From positions 1 through 57,976 of IMG/VR virus record IMGVR_UViG_3300028878_000001: a stretch of DNA of 57,976 bases, one strand, 5' to 3'. The notes under the pieces are model-generated. The model made no database searches, had not been told where the DNA came from, and saw only the letters and a list, made by a program, of their open reading frames with translations. Of this stretch, positions 1 to 57,976 are shown piece by piece (position 1 is the stretch's first letter; each line of letters begins with the position of its first letter). The translations under genes were made by a program, and so were the position numbers. The stretch is from a virus.

Positions 1-176
1 GGCGGCTGGCGGAGGAGGTCCAGCCCGGCCCGACCCCCGCAGCAGCGCGCCACCCCGAACTGGCCGGCCCCGTTGTGGGGTGCCGCCAGGTTGGTGGGCG
101 CGCGCGAGCCCCAGCCGTCGCTGGGGGGCTTAGATGGTCGGGGATGGAACGAGGCGTGCCGCTCCGGACCGCCCAC
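1..176 (-). CDS. possible partial ORF at left edge
   Basis: An open reading frame runs from a GTG at 174-176 leftward off the window without a stop (about 58 codons). A GAGG lies about 7 nt upstream of the GTG. The translation is Gly/Ala/Pro-rich and I do not recognise it. It overlaps the structured repeat at 149-236, which is intergenic in most other copies, so this may be chance openness in high-GC DNA. Downstream virion genes would be expected here. Confidence 0.28.
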   Translation of the reverse strand, partial: MGGPERHASFHPRPSKPPSDGWGSRAPTNLAAPHNGAGQFGVARCCGGRAGLDLLRQP

Positions 177-236
177 CAGCTGGCCTCGGGGCGGGTGGGC
201 CAAGGCTGGTGGGCGGCCGGAGAAGAGCGCGAGCGG
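149..236 (+). repeat. two-hairpin intergenic repeat, copy C (divergent)
   Basis: Shares AGGCGTGCCGCTCCGG (152-167) with the copy at 21438, then a spacer and a G-rich block (188-199), then a GCCGGAGAAGAGCGCGAG-like tail. The spacer is 20 nt here against 18 in copies A and B. Inside it GCCCACCAGC (171-180) can pair with GCTGGTGGGC. It lies 3-prime of the leftward gene 271-756. Confidence 0.5.
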
Positions 237-270
237 CAGACCTAGGACAGACCGAGGTTCGGGGCCGGGG

Positions 271-756
271 TCAGTCCTGGGCGACGATGTTGGCGGAACG
301 CAGGGCGTTGATGGCCTGCACCAGGGCGGCTCGCAGCTCGGTGTCGACGGTGGCGCCGCCGGTTGGGCTGGCGATGAACGCGGCGTTGACCTGACACATG
401 GCGTCTTCGTCCCAGATGGCCGGGCCGACCTGGGGGCCGGTGCCGGCGATCACATTCGCGTTCCGCAGGGCGGCCAGGATGAGGCCGACAGCGGTGCGGC
501 TCTGGGAGTCGACGGTGGCGCCGCCGGTGGGGTCGGCGATGGCGGCGGCATGCACGTAGGCGAAGCTGTCCTGGTCGATGGCCAGCGGCCCCTTCATGGA
601 GGTGCCGCCGGTGACCAGCCCAGCGGAGCGCATGGCGGTGAGGGCGAGGGCGAACTGGGCGCGACCTTCAACGTCGGGGGTGCCGCCGGTGGCGTCGGTG
701 ACGGCGCCGTGGGCGTGGGTGAAACGGGTTCCATCCCAGGAGGAGGGCTGGCCCAT
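271..756 (-). CDS. triplicated-repeat virion-associated protein (head-fibre-like)
   Basis: 161 aa. The protein is three imperfect copies of a ~50-residue unit. Each contains a DxTGG-(A/T)xVD core followed by an amphipathic helix ending ALRxAN(V/I) or AMRSAGL. That helix resembles the short repeats of phage head-fibre/decoration proteins. It is the most distal gene seen in the leftward head module, after the capsid gene, with a good AAGGAG upstream of the ATG. A decoration or head-tail role is inferred from position and repeat shape, not from a confirmed family match. Confidence 0.7.
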   Translation of the reverse strand: MGQPSSWDGTRFTHAHGAVTDATGGTPDVEGRAQFALALTAMRSAGLVTGGTSMKGPLAIDQDSFAYVHAAAIADPTGGATVDSQSRTAVGLILAALRNANVIAGTGPQVGPAIWDEDAMCQVNAAFIASPTGGATVDTELRAALVQAINALRSANIVAQD

Positions 757-767
757 GAGGGGGCTCC

Positions 768-1064
768 TTACTTGCCCTTGGCGGGCTTGGTCTTGGCGGG
801 GGCGGGCTTGGCCTTGGGGGCAGGCTTGGGCTTGGGCTGCGGGGGGGCAGGCTTGGGCTGGGTGGCAGCCGGGCGGGTGGTGCGGCGGGCGGTGGTCTCA
901 GGCGCCCCAGCGGCGGCGGTGGTCCGCACCGTGGGCAGCTCAACCCATTCCGCCCAGCCGTGCGCGACCCGCTCGTTGGGGTGGTCGATCAGAGCGGCGT
1001 CGACCACCTCGCCGCAACGGAAGGGATGGTTGGGGATCTCGCACAGCACACGCAGGGTGGCCAT
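768..1064 (-). CDS. small virion-module protein with Pro/Lys/Ala tail
   Basis: 98 aa. The ATG at 1064 is preceded by GGAGGACC. The N-terminal ~50 residues are a compact domain (MATLRVLCEI start). The C-terminal half is a low-complexity PKPAP/KPAPAK tail of the kind seen in actinophage head-completion or accessory proteins. It lies between the capsid-proximal gene 1139-1480 and the triplicated-repeat gene, with short spacers, so it is probably co-transcribed with the head module. No specific function recognised. Confidence 0.75.
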   Translation of the reverse strand: MATLRVLCEIPNHPFRCGEVVDAALIDHPNERVAHGWAEWVELPTVRTTAAAGAPETTARRTTRPAATQPKPAPPQPKPKPAPKAKPAPAKTKPAKGK

Positions 1065-1138
1065 TGGTCCTCCAGAGAGAAGGGTTGGGCACCGTGACGA
1101 TGTGACGGTGCAACAGTGTTCACACTTGCGCCGGCCGG

Positions 1139-1480
1139 TCAGCCGGTGAGGTAGCGGGCGATCGAGAACGTCAACGACGGGGTGCCGCCGGTGATGGTCC
1201 AGACCAGCCGGTAGAACGGCGCCCGCATGGGGAAGGTCTTGAGCTTGGGGGTGGCGGTGGTGATGGCGGCGAACACGTCGGGGGTGTCGGTGCTGGCGAA
1301 GACGGTCCCGTCCATCGACCACTGGACCTCCAGCACCAGGTTCGGGGTGCCGGAGACGGCGGTGACATCGACCAGCAGCGACAGGTTGCTGGCCGGGTTG
1401 GACGCTCGGACCGGGTTGCTGTTGCCGGTGGTGGTCCGCGCGGCTGAGGCCACGACGGTCAGTGCGTCCTCGTAAGCCAT
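1139..1480 (-). CDS. phage structural protein, beta-rich
   Basis: 113 aa, ATG start with GGAGCACCC upstream. The sequence is Thr/Val/Ser-rich with alternating beta-strand pattern (NLVLEVQWSMDGT, YRLVWTITGG). This is typical of capsid decoration or head-tail interface proteins encoded just after the major capsid gene. The assignment rests on position and composition; no named family was recognised. Confidence 0.75.
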   Translation of the reverse strand: MAYEDALTVVASAARTTTGNSNPVRASNPASNLSLLVDVTAVSGTPNLVLEVQWSMDGTVFASTDTPDVFAAITTATPKLKTFPMRAPFYRLVWTITGGTPSLTFSIARYLTG

Positions 1481-1683
1481 GGGTGCTCCTTGGGTTGGAC
1501 CCGGCCCCGCCAGCGGCCACGGGTGGGCCAGGCTGGCGGGGCTGGGGGTGGTGCAGGGGTGGTACGCTCCAGGTCCGCCTACGCGTGGCGGTGAAGCACC
1601 CGAAGCGCGCTCCGGAAGAGGTTCTGAACGTCCCAGCGGTCAGCGTTTGCCAGACCGCTGGGACGTTCGGCTTCCGGGGTGGA

Positions 1684-2988
1684 TCAGGAGGCCGAGTTGG
1701 CGTAGAGCTTGGCGGCCTGGAGGTCGTCGACGACTCCGCCGAAGCGGGCGAAGCCGAGGAAACCAACCTGGAGGTTGGCCGCGTACAGCTCGTTCAGCCG
1801 CAGCGTCGAGGCGCCCCGAACCCGGCGGATGACATAGGCCGAAGCCCAGTCCCCAAAGCCGATGCTCTTGGCGTTGGCGCCCATGGCCGGCATGTCCTGG
1901 TTCACGACCACGTCGTAGCCGAGCAGGTTGTCCGGCGACCCAGCGGTCAGGCTGGGCTCCCACAGCGGGTGGCCCTGGTTGTCCTTCAGCTTGCGGACAA
2001 CCTTGAGCGAGCTGTCGGCGAGCATGAACGCGCAACCGGGGGCCCGATACGCCGGGTCCACGCTGTGGATCAGGTCGATCAGGTCGTCGTAGGTCACGGT
2101 CAGGGTCTGGCCGGTGGCGCCGGTCTTGCCGGTGGACAGGCCACCAGAGGCGGCGGTGATCCCGGCCGGCTGGCCGGTGCCGGTGCCGGCGGTGAGGTGG
2201 TTGTTGACGATGCGGCCGATGCGGATGGCCTGCTTCTTGGGCAGCCAGCTTCCGAGGTCGAAGGCGTTGTCCTGCAGCAGCTGCAGCGACACCTTGATGA
2301 TCTTGGAGCTGTACAGGAAGGTCGGCAGGGTCCGGGTCCCGAAGGGGGTGGACGCGTCGATGTTGTGCGCGGCGGCCTGGGTGATGATCTCGCCCGAGAC
2401 GCCGGTGTCGTCGGCGGTTGGCCACTCAAGGCTTTCGCCGTCGTCGGTGTCGATGATCGTCGCCACCGAGAACATGCCCCCGAACGCCTTCATGACGTCG
2501 GTGAGCCGCTGCAACCAGCCCGGCGGCACGATGTAGCCGCCGATGTTGTCGGTCGAGGTGATCAGGCCGTCACGGAACTCCTTGTCGAGCGTGGAGCGGT
2601 GCTCTGAGGGGAGCCGGTCGTAGCCGGAGCGCAGGTACAGGTCGAACGCCTTCTCGTAGGCGTACTGGCCGGCGAAGTCGCCCGAGCGGGCGGTCTGGAG
2701 CGCGCTGGCGGTGGCGGCGGTCCCGGCGGGGCCGTCGGGGGTGGCCGGGTGGGCCTCACGGCGGGTCGACACGACGGGGCCGTCGGCGCTGTCGAGCTCG
2801 CCGGCGTACAGGTCGCCGGTCTCGTGGATCTTGATGCTGCGGCCAACCACATCGAGGTCCGCTTCCATCTTGGTCCAGGCGGTCTCTTCCTCGCCGGACA
2901 TGGTGCGGTCTTCGGTGGCGGCCAGGAGGGCCTTCATGCTCTCCCAGATCTGCGCGCGCTTGGCGTACAGGGCGTTGCTTGCGGCCAT
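1684..2988 (-). CDS. major capsid protein, HK97 fold
   Basis: 434 aa. Residues ~1-110 are a charged helical region like the HK97 delta domain/scaffold (MEADLDVVGRSIKIHE). The shell domain follows, with motifs usual for HK97-family capsids: DNIGGYIVPP near residue 150, the E-loop/P-domain stretch around EWPTADDTGVSGEI, and a C-terminal VRRVRGAS/NELYAANLQVGFLGFARFGG block. The gene follows portal and U35 protease in the standard order. GGAG lies before the ATG. Cleavage of the delta domain by the upstream protease is expected from the family. Confidence 0.95.
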   Translation of the reverse strand: MAASNALYAKRAQIWESMKALLAATEDRTMSGEEETAWTKMEADLDVVGRSIKIHETGDLYAGELDSADGPVVSTRREAHPATPDGPAGTAATASALQTARSGDFAGQYAYEKAFDLYLRSGYDRLPSEHRSTLDKEFRDGLITSTDNIGGYIVPPGWLQRLTDVMKAFGGMFSVATIIDTDDGESLEWPTADDTGVSGEIITQAAAHNIDASTPFGTRTLPTFLYSSKIIKVSLQLLQDNAFDLGSWLPKKQAIRIGRIVNNHLTAGTGTGQPAGITAASGGLSTGKTGATGQTLTVTYDDLIDLIHSVDPAYRAPGCAFMLADSSLKVVRKLKDNQGHPLWEPSLTAGSPDNLLGYDVVVNQDMPAMGANAKSIGFGDWASAYVIRRVRGASTLRLNELYAANLQVGFLGFARFGGVVDDLQAAKLYANSAS

Positions 2989-3164
2989 GGGAATGGCTCC
3001 ATTTCGGCTTGTGCCGTGCGGAGCCCGAAGTGACGTGACAGCCGGCCGGCCAGGTGCCCATTGGGCGGCGTGGCGGGTGGCGCTCGATGTCGGCGCGGGG
3101 CGGTGCAGGGTCGGCGGGTTTGCGGGGGGAAGTCGATTACCGAATCAGTAATCCGGTGATCGGG

Positions 3165-4124
3165 TCAGGCGGCGGCAGGGGTGCCCACGGGGGCGGGCGG
3201 CACCTGCGTGAGGGCCTTGGTGCAGGGCGGGCACTTGGCCCGGCTGGTGCCGGTGTGGTCGCCGCGGGAGTGGGCCAGCAGCAGCACATACAGCGGCTGG
3301 TCGTCATCGCCGGCGGGAGTGTCGGCGGTTGGGGGCGAGGTGGCCGCGGGGGTGGCCGGCGTCGCCGGGTTGGTGGGATCGTCACCACGATCACCAGACG
3401 CACCAGCGGTGGTGGGCGTGGTGGGCGTGGGGTCGGTGGCGGCGGGGGCCGGGGCGGGGGCCGCACCAGGATCACCAGACGCACCAGCGGTGGTGGGCGT
3501 GGTGTTCTTGGTGCGAGAGGGGCGGCCGGCAGGGTCCGGGGTGGTGCGGCGGTCGCGGAGCTCACGGGCCATCGTCATGGCGGCCAGGCCACAGTCGGTG
3601 TCCTCATAGGCCGGATAGGTCACGCTGGACACGTCGAACAGCTCGACCTCCTGGAGGGTGCGCCGTTCGATCACCACACCAGGTTCGGTTTCGATCTCCT
3701 CCCACAGCTCACGGACAACCCGGAACCCGAAGCTCATCTGGCTCATATCGCCACGCTCCAGCGACACGGCCAGGTCCTGGCCGTAGCTGGTCGCGGCGAG
3801 CTGGGCGTCGACGGCCAGGCCGATCTTGTCCTCGGCCAGGGTCATGGTCCCGGCGGTGGTGCGGGCCAGGATCAGGTTGGGGTCGTGGTTGATCAGGAAC
3901 CGCACGTCGGACTCGCCGATGGTCTTGGCGAACGCACCCCGGGCGATGACCTCCTGGAAGCCCCACTTGGGGGGGCCGATCCAGGTTGGCGACTCGAAGA
4001 TGGCGGCGTGGCCGGTGAAGCGGATCTCGGTGTCGCCGTCGTCGGTGGTGGCGCGGACGGTGGCGGGGGTTCGGACTCGGCGCACCTCGATAGCGGTCAG
4101 GTCGCGCAGTCTTGGGTTGGCCAT
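3165..4124 (-). CDS. prohead protease, peptidase U35 (HK97 type), with extended tail
   Basis: 319 aa from the ATG at 4124; a GTG four codons upstream has no usable ribosome site. Residues 30-185 match the U35 fold: FTGHAAIFE, the catalytic His in FLINHDPN (H80) and the Ser in MSQMSFGF (S131), then LFDVSSVTYPAY. Family proteases are usually about 180-230 aa. Here about 125 extra residues follow: a Thr/Pro/Ala linker containing TTPTTAGASGD twice, then a C-terminal CPPC motif. The tail could be a scaffold-like or metal-binding appendage. It sits between portal and capsid. Confidence 0.92.
   Translation of the reverse strand: MANPRLRDLTAIEVRRVRTPATVRATTDDGDTEIRFTGHAAIFESPTWIGPPKWGFQEVIARGAFAKTIGESDVRFLINHDPNLILARTTAGTMTLAEDKIGLAVDAQLAATSYGQDLAVSLERGDMSQMSFGFRVVRELWEEIETEPGVVIERRTLQEVELFDVSSVTYPAYEDTDCGLAAMTMARELRDRRTTPDPAGRPSRTKNTTPTTAGASGDPGAAPAPAPAATDPTPTTPTTAGASGDRGDDPTNPATPATPAATSPPTADTPAGDDDQPLYVLLLAHSRGDHTGTSRAKCPPCTKALTQVPPAPVGTPAAA
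3389..3504. repeat. 35-nt direct repeat inside protease tail
   Basis: An identical 35-nt sequence occurs at 3389-3423 and 3470-3504 (period 81 nt, in frame). It encodes the duplicated TTPTTAGASGD segment of the protease linker. The exact nucleotide identity suggests a recent duplication or slippage. Confidence 0.9.
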
Positions 4125-4172
4125 GGGGGAATGCACCTCAGCGGAGGAGAGGGGAGCGCGGGGGGCGCGGGG

Positions 4173-4415
4173 TCAGGCGAGGGGGGTGTAGGGGTGGCCG
4201 ACCGGAAGCACCCACGACAGCCGGGCGGCGAGGGCCTCGGTGCGGGCCAGGGCCCGGTCGGCAGGTGGCGGCAGATCTGCGACCAGCAGCGCCACCGCGG
4301 TGTCGTGGTAGGTGTGGTCGCGGCGGTGGGTGGCGTCGTCGATGGTTCGGCCCACGTCGAAGCCGTGGGCTTGCTGGAGGTGTTCGGCGAGCGACCCGCG
4401 CTCAGGCCAGCGCAT
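4173..4415 (-). CDS. small protein with C2H2-like helix, head module
   Basis: 80 aa, ATG at 4415, seven nucleotides after the portal stop, so probably coupled to portal translation. The N-terminus has LAEHLQQAHGFD, a two-His helix like those in small actinophage proteins; the matching cysteines are absent. The same LxxHL/Lx(L/H)xHGF pattern appears in the 149-aa protein at 23976-24425. Function unknown. Confidence 0.65.
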   Translation of the reverse strand: MRWPERGSLAEHLQQAHGFDVGRTIDDATHRRDHTYHDTAVALLVADLPPPADRALARTEALAARLSWVLPVGHPYTPLA

Positions 4416-4421
4416 CCGGGG

Positions 4422-5744
4422 TCACGCGGGGGGTTCGGGCTCAGCGCCAGCCGGCGGCTTGGGGGCGGCGGCCGGCGGGCGGGGGGCGGGTTTGGCGGTG
4501 GTGGAGAACGGCACCATCGCCCCTTGCATCAGCAGCTTGTCGCCACCGGGCACCGGGGGGCGGCCTTCGAGCTGGCGGGCCTCATTCACGGTCAAGATCG
4601 ACCCGGCGATGGCTTTGCTGTAGGCGTCGAACCGGCTGGGGGCGTCGCCGCGGAGCAGGTCGGTGAAGTCGATGCGGGCGAGCTGCCCGCGGGGGAGCAG
4701 CTCGTTGGAGACGACCTGCTCGACCCGGGTGGCGGGGGAGCGGAGGGTGTAGGCAACGAACGCCAGCATCTGCTGCTCGATCCCCGTGCCCCACGAGCTC
4801 GAGACCTCCACGTCGCCGAGGAGATGGGGGGGGATGCCGTACAACCGCGCGACTTCGGTGACCCCGAATTTGCGGGACTCGATGAACTGGGCGTCGTTGG
4901 GGGGCAGCGAGGTGGGGACGTATTTGGCGCCGTTGTCCAACACCGCGATCTCATGCGCATGGCTGAGCCCGGCGACCTTGGCCATCCACCGTTCCTTGAG
5001 GGCTTTGGCGTCGTCCTCTTCCAGGTCCGCGTCGGTCTGCAACACCCCACCAAGCAGGGAGCCGGACCCGAAGAGGCGGGCGCCGTACTCCTCAGCAGCC
5101 ACCGCCAGCCCGAGGGCCTGGCGGGCGCAGCCGATGGGGGAGAGGCCACGCTCCATCGAGCTGCCGAAGCCGCGGACATGGAGGACGTCTTGGGGGCCGG
5201 CGAGCTGCTGGTGGCCGCTGTCGTCCAGGATCCCGAAGATTTTGCCGGCGGGACCACCCAGGCCGGTGCGGGAAGGTTTGACGAGCTGGGGGTCGACCCG
5301 CCACGGCACGAGGCGTTCGAGGCGGACAATGTCGGTGCGGACCACGCTGGGGACTTTGACGGCGTAGGCGTTGCCCCAGGAGAACAGGTCCATGTAGAGC
5401 TGTTCCCACAGCACCATCGCCGGGTCGGAGCCGGGGTAGGGGATGGAGCTGATGGGGTCGCGGCCGGCGGGGAAGTCCAGCAGCAGTGAGGCGACCGGGA
5501 CGGGGGCGCCGTCTTCGATCCGGTAGGCCCGCAGCGGCAACGACGCCAGCGTCCCGGCCAGGAGGCTGAGGGCGCGGAACACCGCGATCGACTGGACGGC
5601 GTTGTCGACGGTGACGGTGGGGCCGGCGACGGTGCGGCCCGACCCGCCCATCAGGGCATGGGGGACGGTCTGCCAGCCGTAGAGGTTGTCGGTGCGGCGG
5701 TCGCGGCCGAGCAGGGCGTCGGTGAGGGCGCGGAGGACAGGCAT
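4422..5744 (-). CDS. portal protein, HK97/SPP1-type phage portal
   Basis: 440 aa. Family features in order: N-terminal YGWQTVPHALMGG region, TVDNAVQSIAVFRALSLLAGTLASLPLRAY (clip/stem start, typical of HK97-type portals), LYMDLFSWGNAYA, WRVDPQLV, DVLHVRGFG, a basic helical crown and an Ala/Pro-rich C-terminal tail. It forms the dodecameric DNA gate at the capsid vertex. It is flanked downstream by the protease, as in most siphophages. The usual gene order continues to terminase after the intervening rightward block. Confidence 0.93.
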   Translation of the reverse strand: MPVLRALTDALLGRDRRTDNLYGWQTVPHALMGGSGRTVAGPTVTVDNAVQSIAVFRALSLLAGTLASLPLRAYRIEDGAPVPVASLLLDFPAGRDPISSIPYPGSDPAMVLWEQLYMDLFSWGNAYAVKVPSVVRTDIVRLERLVPWRVDPQLVKPSRTGLGGPAGKIFGILDDSGHQQLAGPQDVLHVRGFGSSMERGLSPIGCARQALGLAVAAEEYGARLFGSGSLLGGVLQTDADLEEDDAKALKERWMAKVAGLSHAHEIAVLDNGAKYVPTSLPPNDAQFIESRKFGVTEVARLYGIPPHLLGDVEVSSSWGTGIEQQMLAFVAYTLRSPATRVEQVVSNELLPRGQLARIDFTDLLRGDAPSRFDAYSKAIAGSILTVNEARQLEGRPPVPGGDKLLMQGAMVPFSTTAKPAPRPPAAAPKPPAGAEPEPPA

Positions 5745-5750
5745 GGGGGG

Positions 5751-6014
5751 TTAGGACCTCAGATCAGCGAGCGTGGCTTCGGCGGCGTCGAACAAGGCGT
5801 CCTCGTCGACGTCGGTGCCGTACCGCCACGGCTCTGTGCCGTCGCCGTCAAGCTGCCATCCGACCGGGTTGCCGGCGTCGTTGTAGACCAGCCCGAGGGC
5901 GTAGCCGCGGGGATGCAGCACCGCCCGGTTGATCAGCCACAACAGGCCGGAGTCGCGCAGCTCACCGAACGGGCGGGGCGGCAGGCCGGCGGGCAGGTCG
6001 GGGAGCAACACCAT
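5751..6014 (-). CDS. small head-module protein
   Basis: 87 aa. The ATG overlaps the stop of gene 6014-6223 by one base (TGATG), and the stop lies 6 nt before portal, so it is in the head transcript. Proline-rich N-terminus, then an aromatic segment (DGTEPWRYGTDVDE) and acidic C-terminus. Not recognised. Confidence 0.7.
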   Translation of the reverse strand: MVLLPDLPAGLPPRPFGELRDSGLLWLINRAVLHPRGYALGLVYNDAGNPVGWQLDGDGTEPWRYGTDVDEDALFDAAEATLADLRS

Positions 6015-6223
6015 CAGGTGCGGCGGGTGCGGAAGTTGGCCGCCACCAGCAGCATGAGCCCGGCCAACCCGACCGCCAGACGCGGCTCGTACAGGCCCAC
6101 ACACACACAGATGAGGGCGGCGCCGGTCAGCTCCACCGTCGGCCACAAGAGGTTGCGGGCGGTGCGGACCGGCCCTGCCAGCAGCCGCCGAAGCTCGGCG
6201 AAGTAGGTGACGAAGGGGCGCAT
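6014..6223 (-). CDS. two-TM membrane protein ahead of portal
   Basis: 69 aa. The ATG at 6223 is preferred over an upstream in-frame start at 6265. Two hydrophobic stretches (VELTGAALICVCVGLYE and VGLAGLMLLVAANF) suggest a hairpin membrane protein. The upstream leader GAGG-N-TTCCCCCATG is almost the same as that of the protease gene. It is the first leftward gene after the divergent spacer at 6224-6300. Confidence 0.65.
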   Translation of the reverse strand: MRPFVTYFAELRRLLAGPVRTARNLLWPTVELTGAALICVCVGLYEPRLAVGLAGLMLLVAANFRTRRT

Positions 6224-6248
6224 GGGGGAACTGGCCTCGCAAACGGGG

Positions 6249-6254
6249 TAGGCT
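6249..6254 (+). promoter_or_regulatory. putative -10 element (TAGGCT) for the rightward block
   Basis: TAGGCT fits the actinobacterial TAnnnT -10 pattern, 46 nt before the start at 6301. The same hexamer stands before the gene at 43553. No convincing -35 is visible. Confidence 0.35.
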
Positions 6255-6300
6255 GCCAGGCGCACAGCAGACCGAGGGGGGGAAAGAAGGAGGAGGACGC

Positions 6301-6576
6301 ATGCCAGGTGGACGACTGCAGCCCGGGACGTTCCGGGCCGACGCCATCCAGGGCGACCCCACCGAGTACCTGCGCACCGCGGACACCAGCGGGGCCCCGA
6401 CGATCCTGGTGCTGCCGGGATCGCAGGGCCAGCGCGGCGGTGGCGGTGGGGTGGCGGGCGCGCAGGGGGTGGTGCTGTACCACGACAACGCCGGCGAGAG
6501 CGACTGGTGGACCCGGCTCACCGAGGCCTGCCAGGCCGGCGCGATGATCGAGGCCAGCTTCACCATCAAGAGCTGA
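6301..6576 (+). CDS. small hypothetical protein
   Basis: 91 aa, ATG with strong AAGGAGGAGG 5 nt upstream. Contains a GQRGGGGGVAGAQG glycine stretch and ends ASFTIKS; beta-rich by eye. First gene of the rightward block inserted between portal and terminase genes. It is followed by a palindromic hairpin and then the HU-like gene. No family recognised. Confidence 0.7.
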   Translation: MPGGRLQPGTFRADAIQGDPTEYLRTADTSGAPTILVLPGSQGQRGGGGGVAGAQGVVLYHDNAGESDWWTRLTEACQAGAMIEASFTIKS

Positions 6577-6602
6577 CCGCCCAAGCGGGCGATGATCCGG
6601 TG

Positions 6603-6628
6603 GCTGGCCGCCCCGCGGGGCGGCCAGC
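6603..6628. terminator. 26-bp perfect palindrome, hairpin
   Basis: GCTGGCCGCCCCG followed directly by its reverse complement, between genes 6301-6576 and 6647-7204. A strong GC hairpin without a T tract; it may attenuate transcription or separate the two genes. Confidence 0.5.
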
Positions 6629-6646
6629 ACCACAAGGGAGGCCGAG

Positions 6647-7204
6647 TTGAATCAGCAGGAACTGGCAACACAGATCGTGGCTCGGGCCCGCCAGGCCGGG
6701 TATGAGATCCCGGTGGAGGTGGTGACCCGAGGGCTGCTGCCGGCGTTCGAGGGCGCCACCGCAGCCGAGATCAAGCGGGGCGGCAAGGTGACCTTGCAGG
6801 GGTTCGGGACCTTCGAGCGTCGCGAACGCAAGGCACGGGTTGCCCGCAACCCCCGTTCGGGGGAGGCGATCAAGGTCAAGGCAACCAAGATCCCTGCGTT
6901 CAAGGTGTCGGCGCCGCTCAAGATCTATGTGGCTGGTGGCAAGTCGACCAGCACCCGCGCTCCGGCGTGGATGGGGATGACCGCGACGCCACGTGGTCGG
7001 GCGGCGGCAACATCGGCGACCCGCGCGACCAGCAGCAGCGGCCGCGGGACCAGCGCAACCCGGACCAGGACGTCGTCGTCCAAGTCGGGGTCGGGTCGGG
7101 GGCCGGGGCCGGTCAAGCGTTCAGCTCGGGCCGCATCCAGCACCCCCAGCTCCAGCTCCAGGTCGTCCAGGTCGTCGGGGTCCAGGCAGAGCCGACGCAG
7201 CTAG
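6647..7204 (+). CDS. HU-family DNA-binding protein with basic Ser/Arg tail
   Basis: 185 aa from TTG 6647, with GGGAGG 5 nt upstream. Residues 1-92 follow the HU/IHF pattern: QELATQIVARARQAG helix, GGKVTLQGFGTFERRERKAR beta arm, ARNPRSGEAIKVKATKIPAFK saddle. After residue ~95 comes a ~90-residue Ser/Thr/Arg/Gly tail with scattered basic residues, like the basic C-terminal extensions of actinobacterial HupB. The tail is low in complexity, so a frameshift cannot be excluded, but GC3 stays high to the stop. Likely nucleoid-type DNA compaction or regulation. Confidence 0.85.
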   Translation: MNQQELATQIVARARQAGYEIPVEVVTRGLLPAFEGATAAEIKRGGKVTLQGFGTFERRERKARVARNPRSGEAIKVKATKIPAFKVSAPLKIYVAGGKSTSTRAPAWMGMTATPRGRAAATSATRATSSSGRGTSATRTRTSSSKSGSGRGPGPVKRSARAASSTPSSSSRSSRSSGSRQSRRS

Positions 7205-7255
7205 GCGAGGTGTTGCCCGGCTGCTACCGTCGACCCGGAAGGGTGGTGACCGAAC

Positions 7256-7417
7256 ATGCCCAGATGGTTGGTGGAGCACTACCCGTGGGTGACGACGGGA
7301 GCCATGGCGATGGTGGCGGCCGCGGCCGGGCAGCTTCTTGGCCGTGGAGGGAACGACGTTGACGCTGATCGAACCGGACCCGGGAACCAACACCGACGCA
7401 CTGCTGACCGGGTGTGA
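7256..7417 (+). CDS. possible small membrane protein
   Basis: 53 aa from ATG 7256. A hydrophobic segment (TTGAMAMVAAAAGQLLG) follows MPRWLVEHYPW; then a polar tail. It overlaps the next gene by 59 nt, more than neighbouring overlaps, so only one of the two may be used. Confidence 0.35.
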   Translation: MPRWLVEHYPWVTTGAMAMVAAAAGQLLGRGGNDVDADRTGPGNQHRRTADRV

Positions 7418-7625
7418 GGTGGCCGGCTGCGGCCGGCCTGTTGCGGGCCTGTTGGAGGTGGAGGTCAGCCGCCCCGGGATCACCTTGACCGACCGGGCCA
7501 GGCTGCATCAGATCGGGTTGTGCTTTGAGGACATGGACCGGATGGCGCAGCGGCCGCCGGTCCTGTCGAGCCGCTACCAGCAGGCCGAAGGTGGCCCATG
7601 GCAGCGGCGACGCAGCTACCGATGA
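7359..7625 (+). CDS. small Cys-containing protein
   Basis: 88 aa. TTG 7359 is chosen because GGAGG lies 8 nt upstream. Contains TGCEVAGCGRPVAG, a CxxxxC pair that looks like half a metal site, and a C-terminal basic end. Part of the rightward block; its stop overlaps the following ATG at 7622 (ATGA). Function unknown. Confidence 0.6.
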   Translation: MTLIEPDPGTNTDALLTGCEVAGCGRPVAGLLEVEVSRPGITLTDRARLHQIGLCFEDMDRMAQRPPVLSSRYQQAEGGPWQRRRSYR

Positions 7626-7903
7626 CCGCGCCGGTCGCCGCGACGATCGGGGCGGGCATGGTGGCCTGCACCGAAATGGTGCTGGGGGTGGATGGGCGCT
7701 GGTATCGGGGGTTCGCCGGCGCGGTGGAGATCATCGACGCGGCCGCGGCGTTGGGGATCACCCCAGGCCGCAACGACCAGTCCTGGTATGCGCGGGTCAG
7801 CGGCAACAGCGGGATCGTCTATGTGCCCGGCTGCAAGGTCGCGGCCGTGTTCGATCTGCTGGGGGCTGGGGGCGCTGGGGTCGGTGACGTGCTGGCGTTG
7901 TGA
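7622..7903 (+). CDS. hypothetical protein, rightward block
   Basis: 93 aa from ATG 7622 (ATGA overlap with the previous stop); an alternative ATG at 7598 would add 8 residues. Pattern: GAGMVACTEMVLGVDGRWYRGFAGAVEIIDAAAALGI, then VYVPGCKVAAVFDLL. Looks like a small alpha/beta domain. The stop overlaps the GTG of the next gene. Not recognised. Confidence 0.65.
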   Translation: MTAPVAATIGAGMVACTEMVLGVDGRWYRGFAGAVEIIDAAAALGITPGRNDQSWYARVSGNSGIVYVPGCKVAAVFDLLGAGGAGVGDVLAL

Positions 7904-8178
7904 GTGCCCAGCGGTTGAGCGCCAAGACCCTCCGCAGGGTCCAGGCCAAGCTCGGCATCCAACACCTGGAGGCGGCCTGGACCGCCACCGGAGGGGTCCA
8001 TCGCCTCGACGGGCGGGTGGTGTACCCCGACGGGTCGCATCGGCATCTGGTGATCGACCGGCATGGCGGCTGGGGGGGCGACTGGAGCTGGCGGTGGGTG
8101 CCGAACGACGGGGTCATCCACCGTTCGAGCTGTCCCAAACCGGAGGCTGAGGTGGAGGTCGCCGGCGGCCGGCTTTAG
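7900..8178 (+). CDS. hypothetical protein, end of rightward block
   Basis: 92 aa from GTG 7900 (GTGA overlap with the previous stop). Contains HRLDGRVVYPDGSHRHLVIDRHGGWGGDWSWRW, rich in Trp/Gly/His, suggesting a beta sheet with possible ligand or nucleic-acid surface. Last gene of the rightward block, followed by ~360 bp without a gene. Not recognised. Confidence 0.65.
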   Translation: MSAQRLSAKTLRRVQAKLGIQHLEAAWTATGGVHRLDGRVVYPDGSHRHLVIDRHGGWGGDWSWRWVPNDGVIHRSSCPKPEAEVEVAGGRL

Positions 8179-8403
8179 CATGAGGGGGCTGGCTCACAGC
8201 AGCCGAGTGGGCGGCGGGGCGCGACAAGGTACGCATCCCCCGTCGCCTTCGGCTTACAGTCTCCGGTGCGGTGGTCGAAGCGGTCGCGGCGGGACCGTCG
8301 GGGCTGTGGCCAAGGTCAGGCGAGCACACCGGTAGCCGCAAGGCGCCGGCAGTGGTCAGGCTGAGGGGACACCCCTAGCACCGATCGGGCAGGTGACCCG
8401 GTC

Positions 8404-8430
8404 CTGGGGTTCGACTCCCCAGCACCCCCG
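8404..8430 (+). other. T-arm-like sequence (tRNA/tmRNA 3-prime-end-like)
   Basis: CTGGGGTTCGACTCCCCAG forms a textbook T-arm, followed by an acceptor-like CACCCCCG. No matching 5-prime acceptor, D-arm or proper anticodon arm could be folded upstream, so it is not an intact tRNA. Such 3-prime fragments are typical of phage attachment sites in tRNA or ssrA genes; here that is inference only. It sits 4 nt before the palindrome at 8435-8456. Confidence 0.4.
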
Positions 8431-8434
8431 CCGA

Positions 8435-8456
8435 CGCTAGATTCTAGAATCTAGCG
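8435..8456. repeat. 22-bp perfect AT-rich palindrome
   Basis: Core CTAGATTCTAGAATCTAG flanked by CG on both sides, perfectly self-complementary over 22 bp, in otherwise very GC-rich DNA. It lies in the convergent 8179-8542 spacer between the rightward block and the end of the large terminase gene. The rest of that spacer holds no gene I can support. Possible protein-binding or recombination site. Confidence 0.9.
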
Positions 8457-8542
8457 GCCGGTGTGGCCTGCGGGTCCAAGTCGGGGCGCCACGGCGGGGC
8501 AGTCTCGCGGGATACCCCGTTCGCCTGTCCCCGGGCCGGCTC

Positions 8543-10132
8543 CTACCAGATCCGGGGGGTCTTGGCCTTCTCGGGTTCCAGCAGGGCCCCGTCCTCCACC
8601 GCGCGGCCTCTCGCTTCGTAGGCGAGGATGGCCGCTACCGCAGTGTCGATCCGGGCCGTCCGCTTCCGCTTCACGATGCGGAGGAAGAACGCCCCCAGAC
8701 TGTCGGGGTCGTCGCCGGGGGCCGGGTCGGCATCGCGGGGGGCCTTGCGTTTGCCCTTGGCCAACGCCGAATTCTTGATGTGGCGGGTGAGGGTGGGGTC
8801 GCCGTCATGCGACAGCTCGCCAGCCCGGAACGCGGTGAGGAAGCGGCTGAGGGCGGCGTCCATGCGGGCTTCGGAGTTGGTGGCCAGCTCGACGATCTTC
8901 TTGGGCCACAACCCGGCCCACTTGTCGAGGTAGTCGGTCCAGCGATACGGGTCGCAGAACACATACCAGACGTCGTAGGCGTCCATGACCTGGGCCATGG
9001 TCGCGTCGACCTCGCCGGAGGGGACACGCCAGTCCAGCGGCGCGTCGGCCGGCCGTTCCCACGTCTTGATGGGGAACAGGCGGCCGTCGCGGATGCGGCA
9101 GGCAACCAGGGCAGTGCAGTCTTGGGTCTTGCTGCCATCGAACCCACACGCGATCCGCTCCCCGGCGACCAGGGGGTCGCCTGGGAAGCCGCGGGTGTCC
9201 CAGGCGACCGGGTCGACCAGGTCGCGGTCGCCCACGGTGACCAGGGTGAGGAAGTAGCGGCGAGCATCGGCCGGGCTGGTGGAGGGGTCGAGGATCTCGG
9301 CGATGATCCGGTCCAGGTTCACCCAATGGCTGTCGCCGTAGCAGTGCCGCAACGCACGTCGGAGCTCGCCGCGGTTGTGCAGCGACACGGTGGGGTCGGG
9401 GGCGGGCCGCCAGTCCAGGTACACGTCGGGGGCTTTGGCGCGGTGGGTCCGCTGCGCAACCGAGTCCTCGGACGGGTCGTAGGCATTCGAGATCTCGGCC
9501 CAGCGGCCGTCCATCCCGGCCAGGTTCCGTTTCAGGTTGGAGGCCAGGGTGTGGCCACCCGACGCGCGGGTCCACAGATGCGGCTCCCCGAGGACCGCGA
9601 AGGTGATCCGCGCACCAAGGCGCGAGGGGGCGGCTGAGCTGACCGGCTCGATCAGCCCGCCGGAGGGGAGGTTGATGCGGGTCTGCCCGACATCCAGGCC
9701 GGGGGTGCCCGAGAGGGGGCCGTCGGCAAGCATGGTGAAGATGGGCCGCCAGGTGTTGGCGGTCTGGTCCTCGGAGACGGCGGCGACCTGGATCCAGGGG
9801 GTCGGCCACGGGCGGCCGGCCGGCTCACCGGTGTCGGTCCAGTGGTCGAACAGCACCGGGGCCAGGGCCTCGGCGCACACCATCGCCGCAGCCAGCGGAT
9901 CCTTGCCCCACTTCTGCGAGCGGACGAGCTGGCTGCCGCGGTAGGCGAAGCGGCCGTCGGCCGGGTTGAGGCGGTAGTGGAAGAGCAGGAACCGCTGCTG
10001 TTCGGGGGTCAAAAGGAAGGGGGCGCCGGCCAGGACCCCATCGGGGACCACCAGCCACTTCTCGATCCAGTCGATGACCAGATACCCGAGGGTGGGGAAC
10101 TCCCCAGGGAAGCTCCGACCACGCCAGGGCAT
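8543..10132 (-). CDS. terminase large subunit (TerL)
   Basis: 529 aa. Packaging motor ATPase plus nuclease. The Walker A-like element is RSQKWGKD (71-78), the Walker B/coupling region is FAVLGEPHLW with E183. The RuvC-like nuclease has acidic residues in ACGFDGSKTQD (D332), VFCDPYRW (D394) and RIDTAVAA (D496). Length and layout match siphophage TerL. The B-motif Asp is replaced by Gly (LGEPH), a variant that merits note. The ATG overlaps the TerS stop by one base. Confidence 0.95.
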   Translation of the reverse strand: MPWRGRSFPGEFPTLGYLVIDWIEKWLVVPDGVLAGAPFLLTPEQQRFLLFHYRLNPADGRFAYRGSQLVRSQKWGKDPLAAAMVCAEALAPVLFDHWTDTGEPAGRPWPTPWIQVAAVSEDQTANTWRPIFTMLADGPLSGTPGLDVGQTRINLPSGGLIEPVSSAAPSRLGARITFAVLGEPHLWTRASGGHTLASNLKRNLAGMDGRWAEISNAYDPSEDSVAQRTHRAKAPDVYLDWRPAPDPTVSLHNRGELRRALRHCYGDSHWVNLDRIIAEILDPSTSPADARRYFLTLVTVGDRDLVDPVAWDTRGFPGDPLVAGERIACGFDGSKTQDCTALVACRIRDGRLFPIKTWERPADAPLDWRVPSGEVDATMAQVMDAYDVWYVFCDPYRWTDYLDKWAGLWPKKIVELATNSEARMDAALSRFLTAFRAGELSHDGDPTLTRHIKNSALAKGKRKAPRDADPAPGDDPDSLGAFFLRIVKRKRTARIDTAVAAILAYEARGRAVEDGALLEPEKAKTPRIW

Positions 10133-10611
10133 CAGCCGGTGTCTTGGGCCCGGACCCGCGGCCGGGCCGGCGGGGGCTCAGGCGCGGCCGGAGGCATAGA
10201 GGCAGGAGGGGGACTCTCGGCCGTCTGCGGCTCAGGGGGTGTGGGGTCGGCGACGATGTCCCAGCGGAGCCGGGCCAGCGCCATTGGTGTCAGGCCAAGC
10301 CTGTCCTCAAGTTGCCGCAGCTCAGCCAGCGCGGACGTGGCCACATCGGCGGGCACACCAACCTCGGCGGCGACGGTCCAGCGCACGTACCTGGCGACGA
10401 CCCGGGCCAGCCCGGCGCCCATGTCGGCCCAGGCGACCGCCTGCGGGCTTGCCCACAGCTCAGCCCACAGCTGGGCCTCGGGGTCGCCGGCGGCCTGGAG
10501 CGGCCAGGGTGGGGGGGGACCGGGGCGGCCGGCGGCCGGGAGCAGACGAGCGGCCGGGGTGTGGTTGCGGCGGCGGCGGGATGCTTCTGGTGCTGGGGGG
10601 GGACCGGGCAC
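10132..10611 (-). CDS. terminase small subunit-like protein
   Basis: 159 aa from GTG 10611, chosen because GAGG lies 6 nt upstream. The core (about 55-125) reads LWASPQAVAWADMGAGLARVV...LRQLEDRLGLTPMALARLRW, the helical pattern common to actinophage TerS proteins placed directly before TerL. Both termini are Pro/Arg/Ala-rich and disordered. It recognises the packaging site and loads TerL, by family analogy. Confidence 0.75.
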   Translation of the reverse strand: MPGPPPAPEASRRRRNHTPAARLLPAAGRPGPPPPWPLQAAGDPEAQLWAELWASPQAVAWADMGAGLARVVARYVRWTVAAEVGVPADVATSALAELRQLEDRLGLTPMALARLRWDIVADPTPPEPQTAESPPPASMPPAAPEPPPARPRVRAQDTG

Positions 10612-10623
10612 AATGGCCTCGCG

Positions 10624-10836
10624 ATGACAGGGGATGGCGGCTTGATGCCGGCCCGGTTGCGGCTCCAGGTCACCCGGGGCCGCCAAGGCACCGATGGGAC
10701 GCTGGTGGTGGCGATCCCCTCCCCTGACGACGTCGACGGGGTGGCGGTGGTCGAGACGACCTTGGAGGCCGGGCGGGCCGCGGCGGCGTTGTGGCTGGAT
10801 GCCGTGTTCACCTGGTCCAAGTGGCGCCGGGGGTGA
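10624..10836 (+). CDS. small hypothetical protein
   Basis: 70 aa from ATG 10624, divergent from TerS, only 12 bp apart. An internal ATG at 10645 gives 63 aa. Beta-strand pattern LRLQVTRGRQGTDGTLVVAI then an Ala-rich helix. The stop overlaps the GTG of the next gene. Not recognised. Confidence 0.5.
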   Translation: MTGDGGLMPARLRLQVTRGRQGTDGTLVVAIPSPDDVDGVAVVETTLEAGRAAAALWLDAVFTWSKWRRG

Positions 10837-11036
10837 GCGGCCTGGACGACGGCGAGGGGGACGCGCAACAGTGGGGGCGCTGCCACGACTGCGGCGCCGC
10901 CCGGGCGGTGCGGGTGGTCATGCGATCCGAGTCGCAGCAGGTGACCATCCCAACCGACAACATCCCGGTGGGGTCGGCGTGGCCGGAGCTGATCTTGACC
11001 GAACGCTGGTGCCCGGTCTGCGGGCAGGTCGGGTGA
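10833..11036 (+). CDS. small zinc-ribbon-like protein
   Basis: 67 aa from GTG 10833 (GTGA overlap). CHDCGAAR near residue 18 and CPVCGQVG at the C-terminus make a CxxC...CxxC ribbon. Probably metal-binding; role unknown. Followed at once by the GC-rich repeat array. Confidence 0.65.
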   Translation: MSGLDDGEGDAQQWGRCHDCGAARAVRVVMRSESQQVTIPTDNIPVGSAWPELILTERWCPVCGQVG

Positions 11037-11165
11037 CTGGCCGCGGACTGGCCGCCGGGGGGAGTGGCTGGCCGGTGACTGGCCCCCGGGGAGTGGTTGG
11101 CCGCCTACTGGCCGGGCGGGGGAGCCCCCGGGAGGCCCCCCTGGCCGGTGACTGGCCGGCGCCGG
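11037..11165. repeat. GC-rich repeat array, copy 1
   Basis: Irregular repeats of CTGGCCGGTGACTGGCC, GGGGAGTGG(C/T)TGGCCG and CCCCCGGGAGG words. A 23-nt string at 11062-11084 recurs exactly, in reverse orientation, at 46782-46804; a 17-nt string at 11108-11124 recurs at 46802-46818. No gene supported inside. Confidence 0.9.
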
Positions 11166-11191
11166 GAGGCACGGAGAGGCTGTGCCAGCGG

Positions 11192-11368
11192 CTACTGTCC
11201 GCCGGCGACGAACCGGAGCCGGGTGGCGGCGTCCTGGAGGCGTCCTTCGAGGCGGGCGTGCCAGCCCGAGTGCTGGTCGCGGTCGACCACGTCGACCCCG
11301 CAGCCGTCGGCGCCGGCGCACACATAGCCGCCCAGCGAGGTTGGGTGGGGCTCGAACTGGATGATCAT
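11192..11368 (-). CDS. small Cys/His protein
   Basis: 58 aa from ATG 11368 (ATGA overlap with the upstream stop). Contains VCAGADGCGVDVVDRDQHSGWH: two Cys and two His spaced like a small zinc site. Many similar short proteins occur in this window. Function unknown. Confidence 0.7.
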   Translation of the reverse strand: MIIQFEPHPTSLGGYVCAGADGCGVDVVDRDQHSGWHARLEGRLQDAATRLRFVAGGQ

Positions 11369-11574
11369 GTGGCCTCCAGGAGCCGGGTCAGGCGTTTCCG
11401 TTCATCGACAGCCCGGTAGCGGCCGGTGTCGAGGCGGGCGAGCTGCTGCGCCGGGGTCCGCGCGGCGGCTGCGGCCTGCCGGGCGGCGGCCCGATCGCGG
11501 CGGGCTTGGCGGCGTAGATGGCGGGCACGGCGTTTGAGGTAGGCCGGCTGGTTGTAGTCGGGGTCAGCGGGCAC
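11365..11574 (-). CDS. small basic helical protein
   Basis: 69 aa. GTG 11574 is supported by GGAGG 6 nt upstream. Very Arg/Ala-rich ([25 protein letters not shown]), predicted as one long basic helix; may bind nucleic acid. Translationally coupled to 11192-11368. Confidence 0.65.
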
Positions 11575-11641
11575 CAGGGGCCTCCGGAAAGGTGACAGAC
11601 TGTCCGGCGCGATCGGGTCGCCGACAGGAAAGGGGCAGGAC

Positions 11642-12133
11642 ATGGGGCGTGTGCGCTGGTTGACCGTTGTGGTGCTGGTGGTGGGGTTGCTGGTGGTGTT
11701 GCCGGGCGGTGTGGGGTTGGCCGCGAGCGTCCATTTCAAGAACCAGCAGCCCCCGGTGTTTGTGGATCTGGGGACCACGCTGAACGTCAGCGGTGCGCTG
11801 GCCGGCCTCGGCAACGGGGATGTCACGGTCACGGTGACGGCCACCGCCGACCCGTCGACCACCTGCACCAACCAGGGCGGCACCCAGGCACCCGGTCAGA
11901 ACCCAGGCGACGTCACTGTCAGCGGCTCCCAGACGATCCCAGCCGCCAAGATCAAGAACGGCAACGTCGCATTCGACGTGACGACCCTGGAGCCGGCGCA
12001 GCCGACCTGGGATCAGGCTGGCTGCCCGAACCCGAACTGGACCGCGCAGATCACCGACCTCGCCTTCACCAGCGCCACGGTCACTGTCGTCCAGGGCGGG
12101 GTGGTGGTGTTGCAGGAGACCTTCGCCCTGTAG
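11642..12133 (+). CDS. secreted beta-domain protein
   Basis: 163 aa. An N-terminal Sec signal ([20 protein letters not shown], cleavage near residue 28) precedes an Ig-like all-beta domain with Thr/Val strands and two Cys pairs ([16 protein letters not shown]). A purine-rich site precedes the ATG. Convergent with 12138-12473 with only 4 bp between. A lone rightward secreted gene in the leftward region, so it looks like a moron. Family not recognised. Confidence 0.8.
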
Positions 12134-12137
12134 TGGC

Positions 12138-12473
12138 TCAGCCGCCGAGGGCGGTGGCGAGGATCCGGTCGACCCGGCCGCGTTCCACGGTCAGGGCCTC
12201 TTCGAGGGCGTCGACGCGGCCGGCCTGCTGACCGGGCCGGGCGGCACCGGGGGCGGCCGGCAGGACCAGGTCGCGGAGGATCCAGTCGGGCAGCTCCAGC
12301 AGCGGCGGGTCGTCATGGACCATGGCCGCGTCGCGGGTCTCCCACCGCAGCTGGCCGCTGGCGGGGTCGCGGACGGCGACCTCGTACAGGCCGGCCCCGG
12401 CTCCACCGCGAACCAGATGCAGGGCCCAGGTGAGGGTCATGGGGTTGTCGCGCCAGATCGCCCGGGTGTCCAT
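12138..12473 (-). CDS. hypothetical protein
   Basis: 111 aa. The start overlaps the stop of the coiled-coil gene by one base. Beta-strand N-terminal half (LTWALHLVRGG...YEVAVRDPASGQLRWETRD), C-terminal helix rich in Glu/Arg. Likely functions with the adjacent membrane-anchored coiled-coil protein; not recognised. Confidence 0.65.
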   Translation of the reverse strand: MDTRAIWRDNPMTLTWALHLVRGGAGAGLYEVAVRDPASGQLRWETRDAAMVHDDPPLLELPDWILRDLVLPAAPGAARPGQQAGRVDALEEALTVERGRVDRILATALGG

Positions 12474-13009
12474 CAGCCGTTCAGCGCCAAGACCGCGACG
12501 ACGCCACCGACGACGGTGGCGATGACCCCGGCGACCGCCAACAGCAGCCCGGTTGAGCTGGCGGCGCCTTGGGCTTTGCCTTCGGCGAGAGTCAGGCGGT
12601 TGGTCAGGTCACTGAGCTGCTTGCTCTGGGCGGTCATGGCGGTGTCGTAGGTGTCGCGGCTCACCAGCAGCCGGTCGCGGTCGGTCATCGCGCCTCGCCA
12701 CTCGTTCGCGGCGGTGCGCCACTCCTGGGACTGGGTCTCCAGGATCGACGCGGCCCGTTCCTGCGCGGCCAGGGCGGCGCCGAGGGCGCGGTCCTGACCG
12801 GCGATCGACGCGACCAGCTGCTTCTCCAGCCCCGTGACCGACGCGTCGGTCTGCAGACGTTCGGCACCGAACCGCTCGTCGATCCGGGTTGAGCGTTCCT
12901 CCAGGAACCTGGCCCGCTCCCCCGACAGCACCTCGATCAGATGGGCGTTGGCGTCGAGTTTGGCCTGCACCCACGCCTTGAGGTCCGCCAGCGTCGACGG
13001 GTCAGCCAC
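12473..13009 (-). CDS. coiled-coil protein with C-terminal membrane anchor (possible lysis or holin-associated)
   Basis: 178 aa from GTG 13009. Residues ~10-145 are charged helices with heptad character (DANAHLIEVLSGERARFLEER, SKQLSDLTNRLTLAEGKAQG). The C-terminal ~25 residues form one membrane span (LLLAVAGVIATVVGGVVAVLAL). Such proteins are common near actinophage lysis or tail genes, sometimes called DUF or holin-like. No lysin gene is visible nearby, so the lysis role is only a guess. Confidence 0.75.
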   Translation of the reverse strand: MADPSTLADLKAWVQAKLDANAHLIEVLSGERARFLEERSTRIDERFGAERLQTDASVTGLEKQLVASIAGQDRALGAALAAQERAASILETQSQEWRTAANEWRGAMTDRDRLLVSRDTYDTAMTAQSKQLSDLTNRLTLAEGKAQGAASSTGLLLAVAGVIATVVGGVVAVLALNG

Positions 13010-13136
13010 GACGACGCTCGCCGGCGAGGGCGGTCAGGTACAGCCCAGTGTGGTACAGGTGCAGCGCCAGGGCTTCCAGGAGGCCGGTGCCGGCGAGCGC
13101 CCCGACGGTCTGGTGGAGCAGGTCGAAGATCAGCAT
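13002..13136 (-). CDS. 44-aa hydrophobic peptide
   Basis: ATG 13136. GTGLLEALALHLYHTGLYLTALAG forms an amphipathic or membrane helix; basic C-terminus RRRG. It overlaps the neighbouring genes at both ends (7-8 nt), as in a coupled operon. Confidence 0.5.
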   Translation of the reverse strand: MLIFDLLHQTVGALAGTGLLEALALHLYHTGLYLTALAGERRRG

Positions 13137-13666
13137 GGCCAGCTTCCGGTGTAGTCGCGGCTGGAGGTCCGCACCGCCACCGGGGGCCCGAAGTTGGGGG
13201 TGCCGACCGGGATGGTGGACTGGGGGAAGGTCTGCCAGTCGGTCCAGGTCACCGAGAGGGTCCGGGCCGCATAGGCGGGGGGGCGGAGCCACAGCCAGCG
13301 GGTCAGGCGGCGGCCGAAGCGGGGGCGGCTCAGGCCGGGCCCGGCCCACATGAGCCGCAGCGACCAGCCGAGCACCCGAGGGTGGTCGTGCTTCCAGTGG
13401 TCCCACCAGCTGGCCGGAACCCGGTCGGTGGCCGTCTCGGTGTGGGAGCCGAGCCGCTCGGCGAGCACATGGGCGGTGAGGTGGTAGCTGAGCCGGCGGG
13501 CCATCACGTCGGCGGTCACGTCCAGGTCGGCGTCGGCCAGCAGCTGGCCGGTGACAGACTGGGTGGCGGCGACCCGGAGGCGTTCCAGCACCCGGCCGGT
13601 GAAGGCAACCGCCCGATCCTCGACGGGGCGGGCGGTGAAGTGGTCGGGGGACCACACGCTGATCAT
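13130..13666 (-). CDS. hypothetical protein, virion-module-like
   Basis: 178 aa, ATG 13666 overlapping the previous stop by one base. N-terminal ARPVEDRAVAFTGRVLERLRVAAT, central Trp/Arg-rich part (ASWWDHWKHDHPRVLGW, RWLWLRPPAY). The composition recalls actinophage neck or minor structural proteins, but no family can be named. Confidence 0.6.
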   Translation of the reverse strand: MISVWSPDHFTARPVEDRAVAFTGRVLERLRVAATQSVTGQLLADADLDVTADVMARRLSYHLTAHVLAERLGSHTETATDRVPASWWDHWKHDHPRVLGWSLRLMWAGPGLSRPRFGRRLTRWLWLRPPAYAARTLSVTWTDWQTFPQSTIPVGTPNFGPPVAVRTSSRDYTGSWPC

Positions 13667-13932
13667 CAGGCTGCCTCGCTGGCGGGTTCGGTCGTATGTT
13701 CGACCGGGCCGGTGGGGAGCCATCCGCCGGGGGCGAACGGGGCCCGGCGGGCGGCGCGGGTCTCGGCGACCATGCGGGTGTGCTGGGTGGTTTGGCGATG
13801 GGCCCAGTAGGTGGTGAACTCGATCCCGCACACACAGGTCTGCGGCGGCTCCCCCGGCCGCCGCTTGGGCCCGAAGCTCAGCGGCCGCAGCACCGTGGCC
13901 CGCTCGCGGACCATCGGCCGGCGGCGGCTCAT
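13666..13932 (-). CDS. small zinc-finger-like protein
   Basis: 88 aa. CVCGIEFTTYWAHRQTTQHTR (about residues 33-53) has a Cx1C...HxxxxxH arrangement close to a C2H2 finger; the N-terminus is basic. Probable nucleic-acid-binding or structural zinc protein. Overlaps its neighbours. Confidence 0.65.
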   Translation of the reverse strand: MSRRRPMVRERATVLRPLSFGPKRRPGEPPQTCVCGIEFTTYWAHRQTTQHTRMVAETRAARRAPFAPGGWLPTGPVEHTTEPASEAA

Positions 13933-14240
13933 GAGCCAACCTGCTGGCCATCCAGCCAGACGAACTCGACCAGCGGCCGATGCAGCCCGCAGCGGGTGCA
14001 GTAGGTGCCGCCGTAGAAGTCGGGCTGGCGGGCGTAGGTCTCGGCGATCGCCGCGCCCATGCTGGTGACCTTCTGGCACGGCAGATGCTTGTAGGCCTCC
14101 CGCAGCGGCCGCACGAACCCCTTGGCGCGCTCAGCCTCCGACAGCACCAGGTACACCTCGGCCTGGTCGACCGGGGTGAGGTCGGGGCCGTGGGTGAGGC
14201 GCGGGTCCGAAGGGTCGGTGGTGACGCCGGGGCTGGTCAC
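13929..14240 (-). CDS. hypothetical protein with CxxC
   Basis: 103 aa from GTG 14240. The middle is helical (YLVLSEAERAKGFVRPLREAYKHL), the C-terminal part has YCTRCGLHRPLVEFVW, a CxxC knuckle common in small actinophage proteins. Not recognised. Confidence 0.65.
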   Translation of the reverse strand: MTSPGVTTDPSDPRLTHGPDLTPVDQAEVYLVLSEAERAKGFVRPLREAYKHLPCQKVTSMGAAIAETYARQPDFYGGTYCTRCGLHRPLVEFVWLDGQQVGS

Positions 14241-14461
14241 TGGGCCTCCTGCAGGGGGCTCTGGTCGGCGGCGAGGGCTTCCAGCTCCCAGTCGGCCAGG
14301 TCCTCGCCGACCAGCTCGTCATCGAGGTCGTCGTTGCTGTCGAAGCGGGGCATCGGCAGCGACCACCAGTAGGCCGGGTCTTCCTCGTGGGGTTGGCCGT
14401 CGCAGCCCAGCAGGCAGGGGTCGGTCAGGTCCTCCGCTGGGGGCAGAGACAAGATTGCCAT
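14237..14461 (-). CDS. small acidic protein
   Basis: 74 aa; ATG 14461 has an ideal GGAGGAAACCG leader. Acidic (NDDLDDELVGEDLADWELEAL) with one CxxxC. First gene of the 14.5-12.1 kb leftward operon. Upstream 200 bp contain no gene and probably its promoter. Function unknown. Confidence 0.7.
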   Translation of the reverse strand: MAILSLPPAEDLTDPCLLGCDGQPHEEDPAYWWSLPMPRFDSNDDLDDELVGEDLADWELEALAADQSPLQEAQ

Positions 14462-14650
14462 CGGTTTCCTCCGATAACGCCAGGTCAAATGGGGTGCGCC
14501 CGGATCGGGCGGATCGGGCTCGGGTTGCTCGGTATCCCGTACGAACCGCGAGGTACCAATCTCGGGGGTCACAGGCAGGGTCGGCCGCGAAGTTTCAGCC
14601 CCACCCCGGCCGCGTCGGGCCGGCGTGCGGTGTGCGCGGGCGGGGCGTGG

Positions 14651-14656
14651 TAGGGT
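14651..14656 (+). promoter_or_regulatory. putative -10 (TAGGGT) of the tRNA
   Basis: TAGGGT, a TAnnnT-type -10 hexamer, ends 9 nt before the mature tRNA 5-prime base, so transcription would start very near it. A clear -35 is not seen. Confidence 0.4.
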
Positions 14657-14665
14657 CTGCGGCGT

Positions 14666-14739
14666 CGCGGGGTAGTGCAGCCTGGTAGCACGCCGGACTC
14701 ATAATCCGGAGGTCGGGGGTTCAAATCCCCTCCCCGCCA
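14666..14739 (+). tRNA. tRNA-Met (anticodon CAT at 14700-14702), initiator-like
   Basis: Full cloverleaf: acceptor CGCGGGG/CCCCGCC (6 pairs plus a C1-C72 mismatch), D-arm GTGC-AGCCTGGTA-GCAC, anticodon arm CCGGA-CTCATAA-TCCGG, variable AGGTC, T-arm GGGGG-TTCAAAT-CCCCT, A73. The unpaired 1-72 position and the AGCCTGGTAG D-loop resemble bacterial initiator tRNA. The anticodon stem lacks the three G-C pairs usual for initiators, so elongator Met or Ile2 (lysidine) identity cannot be excluded. CCA is not fully encoded. Confidence 0.93.
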
Positions 14740-14743
14740 CCGT

Positions 14744-14944
14744 TCAGCGGGCCCGCCAGCCAAGCAGGGTCACGGTGTTGGTGGCGACGGCACGCACGTG
14801 GTGGTGGCCGTCGCTGTCGACCAGCTCCACGCTGAGGGCCCGGCCGGCCTCGTGGTACAGGCTGACTTGGGTGGGGCCGAGCTCGACGGTGACCCGGCCA
14901 GGGCCAGGGTCAGCCACGGTCAGGCGTTCGATGCCATCCACCAT
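14744..14944 (-). CDS. small protein downstream of the TET/JBP-like gene
   Basis: 66 aa; ATG overlaps the dioxygenase stop by one base (TGATG), so it is coupled to the cassette. All-beta pattern (RVTVELGPTQVSLYHEAGRALSVELVDSDGHHHVRAVATNTVTLLG). Possibly an accessory or DNA-contact subunit of the modification pathway; not recognised. Last gene of the cassette, tail-to-tail with the tRNA. Confidence 0.7.
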   Translation of the reverse strand: MVDGIERLTVADPGPGRVTVELGPTQVSLYHEAGRALSVELVDSDGHHHVRAVATNTVTLLGWRAR

Positions 14945-15819
14945 CAGCCAGCAGCCGCCAGGCGGCGTGCGGTCTGGGTGTCAGCCAACTGCTGGGCACG
15001 CTGGGCCTCAGCCTCGGCGGTGCCGCAGGCGACCATCTTGGTGCGGTAGTAGGCCACCACACTGATCCGCTCGGCATCCTCAGACAGGGGGGTGAGGGTG
15101 GTGTTGCCGTGCCACTCATGGGCGTCCATCAGCAGCAGATCCCCGTCCTGCATATCCACGCCGACCCGGTACTCGGGGAACAGGAAGATCCCCCCGCTGT
15201 AGGTACCCCGACGCAGCACGGTGAGGTTTGAGAAGCCAGCCTCGAGGTCGCCCTTGTCGGTGTGGACCCCGGTGGGGTAGGTGTTGTTGACGGTGATGGT
15301 GGTGAAGGGGGTGCCGGGGATGACCCAGTCCGGCTCGGTGCGGGCCACCTGGGCCATCTGCGCGGCGTAGCGGTCGGGGACCAGCGCAGCGAACTCCTGA
15401 CCGATGGCCTGGAACAGCGGGCGCAGCTCAGCGAACCGTTCGGTCTCCCGGCCGGTCCAGGCGGTCAGGCGGCAGAAGTGGTAGGGGCTGGAGCGGTTGT
15501 AGGCACCGATGATCGCTGAGCTGGTGGGTTTGGTGTAGGTGCGGGAGCCGGCGTACATCCGCACCCGTGGTGTCCCCGAGGCCAGCCCGCGGTTGGTGGT
15601 CTTCTCCGAGCGCAGGCTGTGGAGGGTCGGGTAGGAGGCCTCCAGGAGGGCGGGGGGGAACGCGTGCTTGCGGTAGATGCACAGGATGGTGCCGTCGGGT
15701 TTGCGGACCAGCGTGTCCCTCGTGAGCAGGACGTTGTAGTCGTCGTCGGTGCAGACCTTGCCGATCTTGTCGTCCAGCTCGGCACCACTTACCCGAGAGC
15801 GGATGCGTAGGTCGATCAT
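14944..15819 (-). CDS. TET/JBP-like 2-oxoglutarate/Fe(II) dioxygenase (DNA base hydroxylase candidate)
   Basis: 291 aa. Double-stranded beta-helix core in the C-terminal half. Iron ligands HTD (H186, D188) and H237 (in HEWHG); R251 (in ERISVVAYY) at the 2-oxoglutarate position. The sequence between them, GGIFLFPEYRVGVDMQDGDLLL, and the preceding TVNNTYPTGVHTDKGD are the signature of the TET/JBP superfamily rather than of PhyH- or AlkB-type enzymes. Known members oxidise 5-methylcytosine or thymine in DNA. The N-terminal 150 residues are helical and unassigned. Starts overlap the kinase stop (ATGA). Substrate unknown. Confidence 0.85.
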   Translation of the reverse strand: MIDLRIRSRVSGAELDDKIGKVCTDDDYNVLLTRDTLVRKPDGTILCIYRKHAFPPALLEASYPTLHSLRSEKTTNRGLASGTPRVRMYAGSRTYTKPTSSAIIGAYNRSSPYHFCRLTAWTGRETERFAELRPLFQAIGQEFAALVPDRYAAQMAQVARTEPDWVIPGTPFTTITVNNTYPTGVHTDKGDLEAGFSNLTVLRRGTYSGGIFLFPEYRVGVDMQDGDLLLMDAHEWHGNTTLTPLSEDAERISVVAYYRTKMVACGTAEAEAQRAQQLADTQTARRLAAAG

Positions 15820-16382
15820 GGGGTCAGTCCTCCTGGCCAGCACAGCGCCCGCAGATCCTCCGCGGCGCCGGGCCCACCCAGCCGGAGTGCCTGGTAGGCG
15901 TCGGCGAGGTGGGCGGTCTTGGTGATCCGTCCCCGGATCCACCGTTCGTTCTGGGCACGCCAAGGGGTTCGTGCGGCGCGGCGCTGGGCGGCGACGGCGG
16001 GGGGTGTTGCCAGCAGCACCACCTGCAGGTCGATGCCGACCGAACAGCAGATGTCGAAGAAGCGGGCGTTGGCGAGCCGGTCTCCTTCGGCAACGACCAG
16101 CCGGTAGGGGTGGCCGGCGATCCAGGCTTGCGCGGCCGGTTGGATGCTCATGCTGAGGGCGTCGGTGCCGCCGAACAGCTCGCGGGAGCGGCCGAGGTGG
16201 GCGCCGACGACCCTGCCGCTGGAGCAGCCCACAGGGCGGCTCAGCAGCTCATGCGGCACCGGAAGACGTTGGGGGGTGCGCTGGAGCCCGGCGAGGGCCT
16301 GGTTGAGCAGGGTGGTTTTGCCGGCGCCGGGCTCACCGATCACATACACCAGCCGCGTTGGAGGGGTCACCGGAGGGGTCAC
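15816..16382 (-). CDS. P-loop kinase-like NTPase of the modification cassette
   Basis: 188 aa from GTG 16382. Walker A is GEPGAGKTT (16-24); LVVAEGDRLA near residue 97 fits a Walker B; VVLLATPP and the RxxxR-containing RGRITKTAHLAD region resemble the lid and base of nucleotide or nucleoside kinases. In published phage hypermodification clusters a P-loop kinase phosphorylates the hydroxymethyl base in DNA. The same role is inferred here from context. The start region contains a 12-bp tandem repeat (GGAGGGGTCACC, 16366-16390). Confidence 0.8.
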   Translation of the reverse strand: MTPPVTPPTRLVYVIGEPGAGKTTLLNQALAGLQRTPQRLPVPHELLSRPVGCSSGRVVGAHLGRSRELFGGTDALSMSIQPAAQAWIAGHPYRLVVAEGDRLANARFFDICCSVGIDLQVVLLATPPAVAAQRRAARTPWRAQNERWIRGRITKTAHLADAYQALRLGGPGAAEDLRALCWPGGLTP

Positions 16383-17392
16383 CGGAGGGGTCCGGCCATC
16401 ATCTGGCGGGTAGGGGCGCTCCCGACGATCCAGAACACGCTCTCACCGGCTGCCGGCCGCCAGAACCATCGGAACATGGCCTGATGCTGGGCCATGAACG
16501 TGACCGCCTTGCCTTCGTAGGTGGGATGCAGCGCGATCCCATCCAGGGTGTAGGGCATCCGATCCTGGTAGGTGGCGAACCGCTGGTGGTGGAGGTCGTG
16601 GTACTCCAGCCTGACCGCGGCGAGGGGATCACGGAGCCCCAGCAAGCTGCGGATGCGGTCCAGGCGATCCAGGGTCCAGTCGAGCCGGGAGGGCCCAACT
16701 CCGAACAGCACCAGCCGCTCAAGGGCCGGTGGCAGGTGGTGGGCGAGGCCAACCAGCACCGAGGTGGCGCTGTTGCCGGAACCGAGGGTCATGGCCAGGG
16801 TGCGAGTCGCATCGGGCAGGTTGACGGTCTGGTGGGCCCCGACGGCGTGGAACGCGGCCAGGTCCTCAACCGACGCGCCGGTGGGGGTGCTGATGCCGTA
16901 GGCGAGCCGATAGTGGCCCGAGTACTCCCGGGTGCGGGCCAACTGGCTGACCGCCCGCTGCAACGCCGGGTTGTAGGCGACGGGGGTGTAGCGGAAGCTG
17001 GCGCCGGCGTCTTCGGCGATGGCGACGTTCTCGTGGCGGCGGGCCGAGACGGAGTTGGTCGCGCCGAGCATGATGGTGGCACCGAGCCGGTAGTGCTTGG
17101 CGACCAGCGCCGCCATCGAGACTTGGGGGGAGAGCACGGAGGCGGCGGTGAGGACTCCGGCGCGGCCGCCGGCAGCCCAATAGCGGTGGACGAGGTAGAT
17201 GAGCTGGCGCAGCTTGGACCCGTTGATGCCGCCATACCCCAGCGGCGCGAAGGTGTCCTCCCGCTTCCAGCCGATTCCGCTGTCCCCGGTTTGGATGGGG
17301 GTGAGCCCGGCCAGGTAGTGCTCCCAGCGTACGTCGGCCCGGTCCAAGCTCAGGGTCGGGAAGATGCTGCCGGTCTCGGCCAGGACGGTCAT
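16379..17392 (-). CDS. PLP-dependent enzyme, fold type II (ACC deaminase/cysteine desulfhydrase-like)
   Basis: 337 aa. KREDTFAPLGYGGINGSKLRQ carries the fold-II N(G/x)SKxR motif with the Schiff-base Lys at K60. The order of elements follows ACC deaminase/D-cysteine desulfhydrase-like enzymes: TAASVLSPQVSMAALVAKHYRLGATIML, a Gly/Ser-rich LGSGNSATSVLVGLAHHL phosphate-binding stretch. Coupled by ATGA overlaps to the genes on both sides. PLP enzymes in phage base-modification clusters edit amino acids attached to the base; that role is inferred. Free amino-acid metabolism is the alternative. Confidence 0.82.
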   Translation of the reverse strand: MTVLAETGSIFPTLSLDRADVRWEHYLAGLTPIQTGDSGIGWKREDTFAPLGYGGINGSKLRQLIYLVHRYWAAGGRAGVLTAASVLSPQVSMAALVAKHYRLGATIMLGATNSVSARRHENVAIAEDAGASFRYTPVAYNPALQRAVSQLARTREYSGHYRLAYGISTPTGASVEDLAAFHAVGAHQTVNLPDATRTLAMTLGSGNSATSVLVGLAHHLPPALERLVLFGVGPSRLDWTLDRLDRIRSLLGLRDPLAAVRLEYHDLHHQRFATYQDRMPYTLDGIALHPTYEGKAVTFMAQHQAMFRWFWRPAAGESVFWIVGSAPTRQMMAGPLR

Positions 17393-18480
17393 CGGCAGCG
17401 CCCAAACCCTTGGGCGTCGACCTTGGCTTGGAAGTCGTTGGTGAAGGCGGGGTCGTCGTGGTCGAGCATCACCTGCTGGCCGGTGAGCCGGTAGTGGTTC
17501 TGCTTGGCTGGCACCATCCCCGGATCGAACGGGGAGTCCTCCAACCTGAGCGCGCGGGGCAAGGCGACGGCGCGGGCTTCCCAGAACAGCCCCAGATCGG
17601 CGGTTGGCCAGCGGTCCTCCATCTGGCGGATGCGGTCATGGAGCATGTCGTTGTAGACGTTCGGGTAGCGGCGGTTGGGACGATGCCAGCTCTTGTAGGT
17701 GCACAGCGCCGACTCCAGGGTGAAGTTGCCGACGTCACCCGCCCAGGGCTGACCGCGGGCGCGGATGCGGGCCTCAGCCAGCAGCACCTTGGCGGCGCCG
17801 GTCAGATACGACAGCTCCGACGGGGTGTAGCGGCCATCGAAGCCCGGGTTGCTGGAGTGCCAGTCGAGGGTGTCCAGGCCCAGCACCTTGCACAGCCCGT
17901 TGCGGTGGCTCTTGGACCCCTGGCGGTCACCGAGCATCAGGGTGTCGCAGTCGAGGACGTTGATGCGGCCGGCGCCGGCGATGCGCAGGTACTCGGTGAA
18001 CGAGAACGCGCTCAGGCGGCCGAAGGTGGGGATCTGCCGGGCGCGACGCCACACCTCAGCGAACCCGCCGTAGGTGGCGTGGTCCCAGTAGGCAGCCTGC
18101 GACGGCCACCCCTTCAGGTTGGCCAGGTAGCCGGCGGTGGCGGTGTCGAGGGCCTTTTTGTGGTAGCGGCGGTCGGTGTCGAACGCGAGACGGCCGTACT
18201 CCCTGCGCCAGAACCGCAGCATCCGCCCGGCTCGGGCGGGGCGGTCGCCGGCGGTGTGGAGCAGCAGCGAGGTGACGGGGTGTTGGGTGTTGCCGTTCAG
18301 GAACGCGAACCACAGGGCCTGCTCCGTATCCCAACCCAGCCGGTCGGCAAGGTGGGGAAGCAGGTAGTAGACCCCACCGGGGTGGGCGCGGTGGCGGAGG
18401 TGGAACTGGTAGAAGCGGTGGAACACCTCCCGCCGCAGCCCAGGGGCGCGGAAGTCCATGCCCGGCTGGAGGTCGATCAT
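17389..18480 (-). CDS. helical protein resembling HMUDK-helical / aGPT-pyrophosphorylase group
   Basis: 363 aa, almost entirely helical with many Arg/Tyr/Trp. FRAPGLRREVFHRFYQFHLRHRA and ALWFAFLNGNTQHPVTSLLL recall the helical domain found in hydroxymethyl-dU DNA kinases and in alpha-glutamyl/putrescinyl-thymine pyrophosphorylases of hypermodifying phages. LGDRQGSKSHRNGLCKVLG may be another conserved element. First enzyme gene of the cassette by transcription order. Family membership is a by-eye impression and needs an HMM comparison. Confidence 0.6.
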   Translation of the reverse strand: MIDLQPGMDFRAPGLRREVFHRFYQFHLRHRAHPGGVYYLLPHLADRLGWDTEQALWFAFLNGNTQHPVTSLLLHTAGDRPARAGRMLRFWRREYGRLAFDTDRRYHKKALDTATAGYLANLKGWPSQAAYWDHATYGGFAEVWRRARQIPTFGRLSAFSFTEYLRIAGAGRINVLDCDTLMLGDRQGSKSHRNGLCKVLGLDTLDWHSSNPGFDGRYTPSELSYLTGAAKVLLAEARIRARGQPWAGDVGNFTLESALCTYKSWHRPNRRYPNVYNDMLHDRIRQMEDRWPTADLGLFWEARAVALPRALRLEDSPFDPGMVPAKQNHYRLTGQQVMLDHDDPAFTNDFQAKVDAQGFGRCR

Positions 18481-18818
18481 CGGCGGTGGCGGGTGAGCTT
18501 GGCGGCTTGGGTGCGGACGAGCCGTTCGAGTTCTTCGGCGACCAGCTCGGCCACGGTGTCGCGGATGGTGGGGTGGCCGCGGACGTCGGTGAGATGCTGC
18601 AGCCCGTTGACCACGCTGGTGTAGGTGGCGGCCGGGTAGCGCATCACCAGCTCCTGGAGATGCACCCGTTCGGCTTGGGGGCCGCGGCGGGTGGCGCGCT
18701 CGGCGGTCTCGGCTTCGGTTTCGGCGTAGCTGCCCCGGAACCGCTCGGGGGTGGTGATGGGGGTGCGGCCGGCCGCGGCGGCGGCGTCGTCGGCCGCGTC
18801 GGCGTCGTCTGGGGTCAT
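18477..18818 (-). CDS. small helical protein before the cassette
   Basis: 113 aa from ATG 18818 with GGAGGAACC leader. Acidic Ala/Asp-rich N-terminus, then charged helices (TVAELVAEELERLVRTQAAKLTRHRR). Its stop overlaps the start of the helical enzyme gene (ATGA), so it is coupled to the base-modification cassette. Unknown function. Confidence 0.7.
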   Translation of the reverse strand: MTPDDADAADDAAAAAGRTPITTPERFRGSYAETEAETAERATRRGPQAERVHLQELVMRYPAATYTSVVNGLQHLTDVRGHPTIRDTVAELVAEELERLVRTQAAKLTRHRR

Positions 18819-19087
18819 GGTTCCTCCGTGGTTGCCCGGCCAGCGCGGGCGCGGGCGACCCGCACCGGCTCGCGTGCGCCGGTGTAGTGCGGGGGCCGCT
18901 GGTGGTGCTGTCGGCGCAGGGTCCCGGCCTGGCGGCCGAGGGCTTGGGAGAACACCCGCTGCAGGGCCCGACGCTGGGTGCGGGTCAGCCACCCCTCGTC
19001 TTCGTCGGGGGGGGTCAGCTCACCCGGGGTCGCCCGGTCAGGTTCGCCGGCGGCCAGCGCAACGTCCGGGGGGTCAAGCTGCTGCAT
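18815..19087 (-). CDS. small hypothetical protein
   Basis: 90 aa from ATG 19087, overlapping the end of the ClpP-like gene by 14 nt. Acidic N-terminal half (ATPGELTPPDEDEGWLTR), basic C-terminal half (LGRQAGTLRRQHHQRPP). Could link protease and cassette translation. Not recognised. Confidence 0.6.
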   Translation of the reverse strand: MQQLDPPDVALAAGEPDRATPGELTPPDEDEGWLTRTQRRALQRVFSQALGRQAGTLRRQHHQRPPHYTGAREPVRVARARAGRATTEEP

Positions 19088-19808
19088 GGGCGATGCCGCC
19101 GCGGACCTCATCGACGAACCCGAGCCGCAGGGCCTCGCCGGCGTCCAGCCACCAGTCCTTGCGCTTCCACTTGCGGGCGATCTGGGTGCGGGTCATCGTG
19201 CTGCGTTCGGCGAGGATGTCGAGGATGCGGTCCTGCAACCGTTTGACGAACACGACTTCGTCCTCGAGCTCGCTGGCGCCACCCCACGCCAAGGAGCTGA
19301 CCTCGTGGATCAGCATGTAGGCGTTGGGGGCCAGCACCCGGTGCGAACCGGCCTGCAGCAGGATCCCGCCCATCGAGGCGGCCATGCCCATCCCGACGGT
19401 GGTGATCTCGTGGCCGTCGGCGCGCAGCTCCAGCAGGTAGTCGAACAGCGCCAGGCCGTCGAACACGCTCCCACCGGGGGAGTTGAAGATGAGCTTGATC
19501 GGCTGGGTGGGGTCGCGGCGAGCCCAGATGCCCAGCTCGGTCAGGGCCTTGGCCACACTGACGGCGCCGACCTCGCCGTAGAAGGTGAGGATGCGGTGCT
19601 CGGAGGCGTCGGCGTTGTCGCGGCGGTGGTAGATCTCGTCCCGCAGATACTGCTGGTCGGTGCGGCGGGTGTCGGCCTTGAGCTTGGCGATCTCGGCGCG
19701 GAGGCGGTCGGCTTCCAGCTCTTCCAGCACCGGCGACACCGGCGACACCACCAGCTCGGCGGTGGCCGGCTCAGCGGCGGCGGCGGGCTTCGGCTTGCGT
19801 GGGGTCAA
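19074..19808 (-). CDS. ClpP-like serine protease (S14)
   Basis: 244 aa from TTG 19808, supported by GGAGGAACCC. ~75 N-terminal residues are Ala/Glu-rich. The ClpP core follows: IKLIFNSPGGSVFDGLALFDYL, nucleophile Ser in GMAASMGGILL, catalytic His in YMLIHEVSS, and the C-terminal GEALRLGFVDEV. Many phages use such an enzyme as prohead protease, but here a U35 protease already occupies that place. It may process another virion or host protein. Host ClpP partner motifs cannot be judged. Confidence 0.9.
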   Translation of the reverse strand: MTPRKPKPAAAAEPATAELVVSPVSPVLEELEADRLRAEIAKLKADTRRTDQQYLRDEIYHRRDNADASEHRILTFYGEVGAVSVAKALTELGIWARRDPTQPIKLIFNSPGGSVFDGLALFDYLLELRADGHEITTVGMGMAASMGGILLQAGSHRVLAPNAYMLIHEVSSLAWGGASELEDEVVFVKRLQDRILDILAERSTMTRTQIARKWKRKDWWLDAGEALRLGFVDEVRGGIAHAAA

Positions 19809-20110
19809 GGGTTCCTCCTTGGGCAGCCGCCGGTGGTGTGGATCCGGGAGGGCTGGGTCGACCAGATGCGGTCGGGGGCGGCCAGGTCTCGGCAGACCAG
19901 GCACGGGCCCGGGCGATGCCGGCAGGGGGGGCGGCCGGCGGTGGCGGCTGGGGCGTGGGCGTCGCAACGCCACACCCTTGACACGACCGGGACGCGGTCG
20001 ACGGTGGTGACGGTGAGGCGGCGGGCCCAGCGGGCAGGGTCGCCGCAGACCTCACACAGCGGGCCGGCACCCAACCCAACCGGGATCCAGCGGTCGGCGC
20101 CGAAGTTCAC
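19805..20110 (-). CDS. Cys-rich zinc-binding protein
   Basis: 101 aa from GTG 20110 (GTGA overlap). LCEVCGDPARW, VWRCDAHAP, PPCRHRPGPCLVCRD supply eight or so Cys/His ligands, enough for two zinc sites. Directly upstream of the ClpP-like gene, overlapping its TTG. Unknown function. Confidence 0.72.
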   Translation of the reverse strand: MNFGADRWIPVGLGAGPLCEVCGDPARWARRLTVTTVDRVPVVSRVWRCDAHAPAATAGRPPCRHRPGPCLVCRDLAAPDRIWSTQPSRIHTTGGCPRRNP

Positions 20111-20424
20111 ACGAACACGCGGGCGAGCGCGTCGGTCAGGTTGGTGTTGGTCGGGCTGGTGTAGCGCAGCCAGGAGGTGGGGGTGGGGGTGTAGCGCACC
20201 TGGAACCCGAAGCTGTCGGCCCGCCGTCGCTCCCGGGCACACGCCAGGCAGTCGGGGCGGCAGCCGGCAACGGGACGCAAGGTGACCACGTTGCTGGCTG
20301 GCCTGGGGGTCGGCTGGGCAGGAGGGGGGGTGGGGTCGGGGAAGGTCGCCTCGATCTCGACCTCCCGGACCAGGTTCCCCGAGTCGGCGTCGTAGCTGCG
20401 GGTGGTGGCGCGAACGGTCGTCAT
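20107..20424 (-). CDS. hypothetical protein with CxxC pair
   Basis: 105 aa; GGAGGAACCC before ATG 20424. Beta-rich N-terminus, Pro/Thr linker, AGCRPDCLACARERRRA (three Cys), then beta strands. Part of the HNH-ClpP leftward operon. Not recognised. Confidence 0.65.
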   Translation of the reverse strand: MTTVRATTRSYDADSGNLVREVEIEATFPDPTPPPAQPTPRPASNVVTLRPVAGCRPDCLACARERRRADSFGFQVRYTPTPTSWLRYTSPTNTNLTDALARVFV

Positions 20425-20795
20425 GGGTTCCTCCGGTGGCGTTGGCTGCCGCCCCGGCTGCTGTTGCCGGCGCGGCACATGACCCGCAGCGGCCCATCCT
20501 CGGGGCCGAAGTCGGGGGGGCCGACCGGGATGAGGTGGTCGGCGGTGAGGGGGTTGCGGTCAGGGTCGGCGCTATGGGGCTGGCTGTCGCTCAGGGGGCA
20601 GCCCGGGCAGACGTAGCCGTGGACCTGGACATGGTTGGCGACCACCTTGGAGCGGCGGGTCCGTTCGGCGGCGCCATAGCCGGGCCGGCGCCGCCGGGGG
20701 CGGGGCGGGTTGCGGTGGGCCTGGCAGCGGGGCCGGTCGGACAGCTCACCGCACAAGCGGGTGAGGTGCAGGCGGGCCACGCACGGCTTGAGCAC
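20421..20795 (-). CDS. HNH endonuclease
   Basis: 124 aa from GTG 20795 with GGAGG 5 nt upstream. The HNH core is VHGYVCPGCPLSD...TADHLIPVGPPDF...LRVMCRAGNSSRGG (DH, then N of AGNSS). Phage HNH proteins of this size usually assist terminase in DNA cleavage at cos sites or act as free nickases. Here it lies about 10 kb from terminase in a separate operon, so the role is uncertain. First gene of this operon after a hairpin. Confidence 0.88.
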   Translation of the reverse strand: MLKPCVARLHLTRLCGELSDRPRCQAHRNPPRPRRRRPGYGAAERTRRSKVVANHVQVHGYVCPGCPLSDSQPHSADPDRNPLTADHLIPVGPPDFGPEDGPLRVMCRAGNSSRGGSQRHRRNP

Positions 20796-20817
20796 GTTGG
20801 CCTCCGGGCACGCCGAA

Positions 20818-20849
20818 GCACCCGACCATCAGGGGCAGAGGTCGGGTGC
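20818..20849 (-). terminator. 10-bp hairpin before the HNH gene
   Basis: GCACCCGACC pairs with GGTCGGGTGC (loop 12 nt) between the end of the Excalibur gene and the HNH start; another 8-bp hairpin (GAGCGGCT/AGCCGCTC) is at 20923-20949. No T tract. May end the upstream transcript. Confidence 0.45.
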
Positions 20850-20956
20850 GGAAGAAGGTGGAGCGAGAAGGGGATGTCCGGGCATAGTGCGCCCAGGACG
20901 TTTCGAGCATAGCTCGCCGGCCGAGCGGCTCATACACGGTCAGCCGCTCAGGGCAG

Positions 20957-21044
20957 CACGAGGCGTGCCCCTCCGGGACGGAGAGGATCAGCCTGGGGGG
21001 TCACCCACCCCAGGCGACGGGAGCCGGGAGAGGACGCGAGAGCG
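20957..21044 (+). repeat. two-hairpin intergenic repeat, copy A
   Basis: CACGAGGCGTGCCCCTCC (20957-20974), exactly 20 nt, then GGGGGGTCACCCACCCC (20995-21011), then GGGAGCCGGGAGAGG-GCGAGAG. The first two boxes recur in reverse orientation with identical spacing at 23888-23946. GCCTGGGG/CCCCAGGC forms the second hairpin. No gene lies in 20850-21045. Confidence 0.85.
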
Positions 21045-21045
21045 G

Positions 21046-21396
21046 CTAGTGGTGCGGGCGGTAGCGGGTCCGGGCCAGCAGCAGCCCACCCACGCTCAGC
21101 AGCGCGGCCGCGATCCCAGCCTGCGGCACGGCGGACGTGGGGCCGGTCCTCGCCAACGACCCCCCACCGGTGGTGACCGGTGGGCGGTCTGGGTAGAGGA
21201 AGGCTTCGCAGGCCAGCCCGTCGTTGTCGCCATCCAGGTTGTCGGGGTCGCTGGGGTCAGCGTTCAGGTGGGCTTGGGCGTCGGCTTGGCTGGCGAAGTC
21301 GGCGCAATTCTGGTCGTTGGCTTGAGCGGACGCGGCCGGGGCGATCAGCCACAACGCAGCCGCGGTCAGGGCCAAGGTGAACAGGATCCTCCGCAC
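21046..21396 (-). CDS. secreted Excalibur-domain protein with LAxTG-type wall anchor
   Basis: 116 aa from GTG 21396 (GGAGG leader). Signal peptide residues 1-24 (LALTAAALWLIAPAASA). Excalibur calcium-binding motif NCADFASQADAQAHLNADP...DGDNDGLACE. C-terminal SLARTGPTS, a hydrophobic span and an RTRYRPHH tail form a sortase sorting signal of the LAxTG type known for class E sortases of high-GC Gram-positives. Predicted covalently wall-anchored. Flanked on both sides by copies of the two-hairpin repeat. A host-surface gene carried by the element. Confidence 0.88.
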   Translation of the reverse strand: MRRILFTLALTAAALWLIAPAASAQANDQNCADFASQADAQAHLNADPSDPDNLDGDNDGLACEAFLYPDRPPVTTGGGSLARTGPTSAVPQAGIAAALLSVGGLLLARTRYRPHH

Positions 21397-21433
21397 GGGG
21401 CCTCCTTGAGTGGGAGAAGGGCCGGCGGGAGCC

Positions 21434-21522
21434 TATCAGGCGTGCCGCTCCGGCACGCCCGCGAACAGGGTGGGGGGCCGGCACCCCAGCGGGTTTGGGA
21501 GCCGGGAGCGGGGCGCGAGAGG
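21434..21522 (+). repeat. two-hairpin intergenic repeat, copy B
   Basis: AGGCGTGCCGCTCCGG, 18 nt, GGGGGGCCGGCACCCC, then GGGAGCCGGGAGCGG-GCGAGAGG: colinear with copy A. GGCGTGCCG-CTC-CGGCACGCC is a perfect 9-bp hairpin here. Lies upstream of the Excalibur gene. Confidence 0.85.
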
Positions 21523-21523
21523 T

Positions 21524-21564
21524 CCTGGCCATGCCATCGGCCACCCCCGGGTGGCATGGCCAGG
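21524..21564 (-). terminator. 13-bp perfect hairpin
   Basis: CCTGGCCATGCCA (21524-21536) and TGGCATGGCCAGG (21552-21564), loop 15 nt, just downstream of the leftward gene 21569-21694. Probable transcript end for the 22.3-21.6 kb operon; no clear U tract. Confidence 0.6.
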
Positions 21565-21568
21565 CCGG

Positions 21569-21694
21569 TCAGCTACCGGGCATCCGCTGCTGGGTTGGGA
21601 CCGGCAGCAGGGTGTTGCCGCAGGCGCACACCCAGAACCACATGCCGCCGTCGCAGATGTGGACCATGCGGCCGCCGCAGCGGTGGCAATGCAT
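21569..21694 (-). CDS. 41-aa zinc-ribbon protein
   Basis: ATG 21694: MHCHRCGGRMVHICDGGMW...VCACGNTLL has CxxC...C...CxC, a compact treble-clef-like ribbon. Short but strongly patterned; lies at the end of a three-gene operon. Unknown function. Confidence 0.65.
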   Translation of the reverse strand: MHCHRCGGRMVHICDGGMWFWVCACGNTLLPVPTQQRMPGS

Positions 21695-21706
21695 CAGCCG
21701 GTCAGA

Positions 21707-21859
21707 TCATCCGGGCTTCTTGGGCAGCCACATCCAGCGTTCTGCCGTCCACAGCCAGCCCAGCATCCCGACGGTGGCCCATCGGGTCGCGACACCGACC
21801 AGCCGGCGGGCCCGGGGGCCCGGCCAGTGCTTGGAGTCGGGGGTCGGCTTGTTCGTCAT
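21707..21859 (-). CDS. 50-aa basic, Trp-rich peptide
   Basis: ATG 21859 (ATGA overlap with the membrane-protein stop). ARRLVGVATRWATVGMLGWLWTAERWMW is amphipathic and may associate with membrane. Coupled to the four-TM protein upstream. Confidence 0.55.
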   Translation of the reverse strand: MTNKPTPDSKHWPGPRARRLVGVATRWATVGMLGWLWTAERWMWLPKKPG

Positions 21860-22302
21860 GGGGTATGCACCTCCTCCCGTTGTCCGATCCAGCCCAGGAA
21901 CGCGGCCAAGAACACGACCTCCAGGGCCACACACGCCACCGGCAGCGGCGCCCAGTCTTCCTGGTAGCCGTTCGGCATCCAGGTGGTCAGCCGCGACACC
22001 ACCAGGGTGGCGGCCATGGCCAGATTCAGGATCGCCCCCGCCCACCAGGCCTCAGTCCGCACCCGCCGGAACGGACGCAGGGCAAGCGCGACCACGACCG
22101 CGGCCAGCAGCACCCCGGTCACCGCGAACAGCGCCCCGACATAGGCGTGGCCCATGGCGACGTGTTCGGCGTTGGTGTGCTCGGGGGTGAGGTAGAGGTG
22201 GAGGGCGGCGTTGCCGGCTGCGGCCAGCGCACCGACGGCGGTGATGGTGGTGCTGGCCAGGCTGGCCCGGCTGGTCCGGACGGGTGCGAGGGTGGCCGTC
22301 AC
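21856..22302 (-). CDS. four-TM integral membrane protein
   Basis: 148 aa from GTG 22302, favoured by GAGGAG just upstream; an ATG at 22320 is the alternative. Four hydrophobic segments: ITAVGALAAAGNAALHLYL, AYVGALFAVTGVLLAAVVVALAL, AGAILNLAMAATLVV, VACVALEVVFLAAFLGWIG. Resembles small DoxX/DUF-type membrane proteins of actinobacterial chromosomes more than phage proteins. Possibly host-derived. Confidence 0.75.
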   Translation of the reverse strand: MTATLAPVRTSRASLASTTITAVGALAAAGNAALHLYLTPEHTNAEHVAMGHAYVGALFAVTGVLLAAVVVALALRPFRRVRTEAWWAGAILNLAMAATLVVSRLTTWMPNGYQEDWAPLPVACVALEVVFLAAFLGWIGQREEVHTP

Positions 22303-22390
22303 GGCGAGGCTCCTCTCCATGGGAAGGATCGGCCCAACCGGCAGTCTAGACCGAAAGAACTAGTCCGGGAAGGGGGAGCCGGAACGCCAA

Positions 22391-22423
22391 ACAGCCCCGC
22401 CCCCTGGTGCGGGGCGGGGCTGT
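22391..22423 (-). terminator. 13-bp perfect GC hairpin terminator
   Basis: ACAGCCCCGCCCC / GGGGCGGGGCTGT with a 7-nt loop, downstream of the leftward gene 22454-22648; followed on the minus strand by TGTTTGG. Best intrinsic-terminator candidate in the window; ends the operon that starts near 29.8 kb. Confidence 0.75.
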
Positions 22424-22453
22424 GGCGGGTGGAGCCGGGATGCTTGTGGTGCG

Positions 22454-22648
22454 TCAGATGGGTTCGGACACCTTGACGGTGAAGTAGCGGGGGCCGCCAC
22501 TGTCGCCCTTCTCCCGCACCCGCACGGTCCGTTCCAGGGTGCTGTGGGGGACGGGCTCGACGGTATAGGTGCCGCCGATGCGGGCGGTGATCCCGGCCAC
22601 GGCAGCGTCGAGGGCGGCGGTGGCGACGGTTTCCTTGAGGCGGTCCAC
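22454..22648 (-). CDS. small hypothetical protein
   Basis: 64 aa from GTG 22648 with GGAGG 6 nt upstream. N-terminal helix (LKETVATAALDAAVAGITARIG), then beta strands ending FTVKVSEPI. Last gene before the hairpin at 22391. Not recognised. Confidence 0.65.
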   Translation of the reverse strand: MDRLKETVATAALDAAVAGITARIGGTYTVEPVPHSTLERTVRVREKGDSGGPRYFTVKVSEPI

Positions 22649-22649
22649 G

Positions 22650-22922
22650 TCAGGCCTCCTCGGCCACGCGGGCGAAGGCGGCCGCGACGGCACCGTCGAC
22701 GGCGATCTGCTCGGGGCCGATGACCTCCAGCACACGGGTCTGGGTGATGACTGCCCGCAGCTGGGTGGTGGGCTGGAACCCGGTTCGTTCGGTCACCCAC
22801 AGCCGGGCGAACGCGCGGGCGTCCTCCAGGCTGAGGCTGGTCAGCACCTGCATCGGGTACTCGCGGCCGTCCCGGGTCAGGAACCGGTGCAGGGTGTGGG
22901 TGGGTGGAGTCTGGGTGTCCAT
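22650..22922 (-). CDS. hypothetical protein
   Basis: 90 aa, start overlapping the previous stop by one base. FLTRDGREYPMQVLTSLSLEDARAFARLWVTE suggests a small alpha/beta fold; C-terminal Ala-rich helix. Part of the long leftward accessory operon. Confidence 0.65.
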   Translation of the reverse strand: MDTQTPPTHTLHRFLTRDGREYPMQVLTSLSLEDARAFARLWVTERTGFQPTTQLRAVITQTRVLEVIGPEQIAVDGAVAAAFARVAEEA

Positions 22923-23332
22923 CAGGGATCCTCCATCGTCACGGTGATGGCCGGGTTGATCTCGGCCAGCAGGTTCCGGGCGGCACCCTCGATCTTGTCG
23001 AAGGCGTCGTTGAGCTTGGCGACCAGGGCGTCGGCGGTGGCGTCGTCGGGGGCCAGGGTGGGGGGGATGCGGACGTTGAAGGTGTAGACGCCGAACAGCA
23101 CCGGCCGGGGCGCGGGCGGGGGTGGGACATAGGCCTGCTCGACGGCCTGGCGGGCCAGCTCGTACCGGTCGAAGGTCTGGATGTAGCTGTCGGTCTGGTC
23201 GTAGGCACGCCATCCGGTTGCGGTGCGGCGGATGGTGCCCATCAGCAGGTTGGCGCCGACGGTGCGGACGTCGATGGTGCCTTCGACCTGGACCAGGTCC
23301 TCGATGGGTGGGGTGGGCTCGGGGGTGGCCAT
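22922..23332 (-). CDS. hypothetical protein
   Basis: 136 aa, ATG 23332 with GGAGCCCCCGC leader. Beta-rich first half (VEGTIDVRTVGANLLMGTIRRTATGWRAYD), Pro-rich linker, second half with an IEGAARNLLAEINPA helix. Function unknown. Confidence 0.65.
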   Translation of the reverse strand: MATPEPTPPIEDLVQVEGTIDVRTVGANLLMGTIRRTATGWRAYDQTDSYIQTFDRYELARQAVEQAYVPPPPAPRPVLFGVYTFNVRIPPTLAPDDATADALVAKLNDAFDKIEGAARNLLAEINPAITVTMEDP

Positions 23333-23343
23333 GCGGGGGCTCC

Positions 23344-23661
23344 TTACTGGAGGCTGAGCAGGTCGCGGACGGCGACCTCGCGTTCTTCCCCGTCGGGGAA
23401 GCGGACGATCCACAGGTCGCTGCGGGGCCCGGGGCCGTTGGCGGCCACGAAGGTCACCACACGGTTGGTGCCGCGGCGGTAGTCGGGTGGGCCACCGATT
23501 GGTGAGAACCGGTAGCGGCGCTCACGAGGGCGGGCGTGGGGGTCCAGCCGTTTGGGTGGGCACTTGCGGCAGCCGGCGGGCAGGCCGGGATGCCAGGCGC
23601 CCCCGCCGGTCACGTGCCCGGCCGCGGGGACACCGGGCACGGCCGGCCAGGTGCGAGTCAC
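23344..23661 (-). CDS. hypothetical basic protein
   Basis: 105 aa from GTG 23661 (overlap with the previous stop). N-terminus Gly/Pro-rich with CRKCPPKRL, C-terminus a beta unit (LWIVRFPDGEEREVAVRDLLSL). Possibly nucleic-acid-binding. Not recognised. Confidence 0.6.
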   Translation of the reverse strand: MTRTWPAVPGVPAAGHVTGGGAWHPGLPAGCRKCPPKRLDPHARPRERRYRFSPIGGPPDYRRGTNRVVTFVAANGPGPRSDLWIVRFPDGEEREVAVRDLLSLQ

Positions 23662-23870
23662 ACCCCGGCCGGGTTGACGGTGGCGGCGACCCGGCCGACT
23701 TCCTGGTCGGACAGGTGGTACAGGTCACGGACGGCCAGGATCGCGTTGGCGGCGGTGTAGCCGGCCTTGTGGTGGGCGGGGTCGCCGCGCCTGAGCCCGA
23801 ACGCGACCTCGATGCCGGCGGCGACCTTGTCGCCCTGGTGGCGGTCCAGGATGTCCTCGAACAGCCCCAT
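23658..23870 (-). CDS. small helical protein
   Basis: 70 aa, ATG with GAGGAGG leader. GLFEDILDRHQGDKVAAGIEVAFGLRRGD...LSDQEVGRVAATVNPAG, two or three helices. Directly follows repeat copy D in transcription order (about 18 nt from repeat to start). Unknown. Confidence 0.7.
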   Translation of the reverse strand: MGLFEDILDRHQGDKVAAGIEVAFGLRRGDPAHHKAGYTAANAILAVRDLYHLSDQEVGRVAATVNPAGV

Positions 23871-23887
23871 AGGGGCCTCCTCTCTGT

Positions 23888-23946
23888 TGGGGGGGTGGGT
23901 GACCCCCCACGGGGATGCTGTGCGGCCGGGAGGGGCACGCCTCGTG
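23888..23946 (-). repeat. two-hairpin intergenic repeat, copy D (reverse orientation)
   Basis: Reverse complement of copy A: the 18-nt CACGAGGCGTGCCCCTCC box (23929-23946) and the GGGGGGTCACCCACCCC box lie 20 nt apart exactly as in A. Sits between the stop of gene 23976-24425 and the start at 23870. Confidence 0.85.
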
Positions 23947-23975
23947 TCACGGCGGCCCCATCCCGGTGGGCACGG

Positions 23976-24425
23976 TCAGTCGTTGCCGTGCCAGATGCGG
24001 TAGGCGCGTCCCGGGTTCAGCCCCAGCCGGCGGTCGACCTCCGGCCAGCTGCCGGGGGTGCCTTTGGTGCGGTAGCCGTCGGCGACGGTCTGCTGGAACA
24101 CCGCCCCAACGTCGTTGCGGCGCATCCGGGCGGCCATGGCGATCAGGGTGTTGTAGCGGTCGGTGAGCTTGCGCCACTCGGCCACCCGTTCGGCCGGGCT
24201 GGTCAGCCGGGCGATGGGCCGCATCTCGTCTGGGGCACCGGCCGGCAACATGATCCCCCCGGCCGCCGGCACGAACACCGGGTTGCCGTCGGGGCGGTGG
24301 TAGTGGTCCCCGAGGGCGTCGTGGGTGGTGACGGCGTCGGCTTCGGTGGTGCCGGGAGCGACCTCGAACCCGTGGGTCAGCTCCAGGTGCGTCTTGGCGT
24401 CAAGGAACGTGGCGTGGGCGGGCAC
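23976..24425 (-). CDS. hypothetical protein, LxxHL-type
   Basis: 149 aa from GTG 24425, GAGGAGG leader. N-terminal FLDAKTHLELTHGFEVAPG resembles the two-His helix of 4173-4415. The C-terminal half (EWRKLTDRYNTLIAMAARMRRNDVG) is helical. Possibly a DNA-binding accessory protein. No family recognised. Confidence 0.7.
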   Translation of the reverse strand: MPAHATFLDAKTHLELTHGFEVAPGTTEADAVTTHDALGDHYHRPDGNPVFVPAAGGIMLPAGAPDEMRPIARLTSPAERVAEWRKLTDRYNTLIAMAARMRRNDVGAVFQQTVADGYRTKGTPGSWPEVDRRLGLNPGRAYRIWHGND

Positions 24426-24437
24426 GGGGGCCTCCTC

Positions 24438-24887
24438 TCAGATGATGGTGTGGCCGCACTCCAGGGTGAGCGCGGTGGTGGGGTCGGCCGGGTTGACGGT
24501 CCGTTCGCTTGTCACCCGCCGCTGGGGGTGGGTGGAGTCGGGGGCGAACGGGTCGCCTCCGGCCTCGCGGGTGCAGACATAGCAGCCGACCGTCTGGTTG
24601 CACAGCGGGCAGCCGGTCTGGGCGCAGCGGGCGCGGGCGGCGTCGACCATCGGCCGCTTCTCGCCGGCGTCGAGGCTGGCGTAACGGGTCATCGGGTCGT
24701 TCTCGAACGCTTCCACCAGGCAGTGCTCGTAGGCGGCGGCCTCGGCCTGCTCGTAGCGCAGCCGGGCGACGAAGGACGCCACGCCGTGGTGGGCGATGTG
24801 GGCGCGGTCCTCGGCCTCGGCCTGCTCGACCATGTAGGTCTCGTAGGCGGTTTCCTCTTCGTCGGTCAGCTCGATGTTGGCGGTCAT
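24438..24887 (-). CDS. zinc-finger-containing hypothetical protein
   Basis: 149 aa. Acidic helical N-terminal half (ELTDEEETAYETYMVEQAEAEDRAH), then CAQTGCPLCNQTVGCYVC, a CxxxxCxxC...CxxC metal cluster, and a C-terminal LECGHTI. Overall pattern of a zinc-dependent adaptor; unknown function. Confidence 0.72.
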   Translation of the reverse strand: MTANIELTDEEETAYETYMVEQAEAEDRAHIAHHGVASFVARLRYEQAEAAAYEHCLVEAFENDPMTRYASLDAGEKRPMVDAARARCAQTGCPLCNQTVGCYVCTREAGGDPFAPDSTHPQRRVTSERTVNPADPTTALTLECGHTII

Positions 24888-24888
24888 G

Positions 24889-25260
24889 TCAGTAGTCCTC
24901 CTCGGACCAGGCCTCGCCGGCGTCGTCGGGGCTCCAGTCGGATGGTGGGTGGACGGGGTATCGCTGGTTCAGCTCGGCCTCCCGGTCGAGCCGCTTGCTC
25001 CAGTGGTGCTCGCAGCGGGGGTAGGGGATGCCGGTGCCGGACAGCGACATGCGCAGCTCGACCCGGCCGAAGCAGTCCTCGCTGGTGCCGCCCGGGTCGT
25101 CCAGGCACTCCAGCGGGGGAGCGCACACCGGGCAGTCCTCTTCGTAGCCGACGTGGCGCACGCCACGGTCGACCTGGCCGATGCTCAGATGGGTCGGTTC
25201 GGCGTCGGGGTGGGCGCGCTCAGCGGCGAGCTGGGCGAGGCGGGCGTCGAGGTCGCTCAT
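24889..25260 (-). CDS. hypothetical Cys-containing acidic protein
   Basis: 123 aa from ATG 25260. N-terminal helix DLDARLAQLAAERAH, then DCPVCAPPLECLD, later RCEHHWSKRLDRE. Cys/His-rich and acidic at the C-terminus (DDAGEAWSEEDY). Coupled to neighbours. Unknown. Confidence 0.68.
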   Translation of the reverse strand: MSDLDARLAQLAAERAHPDAEPTHLSIGQVDRGVRHVGYEEDCPVCAPPLECLDDPGGTSEDCFGRVELRMSLSGTGIPYPRCEHHWSKRLDREAELNQRYPVHPPSDWSPDDAGEAWSEEDY

Positions 25261-25802
25261 GCGGTGGTCCTTTCGGGGTAGGCGGTGTGGAAGGTGGTCA
25301 CCTGTCCGGCGATCCAGGCGGCGGCCGCGGCCGCGTTGGGCAGCTCGATGGCGGCGCGGGTGCCGTTGGGGCGCCGGGCGCTCCAGTAGGCGAACTGGCG
25401 GCACCCGAGGATCTTGGCGACCCGCAGCAGGTACTCCTCGAACGACCGGGGCGGGGTGTAGCGGGCGCCCTTGGGGGAGGCGAGGGCATCGAGGCGGCGG
25501 GTGATGCGCCGCAGACACCGAACCATCCCCTCAGCCCGGGGCAGGTCAACGGCATAGACGTTGCGGTACTCGACCGACCAGCCGTAGCTGCCGTCGCTCA
25601 TCATGTCGTCGGAGGCGTACGCGCCGACCTGGAGGTCGGCCAGCTCGGGGCTGTCGCTGTCCAGGAAGCTGCGCAGCTCGCCGGCGTCGTTGTAGTGGTG
25701 GACGTCGGCGGTCAGCCGCAGGGTGTGCTGGCCGTCGAAGCCTTGGGACAGGTCGGTGTCGAACAGCAGGACAAGGTTGCGGGGGCCGCTGGTGGTGGGC
25801 AT
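25257..25802 (-). CDS. hypothetical protein
   Basis: 181 aa. N-terminal beta region (RNLVLLFDTDLS...HTLRLTADVHHYND), central ASDDMMSDGSYGWSVEYRNVYAVDL, C-terminal helix with NAAAAAAWIAGQV. Weak overall resemblance to small nuclease-associated proteins; not assignable. AAAGG leader before the ATG. Confidence 0.68.
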   Translation of the reverse strand: MPTTSGPRNLVLLFDTDLSQGFDGQHTLRLTADVHHYNDAGELRSFLDSDSPELADLQVGAYASDDMMSDGSYGWSVEYRNVYAVDLPRAEGMVRCLRRITRRLDALASPKGARYTPPRSFEEYLLRVAKILGCRQFAYWSARRPNGTRAAIELPNAAAAAAWIAGQVTTFHTAYPERTTA

Positions 25803-25888
25803 GGCGGGCCTTTCGGTAGGTGGGGCCTGATCACCTCACGCGCGGGGCGTGGGGTGGTCGGGCCTCACCTCCTTCCTTGGTTGAGGGG

Positions 25889-26101
25889 TCAGACCGCGCC
25901 GTAGGCGGCAGCGGCGATCTGGTGCTTGGTGCGGTAGCGGATGACGTCGGCGGCGACCCGCTCGGGCTCAGCGCCGAACAGGTCGGCCAGCAGCATCGAG
26001 CTGATCAGCTCAACCACCGTGGAGGGGTCGCGGTCGCCGGGTTCGTCGTTCTCGGCGATCCAGGCGACCCCAGCCCGGTAGCTGGCCTGCTTGAGGGCCA
26101 T
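25889..26101 (-). CDS. small helical protein
   Basis: 70 aa, mostly helix (STVVELISSMLLADLFGAEPERVAADVIRY). Start overlaps the previous stop. The 25803-25888 spacer contains a small GC hairpin. Unknown. Confidence 0.65.
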   Translation of the reverse strand: MALKQASYRAGVAWIAENDEPGDRDPSTVVELISSMLLADLFGAEPERVAADVIRYRTKHQIAAAAYGAV

Positions 26102-26445
26102 CAGCCGGCCAGCGGTGAGGCATCATCGAGTTGGATGCGGACGGCGCGGGCCTGGCCGTCGACCAGGACCCGGCGGGTGCTGGGGTCGAAGTCGGGGGCC
26201 TCCAGGGTGACGTCCTGGCCGGCCTTGACGACGTCGGCGGCGATGCGGCGGCTGTTGGCCCGGTAGGCGTCCAGGGCGTTCTCGTTGACGGTCAGGACCC
26301 GGAAGTCGGGACCGGCGGCTGACGCCTGCACGGCCAGGATGACCGGCTGGTCGGCGTTGATTGCCCGGGACAGCAACGCCCGAAGCTGGCGGGCCTCGGC
26401 TGGGCTCATGGCCAGGTTGATGTCGGTGTAGCGCGGGGCTTCCAT
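26101..26445 (-). CDS. hypothetical protein
   Basis: 114 aa from ATG 26445 (GGAG 5 nt before); a GTG two codons upstream is less likely. SPAEARQLRALLSRAINADQPVILAV, then strands and an AYRANSRRIAADVV helix. Could be a small DNA- or ligand-binding alpha/beta domain; not recognised. Confidence 0.65.
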   Translation of the reverse strand: MEAPRYTDINLAMSPAEARQLRALLSRAINADQPVILAVQASAAGPDFRVLTVNENALDAYRANSRRIAADVVKAGQDVTLEAPDFDPSTRRVLVDGQARAVRIQLDDASPLAG

Positions 26446-26447
26446 GG

Positions 26448-26816
26448 TCACTCCGTTTCGGGGTTGGTGGGGGTGTCGGTCATGGTGGCGGCGCCGGCCA
26501 GCACGGTCAGGCGCAACCGGTTGGTGGCGATGCGGCGCTGGAGGATGGCGACCGGGGTGGGGTCGTGGCCACGGTCGGTGAGGCTGCCCGCGAGGTGGCC
26601 GAGGGCTTCCAGGATCAGGTCGACGGCGAAGTCATCGAGCAGGGGGCGGGCGGCGGGGGTTTCGGCCGCGACTAGCTCGGCCTCGTTCCACCAGCGGCCG
26701 CTGATCTGGTAGTGGTTGTCGCCGTCGTGGAAGCGGCGGCCGGTGATCGGCCCTTTGGTGTTGGCGCCGGTCCAGGCTTGCTGGCCGACCTCGTAGCTGT
26801 ACGGTGGAACGCTCAC
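26448..26816 (-). CDS. hypothetical protein
   Basis: 122 aa from GTG 26816 with GGAG 6 nt upstream. Aromatic N-terminus (YSYEVGQQAWTGANTKGPITGRRF, HYQISGRWW) followed by helices. Unknown function, middle of the leftward accessory operon. Confidence 0.62.
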   Translation of the reverse strand: MSVPPYSYEVGQQAWTGANTKGPITGRRFHDGDNHYQISGRWWNEAELVAAETPAARPLLDDFAVDLILEALGHLAGSLTDRGHDPTPVAILQRRIATNRLRLTVLAGAATMTDTPTNPETE

Positions 26817-27034
26817 GGGATGCTCCGTTCGGGGTAGCTGACCCACCCCTCGGAGAGGTGGCCGCTGGCGGTCATGGTGTTGGTGTAGGGGCGAAGGGGA
26901 ACCGGCAGGTCCAGCGGCGCGGCGGCGCCGGTGGCGGTCACGGTGGGCACCCACCGCATGCCTGCCTTGACCTTGCTGCGCCGGTCGTCGTCGCCGAAGC
27001 GGCCACGGTCGCGGATCGCGTTGCCTGGTCTCAT
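26813..27034 (-). CDS. small hypothetical protein
   Basis: 73 aa from ATG 27034 (ATGA overlap). Basic N-terminal part (RDRGRFGDDDRRSKVKAG), then beta strands. No family recognised. Confidence 0.6.
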   Translation of the reverse strand: MRPGNAIRDRGRFGDDDRRSKVKAGMRWVPTVTATGAAAPLDLPVPLRPYTNTMTASGHLSEGWVSYPERSIP

Positions 27035-27534
27035 GCCATCTCCAATCTGGCGTCGATGCCGCACTGGGCGTGGGCGATGACGCTGTTCTTCTGCTCGGGC
27101 TGCCAGAACTCGCCCATCTCGTCATCGGCGGGCTCGCCGCACAGCTCGCAGCCGTTCGGCCACTGGCGGCGGTTCTCGGCTGCCTGACGGTCCTTGATCT
27201 GCAACCACGTCAGGGGCGGGGCGGTACGGGGCGCAGGGGCGGCGGCCGCGGTGGTGGCCAGCGGCTCGCCGGTCGGGGCGGGGGCGTCTTCGTCGCGCTC
27301 GACATAGGCCATGTCGGCCACCTTGACCAGCGGACGGCTGCGGGTGGTGACCAGGATCCGGTAGGCGGTGGCGCCGGCTGCGGTCAGCCGGTAGGTGCCG
27401 CCCTTGGGGCCGAACACGATGTGGCCGGCCTGGACCGTCTCCAGGTGCTTGGCGGTGGCGTCGATGGTGCGGGTGCCGACCCGGTAGACGAACTCGCCCG
27501 GGCGGACGTCGGTGAGCTTGATGCGCTTCTGCAC
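27031..27534 (-). CDS. hypothetical protein with CxxC...C
   Basis: 167 aa. First 90 residues beta-rich (RIKLTDVRPGEFVYRVGTR...GTYRLTAAGATAYRILV), Ala/Pro linker, then helical WLQIKDRQAAENRRQW and NGCELCGEP...HAQCG metal site. Function unknown. Confidence 0.68.
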   Translation of the reverse strand: MQKRIKLTDVRPGEFVYRVGTRTIDATAKHLETVQAGHIVFGPKGGTYRLTAAGATAYRILVTTRSRPLVKVADMAYVERDEDAPAPTGEPLATTAAAAPAPRTAPPLTWLQIKDRQAAENRRQWPNGCELCGEPADDEMGEFWQPEQKNSVIAHAQCGIDARLEMA

Positions 27535-27542
27535 GGTGTCTC

Positions 27543-27638
27543 CTACCAGGGGAGCGGCTTGCCGCTCGGGGTGGTGGTGTCAGGGGTGGGGCGAGGCTTG
27601 GGGTGGGGCCGCTTGACCTGAACCCGGATCTGGCGCAT
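27543..27638 (-). CDS. possible 31-aa Pro/Lys-rich peptide
   Basis: ATG 27638, one base after the upstream stop (TGAcATG), so re-initiation is possible; no own ribosome site. Pro/Arg/Lys/Thr composition without structure. Fills the gap between two genes. Confidence 0.35.
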   Translation of the reverse strand: MRQIRVQVKRPHPKPRPTPDTTTPSGKPLPW

Positions 27639-27639
27639 G

Positions 27640-27897
27640 TCAGTAGGCCTCGGCGGCGACAACGACGAAGTTGACGCCGCGATAGCCGACCGGGCTGGCG
27701 TGGCGGGCGCAGGTGGTCAGGTGGGTGGTGCGCTTGGGCCCGACGCCGATCTTGTGGGTCCAGAAGTCCTCGGTGTGGCGGACGGTGGCGCGGTAGCTGC
27801 AACCACCAGGGGCCATGGTTGCGCCGCCGCAGAGGCGGCCGGCGGCCCGGTTGGCTTCGAGCCGGGCGTGCTTGGTGTGGCTGATGTCGTAGCCCAT
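27640..27897 (-). CDS. hypothetical Cys/His protein
   Basis: 85 aa; ATG 27897 has the recurrent GGAGGCCCACCCGC leader. KHARLEANRAAGRLCGGATMAPGGCSYRATV and LTTCARHASPV give three Cys and several His. The FWTHKIGVGPKRTTH stretch suggests a nucleic-acid-binding loop. Unknown. Confidence 0.68.
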   Translation of the reverse strand: MGYDISHTKHARLEANRAAGRLCGGATMAPGGCSYRATVRHTEDFWTHKIGVGPKRTTHLTTCARHASPVGYRGVNFVVVAAEAY

Positions 27898-27911
27898 GCG
27901 GGTGGGCCTCC

Positions 27912-28142
27912 TCACAGTCCGGGGTCGGCGTCGCTGACCACCCCGAAGCCGTCGAAGGTTCCGGAGCAATCAGCGGGGTCGAACCCGTCGTCGTAGGGGT
28001 AGAACGGCTCGGGGCCGCCGTCGTCGGCGTCCACGTCCAGGTCGTCGCGGTCCCAGCCGCCGGGGTCGTCGGCGGCGCCTTCGTCGCTGTCGGCCGTGGC
28101 GGGTGGGAGGCGGTCGAAGTCGGCCGCGTCGGTGGGGCTCAT
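27912..28142 (-). CDS. small highly acidic protein
   Basis: 76 aa with ATGA overlap to the previous gene. Extremely Asp-rich (DSDEGAADDPGGWDRDDLDVDADDGG) and Tyr/Phe-containing C-terminus. Such acidic phage proteins often mimic DNA or inhibit host enzymes; here that is only a possibility. Confidence 0.7.
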   Translation of the reverse strand: MSPTDAADFDRLPPATADSDEGAADDPGGWDRDDLDVDADDGGPEPFYPYDDGFDPADCSGTFDGFGVVSDADPGL

Positions 28143-28276
28143 GCCTTGCTCTGGGAGGGGCGCACGTTGAGGACGGCGGGAAGCTGGAGGGCGTCGGCGG
28201 GCAGGTCGTCGTTGGAGCTGATCCGGCGGCCGGTGGTGATCTGGCCGTCGTAGCGGGCGGTGTTCTTGTCGGCCAT
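28139..28276 (-). CDS. 45-aa small protein
   Basis: ATG 28276 with AAGGAGGCCACCCGC leader. ARYDGQITTGRRISSNDDLPADALQLPAVLNVRPSQ. The strong leader and ATGA coupling to the acidic protein support it. Unknown. Confidence 0.65.
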   Translation of the reverse strand: MADKNTARYDGQITTGRRISSNDDLPADALQLPAVLNVRPSQSKA

Positions 28277-28371
28277 GCGGGTGGCCTCCTTGAGTGCGCG
28301 GTGCGGATGCTGCGGGGCGGGCCGCCGGGGCTCGAACCCGGGTGCATGCCGTTCGGCTCACGCGAGGTTGC

Positions 28372-28530
28372 TCACCCGAGGGTGAGGCCTCGCCGCTTGG
28401 CCTCAGCCAAGCAGGTGGGGCACGCGGGGGCGCCCCGGGCCGACCAGTCGGCCGGCAGGTTGGCCCCGCACAGCGGGGCGTCGGTGGTGTCGGGCGGTAG
28501 CCCGAGGAACGTGAGGAACAGATGGGACAT
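28372..28530 (-). CDS. 52-aa protein with zinc knuckle
   Basis: ATG 28530, GGAGG 5 nt upstream. LCGANLPADWSARGAPACPTCLAEAKRR: C...CxxC. Its 3-prime end overlaps a CTCACC-CTCG-GGTGAG hairpin. Unknown. Confidence 0.65.
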   Translation of the reverse strand: MSHLFLTFLGLPPDTTDAPLCGANLPADWSARGAPACPTCLAEAKRRGLTLG

Positions 28531-28590
28531 GGGAACCTCCCCGGTTGGTGCGGTGATGCAGGGCGGTGGGCGCCGGTTCCCGGTTGAAGC

Positions 28591-28815
28591 TCAGACCTCG
28601 CGGACTGATTCGATGCGGTCGCGGGGCAAGCCGCTGATCCCGCAGGCGGCCGCGATGGCCTCCAGGCGGGTGTCGGCCTCGATGGTGACGGTCAGGGCGA
28701 TGAACGGGCGGGCCAGCCCGGGCCAGCGAACCTCGTAGGTGCTGGGGCCGGGCACGTTCAGGGCGTCGTGGGGGCGGCGGTTCTCGTAGGGGCTGCGGGG
28801 ATAGGCGATGCTCAT
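28591..28815 (-). CDS. small hypothetical protein
   Basis: 74 aa. Alternating pattern YEVRWPGLARPFIALTVTIEADTRLEAIAAACG typical of a beta-beta-alpha domain; ATGA overlap with the neighbour. The same kind of single-domain beta/alpha protein occurs widely in actinophages. Unknown function. Confidence 0.65.
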   Translation of the reverse strand: MSIAYPRSPYENRRPHDALNVPGPSTYEVRWPGLARPFIALTVTIEADTRLEAIAAACGISGLPRDRIESVREV

Positions 28816-29039
28816 GCGGTGCTCCGGTTCGCGATGTGGACCTGGAGGGCTTCGGCCGCGCTGGCGGCGGACAGACGGCGGGGCAGGCGGGCGATGCGAC
28901 CGGCCATGCGGTAGGTGCTGTCGCCGGCGGCACGGACGCTGACGCGGCCAGAGGCGCGCAGCAGCCAGCGGTCGCCGTCGACGGTGGCCTTGGCGACGAT
29001 CGTGTCGATCAGCGGGGTGTTGTGGGTGCGGTCAGTCAT
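28812..29039 (-). CDS. small hypothetical protein
   Basis: 75 aa, beta strands (IVAKATVDGDRWLLRASGRVSVRAAGD) plus helix AASAAEALQVHIA. Overlaps genes on both sides by 4 nt. Unknown. Confidence 0.65.
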   Translation of the reverse strand: MTDRTHNTPLIDTIVAKATVDGDRWLLRASGRVSVRAAGDSTYRMAGRIARLPRRLSAASAAEALQVHIANRSTA

Positions 29040-29134
29040 GGGGTTCTCCTCATGCGCAGGTTGCGGACGATCAGGCGGCCGACGCCGGCGAAGTACAGGC
29101 TGGCGAACGGCACGTACCAGTAGGCGTTGCTCAT
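29036..29134 (-). CDS. 32-aa membrane micropeptide
   Basis: ATG 29134 with AGGAG 6 nt upstream. AYWYVPFASLYFAGVGRLIV is one membrane helix, followed by a basic RNLRMRRTP tail; inside-positive orientation. ATGA overlap with the next gene supports translation. Confidence 0.6.
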   Translation of the reverse strand: MSNAYWYVPFASLYFAGVGRLIVRNLRMRRTP

Positions 29135-29143
29135 GACGGGCTC

Positions 29144-29293
29144 CTACTTGATGGCGTTGCGCTGGGCGGTGGTGGAGGTGGCCCAGTTGCCGGCGGCGAT
29201 GTTCTGGATGGCGCGGTAGTAGTCGACGACGACGACAGGGGCGGCGGCGGCGGCGGTCTGGGCTTCGGCACGGTGGATGTTGCTGGCGGCCAT
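29144..29293 (-). CDS. 49-aa small protein, first gene of the accessory operon
   Basis: ATG 29293 with AAGGAGGCCACCCGC leader. Ala-rich helix (AEAQTAAAAAPVVVVDYYRAIQNIAAG). It is preceded by ~510 nt of untranslated leader after the predicted promoter at 29805-29833. Unknown. Confidence 0.65.
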   Translation of the reverse strand: MAASNIHRAEAQTAAAAAPVVVVDYYRAIQNIAAGNWATSTTAQRNAIK

Positions 29294-29422
29294 GCGGGTG
29301 GCCTCCTTCTGCGGTAGGGGTGGAACGCGCGCTCGCTCGCGAGGCACGCGCGGGGCGGCGGGTGGGCTGCCGGGGCGTAGGACTTGCTGGCTCCTAGCCG
29401 GCGTTGCTACCTGGCCGCGCAG

Positions 29423-29492
29423 TGGCCAGCAGGGACTTGAACCCTTGGCGGCCAGCCCGTAGGCCGGCACCCGCCTCCTTCGGCGGCTGGTC
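29423..29492 (-). tRNA. tRNA-like element (degenerate or pseudo-tRNA)
   Basis: On the minus strand a cloverleaf-like fold of about 70 nt can be drawn: GACCAGC pairs with GCTGGCC (one A-C mismatch), D-like hairpin CGCC-GAAGGA-GGCG, anticodon-like stem GCCGG/CTGGC with an 8-nt loop CCTACGGG, T-arm AGGG-TTCAAGT-CCCT with a standard T-loop. The 8-nt loop, missing linker and 4-bp T-stem are abnormal, so it is not a standard tRNA. It lies inside the long leader of the 29.3-kb operon. Confidence 0.3.
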
Positions 29493-29682
29493 GGTGGTGC
29501 GGTGGTGCGGGGTGGTGCTTTCGCAGATTCAGAGATCGCGCTCTCGGACTCTGTTGCTGGCCTACGCTCCCGGCTCCGCCGACGTGGGCTCTGCGTTGGA
29601 CCCTCAAAACCGCCCCGGGGGGCGGGTAGGGCCTCACCTGATTTTGTTCCGCGCCGGTCACTGCCGGGCGGGTGGTGCGGGG

Positions 29683-29784
29683 CTTCAAAGGGGCCGTTCA
29701 GGCTTGCCCGGCACCCCGCTACGCGCTATGCGAGTCACGATTCTCGCGGGGCCCTTCTGGACTGCCTGTGGTTCCCCTTTGAAG
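29683..29784 (-). other. long inverted repeat in a leader RNA
   Basis: CTTCAAAGGGG (29683-29693) and CCCCTTTGAAG (29774-29784) are perfect complements enclosing 80 nt that contain further short stems. On the minus strand it starts about 15 nt after the predicted transcription start, so it would form the first large stem of the leader. The whole 29294-29924 stretch otherwise has no supportable gene. Confidence 0.7.
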
Positions 29785-29804
29785 TTCTCAACCTTGCAAT
29801 ACCA

Positions 29805-29833
29805 ACAATACACCCCCGGGGGGGAGTATGCAA
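29805..29833 (-). promoter_or_regulatory. leftward sigma70-like promoter
   Basis: Minus strand TTGCAT, 17-nt spacer, TATTGT, in an unusually AT-rich patch. The same TATTGT -10 occurs in the divergent control region at 39.7 kb. Expected to drive the leftward operon from 29293 to the terminator at 22391. Confidence 0.6.
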
Positions 29834-29877
29834 GGGATTGTTTCAATTATTTCTCGGGGGACTTTTCCGCCAACGCA

Positions 29878-29908
29878 AATTGGCGGCCCTGGCCGGCGGC
29901 CGCCAATT
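29878..29908 (-). terminator. 11-bp hairpin terminator
   Basis: AATTGGCGGCC / GGCCGCCAATT, loop 9 nt, 17 nt after the stop of the gene at 29925, followed on the minus strand by TTTGCGTT. Separates that transcript from the promoter at 29805. Confidence 0.65.
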
Positions 29909-29924
29909 GCCGAAGCAGCCCGGG

Positions 29925-30626
29925 TTAGGGGCTGGGGACGGTCACCTCCGGCACCGTTGTGGGCGGCACCGTCGGGTCCGGCACACTCGGAGCCGGCACG
30001 GTCGGGTCGGGGACGGTGGGGTCGGGGACGCTGGGGACGCTGGGGGCTGGGCTCCCTGAGCCGCCCGGGGCCGGCGCCACCGACCCACCCGGGCCCGGGG
30101 CGGGATTGCTTCCCGCAGCTGCCCCGCCGGGGGCGGCGCTGGGGAGGGTGCGATTGCCGCCGGGGATGGCTGCATCGGCGGCCCCGGCGGGCTCCCGCCC
30201 GGGCCGGGCGGATTGGCTGGTGACGATCACCGCCACCGGCGGCGGCGGGACAGGGGGGTCGAGGTGGATCCCGGCCGCGGCCAGCCCCTCCCCGGCGGCA
30301 TCGGCGACCGCCTGGGCCCGGTCGATGATGACCTGGATGGGTGGCCAGGCGGCCACTTGGGCGCGTTGGTGGGGGAACGCGAACGCCAACAGCGTCCCGA
30401 TGACGGCGGCTAGGCCGGTGGCGCACAGCCCCTGCGCGAGATGGCGCAGGCGTCGCCGGCGGCGGGCGCGGATGCGGGCCAGCTCGGCGGCGGCTGACCG
30501 CTCAGCCGCGAGTGGCGGCGGGACGGCAGGTGGTGTCAGGGGTGGCCTGACACCAGCCGGGGTGGGGGGACGGCCGGGCTGGGTGGTGAGCCCGGGGTCG
30601 GGCCCGGGCGGGTCAGTGGGGGTCAT
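29925..30626 (-). CDS. single-pass membrane protein with Pro-rich outer domain
   Basis: 233 aa. Pro-rich cytoplasmic N-terminus, basic RIRARRRRRLRH, one membrane span (GLCATGLAAVIGTLLAFAF, about 66-84), a short domain, then Pro/Gly/Ser-rich repeats ending in tandem VPDPT units. The 3-prime DNA is repetitive (29960-30050). Such stalks carry proteins through the cell wall. A 21-25-bp palindrome lies in its 5-prime coding part (30531-30555). Confidence 0.75.
   Translation of the reverse strand: MTPTDPPGPDPGLTTQPGRPPTPAGVRPPLTPPAVPPPLAAERSAAAELARIRARRRRRLRHLAQGLCATGLAAVIGTLLAFAFPHQRAQVAAWPPIQVIIDRAQAVADAAGEGLAAAGIHLDPPVPPPPVAVIVTSQSARPGREPAGAADAAIPGGNRTLPSAAPGGAAAGSNPAPGPGGSVAPAPGGSGSPAPSVPSVPDPTVPDPTVPAPSVPDPTVPPTTVPEVTVPSP
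30531..30555. promoter_or_regulatory. palindromic operator-like site 1
   Basis: TGGTGTCAGG-GGTGG-CCTGACACCA: 10-bp perfect arms around 5 nt. Same TGTCAGG-N5-CCTGACA core at 40603, 49380 and (one mismatch) 55036. Lies about 70 nt inside the gene starting at 30626. Confidence 0.65.
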
Positions 30627-30720
30627 GGTCCTCCCATCGGTGGCGGCGGCAGAGGTCAGCGAACCACAGCACCAGGATGGCCAGCAGCCCCAGCGGCCCC
30701 GGGCCCGGGTCGGCGGCCAT
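30613..30720 (-). CDS. 35-aa membrane micropeptide
   Basis: ATG 30720 overlaps the upstream stop by one base. GPLGLLAILVLWFADLC is a membrane helix, followed by RRHRWEDHDPH. Its stop overlaps the next start region by 14 nt. Plausible by coupling and composition. Confidence 0.55.
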   Translation of the reverse strand: MAADPGPGPLGLLAILVLWFADLCRRHRWEDHDPH

Positions 30721-31493
30721 CAGCCCGGCTCGGGGTCGGGGTGGAGGTGGCGGCGGCCGGGCCGGTGGGCGTGCCGATGTGGTGGCTGGCCGGCGTGGGT
30801 GTGGGGGTCGTCGACCAGCCGGTTCCCATGCTGGCGCCAGGCCTGATACTGGCGGCGGTCGACCATGAACCGGGTGCCGCCCGGCTCCAGCAGCGGCACC
30901 CGCTCCGGGTCGAGGTGGACCAGGTCGGTGTCGGCGGCCCGGGCCCGGCACGGCTCGCACACCCCCAGGCCTTGCACCTGCGCTGGCCCGACGATCATCC
31001 TGGGGCGGCCGGCCGGGTCGGTGACCCGCAGCCGGGTGCCTTCGACCGGGATGACCACCGGCCAGATCCGCCCGGTCACCACCCGCGGCCGACCACCCGG
31101 CCAGGTCAGGACCGGCCCGGTAGGGGCAGGGCGGCCGCATTCGTCGCAGCGGAACTCCTCGGTCTGGTCGTGGCTGTCGGTGTGGGTTTCCATGCAGGTG
31201 AAGCAGACCAGCCCCATCGGGGGATGCTGGGCGCAGGCGTAGATGCCGCCCCCGTCCCGGTACTGGACGTGCTCACCGGCGGCCAGCAGATGCTGGCAGG
31301 CCCGAGGCGGGTCGGGGATGGCCGCGGTCTGCTCGTTCAGGCGGTGGGCGACGTTGGGGTACAGCCGCAGGTCCAGGTCGCCCATGCCGACCAGGATGGA
31401 GGCCAGCGCACGGGTGGTGGGTTGCAGCACCCAGCTGATCGGCTGGTCGGAGGGGTCAAGCGCCCACGGCAGGCGCAGCTGGGTCGCGGTCAT
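30720..31493 (-). CDS. multi-zinc-knuckle protein
   Basis: 257 aa from ATG 31493, GGAGG leader. Cys/His clusters: ACAQHPPMGLVCFTCMETHTDSHD, FRCDECGRPAP, GVCEPCRARA, plus a His/Pro-rich C-terminus (HTHAGQPPHRHAHRPGRRH). The fold between is beta-rich (RLRVTDPAGRPRMIVGPA). Probably binds two or three zinc ions; may act in nucleic-acid transactions. No named family. Confidence 0.75.
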   Translation of the reverse strand: MTATQLRLPWALDPSDQPISWVLQPTTRALASILVGMGDLDLRLYPNVAHRLNEQTAAIPDPPRACQHLLAAGEHVQYRDGGGIYACAQHPPMGLVCFTCMETHTDSHDQTEEFRCDECGRPAPTGPVLTWPGGRPRVVTGRIWPVVIPVEGTRLRVTDPAGRPRMIVGPAQVQGLGVCEPCRARAADTDLVHLDPERVPLLEPGGTRFMVDRRQYQAWRQHGNRLVDDPHTHAGQPPHRHAHRPGRRHLHPDPEPG

Positions 31494-31905
31494 CGTCGGT
31501 GGCCTCCCTTCTGGCGGTGTGCAGCCCGGACAGCGCACCGACCACGTCGATGATCGCGCCCGGCCCGGACGGGCTGTTCATGGCCACCCCGACCTGTTCC
31601 TCGAAGTCGAGGAGGCGCTCGAGCTCGTCCAGCATCCACGCTTGGGCGTCAGCATCCCAGGTGCGGGTGGCGCGCAGCCCCAGCACCCGAGCGCGGGCCT
31701 CCAGGATGCGGGCCTGGTCGTGGTTGCCGGCGGCGTGGGCGAGGGTGGCGGCCTGCCACCACCACCCGGCGGCCGAGGCCAGCAGCCCGTAGCGGCCGTC
31801 GTCTTCGTCGGCTGGCAGGTCAGCGATGGCGGCCTGGTCGTGGTGGGCGGCGACAAGGCACCGGACCAGTGCGCTGCCGTCACCCGGCGGGGGCTCGCGG
31901 GTCAT
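31456..31905 (-). CDS. helical repeat-like hypothetical protein
   Basis: 149 aa. Ala/Asp/Leu-rich helices (YGLLASAAGWWWQAATLAHAAGNHDQARILEARARVLG, DELERLLDFEEQV) with a TPR-like spacing. Overlaps the zinc-knuckle gene by 38 nt, longer than usual, so its C-terminus may be longer than needed. Unknown. Confidence 0.65.
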   Translation of the reverse strand: MTREPPPGDGSALVRCLVAAHHDQAAIADLPADEDDGRYGLLASAAGWWWQAATLAHAAGNHDQARILEARARVLGLRATRTWDADAQAWMLDELERLLDFEEQVGVAMNSPSGPGAIIDVVGALSGLHTARREATDDDRDPAAPAVGA

Positions 31906-32069
31906 GACCTGATCCGCCAGGAGAACCCGCGGCCCAGGCGCAGGGTGAGCCGGCCGCGGGTGTTCCAGGTGAACGGGCCGAGACGGTGGGAGTAGCTGAG
32001 CCCGGAACGGCTGGCATGGAGGCGGCCGGCGCGTCCGAGCCGCCAGCTGCGGTGGAAGATGAGCCCCAT
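31902..32069 (-). CDS. DUF4236-like small protein
   Basis: 55 aa from ATG 32069 (GGAG leader; ATGA overlap). GLIFHRSWRLGRAGRLHASRSGLSYSHRLG...RLTLRLGRGFSWR follows the DUF4236 pattern (F-x-(K/R)S-x-x-(I/L)-G...S(K/R)SG(L/I)S-x-S). Function of that family is unknown; members occur in bacterial chromosomes and mobile elements. Confidence 0.75.
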   Translation of the reverse strand: MGLIFHRSWRLGRAGRLHASRSGLSYSHRLGPFTWNTRGRLTLRLGRGFSWRIRS

Positions 32070-32078
32070 GGGAGGCTC

Positions 32079-32387
32079 CTATCGGTCGGGGCGGTCGCGG
32101 TCGAACACGCCGGCGAGGAGGTCGTTGGCGGTGGCGTGGTCGGTGGCCAGCTCGATCATCTTGGGCAGGTCGTAGCGGGCGCCGGGCGGGACCAGCCCGC
32201 GGATCAGGACCGCGGCCAGGGTCGACACGGCGGTCAGCCGCACGGCCAGCTCGTTCACCTGGAGGCCGGTCAGGTCCAGCCCGGACGCCAGCCCGAGGAC
32301 ACCAGCCAGGTAGCGGTCCTGGTTGTCGGTGATCGCACCGGCGAGCAGGTCGGCGGCGGCCTTGCGGATCTCAGGGTCGGTTGGCAT
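32079..32387 (-). CDS. helical hypothetical protein
   Basis: 102 aa. Mostly helix: EIRKAAADLLAGAITDNQDRYLAGVLG and VNELAVRLTAVSTLAAVLIRGL. Overall layout like small four-helix proteins. AGGAG lies before the ATG. Unknown. Confidence 0.65.
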   Translation of the reverse strand: MPTDPEIRKAAADLLAGAITDNQDRYLAGVLGLASGLDLTGLQVNELAVRLTAVSTLAAVLIRGLVPPGARYDLPKMIELATDHATANDLLAGVFDRDRPDR

Positions 32388-32396
32388 CAGATGCTC

Positions 32397-32816
32397 CTAT
32401 CGGGTGGGGCGCAGGGCAGGGTCGTCGGGGTCGACGCCGTTGGCTTCGGCCATCGACCGGTAGCTGGGATGGAGACAATGGCCGCCGTCGCTGACCTGCG
32501 CCCACCCGAACAGCCGACCCGCCAGCTTGAGCCGCACCGTCAGGTTGTGTTGGGCACCCGAGGACAGCAGGAACCCGGCGCAGGCCGCCGGTGCCGACAC
32601 CCCGGTCATGTGGCACCCGAAGGTCTCTTGGGCCATGTCGTAGGCGGTGGGGGCGCTGATCCGGAACGCGGCGGCGGGGAAGCTGCCGTCTTGGTCGCGG
32701 CGCCATGGGCATTGCGCGCACGGCACCGGCTGGAACCGCCACGACGCTCCTTCGACCCGAACGACCTGGTTGTTGTCGTCGGCGGGGGTGGCGCGGGTGA
32801 TGCGGGGCTCAGCCAC
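32397..32816 (-). CDS. DUF6283-like Cys-rich protein
   Basis: 139 aa. PCAQCPWRRDQDGSFPAAAF...TFGCHMTGVSAPAACAGFLLSSG matches the CxxCPWR...F-x-CH...CAGFL pattern that I associate with DUF6283, a family frequent in actinophages. Likely a zinc protein. The C-terminus contains another GGHCLHPS. Molecular role unknown. Confidence 0.78.
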   Translation of the reverse strand: MAEPRITRATPADDNNQVVRVEGASWRFQPVPCAQCPWRRDQDGSFPAAAFRISAPTAYDMAQETFGCHMTGVSAPAACAGFLLSSGAQHNLTVRLKLAGRLFGWAQVSDGGHCLHPSYRSMAEANGVDPDDPALRPTR

Positions 32817-32819
32817 GGC

Positions 32820-32942
32820 TCACCACCCGGGCCAGCAACCCCAGCGGCCACCGCAGGCACGCCGGGTGAGGGTGCGGCACCAGAAGCAGCCGGGGTCATA
32901 CCGCCAGGTGCCGTCTTGGCCCTGGCGGTGGTGGTCAGCCAC
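32820..32942 (-). CDS. 40-aa Cys/Trp-rich peptide
   Basis: GTG 32942, overlapping the previous stop by 8 nt. WRYDPGCFWCRTLTRRACGGRWGCWPGW: CxxC...C...C zinc knuckle with several Trp. Ends just upstream of the DUF6283-like start. Plausible by pattern. Confidence 0.55.
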   Translation of the reverse strand: MADHHRQGQDGTWRYDPGCFWCRTLTRRACGGRWGCWPGW

Positions 32943-33189
32943 CGGCGGCCCGGCCGGCTTCCAGGGTGGCGGCCACCACCGGCCAGTCGCGCTCGACGTC
33001 GGCCCGGCGGCGGCCAGCCGAGAGGGCCTTGCTGGCACGGTCGGCCAGGATGGCGGCTGCGTCGCGGGCCTGGCGGGTTTGCTCAGCCCGTCGGATCGGG
33101 TTGGGCGAGGGGTCGTAGCGGGCGTACGACACCCGGATGCCGAGGTAGTCGAGCAGGGTGTTGAGGGCATTGGCTTCGGTGATGTTCAC
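32935..33189 (-). CDS. small helical protein
   Basis: 84 aa from GTG 33189, AAGGAG leader. TEANALNTLLDYLGIRVSYARYD then charged helices (EQTRQARDAAAILADRASKALSAGRRRADVER). Could be DNA-binding. Unknown. Confidence 0.65.
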   Translation of the reverse strand: MNITEANALNTLLDYLGIRVSYARYDPSPNPIRRAEQTRQARDAAAILADRASKALSAGRRRADVERDWPVVAATLEAGRAAGG

Positions 33190-33216
33190 GGGTGTGCTCC
33201 TTGGTGGGCGGCCGGG

Positions 33217-33648
33217 TCAGCGGCCATCTTCGTGCCAGCCGCGTTCCAGCAACGCGAAGGTGGGGGTGCCAGCGAAGGCGGCTTGGATCTGCCGGCCGGC
33301 CTCCTCGTACTGGCGGCGCAGGCCGGGGCTCAGGGCCGGGTGGGTGCGGGTGAGCTGGCAGGCGCCAACCAGCAGGAACGCGGTGTAGGGGCCGGTTGGG
33401 ACCGGGAACCGCTCGCCGGCGGCTTCGGCGTCGACCAGCGCCCGGAGGGTGGTGATGTTGGCGGCGGTGTCGGGGTGGAGCGCGCCAGCCTCCAGCGCAG
33501 CGGCGTAGTCGGTGGCTTCGGGTTGGGTGCCGGTCCAGGTGTGCGGGTTGTCTTGGGGGCCGTCGTCCACGTAGTCGTCGGTGGTGCGATCGAGCACCCC
33601 CCACCGGTCGCGGGTGCCGGCGAGCCGGCGGGGCACATAGCGGGGCAT
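33217..33648 (-). CDS. hypothetical protein
   Basis: 143 aa from ATG 33648 (GAGGAGAACCG leader). RWGVLDRTTDDYVDDG...TWTGTQPEATDYAAALEAG resembles small phage proteins with a DRxTx-x-VD start used for substrate display; the rest is helical. Unknown. Confidence 0.65.
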   Translation of the reverse strand: MPRYVPRRLAGTRDRWGVLDRTTDDYVDDGPQDNPHTWTGTQPEATDYAAALEAGALHPDTAANITTLRALVDAEAAGERFPVPTGPYTAFLLVGACQLTRTHPALSPGLRRQYEEAGRQIQAAFAGTPTFALLERGWHEDGR

Positions 33649-33662
33649 CGGTTCTCCTCGGG

Positions 33663-34310
33663 TCAGGGCCGGCGCATCCGGCTGTCCGCCTCGAACGAGT
33701 GGGGGCCGTCGTCGCCACGCGGGTCGCTGGGGTCGGGGGTGGTGCGGTCGGCCACCCAGGTTGGGCCCATGGTGCAGGGGCCGTCGCAAGCGCATTCGGT
33801 GGCGTCGGCGTCCTCCGGGCCGGCGCAGCCGCACCCGGTCGGGCAGGGGCAGAACGTCTCGGTGGCCTGGCCGTAGACGTTGCCCTGGTAGGACAGGACC
33901 GCGGCCCCGCACGCCTGGTTGGTGCAGGTCCAGCGGGCCACGTTGGAGAGGGCATGGGGCGGGTCCCAGGCGAGGGTGTGGCCACGCCAGCGGGCCTCGG
34001 CTGGTGGGGGCGGGTCAGCGGGGGGTGGTGGGGCGGGGGCGTCGGCGACGTCGATGCCGAGCTGAGCGCACCGTTCCAGGCCGGCGGGGGTCAGGCGCAG
34101 ATAGACGCCGTCGCGGACTGGCCGGTGGGCCAGGTCGAGGGGTGCTTCGGCGGCCAGGCCTTGGCCTGTGAGCCAGTCGGCGGTCTGCCAGTAGACACCG
34201 GCCCGGTTGGGGTCGGGCTGAATGTGGATTGAGGTGCGCCGACACGGGTTGGGGTGGTTGGCGGCCAGGGCTTCCAGTCCTCTGCGGCGGGCGGGGGTCA
34301 GGTTGGTCAT
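33663..34310 (-). CDS. winged-helix-like protein with Cys-rich C-terminus
   Basis: 215 aa. N-terminal ~80 residues read as a winged helix (LTPARRRGLEALAAN...VYWQTADWLTGQGLAAE...YLRLTPAGLERCAQLG). After a Pro linker comes a Cys-rich part (WTCTNQACGAAV, FCPCPTGCGCAGPEDADATECACDGPC). May bind DNA and zinc; a regulator of the accessory operon is possible but unproven. Confidence 0.7.
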   Translation of the reverse strand: MTNLTPARRRGLEALAANHPNPCRRTSIHIQPDPNRAGVYWQTADWLTGQGLAAEAPLDLAHRPVRDGVYLRLTPAGLERCAQLGIDVADAPAPPPPADPPPPAEARWRGHTLAWDPPHALSNVARWTCTNQACGAAVLSYQGNVYGQATETFCPCPTGCGCAGPEDADATECACDGPCTMGPTWVADRTTPDPSDPRGDDGPHSFEADSRMRRP

Positions 34311-34579
34311 CGGGCGTCCTTGATCCAGCCGGGGCGGTCGTCGTCGAGGCGGCGGCCACCAGGTGGGGTGGGGGGAGGGTCAGGGTTGGGGCGGGGGCGG
34401 CGCAGGGCGGCGCGGATGGGGTCGAACACGTAGTCGAGCGCGGCTGCGCAGAGCAGGAACGTGGTGGAGGTGGCGGCGATGGTCTGCCACAGCGGCCGGT
34501 CGCTGAGGTGGCCGACGGCCACCCCGGCCGTGAAGCTCACGGCGAACAGGCCCAGCCGCCGCAGGTCATGCAGGTTCAT
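34307..34579 (-). CDS. two-TM membrane protein
   Basis: 90 aa, GGAGGACCGCC leader. Two membrane helices (LGLFAVSFTAGVAVGHL and IAATSTTFLLCAAALDYVF), then a Pro/Arg-rich cytoplasmic tail. Paired with the similar neighbour 34566-34955: both contain an LWQTI motif between their helices, indicating paralogy. Confidence 0.7.
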   Translation of the reverse strand: MNLHDLRRLGLFAVSFTAGVAVGHLSDRPLWQTIAATSTTFLLCAAALDYVFDPIRAALRRPRPNPDPPPTPPGGRRLDDDRPGWIKDAR

Positions 34580-34955
34580 GGCGGTCCTCCTCGGCGAGCA
34601 GGTGGATGGTGGCGAGGGTGGTGCGGGCGGCTGGCAGGCCACCCGGGTCGGGGATCAGGACCTTGCCGGCGGCGAACGCGCGGGCGTCGGCAGGGTCGAC
34701 GAAGTCGACCAGGACCTGGCCGGGCTCCCAGATGGTCTCCTCTTCGGGGAGGGGGTGGCGGCTCAGGCCGGGAAGCACGGTGTCGATGATCAGCCCGCCC
34801 AGCTCGGCGACGACGACCAGGAACACGATGGTCTGCCACAGCGCGCCGGTGGCGTCGTCGCGGATGAGCGCGCCGACGGCCATGGCGCCACCGACAGCAA
34901 GCCAGAACAGCGGGCGGGGTGGGCGGTCGGGGTGCGGGGGCCAGAAGCGGTGCAT
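34566..34955 (-). CDS. two-TM membrane protein, paralogue-like
   Basis: 129 aa. Helices LFWLAVGGAMAVGALI and TIVFLVVVAELGGLIIDTVL around GALWQTIVF, then a soluble C-terminal domain (EPGQVLVDFVDPADARAFAAGKVLIPDPGG). Overlaps 34307-34579 by 14 nt. Unknown. Confidence 0.68.
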   Translation of the reverse strand: MHRFWPPHPDRPPRPLFWLAVGGAMAVGALIRDDATGALWQTIVFLVVVAELGGLIIDTVLPGLSRHPLPEEETIWEPGQVLVDFVDPADARAFAAGKVLIPDPGGLPAARTTLATIHLLAEEDRHEPA

Positions 34956-35461
34956 CAGCTTGCTCCTTCGCGGGCTTGGCGGATCAGCTCGAACGCTTGG
35001 CCGATCTTGTCGTAGGTGCGGCGACGAACATCGGTGCTGGTGTCGGTGGTCAGGGTGTCTCCCACCTCCCCGAGCAGCCGTTGGGCTTCTCCCAGCAGCC
35101 CCCGACGGCGGCGGCCAGCGAAGCTGAACTCGTTGTCGGGCAGATGGACCACCGGGGGCAGGTCAGCCAGGAAGGTCAGGTCCTGGCGGTACAGCCACTC
35201 CAGGAACCCCTCGAACAGGGGGCACACCCACACCTGATGCTTCTCCAGGTCCGCGGCCGGGAGCCCACCCGGCCGGAACAGGGCACCCTCGCCGGTGGCC
35301 AGGTCGAGCACCAGCAGGATGTTGGGTGCCCACCGGGCCAGCGGCAGGCTTCCTTCGGCCTCGGGGAGCGCGCTGGCGTAGCCGCGTTCGTGGGTGAACC
35401 GGGCGACCAGGAACTTGCCCCAGTTGCCGGCGCCGTGGGTCTCGATGATCTTGGTCTCCAT
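34955..35461 (-). CDS. hypothetical protein
   Basis: 168 aa, start overlapping the previous stop by one base. ETHGAGNWGKFLVARFTHERGYASALPEAEGSLPLARW...ILLVLDLATGEGALF: beta-rich N-terminal two thirds; helical C-terminus. The layout suggests a small enzyme or binding domain but no family is recognised. Confidence 0.68.
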   Translation of the reverse strand: METKIIETHGAGNWGKFLVARFTHERGYASALPEAEGSLPLARWAPNILLVLDLATGEGALFRPGGLPAADLEKHQVWVCPLFEGFLEWLYRQDLTFLADLPPVVHLPDNEFSFAGRRRRGLLGEAQRLLGEVGDTLTTDTSTDVRRRTYDKIGQAFELIRQAREGAS

Positions 35462-35682
35462 CAGGCCTCCTCTCTGGATTCCTTGGTGTAGGGAACCTCG
35501 GTCCACCCCTCGCCCAGCTCGGCTTGGACACGGGCTCGGACACCAGCTTCCCGGCCGAACTTGAACTCCCACAGCCCCCACGGCTGACCGTGGGGGCGGG
35601 TGCGCCACTGCCAGCCGCCAAGGGCGGGACGGAGCTGGAACAGCCCGGTGTGGTAGGTGGCTGGCGGGTCAATCAGCGGCAT
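35461..35682 (-). CDS. small hypothetical protein
   Basis: 73 aa. Trp-rich (LGGWQWRTRPHGQPWGLWEFKFG) then a charged helix. Coupled by one-base overlap. Unknown. Confidence 0.62.
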   Translation of the reverse strand: MPLIDPPATYHTGLFQLRPALGGWQWRTRPHGQPWGLWEFKFGREAGVRARVQAELGEGWTEVPYTKESREEA

Positions 35683-36433
35683 CGGCGCGGGCCTCCTCGG
35701 TCACGGCCATCATGATCTCGAACAGTGACGTTTGAGCGGCCTGGTCAAGCTCACCGGCTGGGGGGGCGGGTTGTGGTGCCGGTCCCGCAGCCGGCACCAC
35801 AACCCTGGTCTTGGGGGTCGTGGTGGCCGTGGTGGCGAAGCGGCAGACGACCGGCTCGCCGTGGTGCAGCCCCTTGCAGATGGCCAGGGGCCGGCCGCGG
35901 CCGTCGAACAGGCGCCGGTCGATGCCGGCTGCGGCGACCCGCCGGCCGATGTCGGCTCGCACCTGCCGCTCCAGGTCGTCGATCTGCGAGCCGTGGAGGG
36001 CTTCCATGTGCTGCTGGGCGGCGGCGAAGGGGTTGTCGTCGGGGTGGATGCGGCCGAAGCAGCGACCGTACAGGCCGGTCGCGTCGTCGGTCAGAGGGGC
36101 GACCATGCTCATGCGGGAACAGGCCACGCAGATCTCGGCGTCGGTGCCGGGCCGCAGGTCCTCGCCCTTGGCGGCCCGGGTGGTCAGCTCCCAGGCGTGG
36201 GCTCGGACCAGGAACTCGGTCAGGGGCTCGTCCCAGGTGGGGCGGGTCAGGGTGATGGCGTGGTAGATCAGGTCGGCGGCGTCGGGATGTTCGGCGGTCA
36301 GCTTCTCGGCTTCCTCCTCGGCCCAGCAGACCGGCCCGAACCACTCGCCCACCAGCCGTTGGGTGTCGAGCCACAGGGCCATCACGTCCAGGTTCCCGTC
36401 GGCGTCGAAGAACCGGCTGTCGGGCTCAGGCAT
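35669..36433 (-). CDS. hypothetical protein with embedded hairpin
   Basis: 254 aa from ATG 36433. Helical N-terminal half (LVGEWFGPVCWAEEEAEKLTAEH, EFLVRAHAWELTTRAAKGED), EICVACSRMSMVAPL, QVRADIGRRVAAAG, then a CKGLHHGEPVVCRF knuckle. A Pro/Ala linker near the end is encoded by a perfect 15-bp hairpin. Unknown function. Confidence 0.68.
   Translation of the reverse strand: MPEPDSRFFDADGNLDVMALWLDTQRLVGEWFGPVCWAEEEAEKLTAEHPDAADLIYHAITLTRPTWDEPLTEFLVRAHAWELTTRAAKGEDLRPGTDAEICVACSRMSMVAPLTDDATGLYGRCFGRIHPDDNPFAAAQQHMEALHGSQIDDLERQVRADIGRRVAAAGIDRRLFDGRGRPLAICKGLHHGEPVVCRFATTATTTPKTRVVVPAAGPAPQPAPPAGELDQAAQTSLFEIMMAVTEEARADAAD
35768..35805. repeat. 15-bp perfect hairpin inside an ORF
   Basis: GGGTTGTGGTGCCGG and its exact complement separated by 8 nt, in frame within the gene 35669-36433, encoding VVVPAAGPAP-type linker. 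Confidence 0.85.
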
Positions 36434-36938
36434 CAGGGCCGGCCTGGGTGACCTGGAACAGGGGCAGGAACCGCTCGGGCACGTTCGTCCACACATTCGG
36501 GGTGCGGTGGTCGCAGCCGACGATGACCACATCGCCCAGCAGGGCGTAGTCGGTTGGCCAGCCCGTCCCTCGGGACAGGTGGACCCGTTGGGCTTCGGAC
36601 TCGGTCTTGATGTAGGTGGTGGCGCGCCAGTTGATCGGCAACCTGAGGCGGCCGCCGTCCTCGTTGACGACGATGATGGCGTCGCGGTCGTAGCGGGGGG
36701 TTTCGATGTAGCCGCCGACCAGCCGCTGCAGGATGGACAGCTGGCGGCCGCTGTCGCCGGACCCGAGCGGGGTCAGATGGGCGGCGACCTGCGCGTCGGC
36801 GGGGACGACCAGCCCGTGGATCACCCGCGAACCCGGGCCCGGGGTGGGGTCGCAGGTTGGGCAACCTGGCACCCGGTTGGACTCATGGGCGCCGGCCTGG
36901 TGGGCGGCGGCGAGCTGGTCGGCTTGCTCGTCAGTCAT
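36426..36938 (-). CDS. DUF3846-like protein
   Basis: 170 aa. SILQRLVGGYIETPRYDRDAIIVVNEDGGRLRLPINWRATTYI...DYALLGDVVIVG follows the DUF3846 layout (LQ-x-(I/L)VGG-x-IE..., NE-x-G-x-x-x-x-LP-x-N, GD-x-(V/I)-(I/V)-G). N-terminal ~50 residues include CPTCDP. The family is common in phages and ICEs near antirestriction genes; function unknown. Confidence 0.75.
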   Translation of the reverse strand: MTDEQADQLAAAHQAGAHESNRVPGCPTCDPTPGPGSRVIHGLVVPADAQVAAHLTPLGSGDSGRQLSILQRLVGGYIETPRYDRDAIIVVNEDGGRLRLPINWRATTYIKTESEAQRVHLSRGTGWPTDYALLGDVVIVGCDHRTPNVWTNVPERFLPLFQVTQAGPDA

Positions 36939-37209
36939 CGAGGGTCGCTCCTCTGCGGGTGAGTTCGGCCGCGACCGCCATCCGCATGGGGTCGAGGTCG
37001 GGGCGGGCGAACAGGGTCATGGCGTTGGGGTCAAGGTCGGGCATGGACGCGAGCAGACGAAGGGTGTCGGCGCCGGCCAGCACCATCCGCAGCGAGTGGA
37101 GGTCCAGGCGGCCCAGCAGGGTCGGGTCGGTGCCGGCGGCCGCGCACGTTGGGGCGCGGTGGGCGTACCCGCACCGCGGGCACCATGGCGGGTCATGGTC
37201 GGGGGGCAC
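36931..37209 (-). CDS. small zinc-knuckle protein
   Basis: 92 aa from GTG 37209. N-terminal WCPRCGYAHRAPTCAAAG (CxxC...C), C-terminal helices. Overlaps the GIY-YIG-like gene by 17 nt. Unknown. Confidence 0.65.
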   Translation of the reverse strand: MPPDHDPPWCPRCGYAHRAPTCAAAGTDPTLLGRLDLHSLRMVLAGADTLRLLASMPDLDPNAMTLFARPDLDPMRMAVAAELTRRGATLDD

Positions 37210-37702
37210 GGCGGGTCTCCCGCCATGCGGCTTCGATCAGCGATTCCATGTCCAGGTCGTCCATCGAGCGGCGGCCGGCCAGGACGTCGCCGGCGACCGC
37301 TGCCCACCATCGGGCCTCGCGGCGCAGGTGCGCGGCCTCGCGCGCCGGCATCCCGGCGCGCGAGGCTTGGCGTTCGCAGCGGCCGGCGTTGGTGGCCAGG
37401 TTGCGGGCGGCCCGGCAGACCGGGCAGACCCGGGGGGCGTCCTTGCGGCGCTTGAGCCGTCGTTCCAGGGTCCGGTCGCCGGCCCAGGTCTGGGCGATCT
37501 GGAACCCGATCCCCTGGGCTTGGATGTAGCGGATGATCTTGGCGCTGCGGCCGTTGCCGAGGGTGTGGGTGGTGATCCGGTCCATGAGGACGGCCGCCCA
37601 CCCGTAGTAGTGCTGGGCTTGGCCGTGGGGGTTGTCGGGGTTGCCGATCCGTTCGGTGAAGTGCAGCAGGTAGACGGTTCCCGGGCCGGGGTCAGCTTGC
37701 AC
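37193..37702 (-). CDS. GIY-YIG-like nuclease-fold protein
   Basis: 169 aa from GTG 37702 (GGAGG 7 nt upstream). GTVYLLHFTER and AQHYYGWA stand for the GIY...YIG strands; RSAKIIRYIQAQG and QTWAGDRTLERRLKRRKDAPRVCPVC follow, a pattern repeatedly seen in actinobacterial GIY-YIG-like proteins. The catalytic Arg (here in RITTH/GRSAK) and Glu (ER-rich helix) are plausible but not certain. A 14-bp hairpin lies inside the gene. Confidence 0.72.
   Translation of the reverse strand: MQADPGPGTVYLLHFTERIGNPDNPHGQAQHYYGWAAVLMDRITTHTLGNGRSAKIIRYIQAQGIGFQIAQTWAGDRTLERRLKRRKDAPRVCPVCRAARNLATNAGRCERQASRAGMPAREAAHLRREARWWAAVAGDVLAGRRSMDDLDMESLIEAAWRETRRAPRP
37335..37366. repeat. 14-bp perfect hairpin inside an ORF
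   Basis: GCCTCGCGCGCCGG-CATC-CCGGCGCGCGAGGC: 14 perfect pairs and a tetraloop, within the GIY-YIG-like gene. Confidence 0.9.
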
Positions 37703-37928
37703 GCCGCACCTCCCCCTCGGGCGCGGTGTAGTCGCGGGTGATCGGCGGCGTGTAGCGGCCGGCCATCGACCGGGCGAGGGCGGCTTGGGCGTCGCACTCC
37801 TCAAGGGTGAAGCTCATGTAGAGGGCGCCGTCCTCGGCCTCGTAGGCGTCGGGGCCGTCGGCATACGGGCCGCTCAACGGGATGGTGACGTCGGGCCGGA
37901 GCGGCACGGAGAGGGGCTCGGCGGCCAT
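37692..37928 (-). CDS. small hypothetical protein
   Basis: 78 aa, ATG 37928. Strands and an LEECDAQAALARSMAGRY helix; DAYEAEDGALYMSFTLEE middle. Its end carries the ribosome site of the GIY-YIG gene. Unknown. Confidence 0.62.
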   Translation of the reverse strand: MAAEPLSVPLRPDVTIPLSGPYADGPDAYEAEDGALYMSFTLEECDAQAALARSMAGRYTPPITRDYTAPEGEVRRAS

Positions 37929-37930
37929 GT

Positions 37931-38623
37931 TCAGCCCACCTTCCGGCCGGTGAGGTCGAGGATGGTGCTGATGGTGTCGAGGGTGTCCATCGACCAGTCG
38001 GTCGCGTCGGCCATCGCCGCGGCGATCCGGTCCAGGGCGGCGGCCGGGTCGTTGGCGAGGGTCAGCCGCTCCAGCCAGGCGATCGGGACTTTGACGTCGG
38101 GCTGGTTGGCGAAGCGCCCCATCGGCTGGTCGGGGTCGAAGCTGACCGCGGCGCGGGCCTGCAACACCCGGGCGACGGTGCCGTGGTTGCCGAGCAGCAC
38201 CGAGGACGGGGTGTTGGTGGGGGCGTCGAGGCGGACCCGAACCCGGTCGCCGCGGTGCAAGGTGGGGGCGGCCGCGGCCAGCTCGGCCTGCTTGGCGTCG
38301 AGGGCGGCGTTGCGTAACTGGACCTTGCGGTTGCTGACCGCTTCCAGGATCAGCGGCATGGCGTCGCGGCCTTGGCTGTAGTAGCCATGCTGGATCTGGG
38401 CGATCAGGTCGGCCTGCTCCAGCCCGGTGGGGACCGGGGCCTGGAGGTGGATGGCGCGGCGGTCGTAGCTGCGGCGGCTGCGGGCCATCCGTTCGATGGC
38501 GTCCAGGCGGGCGTCGTGGTCGCCGGCGTCGATGGCCTCGTACAGGGCCATGGCCCGGTCGGCTGACTGGTGCGGAACGCCGACGGTGACGGTGGCGGGG
38601 GTGGGGTGGTCCTTGGTGCCCAT
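37931..38623 (-). CDS. hypothetical protein with SH3-like/KOW-type segment
   Basis: 230 aa; recurrent GGAGGCCCACCCGC leader. N-terminal helices (ALYEAIDAGDHDARLDAIERMARSRRSYDRR), then HRGDRVRVRLDAPTNTPSSVLLGNHGTVARVLQARAAVSFD, which looks like an SH3/KOW-type barrel. C-terminal helices. May bind nucleic acid. No family named. Confidence 0.68.
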   Translation of the reverse strand: MGTKDHPTPATVTVGVPHQSADRAMALYEAIDAGDHDARLDAIERMARSRRSYDRRAIHLQAPVPTGLEQADLIAQIQHGYYSQGRDAMPLILEAVSNRKVQLRNAALDAKQAELAAAAPTLHRGDRVRVRLDAPTNTPSSVLLGNHGTVARVLQARAAVSFDPDQPMGRFANQPDVKVPIAWLERLTLANDPAAALDRIAAAMADATDWSMDTLDTISTILDLTGRKVG

Positions 38624-38639
38624 GCGGGTGGGCCTCCGT

Positions 38640-39209
38640 TCAGTCGCGGGGAACGTACAGGTGCTCGACCTGGCCGAGGTCGAGATGCTCTTCGGGGCCT
38701 TCACCTCCGGCGGTGAACTGCTCATGCACCCACACGTGCAGGTCGCCGTTGGTCTTGTGGATGTACCGCTGCACCCGGAGCCGGCGGCCGCCCAGAATCA
38801 GGATGGTGTTGTGGCCGACCGCCCCCCGGGGGATCGCGATGACGGTGGTGACCTGGCCGGGCTCGGGGGGGACACGCAGGTCGTGGATGGTCGGGTGGCC
38901 GGTCAGCCCCTCCGCCCACCGGTCGGCGTGGGGGCCGCAGAAGCGGCGGTCGAGCAGGCGGCCGTCGGCGTACTCGGCCACCACCACCACCGTGACCGGG
39001 GCCGGGCAGGTGGGCCGGGCGCCGGAGTCCCAGGCGCATTCCTCGCGGCGGCCGTCGACGCTCAGCAGCCACACCTGCGGCTGCCCGCCCGCTCCGGTGG
39101 TCAGGGTGACCCGGTGGGCGGGGCCGGGCACCTCCATGAACCCAGCCCGGGGGCTGATCAGCCGCCGGTCGATCACGCGGCCGTCGGTGCCGAACCAGAC
39201 GAGTTCCAT
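38640..39209 (-). CDS. hypothetical beta-rich protein
   Basis: 189 aa, GAGGAGGACGC leader. VWFGTDGRVIDRRLISPRAGFMEVPG, PVTVVVVAEYADGRLLDRRFCGPHADRW and IHKTNGDLHVWVHEQF: mostly strands, one Cys-rich spot (ECAWDSGARPTC). Unknown. Confidence 0.65.
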   Translation of the reverse strand: MELVWFGTDGRVIDRRLISPRAGFMEVPGPAHRVTLTTGAGGQPQVWLLSVDGRREECAWDSGARPTCPAPVTVVVVAEYADGRLLDRRFCGPHADRWAEGLTGHPTIHDLRVPPEPGQVTTVIAIPRGAVGHNTILILGGRRLRVQRYIHKTNGDLHVWVHEQFTAGGEGPEEHLDLGQVEHLYVPRD

Positions 39210-39406
39210 GCGTCCTCCTCTCCCGGCCGCGGGGCGATGCTGACGCCGTGGCGGTCGGCTGGGCAGTCGTGAGCTTCGGGGGTGGTCGCGTACAGGGCCT
39301 CCTCGCGGGCGGGTTCGTTCACCGCGGTGGGGTCGAGGGCGTCGGGGCGGGCCGGGGTCATGTTGCCGCAGCCGCAGCGGCGCGCTCCGTGCAGCGGCCG
39401 GTTCAT
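39173..39406 (-). CDS. small hypothetical protein
   Basis: 77 aa from ATG 39406 (ATGA overlap). RRCGCGNMTPARPDAL and HDCPADRHGVS contain Cys/His; the rest is acidic. Overlaps 38640-39209 by 37 nt. Unknown. Confidence 0.58.
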   Translation of the reverse strand: MNRPLHGARRCGCGNMTPARPDALDPTAVNEPAREEALYATTPEAHDCPADRHGVSIAPRPGEEDAWNSSGSAPTAA

Positions 39407-39648
39407 GGGCGGGGGGCGCGGCGGGCCTCAGCCCGGGCGGCGGACAGGGCCCGGCTCCACTTGCCGCTCTTGAGGTCGGTGGCGGCGGCTGCCTTGAGGC
39501 GGCGGTGGGCGAGCCGGCGGATGGCGTCGGTGATGCCGGGTTGGGTGTCGAGCCAGGTGTCGAGGCGGGCGGCGGCGTTGGCGTAGCCGATCCGGAACCG
39601 GTAGTCGGCGCGGGACTCGCGGGTCTCGCGGGTCTGGTTGCGGGACAA
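39403..39648 (-). CDS. first leftward gene of the divergent control region
   Basis: 81 aa from TTG 39648 (GGGAGG 8 nt upstream). Strongly basic and helical: RETRESRADYRFRIGYANAAARLDTWLDTQPGITDAIRRLAHRRLKAAA. Without a recognisable HTH, but small basic proteins in this position are often regulators. Its transcription would start from the minus-strand promoter inside the 39675-39733 inverted repeat. Confidence 0.7.
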   Translation of the reverse strand: MSRNQTRETRESRADYRFRIGYANAAARLDTWLDTQPGITDAIRRLAHRRLKAAAATDLKSGKWSRALSAARAEARRAPRP

Positions 39649-39674
39649 GGGGCGGGCCTCCCTCGGTCGATTGC

Positions 39675-39733
39675 TGAAACCATCTGTTGCAAGGGTACCC
39701 CTCGCGGGCGTATTGTTGCAACAGAAGGTTTCA
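39675..39733. promoter_or_regulatory. divergent face-to-face promoters inside an 18-bp inverted repeat
   Basis: Left arm TGAAACCATCTGTTGCAA (39675-39692), right arm TTGCAACAGAAGGTTTCA (39716-39733): 17 of 18 bp match, 23 nt apart. Plus strand: TTGCAA-N18-TATTGT (39687-39716). Minus strand: TTGCAA-N18-TACCCT (39721-39692). Both -35 boxes lie in the arms, so one bound dimer or tetramer would control both directions. Confidence 0.8.
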
Positions 39734-39759
39734 CCCGCGACGAGGAGGAGGCCACCCGC

Positions 39760-40221
39760 ATGGCCCACACCCGCACCGGCCCCAAGCCCTACACCAAGAA
39801 GACCACCGCCGAGCGTGCCGAGGCCGCCCGGCTGCTGCGTGAGCGGCTGGAGAAGTTCGACCGGGAGCTGGACCCTGAGCAGGAAAGCGAGATCCTGGCC
39901 CGGTTCATGGGCTACAGCGCCCGCAACGCCAAGCTGATCGCGATGCAGGCGGCCGACCTTGGCATCACCGCCACCGACGTGGCCGGGTTCCATGCCTGGC
40001 GTCAGCGGGGCCGCAAGGTCCTCAAGCGGCCCGACCACGTGCCCGAGGGAGGTTGGGGCCTGAAGATCCTGGCGCCGGCCGGCAGCCGCCGCACCCACAA
40101 CAGCGACCCCGGCGGTGACGGCAAGGTTGCCGTGGAGGGGGACGGCGGCGGCGGCGAGGACAAGGTGTTCTTCCACACCGCCACGGTGTTCGACATCGCC
40201 CAGACCGAGCCCGCCGAGTAG
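39760..40221 (+). CDS. ArdC N-terminal-domain-like ssDNA-binding/antirestriction protein
   Basis: 153 aa, GAGGAGGCCACCCGC leader. LLRERLEKFDRE...ILARFMGYSARNAKLIAMQAADLGITATDVAGFHAWRQRGRKVLKR...GLKILAPAG...VFDIAQTE is the ArdC N-terminal domain order (YS-x-x-N, W-x-x-x-G-R-x-V, I-L-A-P, V-(F/Y)-D-(I/V)-x-Q-T). No C-terminal metalloprotease domain. First rightward gene, so probably expressed early to protect entering DNA. Confidence 0.85.
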   Translation: MAHTRTGPKPYTKKTTAERAEAARLLRERLEKFDRELDPEQESEILARFMGYSARNAKLIAMQAADLGITATDVAGFHAWRQRGRKVLKRPDHVPEGGWGLKILAPAGSRRTHNSDPGGDGKVAVEGDGGGGEDKVFFHTATVFDIAQTEPAE

Positions 40222-40234
40222 GAGGCGCACACCT

Positions 40235-40543
40235 ATGGCCCGCAAGCCCGACCCCCGCCACCAGCGGCCCCCCAACGAGCGGAGCCGCCGGTGGGTGTCG
40301 GAGCCGCTGGATGCCGGGCTCAGCCCCGACCAGCACCAGGCGAAGCAGCGGCGCCGTCGGGCCGCGCCGGCTGACCGGTGCATCTGTTGGGGGGCGGCGC
40401 AGCCGGGCCAGACCCGACCGCCGCTGCCTGACCCCTGCAACCCCCTGACCGGATGCGACCGCGGCTGCAAGCCGTGCGCGACCCGGGGTCCGTTGGTGAC
40501 TCACGCCGATCTGCGTGAGCTTCTTGGAAGGGACGTGGCGTGA
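40235..40543 (+). CDS. Cys-rich small protein
   Basis: 102 aa, AGGAGG leader. Basic N-terminus (NERSRRWVSEPLDAGLSPDQHQAKQRRRRA), then DRCICWGAA and PCNPLTGCDRGCKPCATRG: seven Cys. Likely zinc-binding. Its stop overlaps the GTG of the next gene. Confidence 0.7.
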   Translation: MARKPDPRHQRPPNERSRRWVSEPLDAGLSPDQHQAKQRRRRAAPADRCICWGAAQPGQTRPPLPDPCNPLTGCDRGCKPCATRGPLVTHADLRELLGRDVA

Positions 40544-40944
40544 GCATGACCCCCTACGCATCCCCGGCTGGCCCGTTCGTGGCTGAGGCCCCCGGGCGGG
40601 AGGCCAGTGTCAGGGCCGGCCTGACACTGGCACCGCGGAAGCGGCGGCAGCGGCGGGAGGTCGAGACCGACCAGTTCGCCGGGTTCGTGGCGCGGATCCT
40701 GCGGGCGTTCGCGCGGCGGGTCGGTGACGACCTGGACGCGCTCGGCACCCTCAAGGACATGCGGGCTGAGCTTGACGCGGCCATGGACGACGCGGTGGCG
40801 CGGCTCCGCAACGACCCCGACCAGCCGGCGAGCTGGGCTGAGATCGGCGCCCAGCTCGGCATCACCCGTCAGACCGCCCAGGAGCGGTTCGCCCACGTCG
40901 GTGGGGCCCGCACCACCGGCGGCCAGCCTGCCCATCTGCGCTGA
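40540..40944 (+). CDS. HTH DNA-binding protein
   Basis: 134 aa from GTG 40540 (ATG 40546 also possible). Helical centre (FVARILRAFARRVGDDLDALGTLKDMRAELDAAMDDAV) and a C-terminal HTH, ASWAEIGAQLGITRQTAQERF. The same HTH type occurs in the last gene of this operon (43553). It is a candidate regulator and carries operator site 2 in its own 5-prime coding sequence. Confidence 0.8.
   Translation: MSMTPYASPAGPFVAEAPGREASVRAGLTLAPRKRRQRREVETDQFAGFVARILRAFARRVGDDLDALGTLKDMRAELDAAMDDAVARLRNDPDQPASWAEIGAQLGITRQTAQERFAHVGGARTTGGQPAHLR
40603..40631. promoter_or_regulatory. palindromic operator-like site 2
   Basis: GCCAGTGTCAGG-GCCGG-CCTGACACTGGC: 12-bp perfect arms around 5 nt; the best copy of the family, about 60 nt inside the HTH gene. 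Confidence 0.7.
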
Positions 40945-40953
40945 GGAGGCGCC

Positions 40954-41214
40954 ATGGCAACCATCATGAGCGGAGGAGGGGCCATGGGCGGCCCCAACGG
41001 TGGCGACCGGCGCTGCGACGCCCGCTGCCACACCGCCACCGAGCCCGACTGCGACTGCATCTGCGGTGGCCGCTACCACGGCTGCGGGTCGTCCGCTAAG
41101 GCCCAAGAGCAGTTGACCGTCGACTGGCTGGGTGCGGACTGGCGTGAGCGGTTCGGCGCCTTCGTGCAGGGCGACCCAGCCCAGCAGAAGCTGGGGGTTG
41201 AGGCCGATGCTTGA
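40954..41214 (+). CDS. Cys-rich small protein
   Basis: 86 aa, GAGGAGG leader. CDARCHTATEPDCDCICGGRYHGCG has seven Cys plus His, a pattern I have seen in actinophage accessory proteins; the C-terminal half is helical (DWLGADWRERFGAFV). Possibly metal-binding. Internal ATGs at 40966 and 40984 are alternatives. Confidence 0.72.
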   Translation: MATIMSGGGAMGGPNGGDRRCDARCHTATEPDCDCICGGRYHGCGSSAKAQEQLTVDWLGADWRERFGAFVQGDPAQQKLGVEADA

Positions 41215-41641
41215 GCTGACCCCGTCCTCGGCACCCGGCGAGCACCACGGCCGGGTGTCGGTGTTCGTCATGGAACCCGGCGGGACGTTGTGGCTGTGGC
41301 GGTTCGACGCCGGCCGCCGTCGGATCGAGCACATGATCATCCCCCGCCCCCAGCTGCCCCGGTTGCGGGCCTTCCTGGCCAGCCGAAGGACCGACGACCG
41401 GCGGGATCTGCCGCTGGTCCGCCGGACGCAGACCAGGACCCAGCGGCTGACGATCCCAGCCGCCGACGTGGATCGCGTGCGCGAGGCGATCCGGGAGCTG
41501 TTCCGGTTCGAGGCTGACCCTTCACTGCCGGAGTGGAAGACGCGCGGCTACCTGACCGCCGAGGAGGCCGAAGCCATCGCCGACGCCCACCCCGAATGGT
41601 TCACCAACCAAGACGACGACCCCGGGCCCGGACCCGGATAG
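41207..41641 (+). CDS. hypothetical protein
   Basis: 144 aa from ATG 41207 (overlaps the previous stop by 8 nt). VSVFVMEPGGTLWLWRFDAGRRRIEHMIIPRPQLPRLRAFLASRR then LTIPAADVDRVREAIRELFRFE; alternating strand and helix. Acidic tail. Unknown. Confidence 0.65.
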   Translation: MLELTPSSAPGEHHGRVSVFVMEPGGTLWLWRFDAGRRRIEHMIIPRPQLPRLRAFLASRRTDDRRDLPLVRRTQTRTQRLTIPAADVDRVREAIRELFRFEADPSLPEWKTRGYLTAEEAEAIADAHPEWFTNQDDDPGPGPG

Positions 41642-41648
41642 GAGCCCC

Positions 41649-41864
41649 ATGCGAGTGCGTGTGCGAGTGCTGGAGCCTGGCACCAAGGTCAAGGTCACCA
41701 GCCACCGTGAGCCGGCATGGGCCGGCACCTGGATTGTGCATCGTCGGGTTGTCGAGGCCGGCCTGCAAGATGCCAGCTACGACCTGTTCCACTCCCACCA
41801 CGGCCACCATGCGACAGTGCGACGGTCGGGGTTGCGGATCGTCAAGGAGGACACCAATGGCTGA
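41649..41864 (+). CDS. small SH3/KOW-like protein
   Basis: 71 aa. RVRVRVLEPGTKVKVTSHREPAWAGTWIVHRRVVEAG...HHATVRRSGLRIV is a beta-barrel-like pattern with V-x-V strands and a central Trp, as in small SH3-fold phage proteins. Coupled to the next gene by 8-nt overlap. Confidence 0.65.
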   Translation: MRVRVRVLEPGTKVKVTSHREPAWAGTWIVHRRVVEAGLQDASYDLFHSHHGHHATVRRSGLRIVKEDTNG

Positions 41865-42114
41865 GGCGGTCATCGTCATGTCGGTTGCGGCGTGGGCCGA
41901 GCAGGGCCACCAGGCCTATCGGGCGCTGATGGCCAAGCGGCCACCCGGCAGCCCCACCACCATCGCCAGCCTGGATGCCGTCGACCACGACCTGTTCGCG
42001 ACGATGATCGAGGCGCTGGTGGCGCTGTCGCAGGTCACCGGGGTCAAGGTGGCGCCCGAGCTGATCAGGTTGGCTGGGCTGCGGCCGGTGGCTGAGGTGC
42101 TGGGGCTCCGATGA
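41857..42114 (+). CDS. small helical protein
   Basis: 85 aa from ATG 41857 with AAGGAGG leader. Helices: AAWAEQGHQAYRALMAKR and ATMIEALVALSQVTGVKVAPELIRLAG. ATGA overlap with 42111. Unknown. Confidence 0.65.
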   Translation: MAEAVIVMSVAAWAEQGHQAYRALMAKRPPGSPTTIASLDAVDHDLFATMIEALVALSQVTGVKVAPELIRLAGLRPVAEVLGLR

Positions 42115-42374
42115 TCGCGGGGGTGGTGGCGCTGGACGATCAGGTGTTGGCGGTGCTGCGGGACGCTGAGGGGTTCCCGGTCGCGACCGCCGATGTCGTT
42201 ACCGGGGTCGGCGCCGGCCCGTCGAGCACGCGGGCGTTGGCGGTTGGGCGGCGGCTGCGGGCGCTGACCGCCCGGGGGGAGGTCGCCCGCGAGACGGTGG
42301 AGGGGATGCGGTCGGTGTACTGGCGGCTCGCCGAACCACCAGACCAGCAGGAAGGGGAGGACCTGTGCGGGTGA
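42111..42374 (+). CDS. winged-helix-like small DNA-binding protein
   Basis: 87 aa. LDDQVLAVLRDAEGFPVATADVVTGVGAGPSSTRALAVGRRLRALTARGEVARETVEGMRSVYWRL reads helix-turn-helix-wing, the layout of small winged-helix regulators. Likely DNA-binding; target unknown. Confidence 0.7.
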   Translation: MIAGVVALDDQVLAVLRDAEGFPVATADVVTGVGAGPSSTRALAVGRRLRALTARGEVARETVEGMRSVYWRLAEPPDQQEGEDLCG

Positions 42375-42589
42375 GCTTCACCATCCACGCCGGCCCGGGC
42401 CAGTGGTTCGACCCGGACGACTTCGCCCCGATGATCGGTCGGGAGCTGGAGCGGCAGCCGGGGGCGGTGCGGGCGTGGCTGGTGGCCGCTGAGGTGTCAG
42501 CCGACGGCCACAGCGTGGACCTGACCGCCGATCTTGTGGAGCCCAGCGTTGGGCTCGAGGAGGACACCCAGCATGGACAAGACCTTTGA
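42365..42589 (+). CDS. small hypothetical protein
   Basis: 74 aa from GTG 42365 (GGGGAGG leader). VSFTIHAGPGQWFDPDDFAPMIGRELERQPGAVRAWLVAAEVSADG: beta-alpha-beta pattern. Unknown. Confidence 0.62.
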   Translation: MRVSFTIHAGPGQWFDPDDFAPMIGRELERQPGAVRAWLVAAEVSADGHSVDLTADLVEPSVGLEEDTQHGQDL

Positions 42590-43034
42590 CGGCGACTTCG
42601 AGTTCCCCGGGCTGCATCCCCGGCAGTTGTGTGTGTGCCGGCTCAGGGTGTACCGCGAAGACCCGTGGAAGGGGATCATCGCGGTCGCGACCGAGCTGGC
42701 CGGCAACCCGGGCGCCAGCATCACCAACGCCATCGAGGGGCTGTGCGGTCGGGTGTGGCGCGACTTCATCCCGGCCAGCGGCTGGCCGCCGGTGTTGTTC
42801 GACCACTACGACAGCTCCAGCTACGGGCCGGGGGGCCGCACCGGTGACGAGTTCTCGTTCGTGACCTTCCATCAGCTCCACGCCAACCGGTTGGAGGTGG
42901 GCCATCCGGACTGGCGATGGTGGCCGGGGGTGATGGTGCGCAGGCTGGTTGCTGACCCGAGCTTGGGTGACGGGGCCGACCGCAAGCTGGACCGGTTGGA
43001 GCCGGGCGACGACTGGACGGAGGTGGCCGGGTGA
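42573..43034 (+). CDS. hypothetical protein
   Basis: 153 aa from ATG 42573. QLCVCRLRVYREDPWKGIIAVATELAGNPGASITNAIEGLCGRVWRDF is followed by VLFDHYDSSSYGPGGRTGDEFSFVTF; looks like a compact alpha/beta domain recurring in actinophage early operons. Overlaps neighbours on both sides. Unknown. Confidence 0.68.
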   Translation: MDKTFDGDFEFPGLHPRQLCVCRLRVYREDPWKGIIAVATELAGNPGASITNAIEGLCGRVWRDFIPASGWPPVLFDHYDSSSYGPGGRTGDEFSFVTFHQLHANRLEVGHPDWRWWPGVMVRRLVADPSLGDGADRKLDRLEPGDDWTEVAG

Positions 43035-43501
43035 CCAGGCTCTACACCGGCACCCGCGAGGGCGACTTCGGGACGGCGATCTTCGTCACCCTGCTGGAGG
43101 CCCCATCCGAGGACAACAGCGGCATGGGCGGGCGGGCGGGGGAGTATCCGCTGCCGTTTGTGGACAAGTACGAGTGGGAGCGGACCCGGCTCGGCACCCC
43201 GATCCCGATGGCCGACACCCCCGACAGCCGCCGCCACGAGTGGGGCTATGAGGGCACCGGCCCGGCCGACACCGCCGCGTCGATTCTGGCGGATTGGTTT
43301 GGGGAGCCGCAGCCGGCCAGGATTGTGCAGGCGTTCAAGCGGGCCATCGTCGCCGGGCTGCCCCGCAACCGGAGCTGGACGTTGACTGGTGATCGGATCA
43401 CCGAGTGGGTCGAGGGCAACCGGGCGATGTTGGCGCAGGCGCGAGCCGAGGCGGCGATGGATGAGACGGTGCTGGGCCATCGTCTCAGGGGCGACGAGTG
43501 A
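43031..43501 (+). CDS. DUF6166-like protein
   Basis: 156 aa. HEWGYEGTGPADTAASILADWFG resembles the WGYGGSGP-x-x-(L/T)A-x-x-I(L) signature that I associate with DUF6166. The C-terminal part (QAFKRAIVAGLPRNRSWTLTGDRITEWVEG) is also typical of that family. Found in plasmids and phages; role unknown. ATGA overlap. Confidence 0.7.
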   Translation: MTRLYTGTREGDFGTAIFVTLLEAPSEDNSGMGGRAGEYPLPFVDKYEWERTRLGTPIPMADTPDSRRHEWGYEGTGPADTAASILADWFGEPQPARIVQAFKRAIVAGLPRNRSWTLTGDRITEWVEGNRAMLAQARAEAAMDETVLGHRLRGDE

Positions 43502-43514
43502 GGCGACGACCTGC

Positions 43515-43520
43515 TAGGCT
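43515..43520 (+). promoter_or_regulatory. putative -10 (TAGGCT)
   Basis: TAGGCT, 33 nt before ATG 43553, same hexamer as at 6249. Would give the last gene of the rightward operon its own promoter. Confidence 0.35.
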
Positions 43521-43552
43521 GGCCTGGCCGAGTTGAAAGAGGAGGTTACAGG

Positions 43553-43972
43553 ATGCAGGACCAGCGGACGCTCGGGCAGCGGGTCGACCGGATCCGGCGT
43601 CGCGCCCAGCGCGACCCAGAAGGTGCGGCGGTGCTGGCGTCGGCGGTCCTGCGGGAATTGCACGGTGGTGGGGGCCCGGCCGGGCCCTACGCTGAGCTGC
43701 ACACCATCCGCGGCCGAGGGGTCGCGCTGATGGCTCTGCGGCTCGGGCAAGACCGCTACGACCAGCGGGTGGCCCGGGCTGGACGAGAACAGGACCTGGG
43801 CCGTCGGACGGCGCTGCTGGAGCTGGCCGAACGGGAACGTCCTCACTGGAGCGCGGCCGGTCGTCAGCTCGGGATCTCCCACACCGCAGCCCGCGACTTC
43901 GGTGAACCTGCCCTGGCGGAAGCCATGACAGAGCAGGGGCTGCCAACGGCCGTGGTTGGGGCGCCGTCATAG
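43553..43972 (+). CDS. HTH regulator-like protein
   Basis: 139 aa, GAGGAGG leader. N-terminal helices rich in Arg; a C-terminal HTH, HWSAAGRQLGISHTAARDF, of the same type as in 40540-40944. Last gene of the rightward operon with a possible separate promoter. Candidate repressor for one of the palindromic site families. Confidence 0.75.
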   Translation: MQDQRTLGQRVDRIRRRAQRDPEGAAVLASAVLRELHGGGGPAGPYAELHTIRGRGVALMALRLGQDRYDQRVARAGREQDLGRRTALLELAERERPHWSAAGRQLGISHTAARDFGEPALAEAMTEQGLPTAVVGAPS

Positions 43973-44600
43973 ACGCCGGGGCGAGGAGGCCAGGGACCGC
44001 CTGGCGGCTGGGATCAGGCGATCCACTCATCGCCGGTCACCCATCGTCGTGGCGGCCGGCCCCTCGCCCCGGCCTTGCCTATTGTCGCTGAGCTGGGGCC
44101 GCGGGCTGGTCGCCGGTTGGTCACGGGCCAGTCTCGGCGTGATGTCGATGCCCTGGTCACGACATCCGGGCGGGTTGGTCCCGCGCATGAGCCGGCCGCT
44201 GGTGGGGATAGACTGGGGTTTGGGTGCAAGCGCGTTGGTGCCGCCCAGGTGGCCCACAGCGGTCAGGCGGCCTCTCTCTTCTCCTAGGCTCGACGTTCCC
44301 GCACCGCCAGCGGCGGGGTCAACGCCAGGGCATGTCGCACGAATCTGAGCCGACCGTCCTCGTCCACCGGGGCCACAGCGGCTAGTGGATGTCGACGCCG
44401 GGTGAGGGAGCTAGGCCACCGTCGAGGTGTGCAGGCAGCGATCCACTCAAGTTCTCTGCCTCCTCTTGGCTGGGGTGCTCAATCTCTCACCCGGCGCTGA
44501 GATCCCCCCGACGTCCGTTCCCGCCCGCTCGCGGCGGGACCGGCCGGCCCCCCACCCAGGTTCTCTCCGTGCTGGAGGGGCATCCCTCGTGCCAGCGGGG
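43973..44600. other. convergent gene-free region
   Basis: About 630 bp between the end of the rightward operon and the stop of the leftward gene at 44601. Short ORFs on both strands have no ribosome sites or motifs and are not called. It holds a long-range inverted repeat CGCCGGGTGAG (44396-44406) / CTCACCCGGCG (44486-44496), two copies of GCGATCCACTCA (44018, 44438; the first 11 bases also at 46664) and repeat copy E. Confidence 0.6.
44533..44597 (-). repeat. two-hairpin intergenic repeat, copy E
   Basis: On the minus strand CACGAGGGATGCCCCTCC, 20 nt including ACGGAGAG as in copy A, then GGGGGGCC. Two substitutions in the first box. Lies 3 nt from the stop of gene 44601-44990. Confidence 0.7.
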
Positions 44601-44990
44601 TCATGCGAGCAGGGCCAGCCACTGCGGCGGCACCATCCCCAAGGGTGGCAGCTCGAACAGATGCTCAGCGAACCACCGCCGCGGCCACAGCATGACGTCG
44701 CGGAGGCGGTCGTCCAGCTCCCGAGGGTCAGGCGGGAACAGCCCGACGGGCCATTCCCACGGCAGGTCGCCGTGGTCGACCCGCCACTCCAGGTCGGCGG
44801 CGAGCTCAGCCCGGGCGATCACCCGGTCGATGTCCTCCAGCGGCGGGCCTTGGTCGGCGGGGTTGCGCCAGCCCCGCGACGGGTTCGGCCGGGGGGGCTG
44901 GGTGAGCCGGCCTGTCCCGCTCGAGTAACCACCACCACGCGGCCGGTAGCCGGCCCGGGCCAGCGGTGGGGTGGCCAGCCCACGTCTCAC
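44601..44990 (-). CDS. hypothetical protein
   Basis: 129 aa from GTG 44990 (GTGA overlap). Gly/Arg/Pro-rich N-terminus, then a domain with PLEDIDRVIARAELAADLEWRVDHGDLPWEWPVGLFPPD and RDVMLWPRRWFAEHLFELPPL, many Trp. Unknown; last gene of the WhiB operon. Confidence 0.65.
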   Translation of the reverse strand: MRRGLATPPLARAGYRPRGGGYSSGTGRLTQPPRPNPSRGWRNPADQGPPLEDIDRVIARAELAADLEWRVDHGDLPWEWPVGLFPPDPRELDDRLRDVMLWPRRWFAEHLFELPPLGMVPPQWLALLA

Positions 44991-45511
44991 AGATACCCTC
45001 CCGGCTCATACGGCGGCTCAGGGTCGGGGCGGTCGCTGCACTCACCAGGGTCGGGGTCGGTGCGGGTGGGGCAGCAGTCCTCCCCGGGGCAGTCGCGGCC
45101 CTGGCGGATGAAGGCGTCCAGCATCGACCCGCTGACCCCCAGGATCTGACGGTTGGGGGTGATCATCGGGGGCGGGTGGGGGTCGGTGGTCAGGGTCGGC
45201 CAGGCCCCACCACAGTCGGGGGCACCGCAGTCGCAGCGGTCGTCCAGGGGGGGAACCTCGACCAGCTCCAGGATGGCCTGGCGGTCGGGGACGGTCAGGA
45301 CCCCAACCTGGCCGTCGTCGCCCATGGCCTTGATCGCGACCATGCCACCGCCCAGCTCGACCAGGCCGTCGGGGAGGACGGTGGCGGGCCCGAAGGTGCC
45401 ACCCCAGCCCCCGGCCGCGACCCGCATGCCTGGTTGGGTGTCGCCGGCGAACAGCGGCCGCGACACCCAGCTGGGGCCGTCGCGAGCTGGTTTCGGGGTC
45501 AGGCCAGCCAA
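44987..45511 (-). CDS. hypothetical Cys-containing protein
   Basis: 174 aa from TTG 45511 with GGAGGAGG upstream. Gly-rich centre (GMRVAAGGWGGTFGPATVLPDGLVELGGGMVAI), then CDCGAPDCGG and CPGEDCCPTRTDPDPGEC. Could be a multi-Cys zinc protein with a beta domain. Unknown. Confidence 0.65.
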   Translation of the reverse strand: MAGLTPKPARDGPSWVSRPLFAGDTQPGMRVAAGGWGGTFGPATVLPDGLVELGGGMVAIKAMGDDGQVGVLTVPDRQAILELVEVPPLDDRCDCGAPDCGGAWPTLTTDPHPPPMITPNRQILGVSGSMLDAFIRQGRDCPGEDCCPTRTDPDPGECSDRPDPEPPYEPGGYL

Positions 45512-45528
45512 CTTGTTGCCTCCTCCGG

Positions 45529-46146
45529 TCAGGCAGCCACCGCGGCGGCCGCGGCAGGCTGGACGGTGCGGCCCAGGCTTTCCCATTCGGTGTAGGGCCA
45601 GCGGGTGCCGCAGTCGTGGCAGACCACCAGCCCAGCCTGCGGCAACCCAACCAGGGTGCCGGTGCAGACCCCACCGTCGTCGATCAGATCCAGGTCGACC
45701 ACCGGGCACGCTACCCCAAGCGGGATCGCGCGGCTGGACAGCCCGAGGACGCGGCGGGCCGCGACCACCAGCGCATGGAGCCAGTCGGCCACCTCCGGGC
45801 CGGTGTCGAGCTCGGCCAGGGCAGGCGCGGCCCGATCCAGGAACCGCAGGGCCTCGGGCACCCGCGGAGACTGCCGATACCGCACATCCAGCGGCCCCGA
45901 AACCCCCATCCCGAGGGCGTTCTTGGCCTGGACTTCCATCTGCAAGCAGGCGGCGTTGACCTCATGGATAAGGTCGATGACGTCCTCGCGGGCCGGGCCG
46001 GGGGGGTCGTTGCGGTTGCTGCTGTTCTTCTCGCGGGCGGCCTGGCCGCGGATGGTGGCGGGGAACAGGTCCGGGTACAGCCGGCCCAGGGTGCGGGCGT
46101 TGCGTTCGATGCGGCCACAGAGCCGCTCGGTGGCGGGGGTGGTCAT
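45529..46146 (-). CDS. hypothetical protein in WhiB operon
   Basis: 205 aa, ATGA overlap with the WhiB-like stop. N-terminal helices with RIERNARTLGRLYPDLFPA; DVIDLIHEVNAACLQMEVQAKNALG; C-terminal CPVVDLDLIDDGGVCTGTLVGLPQAGLVVCHDCGTRW zinc-ribbon-like part and poly-Ala end. May be a regulatory partner of the WhiB-like protein. Confidence 0.68.
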   Translation of the reverse strand: MTTPATERLCGRIERNARTLGRLYPDLFPATIRGQAAREKNSSNRNDPPGPAREDVIDLIHEVNAACLQMEVQAKNALGMGVSGPLDVRYRQSPRVPEALRFLDRAAPALAELDTGPEVADWLHALVVAARRVLGLSSRAIPLGVACPVVDLDLIDDGGVCTGTLVGLPQAGLVVCHDCGTRWPYTEWESLGRTVQPAAAAAVAA

Positions 46147-46643
46147 GCGGCGCTCCAGGTTCCCGGCCCAGCGGACGGCTTGAGCCGGCCCGGGTCGACG
46201 TGGTTGCGGCGGGCGATGGTCTGGTCGAGGTCGACCATGCGGCGGGCCTGACCGGTGGGGGAGATGCCGGCTTCGGTGTCGAGCTGGCCGGCTCGGGCCC
46301 ACAGATGGATGACCTCCTCGGAGATGCCGAGGAGGCGGGCAGCCTCAGCGACCGGCAGCCAGCGGCCATGGGCGGGGGGGCGGGGGGTGCCGGGCTGCCA
46401 GCGTTGGAGGCGCAGCAGCTCCCGGTCGGTGTCGGTGGTGCCACCCCAGATGCCTTGCAGCGGGTCTCCGGTGGCGGTGCGGCCCCGGTAGCCTTCGGCC
46501 AGGCAGAGGTCGCGGACGGGGCAGCTGGCACAGTCGGCCAGGGCCAGCCACGGGGCGGGGGTAGCCCAGTCGCCTGGTTCAGGGGTGAAGGCGTCGGGGT
46601 TCGGGGTGCCGCGGCATGCGGCGCGGTTGTGCCACCCAGACAT
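46143..46643 (-). CDS. WhiB-like Fe-S regulator fused to a MerR/excisionase-type HTH
   Basis: 166 aa. Four Cys in the WhiB arrangement: C10, C38, C41, C47 (ALADCASCPVRDLC), then QGIWGG at ~64-69. After a Pro linker, WLPVAEAARLLGISEEVIHLWARAGQLDTE...RRMVDLDQT is an HTH of the MerR/Xis type. Actinophage WhiB proteins are usually about 80-110 aa, so the fused HTH is unusual. Presumably senses redox/NO or binds host sigma factor and targets DNA itself. The promoter region has a 9-bp inverted repeat. Confidence 0.88.
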   Translation of the reverse strand: MSGWHNRAACRGTPNPDAFTPEPGDWATPAPWLALADCASCPVRDLCLAEGYRGRTATGDPLQGIWGGTTDTDRELLRLQRWQPGTPRPPAHGRWLPVAEAARLLGISEEVIHLWARAGQLDTEAGISPTGQARRMVDLDQTIARRNHVDPGRLKPSAGPGTWSAA

Positions 46644-46657
46644 GGGCGGGCTTCTTT

Positions 46658-46699
46658 CTGTTGGCGATCCACTCGCTGTCTATCGTTGCACGCCAACAG
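46658..46699. promoter_or_regulatory. inverted repeat at the WhiB-like promoter
   Basis: CTGTTGGCG (46658-46666) and CGCCAACAG (46691-46699), 24 nt apart, 15 nt upstream of the WhiB-like start. Layout parallels the 39.7-kb site (arms with TGTTG, ~23-nt gap). The gap contains the third copy of GCGATCCACTC. Confidence 0.65.
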
Positions 46700-46769
46700 G
46701 GCCGCTAATACACGGGGGCCCAACCCGGCCGATGCGGCCGACCGACCACCACCAGCAGCACTCCCGGAG

Positions 46770-46958
46770 GCTCCCCCCGGCGGCCAGTCACCGGCCAGCC
46801 ACTCCCCCGCCCGGCCAGCCCGCGGCCAGCCACCTCCCGGGGGCTCCCCCCGGCGGCCAGTCACCTCCCGGCGGCTCCCCCGGCCGGCCAGTCGGGCGGC
46901 CAGCCACTCCCCGCGGGCTCCCCCCCGGGCCGGTCCGCGGCCAGCCACTCCCCGGGGC
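46770..46958. repeat. GC-rich repeat array, copy 2 (inverted relative to copy 1)
   Basis: About 190 bp of GGCCAGTCACCGGCCAG, CGGCCAGCCACTCCCC and CCTCCCGGGGG words, reverse complement of those at 11037-11165, including exact 23- and 17-nt matches. Lies upstream of WhiB and downstream of 46964-47197. No gene inside. Confidence 0.9.
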
Positions 46959-46963
46959 TCAGC

Positions 46964-47197
46964 TCACAGCAGCAGCCGGTGGGGGACCGCCAGGGCGGCC
47001 AGGGGGGGGACGGTGGTGAGCAGGTCACGCTCGAAGCCGGCCAGGTCGGCTTCGTCTTCGGTGGGGGTGATGCGGCAGATGAGGGCGATGACCCCAACAC
47101 CGTCGTCGGTGGTGCCTTCCCACACGCGGGCGTTGACCCGGCCAGCGCCGTCGACAAGCTCGACAACCTTGGCGGTGGAGTTGAGAACGATTCGCAC
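46964..47197 (-). CDS. small hypothetical protein
   Basis: 77 aa from GTG 47197 (GGAGG leader). RIVLNSTAKVVELVDGAGRVNARVWEGTTDDGVGVIALICRITP: beta domain with acidic loop, then LAGFERDLLTTVPP. Precedes the GC-rich array. Unknown. Confidence 0.65.
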   Translation of the reverse strand: MRIVLNSTAKVVELVDGAGRVNARVWEGTTDDGVGVIALICRITPTEDEADLAGFERDLLTTVPPLAALAVPHRLLL

Positions 47198-47212
47198 GGG
47201 CGGGCCTCCGTG

Positions 47213-47383
47213 TCAGTAGTCGTCGGGATGGCGCGGGTCGCGCATCCTCAAGGTGTAGTAGAGCGACAGGCGCAGGGCGCGGCGGACCCGCCTGCAGGCG
47301 TTGCAGGCCAACGCTTCGGCGGGGGTGTGGCCTTGGTGGATGGCCAGCAGGGCACGGCGGTCAGCGGGCGGCAGCAGCGGCAT
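47213..47383 (-). CDS. 56-aa small protein with CxxC
   Basis: ATG 47383 with AGGAGA upstream. HQGHTPAEALACNACRRVRRALRLSLYYTLRMRDPR: a CxxC followed by basic helix. Likely a zinc knuckle or nucleic-acid binder. Confidence 0.6.
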   Translation of the reverse strand: MPLLPPADRRALLAIHQGHTPAEALACNACRRVRRALRLSLYYTLRMRDPRHPDDY

Positions 47384-47439
47384 CGGTCAGACTCTCCTGG
47401 TGGACGGCTCAAGTTCACCATAGCTCGCAGGCCGGTCAG

Positions 47440-48009
47440 TCAGGTGCTGGTGGTGGCCAGGCGCTTGTCGGCCGGGTCGGTCGGGCAGCTCGCCGCGCCG
47501 GTGGGGAAGCTGCGGACCTGGGGGTAGCCGGGCACCGTCCAGATCAGGCTGACCGAGTCGGCCGCGCCACCAGCCACGGTCATGGGCCGCTCGGGGGTGA
47601 ACGTCTCCCCGGCGCCGACCCGGATCGAAGGGGCGAGCAGGGTCACCTGGCCGTCCTTGTCGAGCTGGCCGACCAGCGACCCGGCGACCGGCCGACCGCT
47701 GTGGTTCTCCAGCCGCCACCCAACCGCGTAGCCGTCGCCGGCGTAGCGGACACAGGCCACGCTGGTGACCAGGACCTGCAAGGGCCCGGGGGCGCTGGTG
47801 GTGGTGAACGCCTCCGGGCCGGACCCGGTCGGGACCACCCCCGGGGTGGTGGTCGAGGTCGGGACGGCCACGCTGGTCGGCGGCAGGGTCGCTGTCGAGG
47901 TGGTCGGGGTGGGGCCGTCGGAGGCGACCGCGGCCACGACCGCGGCGCCAGTGGCCACGACCAGCATCACCAGCACGATGACGGTGCGGCGCGACACGCG
48001 CTCAGGCAT
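47440..48009 (-). CDS. membrane-anchored or secreted beta-domain protein
   Basis: 189 aa. N-terminal signal/anchor (TVIVLVMLVVATGAAVVAAVA, 9-29), a Thr/Pro/Ser stalk (PTPTTSTATLPPTSVAVPTSTTT), then an Ig-like beta domain with a Cys pair. Faces the outside of the host cell. Adjacent to the secreted phosphatase; likely lysogenic-conversion type cargo. Confidence 0.78.
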   Translation of the reverse strand: MPERVSRRTVIVLVMLVVATGAAVVAAVASDGPTPTTSTATLPPTSVAVPTSTTTPGVVPTGSGPEAFTTTSAPGPLQVLVTSVACVRYAGDGYAVGWRLENHSGRPVAGSLVGQLDKDGQVTLLAPSIRVGAGETFTPERPMTVAGGAADSVSLIWTVPGYPQVRSFPTGAASCPTDPADKRLATTST

Positions 48010-48023
48010 CAGCGGGTTCCTCT

Positions 48024-49109
48024 CTACGGCCAGCAGCCGGCCGCGGCCGGCGGGCCGTCGACCGTGCCGTCGGTGTGGTGGAACTGGTGGGTCCAGGTGC
48101 CGCCCTGCCAGCCGGCCGGGCTCTGGCTGACGGCCAGGTCGAGGGTCTCGACACCGAATGCGGGGCCGTTGTAGCGGTAGCGGAGCCCTTCGGGGGCCGG
48201 GTTGACCCGGAAGTCGGTGTGGCTGCGGCCGCCCATCCCTTCGGTGATCTGGCGCATCCCCGACCCGGTCGGGCTGAGGTGCCGGTCCCAGGTCATGGGG
48301 CCGAAGCGGGCCTCGCTGTGGCTGTGGCCGGACATGACCAGGTCGTTGTGCCAGTGGTTGAGGGCCAGCCAGAACTGGCGGGTGGCGTCGTCGTTGGCGA
48401 AGAACCCCGACCCGATGTACTCGTGATGCCAGACCGCGATCGAGCATTTGCGGCCCGAGGTCTGGCCGCCGTGGCGGGCCGCGAAGAAGGCGTTGAGCCA
48501 GCGGACCTGCTCGCCGTCGCCGGCGCAGCTGGCGGTGTCGACGTCGCCGGTGCCGCCTGCGGCCCGGCCGCAGTTGGAGTCGAGGGTGACGATGAACCAG
48601 TCGGGGCGGGCGTCGCGGTTGGTGTCCAGGTCGATGCCGTAGTAGCCGCGCTCAGGCTGGCAGGGGACCGGGTCGGCCTTGCAGGGCAGGCTGGCGAACA
48701 GCTCGGCGAAGTAGGTGTTGAGGCCGGTGGCGCCGGGCCCGGGGGCTGAGGCGTCGTGGTTGCCTGGTGCCGGGCACAGCACCTTGGGGCCGACCAGCCG
48801 GCCATAGCTGCCGTCGTAGCCCAGCGGCGAGCGGAACATCTCGATCTCGCCGTGCTCGTACATCAGATCGCCGGGCTGGCAAATCCCGTCCGGTTTCAGG
48901 CTGACCAGCAGCTCGGCGGTGGCCTGGTCGAAGGGGCCGGTCGTCTCCCCGACGGGTGGGGCGACGTCGGCAACGAACGCCCACCGGGCGCCGCCAGCGG
49001 GCCAGCTGTAGGGGCCGGTGGGGTCGGCGGCGGCCGGTGCCGGCCAGCCGCCAGCCGCCATCATCGCCACGCACAGCACCACCACCAGCAGGAGGCGGGC
49101 GTGTGTCAC
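48024..49109 (-). CDS. secreted calcineurin-like metallophosphoesterase
   Basis: 361 aa from GTG 49109. Signal peptide (RLLLVVVLCVAMMAAGGWPAPAAA). Metallophosphoesterase motifs in order: a GDLMYEHGE Asp region, PGNHDAS, VWHHEYIG and MSGHSHSEARF. This is the purple-acid-phosphatase-like arrangement for a two-metal centre. Expected to hydrolyse phosphate esters outside the cell. Rare as phage cargo; the first-motif Asp (usually GD...D) is only partly clear. Confidence 0.85.
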   Translation of the reverse strand: MTHARLLLVVVLCVAMMAAGGWPAPAAADPTGPYSWPAGGARWAFVADVAPPVGETTGPFDQATAELLVSLKPDGICQPGDLMYEHGEIEMFRSPLGYDGSYGRLVGPKVLCPAPGNHDASAPGPGATGLNTYFAELFASLPCKADPVPCQPERGYYGIDLDTNRDARPDWFIVTLDSNCGRAAGGTGDVDTASCAGDGEQVRWLNAFFAARHGGQTSGRKCSIAVWHHEYIGSGFFANDDATRQFWLALNHWHNDLVMSGHSHSEARFGPMTWDRHLSPTGSGMRQITEGMGGRSHTDFRVNPAPEGLRYRYNGPAFGVETLDLAVSQSPAGWQGGTWTHQFHHTDGTVDGPPAAAGCWP

Positions 49110-49366
49110 TTGGGATCTCCCTTCCCCTTGACCTCGGGGAGCCGCTCCACCGGGGTGTGGGTGCCGCCAGTATGGTCGTTCCAGAACCCAGCGATCAGCT
49201 CGGCGGCATGGGCGCCGGTGACATAGATCGCGCAGCCAAGCCCGCCGGGGATGCCCTGGCACAGGCACGCGGCGTCCGGTGGTGGCATGGGTGGCTTGCG
49301 GGGCCGCCCGGAGGACCGTCGGGGGATGCCGGCGGCCCGGCGGGACACCCGTGGGGGGCGGGCCAT
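49106..49366 (-). CDS. small hypothetical protein before the phosphatase
   Basis: 86 aa, start 14 nt from operator site 3. Basic N-terminus (RRAAGIPRRSSGRPRKPP), CLCQGIPGGLGCAIYV, then helix and WNDHTGG. ATGA-type overlap with the phosphatase start. Unknown. Confidence 0.6.
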   Translation of the reverse strand: MARPPRVSRRAAGIPRRSSGRPRKPPMPPPDAACLCQGIPGGLGCAIYVTGAHAAELIAGFWNDHTGGTHTPVERLPEVKGKGDPK

Positions 49367-49379
49367 CAGCAGCCCGATG

Positions 49380-49400
49380 GTGTCAGGGGTCGCCTGACAC
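49380..49400. promoter_or_regulatory. palindromic operator-like site 3
   Basis: GTGTCAGG-GGTCG-CCTGACAC, 8-bp perfect arms, directly upstream of the start at 49366. The minus strand TAGTGT overlapping it could be a -10. The intergenic stretch to 49516 holds no other gene. Confidence 0.7.
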
Positions 49401-49516
49401 TAGAAGGGAGCCGGTCGGGGTGGGACGGCAGGTTCAGCACCCAGCACGCTCCAGGGTCAGAGCGGGGTGGCGCCAGCCCGCCGCCGCGTGGGCCGCCACC
49501 ACCCCACAGTTGCGGG

Positions 49517-49615
49517 TCAGTGCCACTTGACGCCGGCACCGAGCGCGGCCGCGGCCGCGGCCAGGCCAGCGAGGCCGGCCAGCACCCGCCAGGTGCGGGC
49601 ACGTAGGGTCTGCAT
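49517..49615 (-). CDS. 32-aa membrane micropeptide
   Basis: ATG 49615 with a very strong AAGGAGG leader. RTWRVLAGLAGLAAAAAALGAGV is one membrane helix with a basic N-terminus. Position between two secreted-protein genes supports an envelope location. Confidence 0.6.
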   Translation of the reverse strand: MQTLRARTWRVLAGLAGLAAAAAALGAGVKWH

Positions 49616-49641
49616 GGATCCTCCTTCCTCCTTCCTCTCTT

Positions 49642-50175
49642 TTAGAGCCCGCAGGCGACCAGGTTGTCGGTGACGGCGAAGGTGGCGCCGTCCTTGTACC
49701 CGCTGCGGGAGAGCCCGGTGGGGGTGACCCGCCATTCCAGATCGGACCCGTAGTAGGTCTGGGTTGAGCTACCCCAGCAGCCCCAGTTGGAGTAGCGGAC
49801 GACGTAGCTCTCGTTGAAGGTGTCGGCGAAGTTGTTGTTCTCGACCACCACGGCGCCGTCGAGGATCTTCACACGCTCGATCAGGCCCCGCCCGTCGCTG
49901 TTGTTGTCGAAGTCCCAGTCGGCGCCGCTGTCGGCGACCCCGCCCTTGCGGACCCGCATCTCGGACCGGACCCGAACCTTGCCGGTGGTGTAGTCGTGTT
50001 GGAGGCAGCGCCGGACCTCGGCGACGGTGCCGTCACCCCAGGCGGCCGCTGTGTCCCAGTCGACCGCGTTTGGGCGGCAGCCGTAGGTGAGGACCGCCGC
50101 CTGCGCGGGGGCGGCCAGGGCGGTGAGGGTGGCGAGGGCCAGCGTCAAGGCGGCAATCGCACGGATGCGTCGCAT
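49642..50175 (-). CDS. secreted protein
   Basis: 177 aa from ATG 50175 (GGAAGGA leader); an ATG at 50190 is possible. Signal peptide (IAALTLALATLTALAAPAQA). Mature part is Asp/Asn/Tyr-rich with Cys in YGCRPN, VRRCLQH, NWGCWGS, VACGL (two possible disulfides). Probably beta-rich exported protein. Family not recognised. Confidence 0.75.
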   Translation of the reverse strand: MRRIRAIAALTLALATLTALAAPAQAAVLTYGCRPNAVDWDTAAAWGDGTVAEVRRCLQHDYTTGKVRVRSEMRVRKGGVADSGADWDFDNNSDGRGLIERVKILDGAVVVENNNFADTFNESYVVRYSNWGCWGSSTQTYYGSDLEWRVTPTGLSRSGYKDGATFAVTDNLVACGL

Positions 50176-50205
50176 CAGGTGTCCTTCCATGGGTGGGCCA
50201 GAGGG

Positions 50206-50250
50206 TTAGCCCCAGCGGATCAGCAACGCGAGGAAGGCAGCGAACAGCAC
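50206..50250 (-). CDS. possible 14-aa hydrophobic leader peptide
   Basis: GTG 50250 with GGAGGTGACCG upstream, encodes LFAAFLALLIRWG then TAA, ending 31 nt before the secreted protein start. Could be a leader peptide controlling that gene; equally may be chance. Confidence 0.25.
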   Translation of the reverse strand: MLFAAFLALLIRWG

Positions 50251-50253
50251 CGG

Positions 50254-51246
50254 TCACCTCCTCCCGGTTGGGTGGGCGAGGCGGACCAGCGCCTCCAGGT
50301 CGGCGGGATGGTCCACCAGCCAGCGGCCGGCGACGAACAGCAGATCATCGGCGTCCAGGGTTCCGACGGGGGTGTGACGAGGTTGGGCAACCGCCTGGAG
50401 GTAGCGGCCCGCCTCGGCCAGGTCCTCGGGCTCCAGCGGCCGGCTGCCCCAGTTGCCGTCGAGCAGGAACCGGAAGTGGCGGTCGAACATGACCTCGGGG
50501 GGCAAGGCACGGTCGACCTGCCAGCTGCGGTTGGGGATGCGGATGGGGGGGGCTTGGGGGATCCCAGCCGCCTGGAAGGTTGCCGCAACCATCGCCGGGG
50601 TCGCTGGCGGCCCCAACCCCCGCTGGGCCATGTGCGCCTTGAGGTTCTGGAGGTCGCCGTCGGCTTCGACGATCACACACACCAGCCCGCCGGTCAGCCC
50701 CCCGAGGGCGGCCAGCATCGGGATCAGCCCGTCGACCTGTTCCAGGTAGTAGACGCCATGCAGGTTGGTGACATAGGCCGGGGGCGGGTCCAGCCTCGCC
50801 CCGGCGGCCAGCTGGGCGAGGAGATCTTGGAGGGTGACCGCCAGCACGTTGACATGCACGCCGTAGCGGATGCTGCCGGCGGTACGGCGGGCCAGCTCGG
50901 CCAGCTGGCGGGCGTCGGGCTCTTCGGCGTGCAACACGAACCGGTCGCTGTCGAGCTCGCCGTACAGGTCGCGGGCGACGGTCAGGGTCTTGGCGGCCTC
51001 GCCGGCGCAGGTGTCCAGCGCCGCCAGCTGGCCAGCGCGGGCGAGATGGGCAAGGTGGCGGGAGAAGTCGGGGAGGGCCTTGAGGGTGGCGGCCAGGGTG
51101 GCCGCGTCGCGGAGGTGTTCGTGTTCGATGGCCTTCGAGGTGGCGTAGCTGCGGACATAGCCGTCGCTGACCGCCCGGTCGGGGTGGTAGGCGGCCAGGG
51201 TGGCGGGGGCGTTGGGGCCCAGGTGGGCGGCCAAGTCAGGATGCAT
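50254..51246 (-). CDS. probable class I SAM-dependent methyltransferase
   Basis: 330 aa, GGAGGCCCCCGC leader. Rossmann-like order: LAALDTCAGEAAKTL (motif I position, degenerate), FVLHAEEPDARQL (acidic end of strand 2), YVTNLHGVYYLEQVDGLIPMLAALGGLTGGLVCVIVEAD (strands 4-5 with an H-x-x-YYL helix start). No DNA-methylase catalytic motif (PCQ/DPPY) is present. It therefore looks like a small-molecule or peptide methyltransferase, not the missing C5-cytosine methylase for the TET/JBP-like enzyme. Confidence 0.55.
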   Translation of the reverse strand: MHPDLAAHLGPNAPATLAAYHPDRAVSDGYVRSYATSKAIEHEHLRDAATLAATLKALPDFSRHLAHLARAGQLAALDTCAGEAAKTLTVARDLYGELDSDRFVLHAEEPDARQLAELARRTAGSIRYGVHVNVLAVTLQDLLAQLAAGARLDPPPAYVTNLHGVYYLEQVDGLIPMLAALGGLTGGLVCVIVEADGDLQNLKAHMAQRGLGPPATPAMVAATFQAAGIPQAPPIRIPNRSWQVDRALPPEVMFDRHFRFLLDGNWGSRPLEPEDLAEAGRYLQAVAQPRHTPVGTLDADDLLFVAGRWLVDHPADLEALVRLAHPTGRR

Positions 51247-51259
51247 GCGGGGGCCTCCG

Positions 51260-51928
51260 TCAGGTGGTGGGCCAGGGTTGGCGGGCGGCGGCGCAGGTGC
51301 GGGCGTGGGTGGCGGCCGCTCCGCCTGCGGCACCGCCGCTCCACCCGCACGCGCAGTTGTAGTAGACGGCCGGTCGGTAGCCGGGACCGCCCTGCTTGGT
51401 GGTCTTGCGCATGGAGCCATAGGGGCCGTCGACCGTCCCGGCGATCTGGCCGGCGGTCTTGGGCTGGTCGGCCTGTCCGTTGCGGGCGGCGGTGTCGGCG
51501 GCGGCCACATAGTTGGCGTGCTTGGCGGCCATGTGCTGGGCCAGGTTGTTGAAGGGTGCTCGGGAACAGGCGGGGACCGGGCACACGCCGTGGGCGGCGC
51601 GGCGGCGGGCCCGGGTCAACTGCCCTTTGAGGATGCTCTTGGCCTTGCGTTCCTTCCCTTCCTCGATCCGCCACCACTCGGCCGTCTCCCACGCGGCGGT
51701 GAGCGCCCGTTGCTTGGCTTCCAGCTCCTTGCGGAGCTTCTGTTCGGTGGTCTCGCGGTAGACCCGCGGGTGGCCGTTGGGGCAGTACCACGTCTTGCCG
51801 TCGTCCTGGCGTTCCTCCCTCCAGCGGGGCGGGACCGCGAAGCTGATCCCGCACTCGCCGCAGACGATCAGCTCCAGGCGGGTGGTGGTGGTCGGCGCGA
51901 TGTACCGGGTGGCCGTGGTGGCGGTCAT
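51260..51928 (-). CDS. zinc-finger/coiled-coil protein
   Basis: 222 aa from ATG 51928. N-terminal CGECGISFAVP...YCPNGHP ribbon, coiled coil (TTEQKLRKELEAKQRALTAAWETAEWW), then a C2H2 finger CPVPACSRAPFNNLAQHMAAKH and a C-terminal CACGWSGG...H. Three zinc modules. The CxxxxC-(12)-H-(4)-H finger is like eukaryote-style fingers found in some phage proteins. Probable nucleic-acid binder. Confidence 0.8.
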   Translation of the reverse strand: MTATTATRYIAPTTTTRLELIVCGECGISFAVPPRWREERQDDGKTWYCPNGHPRVYRETTEQKLRKELEAKQRALTAAWETAEWWRIEEGKERKAKSILKGQLTRARRRAAHGVCPVPACSRAPFNNLAQHMAAKHANYVAAADTAARNGQADQPKTAGQIAGTVDGPYGSMRKTTKQGGPGYRPAVYYNCACGWSGGAAGGAAATHARTCAAARQPWPTT

Positions 51929-51953
51929 GGCGGGCCGTCCTTTCCTGGCGGGG

Positions 51954-52370
51954 TCAGGTTTCGATGGCGGTGTAGCGCCAGTGGCAGCGGGCACCGTCGC
52001 CGGTCATGTCCTCGAACCGGATGCCGACCTTCCAGCCGGTGGGGACGTACAGCAGGCCGGTCCAGCACAGCTCCCGGCCGGGTGGGACCTCGACCGGGGT
52101 GATGCCGCCGGGGGCGAAGCGGGCATGGTCGGTTTCGGGGTCTTGGCCGTCCAGCAGCAGGAAGGTGGCCAGGTTGGGGTGGTCTTCGGCGTTGTGGGCG
52201 TAGATGGACTGGAGGATCCACAGCTTGCCGACCGGGACGCCGACGTGGGGGCGGGTCGACACCGCCGGGCCCGGTTTGGAGTCCCACGACACCGACTCCC
52301 CGATGACATCGCGGCCCATCGGGTAGCGGGCGCTCAGCGACCGGATGGGAGTGCGGGTGAAGATGGTCAA
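51954..52370 (-). CDS. hypothetical beta-sandwich-like protein
   Basis: 138 aa from TTG 52370, GGAGGCCCC leader as for the ClpP-like gene. Strand-rich (GVPVGKLWILQSIYAHNAEDHPNLATFLLLDG, ELCWTGLLYVPTGWKVGIRFEDM), a layout like small jelly-roll or virion surface proteins. Follows the glycosyltransferase with ATGA-like overlap. Unknown. Confidence 0.65.
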   Translation of the reverse strand: MTIFTRTPIRSLSARYPMGRDVIGESVSWDSKPGPAVSTRPHVGVPVGKLWILQSIYAHNAEDHPNLATFLLLDGQDPETDHARFAPGGITPVEVPPGRELCWTGLLYVPTGWKVGIRFEDMTGDGARCHWRYTAIET

Positions 52371-53650
52371 GGGGCCTCCTGGTCCTGGGGTTGGGTGTCG
52401 GCTGACCCGTCGGGACTGATGATGGTGTTGGGCGGCGGTGGCGGCAACACGACGGTCGCTGGTGGTGGGGGGGCGGGGGGCGGCTGGGGTGGCGGAGCGT
52501 ACCGTACCGCGGCGGCGGTCAGCACCACCGCCGTGAGGGTGGCCAGGGCGGCGCGGCGTTCCCGGGTCATGGGGTGGATGACCTTGGTGTGCCCGTGGCG
52601 GCCGGTCCATGCCCCGTAGTGGCGGCCCAGGATCCACTCGCGCACGAAGCTCCACAGGTACAGGGCCTTGTTGTACAGGTTGACCAGCGTGTACGGCACC
52701 GCCCCACACACCGCCTCGCGGGGGCCGACAACAGTGGCGACCAGCATGGTGTTGAAGGCGAGGCGGCCAGCCATGAACCAACCGTAGCCGGCCACCCACG
52801 GCTTGTGGGTGATCAGCCCCCAACCCAGCAGCCCATAGGACAGCGGCAGGGTGAGCAGGTCGAACAGGGCCGTCCACACCACCAGCATCGCCTTGGGGTG
52901 CAACAGCCCACGCTTGTGTTTGGCCATGGTCTGGAAGTAGCCGGCGGCCCACCGTTGCATCTGGGCCCGGTAGGCCGCGAAGGTTTCGGGGTCCATGGTG
53001 AGGGCGGTCGCCCGGCCGATGTAGCCGACCCGGAACCCGGCCCGGTGCAGCGCCCAGGTGGCGTCCATATCGGCGCTGATGCCCACGCTGGGGAACCCAC
53101 CGATGGCCTTGAGGGCGTCGGTGCGGAACGCATAGCAGGCGCCGGTGAGGACCTGGATGCGGCCGACCTTGGACTGCGACCATCGCCACCAGCGCCGACC
53201 CAAGGCGTAGGCGTAGCGGCGGGCGCGGATGAAGAACCCCTTGGCCTGCGCGGGCAGGACGGTGCCGCCGACGGCGTCGTAGCCGCCGGCGAGGGCGGCC
53301 AGCTCCAGCGCGATGCAGTCGGGCTCAGGGAAGGTGTCGGCGTCGAACCCGACCACCACATCGGAGGTGATGGTGGGCAGGACCAGGTTCTGCTTGCCGT
53401 CCTTGGATGGGTCAGGGGTGGTCCACACCTCCACCCCACAGGCGCGGGCCAGGGCGGCGCTGTTGTCGGCGCCGGGGCCGTCGTAGGCCACCACCACCAC
53501 CCGTTCCAGCGGGTAGCTTGAGGCTTGGATGGCGTGCAGGCAGCGGACGATGGTGGGCTGGTCGGCGTGGGCGGGGACCAGCACCGTCGCCGTCAGCCCC
53601 CCACCGCAGGCACCGGCGGCGGGGGGGCTGACGGCGACGGTGGCGGTCAT
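52367..53650 (-). CDS. membrane family-2 glycosyltransferase
   Basis: 427 aa from ATG 53650. GT-A domain: TATVLVPAHADQPTIVRCLHAIQA, VVVVAYDGPG, DVVVGFDADTFPEPD (DxD), GGFPSVGISADMDATWALHRAG (ED-type), QMQRWAAGYFQT (QxxRW). This is the order of processive GT2 enzymes (hyaluronan/NAG synthase type). Several membrane helices follow (VWTALFDLLTLPLSYGLLGWGL, FNTMLVATVVG) and a Pro-rich tail. A surface-polysaccharide role is likelier than DNA glycosylation. A perfect 21-bp hairpin covers codons 3-23. Confidence 0.88.
   Translation of the reverse strand: MTATVAVSPPAAGACGGGLTATVLVPAHADQPTIVRCLHAIQASSYPLERVVVVAYDGPGADNSAALARACGVEVWTTPDPSKDGKQNLVLPTITSDVVVGFDADTFPEPDCIALELAALAGGYDAVGGTVLPAQAKGFFIRARRYAYALGRRWWRWSQSKVGRIQVLTGACYAFRTDALKAIGGFPSVGISADMDATWALHRAGFRVGYIGRATALTMDPETFAAYRAQMQRWAAGYFQTMAKHKRGLLHPKAMLVVWTALFDLLTLPLSYGLLGWGLITHKPWVAGYGWFMAGRLAFNTMLVATVVGPREAVCGAVPYTLVNLYNKALYLWSFVREWILGRHYGAWTGRHGHTKVIHPMTRERRAALATLTAVVLTAAAVRYAPPPQPPPAPPPPATVVLPPPPPNTIISPDGSADTQPQDQEAP
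53582..53642 (-). repeat. 21-bp perfect hairpin at the glycosyltransferase start
   Basis: The 21-nt arms 53582-53602 and 53622-53642 are exact complements, loop 19 nt. In the mRNA the stem begins 8 nt after the A of the start codon. It encodes TATVAVSPP and GGLTATVLV on the two arms. Confidence 0.92.
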
Positions 53651-54018
53651 CGGGCCTGTTTGCAGCTTACGGTCTGGCCTCGGACCGCCTCGGCGATCTT
53701 GGGGAGCTGGGCGGCGACCTGGGCGTCGAAGCGGGCTTCGGTGGTCTTGCCCTTGTGGTGGTCGTTCGCGACGGTACGGAGGGCCTCGACCGCGACCCTG
53801 ACCGTCTCGGTGTTGATGGTGCATTCGGTGCGGACCACCTCGGAGGCGGTTGGGGCGACCGGCTTGGGCTGCATTCGGGTACCGAGCACGAACGCCCCCG
53901 CCACCATCACCGCCACCATCACCGCAAGCAGCCAGCCCAGCAGCCGGTTGCGGCGGTGGCGGGGGCGGTGGCGGGTGGCGCGGGTGCCGACGATCCCGTT
54001 GTGTTCAGGTTCACGCAT
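53647..54018 (-). CDS. single-pass membrane protein
   Basis: 123 aa from ATG 54018. Basic N-terminus (RHRPRHRRNR), span LLGWLLAVMVAVMVAGAFVLG (27-47), then an outer helical domain with two Cys (RTECTINTETV, QTVSCKQ). ATGA overlap with the glycosyltransferase suggests a partner subunit. Confidence 0.72.
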   Translation of the reverse strand: MREPEHNGIVGTRATRHRPRHRRNRLLGWLLAVMVAVMVAGAFVLGTRMQPKPVAPTASEVVRTECTINTETVRVAVEALRTVANDHHKGKTTEARFDAQVAAQLPKIAEAVRGQTVSCKQAR

Positions 54019-54051
54019 GGCACACCTCGAGTGGGAGGCGGAAGAGGGGGG

Positions 54052-54228
54052 TCAATCGGGGTCGTCGCTGTTGGCCATCCGGGTGACCACCGCAGCGACC
54101 CCACCGAGGAACGCAGCGACTGGGCCGGCCGCGAACGCCAGCACCGCCCCCACCGCGGTGACCACCACCGCCGAGGCGGTCAGAATCGCCGAGCCGATAC
54201 CGGTGAACGGGAGTTCGTCTCCGTACAA
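54052..54228 (-). CDS. 58-aa two-TM protein
   Basis: TTG 54228, GAGGAG upstream. ELPFTGIGSAILTASAVVVTAVGAVLAFAAGPVAAFLGGVAAVV: two membrane helices. LPFTG resembles a sortase motif but lies at the N-terminus with no signal peptide, so it is probably coincidence. A TGTTGC-TC-GCAACA palindrome sits 24 nt upstream. Confidence 0.6.
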   Translation of the reverse strand: MYGDELPFTGIGSAILTASAVVVTAVGAVLAFAAGPVAAFLGGVAAVVTRMANSDDPD

Positions 54229-54251
54229 GGGGTCTTGTCTCCTCTCGTGGA

Positions 54252-54265
54252 TGTTGCTCGCAACA
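54252..54265. promoter_or_regulatory. TGTTGC palindrome
   Basis: TGTTGC-TC-GCAACA, the same half-site as in the arms at 39687-39692/39716-39721, upstream of the start at 54228 and downstream of the 54274 stop. Confidence 0.5.
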
Positions 54266-54273
54266 GTAACCGG

Positions 54274-54537
54274 TCAGGGAGGCTCCTCGGGGGGCCGCCA
54301 CCCCAGCCGCCGCAGCCGGTCCTCCTCGATCTGGCCGCGGCTGGGCAGCCGCCGCACCAACAGCCAGAGCACGAACCCCACCCCGGCCGAGTACGCGACG
54401 ATCCCAAGCGGCCACAGCCAGCCACCGCCCGCCTTGGCGACCAGCCACAGCATGAAGGTGAGAGGCAGCCCCATCGTCAGGTAAGCGAAGGCGGCCGTCC
54501 GCAGCCCTGCCCAGGTTGGCCGCAGCCGAGTCGCCAT
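54274..54537 (-). CDS. two- or three-TM membrane protein
   Basis: 87 aa, one-base overlap with the HNH ORF stop. Helices AAFAYLTMGLPLTFMLWLVA and WLWPLGIVAYSAGVGFVLWLLV, then a charged cytoplasmic end (RRLPSRGQIEEDRLRRLG). Belongs to the envelope cluster at the right end. Confidence 0.7.
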   Translation of the reverse strand: MATRLRPTWAGLRTAAFAYLTMGLPLTFMLWLVAKAGGGWLWPLGIVAYSAGVGFVLWLLVRRLPSRGQIEEDRLRRLGWRPPEEPP

Positions 54538-55814
54538 CACCACCACCGCCAGAAGGTCCGCATCATCCGCTGCGCGCAGACCAGGTCCAGCTCGGCACCC
54601 CGGCACGCCAGCCGGATCGTCTCGGTTGGCACGGCAACGTCGACGTCGCGGCACACCGCCAGGTACAGCCGCCCCTCCAGCCGATCCTTGCGGGTCACCT
54701 CGGCCAGGTTGACCTGCGGCCACACGTTGGATCGGGTGCTGGTGCCGCCGGCCCAGCGGGCCACCAGATGGTCCCACTCGAACACCCGGGTCGACGGGCT
54801 GAAGCCGTAGCCGGCGAGCACCTGCCGCTTGCCGTCGGGGGTCAGCTCACGGCGCGGGTTGTAGCTGGTCTGGCACACCCCGGTGGCGGTCGGGATGACC
54901 GCGCCGGGGGTGAGCTTGGGGCGGGGGCAGCCGGCCCCCAGGGGGCAGCCGTTGGCGACCCTCGGACGCCGCGTTGTCGACGGCCCCAGAGCGACCGTTG
55001 GGGCGGTCGTGGAGGGGCCGACGGTGGCGCTGCTGGTGTCAGGTCCGGCCTGACGCGAGAGCGTGCTTGGTGGCGGGGTTGGGGGCCCGTCGCCGGCGGT
55101 GCAGCCGGCCACGATGAGCGTGCCGGCAACCACACCCGTCAGCAAGCCAAGCAACACGGGATGTTCGCGCCAGCCTCGCGGGCAAGGCAAGCAACCGTTT
55201 GCGGGGTGCGGCCGGGCCGGGAGTGCCGGCCGGGGCGGCATCAGCATCGGAGCTTGCGGAGAGGCTGATGCCGCGGGAGGCCGGTGCGAGCGGCCCGGCC
55301 GCACCCCGCGCCGGGTGGCAGGTCCTGGTGGTGGTTGGAGATACAGGTCCCCCGGTCGCTCGGGGCCGGCGCCGCGGCCCGAGGTGGGGCGGCGCCGGTG
55401 GGTGAGCTTGCCCCAGCCAACCACGACGGCGGTGGTCAGCCAGAGCCCGCGGTTCTTGTTCCCGAACCACAGGACGCTGAGGTCGTGGATGCGCTGGTGT
55501 TCGGGGAGGGTGACCAGCACCAGCTGCCAGGGGAGTTCGCGGCCGACGTTGATGTAGGTCCAGTGGTGGGCGCGGAGGTAGTGGGGGCGGGCGAAGTGGC
55601 TGGGGCGGACAGCGACGGGGCCGGGGTGTCCGGTGACGGCCGAGCGGGCACCGCGGCGGCGAACCAGGTCGGCGGTGACGGCCTGGAACCCTGGCGACCG
55701 GATCCAGGTGTGGTAGTCGTCGCCGCTGATGCGGCCGCGGATCCCGAGGGCCAGGAAGGCGACGAACCCGGTGGCGGCCAGGCCGGCGAGCAGGCCAACG
55801 ACGATGCCGGTCAC
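54537..55814 (-). CDS. double-HNH membrane/lipoprotein-like ORF
   Basis: 425 aa in one frame. Residues 1-26 are a membrane helix (GIVVGLLAGLAATGFVAFLALG). The first HNH-like module is LRAHHWTYINVGRELPWQLVLVTLPEHQRIHD. After a Pro/Arg linker comes a second signal-like segment with lipobox (LLGLLTGVVAGTLIVAGC), a Ser/Thr linker and a second HNH module, FEWDHLVARWAGGTSTRSNVWPQ...KDRLEGRLYLAVC, typical of secreted HNH nucleases. A 110-nt stem-loop encodes the join. Either two genes fused by that element, or separate translation with a start after it. Confidence 0.75.
   Translation of the reverse strand: MTGIVVGLLAGLAATGFVAFLALGIRGRISGDDYHTWIRSPGFQAVTADLVRRRGARSAVTGHPGPVAVRPSHFARPHYLRAHHWTYINVGRELPWQLVLVTLPEHQRIHDLSVLWFGNKNRGLWLTTAVVVGWGKLTHRRRPTSGRGAGPERPGDLYLQPPPGPATRRGVRPGRSHRPPAASASPQAPMLMPPRPALPARPHPANGCLPCPRGWREHPVLLGLLTGVVAGTLIVAGCTAGDGPPTPPPSTLSRQAGPDTSSATVGPSTTAPTVALGPSTTRRPRVANGCPLGAGCPRPKLTPGAVIPTATGVCQTSYNPRRELTPDGKRQVLAGYGFSPSTRVFEWDHLVARWAGGTSTRSNVWPQVNLAEVTRKDRLEGRLYLAVCRDVDVAVPTETIRLACRGAELDLVCAQRMMRTFWRWW
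55036..55056. promoter_or_regulatory. palindromic operator-like site 4 (one mismatch)
   Basis: GTGTCAGG-TCCGG-CCTGACGC: same 5-nt spacing, one arm base changed. Inside the HNH ORF shortly after the lipobox, i.e. near the start of its secreted half. Confidence 0.5.
55201..55309. repeat. 110-nt nested stem-loop within an ORF
   Basis: Outer arms (55201-55219 / 55291-55309) pair perfectly over 19 bp. A middle stem GTGCCGGCC/GGCCGGTGC pairs with two G-U pairs on RNA; the inner stem is GGCATCAGC (55237-55245) / GCTGATGCC (55264-55272). The G-U pairs in the middle suggest selection for RNA rather than DNA structure. Confidence 0.88.
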
Positions 55815-56728
55815 GGGCGGCGCCAGATGCGTTGGTGCAGGGGAAGCCGGACACCACCGCCAAGCTGATAGTCGGGGTCAGGGTCGTGGCGAAGGTAGAG
55901 GCCGCTGTACTGGTCGAAGATCCAGCCGTTGATGGGGCCGGACCCTCCTTCCATGAACTGCCGGCGGACCTCGGGGTCGGGGTGGGCGTCGGGGGTGTAG
56001 CCGCGGACCTCAAACTCGCCGCGGCCGGGGTCGTAGCTGTTGGCGGTGGTCATGCCCCCACCGCTCCCGCGGCGGCTGGTGCCTCCGGCGCGGCCGGGGG
56101 CGTGCTTGCCCTTGTAGGTCTCTCCTTCCTTGACGGCCTGGCCGGCCCGCTGGAGCTTGCGGTTGCGCCAGTCACGGAACCGTCGGGTTTCGGTGCGGCG
56201 GCCAGCCCGGTACTCCTCTTGGCGGACGGCGCCGCCGATGTAGCCGAGGCCGTGGTGGAAGGTGCGGAGGGCGACGAACAGCAGGAACAGCAGCAGCAGC
56301 AGCCAGCCGGTGGTGGTGAGGGCCTCGGCGAATGCCAGGCCGGCGTCGTAGCCGCCGTAGCGGATGCGGCCCATGAGGATGGAGGCGAACATGAGGATGG
56401 ACGCGGCCGCGATGACCAGCCGCCAGAACCCCCAGCGGCGGAACGCCAGTAGCAGCCCCCACGGCAGCACCCCACCGAACACGACCGGGTACCGCAGGGC
56501 GAGGTAGGGGACGAGCCCGACAGCCAGCAGCACCAGCGACCACAGCCGGCCGCTGGTCTGGCGGCCGGTCAAGCTGGCGATGAGCCCACCGCCGATCCAG
56601 GCCACCACGGCGTAGATGATGGCGCCGAGCTGCATGGTGTCGGGGTCGACCCCGAACGCGGTGAGCTGCCAGCGTGGCCCGAGCGGGTCGGCTCGCATCG
56701 CGCCGGCGAGATCCCACAGGGCGCGCAT
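55811..56728 (-). CDS. polytopic membrane protein of the FtsK-linked cluster
   Basis: 305 aa. About five membrane helices in residues 30-175 (LGAIIYAVVAWIGGGLIASL, LWSLVLLAVGLVPYLALRY, LVIAAASILMFASILMG, GWLLLLLFLLFVALRTF), then a basic region (YRAGRRTETRRFRDWRNRKL), a Gly/Ser linker and a Trp/Tyr/Asp-rich C-terminal domain. Transcribed directly after the 74-aa membrane protein and the FtsK-type ATPase. Candidate channel component; no family recognised. Confidence 0.75.
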   Translation of the reverse strand: MRALWDLAGAMRADPLGPRWQLTAFGVDPDTMQLGAIIYAVVAWIGGGLIASLTGRQTSGRLWSLVLLAVGLVPYLALRYPVVFGGVLPWGLLLAFRRWGFWRLVIAAASILMFASILMGRIRYGGYDAGLAFAEALTTTGWLLLLLFLLFVALRTFHHGLGYIGGAVRQEEYRAGRRTETRRFRDWRNRKLQRAGQAVKEGETYKGKHAPGRAGGTSRRGSGGGMTTANSYDPGRGEFEVRGYTPDAHPDPEVRRQFMEGGSGPINGWIFDQYSGLYLRHDPDPDYQLGGGVRLPLHQRIWRRP

Positions 56729-56730
56729 CG

Positions 56731-56955
56731 TCAGCTCAGCAGGTGATGGATGGTGCCGGCGACCAGGGGGTGGGTGGCGTGGCCGGCGATGCTGGACAGG
56801 CCACGGAAGGACTCGAACAGCTGGCGGATCCCGAAGCGGATGTTGTCGGCGCCGGCGAGGTCCTGGGCCTTGTTGATGGCGAAGTTGATGAACCAGGCGA
56901 GGAAGATCAGCAGCGCGATCGCAGCGACCGCACCACGGTTCTTGATGACGCCCAT
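56731..56955 (-). CDS. single-TM protein of the FtsK-linked cluster
   Basis: 74 aa, AGGAG leader. N-terminal helix AAIALLIFLAWFINFAI then a soluble amphipathic part (IRQLFESFRGLSSIAGHATH). Between the ATPase and the polytopic protein, 2-17 nt spacers. Pilin- or scaffold-like small subunit is possible. Confidence 0.7.
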   Translation of the reverse strand: MGVIKNRGAVAAIALLIFLAWFINFAINKAQDLAGADNIRFGIRQLFESFRGLSSIAGHATHPLVAGTIHHLLS

Positions 56956-56972
56956 GGGGGGCTCCTTTCGGT

Positions 56973-57976
56973 CTAGCTGACGGCCTTGAGCCGTCGGGTT
57001 GCGGGGGTGGGTTGGTAGGCTTGGGCCTCAGCGAGCCCGTCGTCGGTGGTGACCCATCCGAGCCCGCGGCGGCGCTTCTGCTTGAACGGTGGCACCACGT
57101 CGAACAGCACCCTCCACTGGTTGTTGTCGAGCCATCCTCCGTAGCGTAGATCGAAGCTGTCACGGACATGGCCGATGGCGGCGATGCGGCCGTTGGTGCC
57201 CAACCCGACCAGGTGGTAGCCGGGCTCGCGGCCGCGGTTGGCGCAGAACATGATCCAGTGTTGGGCTTGTTCGATCAGCTTCTTGTCGGGGTTGCTGGGC
57301 AACGGTTTGGTCATCAGCTCGGGCAGCTCGTCGACCACCACCAGCACCCGGCCACGCTGTTCGATCCGCTGGCGGTAGGTCAGTTTGCCGGTCTCGTTGT
57401 CGACGGCGGCCTGCTCGATCTCTTCGGCCAGCTCCTTGAGCCGGGCGACCCGGGCGGTGAGGGTGCGGATGCTGCGGCCGGGGAAGGTGCCTTTGGGGTC
57501 CAACAGCACCGTGCTCCAGTGGTTGGGCCAGCGGTCGCAGTGGGCCAGGATCGTGGCCAGCACCAGCCGGGTCTTTCCCCACCCGGTCCGGGCGATCGAC
57601 AGGAAGTGGGTGGAGTCGATCACCTGGGGGTCGTCGGAGGGGTCGGCCATGTCGTCGGTCTGCCAGTAGAAGCTGCCGCGGCGGCCGGCCGCGAACGGCA
57701 CCATCCACGGCTCGTCCAGCACCACGTCGGGGATCAGCTCGGGTGGGGTGGCCGGCATCCGGGGGGCGAGGGTGATCAGGAGCATGCGGGTGCCGGGCAG
57801 CTGCTTGAGGGTCCACAGCTCGCCGGTGTGGAAGTCGAGGTGGCGGCCGAACGCTTCCAGGTCGTCGGGGTCGAGGCCAAGCCCGGTGAACAGCAGCATG
57901 CGGGAAGGGACCAGCTTGCCGGCGGCGCCGACGGCGACCCCCAGGGGGATGACCGCGCCACGTTCGGGTGTGAGGG
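56973..57976 (-). CDS. FtsK/SpoIIIE-type DNA translocase ATPase, 5-prime truncated by window edge
   Basis: At least 334 codons, open to the right edge; an internal ATG at 57899 is not necessarily the start. SIARTGWGKTRLVLATIL is the Walker A, STVLLDPKGTFPG the typical FtsK 'D-P-K' strand, RVLVVVDELPELM the Walker B with the FtsK DE-(L)PEL signature. CANRGREPGYHLVGLGTNG follows as in TraB/TcpA-type enzymes. It pumps dsDNA in conjugative elements; a packaging or partition role in a phage-plasmid is also possible. Confidence 0.85.
   Translation of the reverse strand, partial: LTPERGAVIPLGVAVGAAGKLVPSRMLLFTGLGLDPDDLEAFGRHLDFHTGELWTLKQLPGTRMLLITLAPRMPATPPELIPDVVLDEPWMVPFAAGRRGSFYWQTDDMADPSDDPQVIDSTHFLSIARTGWGKTRLVLATILAHCDRWPNHWSTVLLDPKGTFPGRSIRTLTARVARLKELAEEIEQAAVDNETGKLTYRQRIEQRGRVLVVVDELPELMTKPLPSNPDKKLIEQAQHWIMFCANRGREPGYHLVGLGTNGRIAAIGHVRDSFDLRYGGWLDNNQWRVLFDVVPPFKQKRRRGLGWVTTDDGLAEAQAYQPTPATRRLKAVS

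Follow-up and report, generated by a model that had tools for sequence, protein, structure and literature searches.

Organization of the locus

The window, by which we mean the whole of a 57,976-base IMG/VR virus record with a G+C content of 71.6%, encodes portal, capsid and prohead protease proteins as well as an operon of four genes on the minus strand, running from position 18480 to 14944. In this direction the genes are those for a predicted amino acid:DNA transferase of the ADDT/aGPT-PPlase2 family (17389..18480, 363 aa), a fold-type-II PLP enzyme with a predicted role as editor, i.e. decarboxylase (16379..17392, 337 aa), a P-loop kinase predicted to act on 5-hydroxymethyl-U in DNA (15816..16382, 188 aa, GTG start), and a TET/JBP dioxygenase predicted to hydroxylate the thymine methyl group in DNA (14944..15819, 291 aa). 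Four-base overlaps of the ATGA/GTGA type join transferase and PLP enzyme (17389-17392), PLP enzyme and kinase (16379-16382), and kinase and dioxygenase (15816-15819), and translational coupling of the four genes is therefore very likely. The initial annotation had already described overlapping, coupled genes here, and all of its ORFs were recovered on the minus strand where it had placed them.

Two further ORFs on the same strand border the operon. A 66-aa ORF (14744..14944) shares a single nucleotide, 14944, with the stop codon of the dioxygenase gene. It had been counted as a small beta protein of the cassette; the ORF is present, but it has no Pfam match, no PHROG match and no homologue in any of the loci fetched, and is best treated as a separate orphan whose membership in the pathway is putative. 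Directly upstream of the transferase gene lies a 171-aa ORF (18477..18992) that is conserved upstream of many TET modules. Its homologues, identified by HMM, precede TET in most of the loci L013-L042, including loci without kinase or ADDT, and it is probably a neighbour rather than a pathway enzyme.

The TET/JBP dioxygenase

The dioxygenase matches Pfam Tet_JBP with an E-value of 3.7e-21 and 75.5 bits, against a curated cut-off of 34.9. Its reading frame begins at ATG 15819; an upstream TTG at 15963, which would give a 339-aa ORF, was rejected as a mechanical extension. With the ATG start, the numbering of the TET/JBP residues singled out in the initial annotation (H186, D188, H237 and R251) is exact, and all four are invariant in 30 aligned sequences, where the numbering runs one lower as the initial Met is absent. 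The Fe(II)-binding triad HxD...H and the 2OG-binding Arg are intact in the window protein.

An AlphaFold model of the protein (pLDDT 94.5) superimposes on the TET2-DNA complex with Z 22.3 across 253 residues, and on NgTET1 and CMD1 with Z 19.6 and 19.5, whereas the best match outside the TET family reaches only 14.5 and AlkB and FTO score about 14. A small-molecule hydroxylase had been named earlier as the alternative; every one of the 16 top structural matches is TET2, NgTET1, CMD1 or CcTET. Sequence searches of the PDB with the dioxygenase and with the transferase gave no meaningful match, and a scan of genome contigs for a possible host found no relatives of the dioxygenase. On the evidence of profile, motifs and model, the enzyme belongs to the TET/JBP family and is predicted to oxidize a 5-methylpyrimidine in DNA. 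The TET proteins found in PLP loci fall into two sub-clades, one that includes the window protein and one typified by Coopervirus and Rhodococcus phage Tonitrus.

The transferase and the kinase

The protein described initially only as helical is present as such, and its identity can now be given: it matches Pfam ADDT (PF18724) with E=2.8e-13, above the cut-off like the Tet_JBP match, and PHROG 3271 with E=2.9e-76. It is 54.7% identical to its counterpart in mycobacteriophage Fortunato, 41% to that of Glutamicibacter phage Montesquieu and 27% (E=4e-21) to Vi01_199 of Salmonella phage ViI. It is predicted to displace the phosphate of 5-phosphomethyl-U by an amino acid. The P-loop kinase proposed in the initial annotation is borne out by a match to Pfam Ploopntkinase3 (E=3.2e-35) and, in 18 aligned sequences, by a Walker A motif GxPGxGK and an EGDRLAN motif in which E99 and G100 are invariant. 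Its similarity to Vi01_061c of ViI is weak (E=1.2e-5), which counts against a pathway of the ViI type.

The PLP enzyme

PHROG 3650 (E=2.2e-76) is the sole match of the PLP protein in Pfam and PHROG scans. The AlphaFold model (pLDDT 95.8) resembles 1j0a, an ACC deaminase homologue, with Z 24.2 across 273 residues, D-cysteine desulfhydrase with Z 23.9 and TrpB with about 18.5. The assignment to an ACC deaminase-like fold-II enzyme with K60 as the Schiff-base Lys was thus correct; K60, G204 and S205, the latter two in the phosphate loop, are invariant in 58 aligned sequences. In the ACC deaminase family a Ser-Asn loop normally binds the substrate carboxylate. The Ser-Asn of 1j0a aligns with S88-P89 of the window protein, and S88, P89 and Q90 are likewise invariant in the 58 sequences. 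The enzyme therefore has the ACC deaminase/D-cysteine desulfhydrase fold but belongs to a different sub-family that is without the Ser-Asn carboxylate loop, and the replacement of Ser-Asn by Ser-Pro in the alignment would be compatible with an altered reaction. The nearest solved PLP enzymes catalyse elimination or deamination, not decarboxylation, an observation that counts against reading the window enzyme as a decarboxylase.

It was suggested in the initial annotation that a fold-II enzyme would point to a so far undescribed side chain. The comparison with ViI does not support this deduction. In ViI DNA the side chain is reportedly an ether-linked serine from which the PLP enzyme removes the carboxyl group (Lee et al., 2018, 2021). 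Homology between the window enzyme and the PLP enzymes of ViI and other Ackermannviridae extends over the whole protein (33-36% identity; 33% and E=3e-60 in a pairwise comparison with Vi01_182), and the transferase has its own homologue in Vi01_199. Moreover, two substrate-facing motifs, SPQ (88-90) and HPxYEGK (289-295), are nearly identical across the PLP family, the ViI type included, which suggests a common chemistry. A pathway that starts from thymine but attaches a different amino acid, or in which the PLP enzyme carries out an elimination, a racemization or some other edit to yield an undescribed nucleoside, would agree with the long branch of the window enzyme on the PLP tree (0.55), its 33% identity to Vi01_182, the D-cysteine desulfhydrase and ACC deaminase folds nearest to it, and the presence of one kinase and one transferase here as compared with two of each in ViI. 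Given the constancy of the two motifs, we regard such a pathway as unlikely, though it deserves consideration.

A tRNA-Met gene lies directly downstream of the operon, and might be taken to mean that the enzymes act on tRNA or on a small molecule, or that the operon is decayed. This is highly improbable: the catalytic motifs are all intact and conserved, the structural neighbours of the dioxygenase are TET proteins that act on DNA, and the families of the kinase, ADDT and PLP proteins are known from DNA-modification pathways.

Distribution and mutual exclusion of TET and hydroxymethylase

The downstream genes are common. There are 346 matching phage records for the PLP enzyme, mostly from Ackermannviridae that infect, for example, Salmonella or Vibrio, and 374 for the transferase. 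A scan of viral contigs with the PLP alignment gave 188 relatives, of which 80 were kept, providing 76 new loci; the dioxygenase alignment was too poorly conserved to serve as a query of this kind. TET, ADDT, PLP enzyme and kinase occur together in 49 of these, and many of the others stop at a contig edge. This recurrence in independently fetched loci, along with the strong Pfam and PHROG scores, indicates that the four ORFs are not chance reading frames. Gene order differs between loci, and the four genes therefore move as a module. The TET variant of the pathway is widespread in viral metagenomes.

Amongst 64 viral records with the PLP enzyme, 32 carry TET, 22 carry a thymidylate-synthase (TS) homologue, and none carries both. 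These records comprise two sets. The first (42 records) was chosen mainly by length and regardless of the first enzyme, and is in this sense blind; it contains TET in 31 records, a dUMP hydroxymethylase/TS in 5 and both in none (Fisher p=5.4e-4). The second, picked to add TS types and hence not blind, has TET in 1 and TS in 17 of its 22 records, again with no overlap. On the PLP tree the TET/TS label switches at least 4 times, ViI-type enzymes are nested inside a largely TET clade, and a single TS clade is rejected (p-AU 1.6e-69). After correction for kinship few independent pairs are left, and a sign test on them is not significant. Since the counts share ancestry, the argument for exclusion rests on the zero overlap and the repeated swaps. 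The window record, which may be a fragment, has no match to PF00303 (thymidylate synthase) at E<=10.

We conclude that TET replaces the nucleotide-level dUMP hydroxymethylase ahead of the three downstream enzymes. This substitution, which the initial annotation had overlooked, is the most informative point of the analysis.

Thymine or cytosine as the modified base

As TET and hydroxymethylase are mutually exclusive in front of shared enzymes, both should deliver the same intermediate, 5-hydroxymethyluracil in DNA, which implies that TET acts on thymine. Sequence comparison establishes the family of the enzyme, while thymine as its substrate is a prediction.

Alternatively, TET might oxidize 5-methylcytosine, supplied by a methyltransferase of the host or by one of the phage that escaped detection, to 5-hydroxymethylcytosine, which the kinase, transferase and PLP enzyme would then elaborate. 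The phage TETs assayed so far reportedly have 5mC as their substrate (Burke et al., 2021), and the TET gene of Methylophilales phage Melnitz-1 overlaps that of an HhaI-like C5-methyltransferase. The Melnitz TET shares the HxDxxD motif with the window protein; HxDxxD versus HxDxxN was considered as a signature of base choice and discarded, as it fails to separate this methyltransferase-linked TET from that of the window. On the other side, a search of the window record for C5-cytosine methyltransferases (PF00145) gave no match at E<=10, none was found in the blind set's 31 records with TET or in complete Coopervirus genomes, and 1 of 36 records in another TET set (L031) has one, all within the sensitivity of Pfam searches on records that are fragments. 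Taken alone this is weak evidence, because 7 of 8 TET control phage records also lack a C5-methyltransferase and the records are partial, and it was dropped as sole proof of thymine. A further argument comes from the downstream enzymes, which are common to phages that build on 5-hydroxymethyluracil and whose first enzyme excludes TET. Cytosine is thus decidedly unlikely as the base.

Proposed pathway

The best reading of the operon, to which we assign a probability of roughly 0.6, is post-replicative hypermodification of thymine, with TET as the first enzyme followed by kinase, transferase and PLP steps like those of ViI. The dioxygenase would convert thymine in phage DNA into 5-hydroxymethyluracil by hydroxylating its methyl group, as eukaryotic JBP does, and would thereby achieve within DNA what the ViI-type dUMP hydroxymethylase does on the nucleotide. 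The P-loop kinase, judging from its family, would phosphorylate the hydroxymethyl group, and the ADDT-family transferase, by homology to ViI aGPT-PPlase2, would exchange the phosphate for an amino acid. Finally, the fold-II PLP enzyme would edit this amino acid on the DNA. Decarboxylation is the most likely edit, as its ViI homologue suggests, and would leave an amine with a positive charge, for example 2-aminoethoxymethyl. The last two steps build on the decarboxylase and transferase assignments for ViI, reportedly those of Lee et al. (2018, 2021). The product would protect the DNA against restriction enzymes. An order of oxidation, phosphorylation, displacement and editing had been proposed at the outset and is plausible. 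Counting against this reading, no second kinase and no second transferase of the ViI kind were found in the operon; both are present in ViI (PMC10458263).

Comparison with known systems

Phage ViI shares with the window a homologous PLP enzyme (Vi01_182), an aGPT-PPlase2/ADDT protein (Vi01_199), a P-loop kinase and the order of the chemistry. It differs in making 5-hmdUMP by a thymidylate-synthase homologue, in having a second kinase and aGPT-PPlase1, and in the scattered location of its genes, whereas the window has a TET/JBP dioxygenase instead, and its four genes form a compact operon. In Vi01 DNA, 5-(2-aminoethoxy)methyl-dU (5-NeOmdU) replaces about 40% of thymidines (PMC11721090). The counterparts of the PLP enzyme and the transferase in Dickeya phage PP35 are ORF169 and ORF187, which have been named among the genes that transform 5-hmdU and are conserved throughout Ackermannviridae (PMC6336734). 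Glutamicibacter phage Montesquieu (OV696619) has ADDT, PLP enzyme and kinase in identical order, but a pyrimidine hydroxymethylase in place of TET, and two kinases.

To call the operon a candidate new cassette was to claim too much: hundreds of phages, cultured or metagenomic, have the downstream genes, and a five-gene thymine hypermodification system with TET, transferase and kinase has been published for Tonitrus (PMC11955845). The Tonitrus system resembles that of the window in its TET-like protein, aGPT-PPlase2 and kinase. Unlike the window it has a TET of the other sub-clade and no PLP enzyme, the editing position being taken by gene 8, whose product has a Rossmann-like GxGxxG motif at its start. 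Tonitrus and Coopervirus both have a ParB-like gene, and no such partner was found in the window. The Coopervirus mycobacteriophages (e.g., Fortunato and Nigel) have their TET, ADDT and kinase genes at the left genome end with no PLP gene beside them, and the annotation of their kinase is terminase small subunit. Phage 5mC-TET systems, as reported by Burke et al. (2021) and as seen in Melnitz-1, have a dioxygenase of the same Tet_JBP family, coupled, unlike here, to a C5-cytosine methyltransferase.

In kinetoplastids, JBP1 and JBP2 convert thymine in DNA to 5-hydroxymethyluracil, which is then glucosylated in the synthesis of base J. The reaction predicted for the window TET would be analogous, but the 5-hydroxymethyluracil is here predicted to be phosphorylated and then to receive an amino acid, in place of glucosylation.

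Iyer et al. (2013), cited in PMC6449724, reportedly predicted TET/JBP proteins together with kinase and transferase in phages. The combination of TET, ADDT, fold-II PLP enzyme and kinase, with TET substituting for the hydroxymethylase, was not found in a literature search that excluded the cluster tables of Iyer 2013, Lee 2018, Lee 2021 and Burke 2021. The chemistry of ViI is already known; what is different here is the first step. The wider proposal, that TET is a prokaryotic thymine hydroxylase of the JBP type which sets the modification sites after replication and that the gene set in addition makes an undescribed thymidine derivative, is tentative and on the whole doubtful.

To our knowledge, oxidation of thymine in DNA is known only from the eukaryotic JBP proteins. 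The enzymes of the operon are candidates for writing and functionalizing 5-hydroxymethyluracil in DNA. With at least four replacements between TET and hydroxymethylase, thymine is probably what many phage TETs oxidize, and the finding bears on the origin of JBP.

Flanks of the operon and right end of the window

Directly downstream of the operon is a plus-strand gene for tRNA-Met (window positions 14666-14741), which is a possible module boundary or attachment site. Upstream lies an ORF of 171 amino acids (18477-18992) that recurs 5' of the TET gene in most related contigs, even in those without the kinase and transferase. Two unlike proteases of the head-maturation type are encoded in this one record: a ClpP-like protein (19074-19973), encoded next to the operon, and a prohead protease of the S78 family (3165-4136) within the capsid module. 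Three genes at the right end (48024-57899), for a metallophosphoesterase, a glycosyltransferase of family 2 and possibly a STAND NTPase, could be either host DNA beside a prophage or further phage cargo.

Annotation and composition of related clusters

Homologues of the kinase are found in Coopervirus Nigel (L003:1786-2382), in locus L002 (2863-3462) and in 386 phage records. In hundreds of actinobacteriophages they are annotated as "terminase small subunit" or "adenylate kinase", a label that PHROG 800 bears too; a DNA-base kinase is the likelier identity. Nigel_2 (L003:776-1744) is annotated as "queuine tRNA-ribosyltransferase", as is PHROG 6059. The TET HMM matches at this position, and the product appears to be a TET/JBP dioxygenase.

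In the cluster of Rhodococcus phage Tonitrus, the PLP enzyme is replaced at the editing position by the product of gene 8 (L168:3761-4642), which opens with a Rossmann-like GxGxxG motif and is possibly a flavin-dependent editor.

In Methylophilales phage Melnitz-1 (L175:2431-4615), the TET gene and that of an HhaI-like C5-cytosine methyltransferase overlap by 20 bases and are likely to form a TET pair of the 5mC type. Among the records found with TET, ADDT and kinase genes, L031 alone has a C5-methyltransferase (G022:C1:33671-34147), located ~10 kb from TET, and its system could be of cytosine or mixed type.
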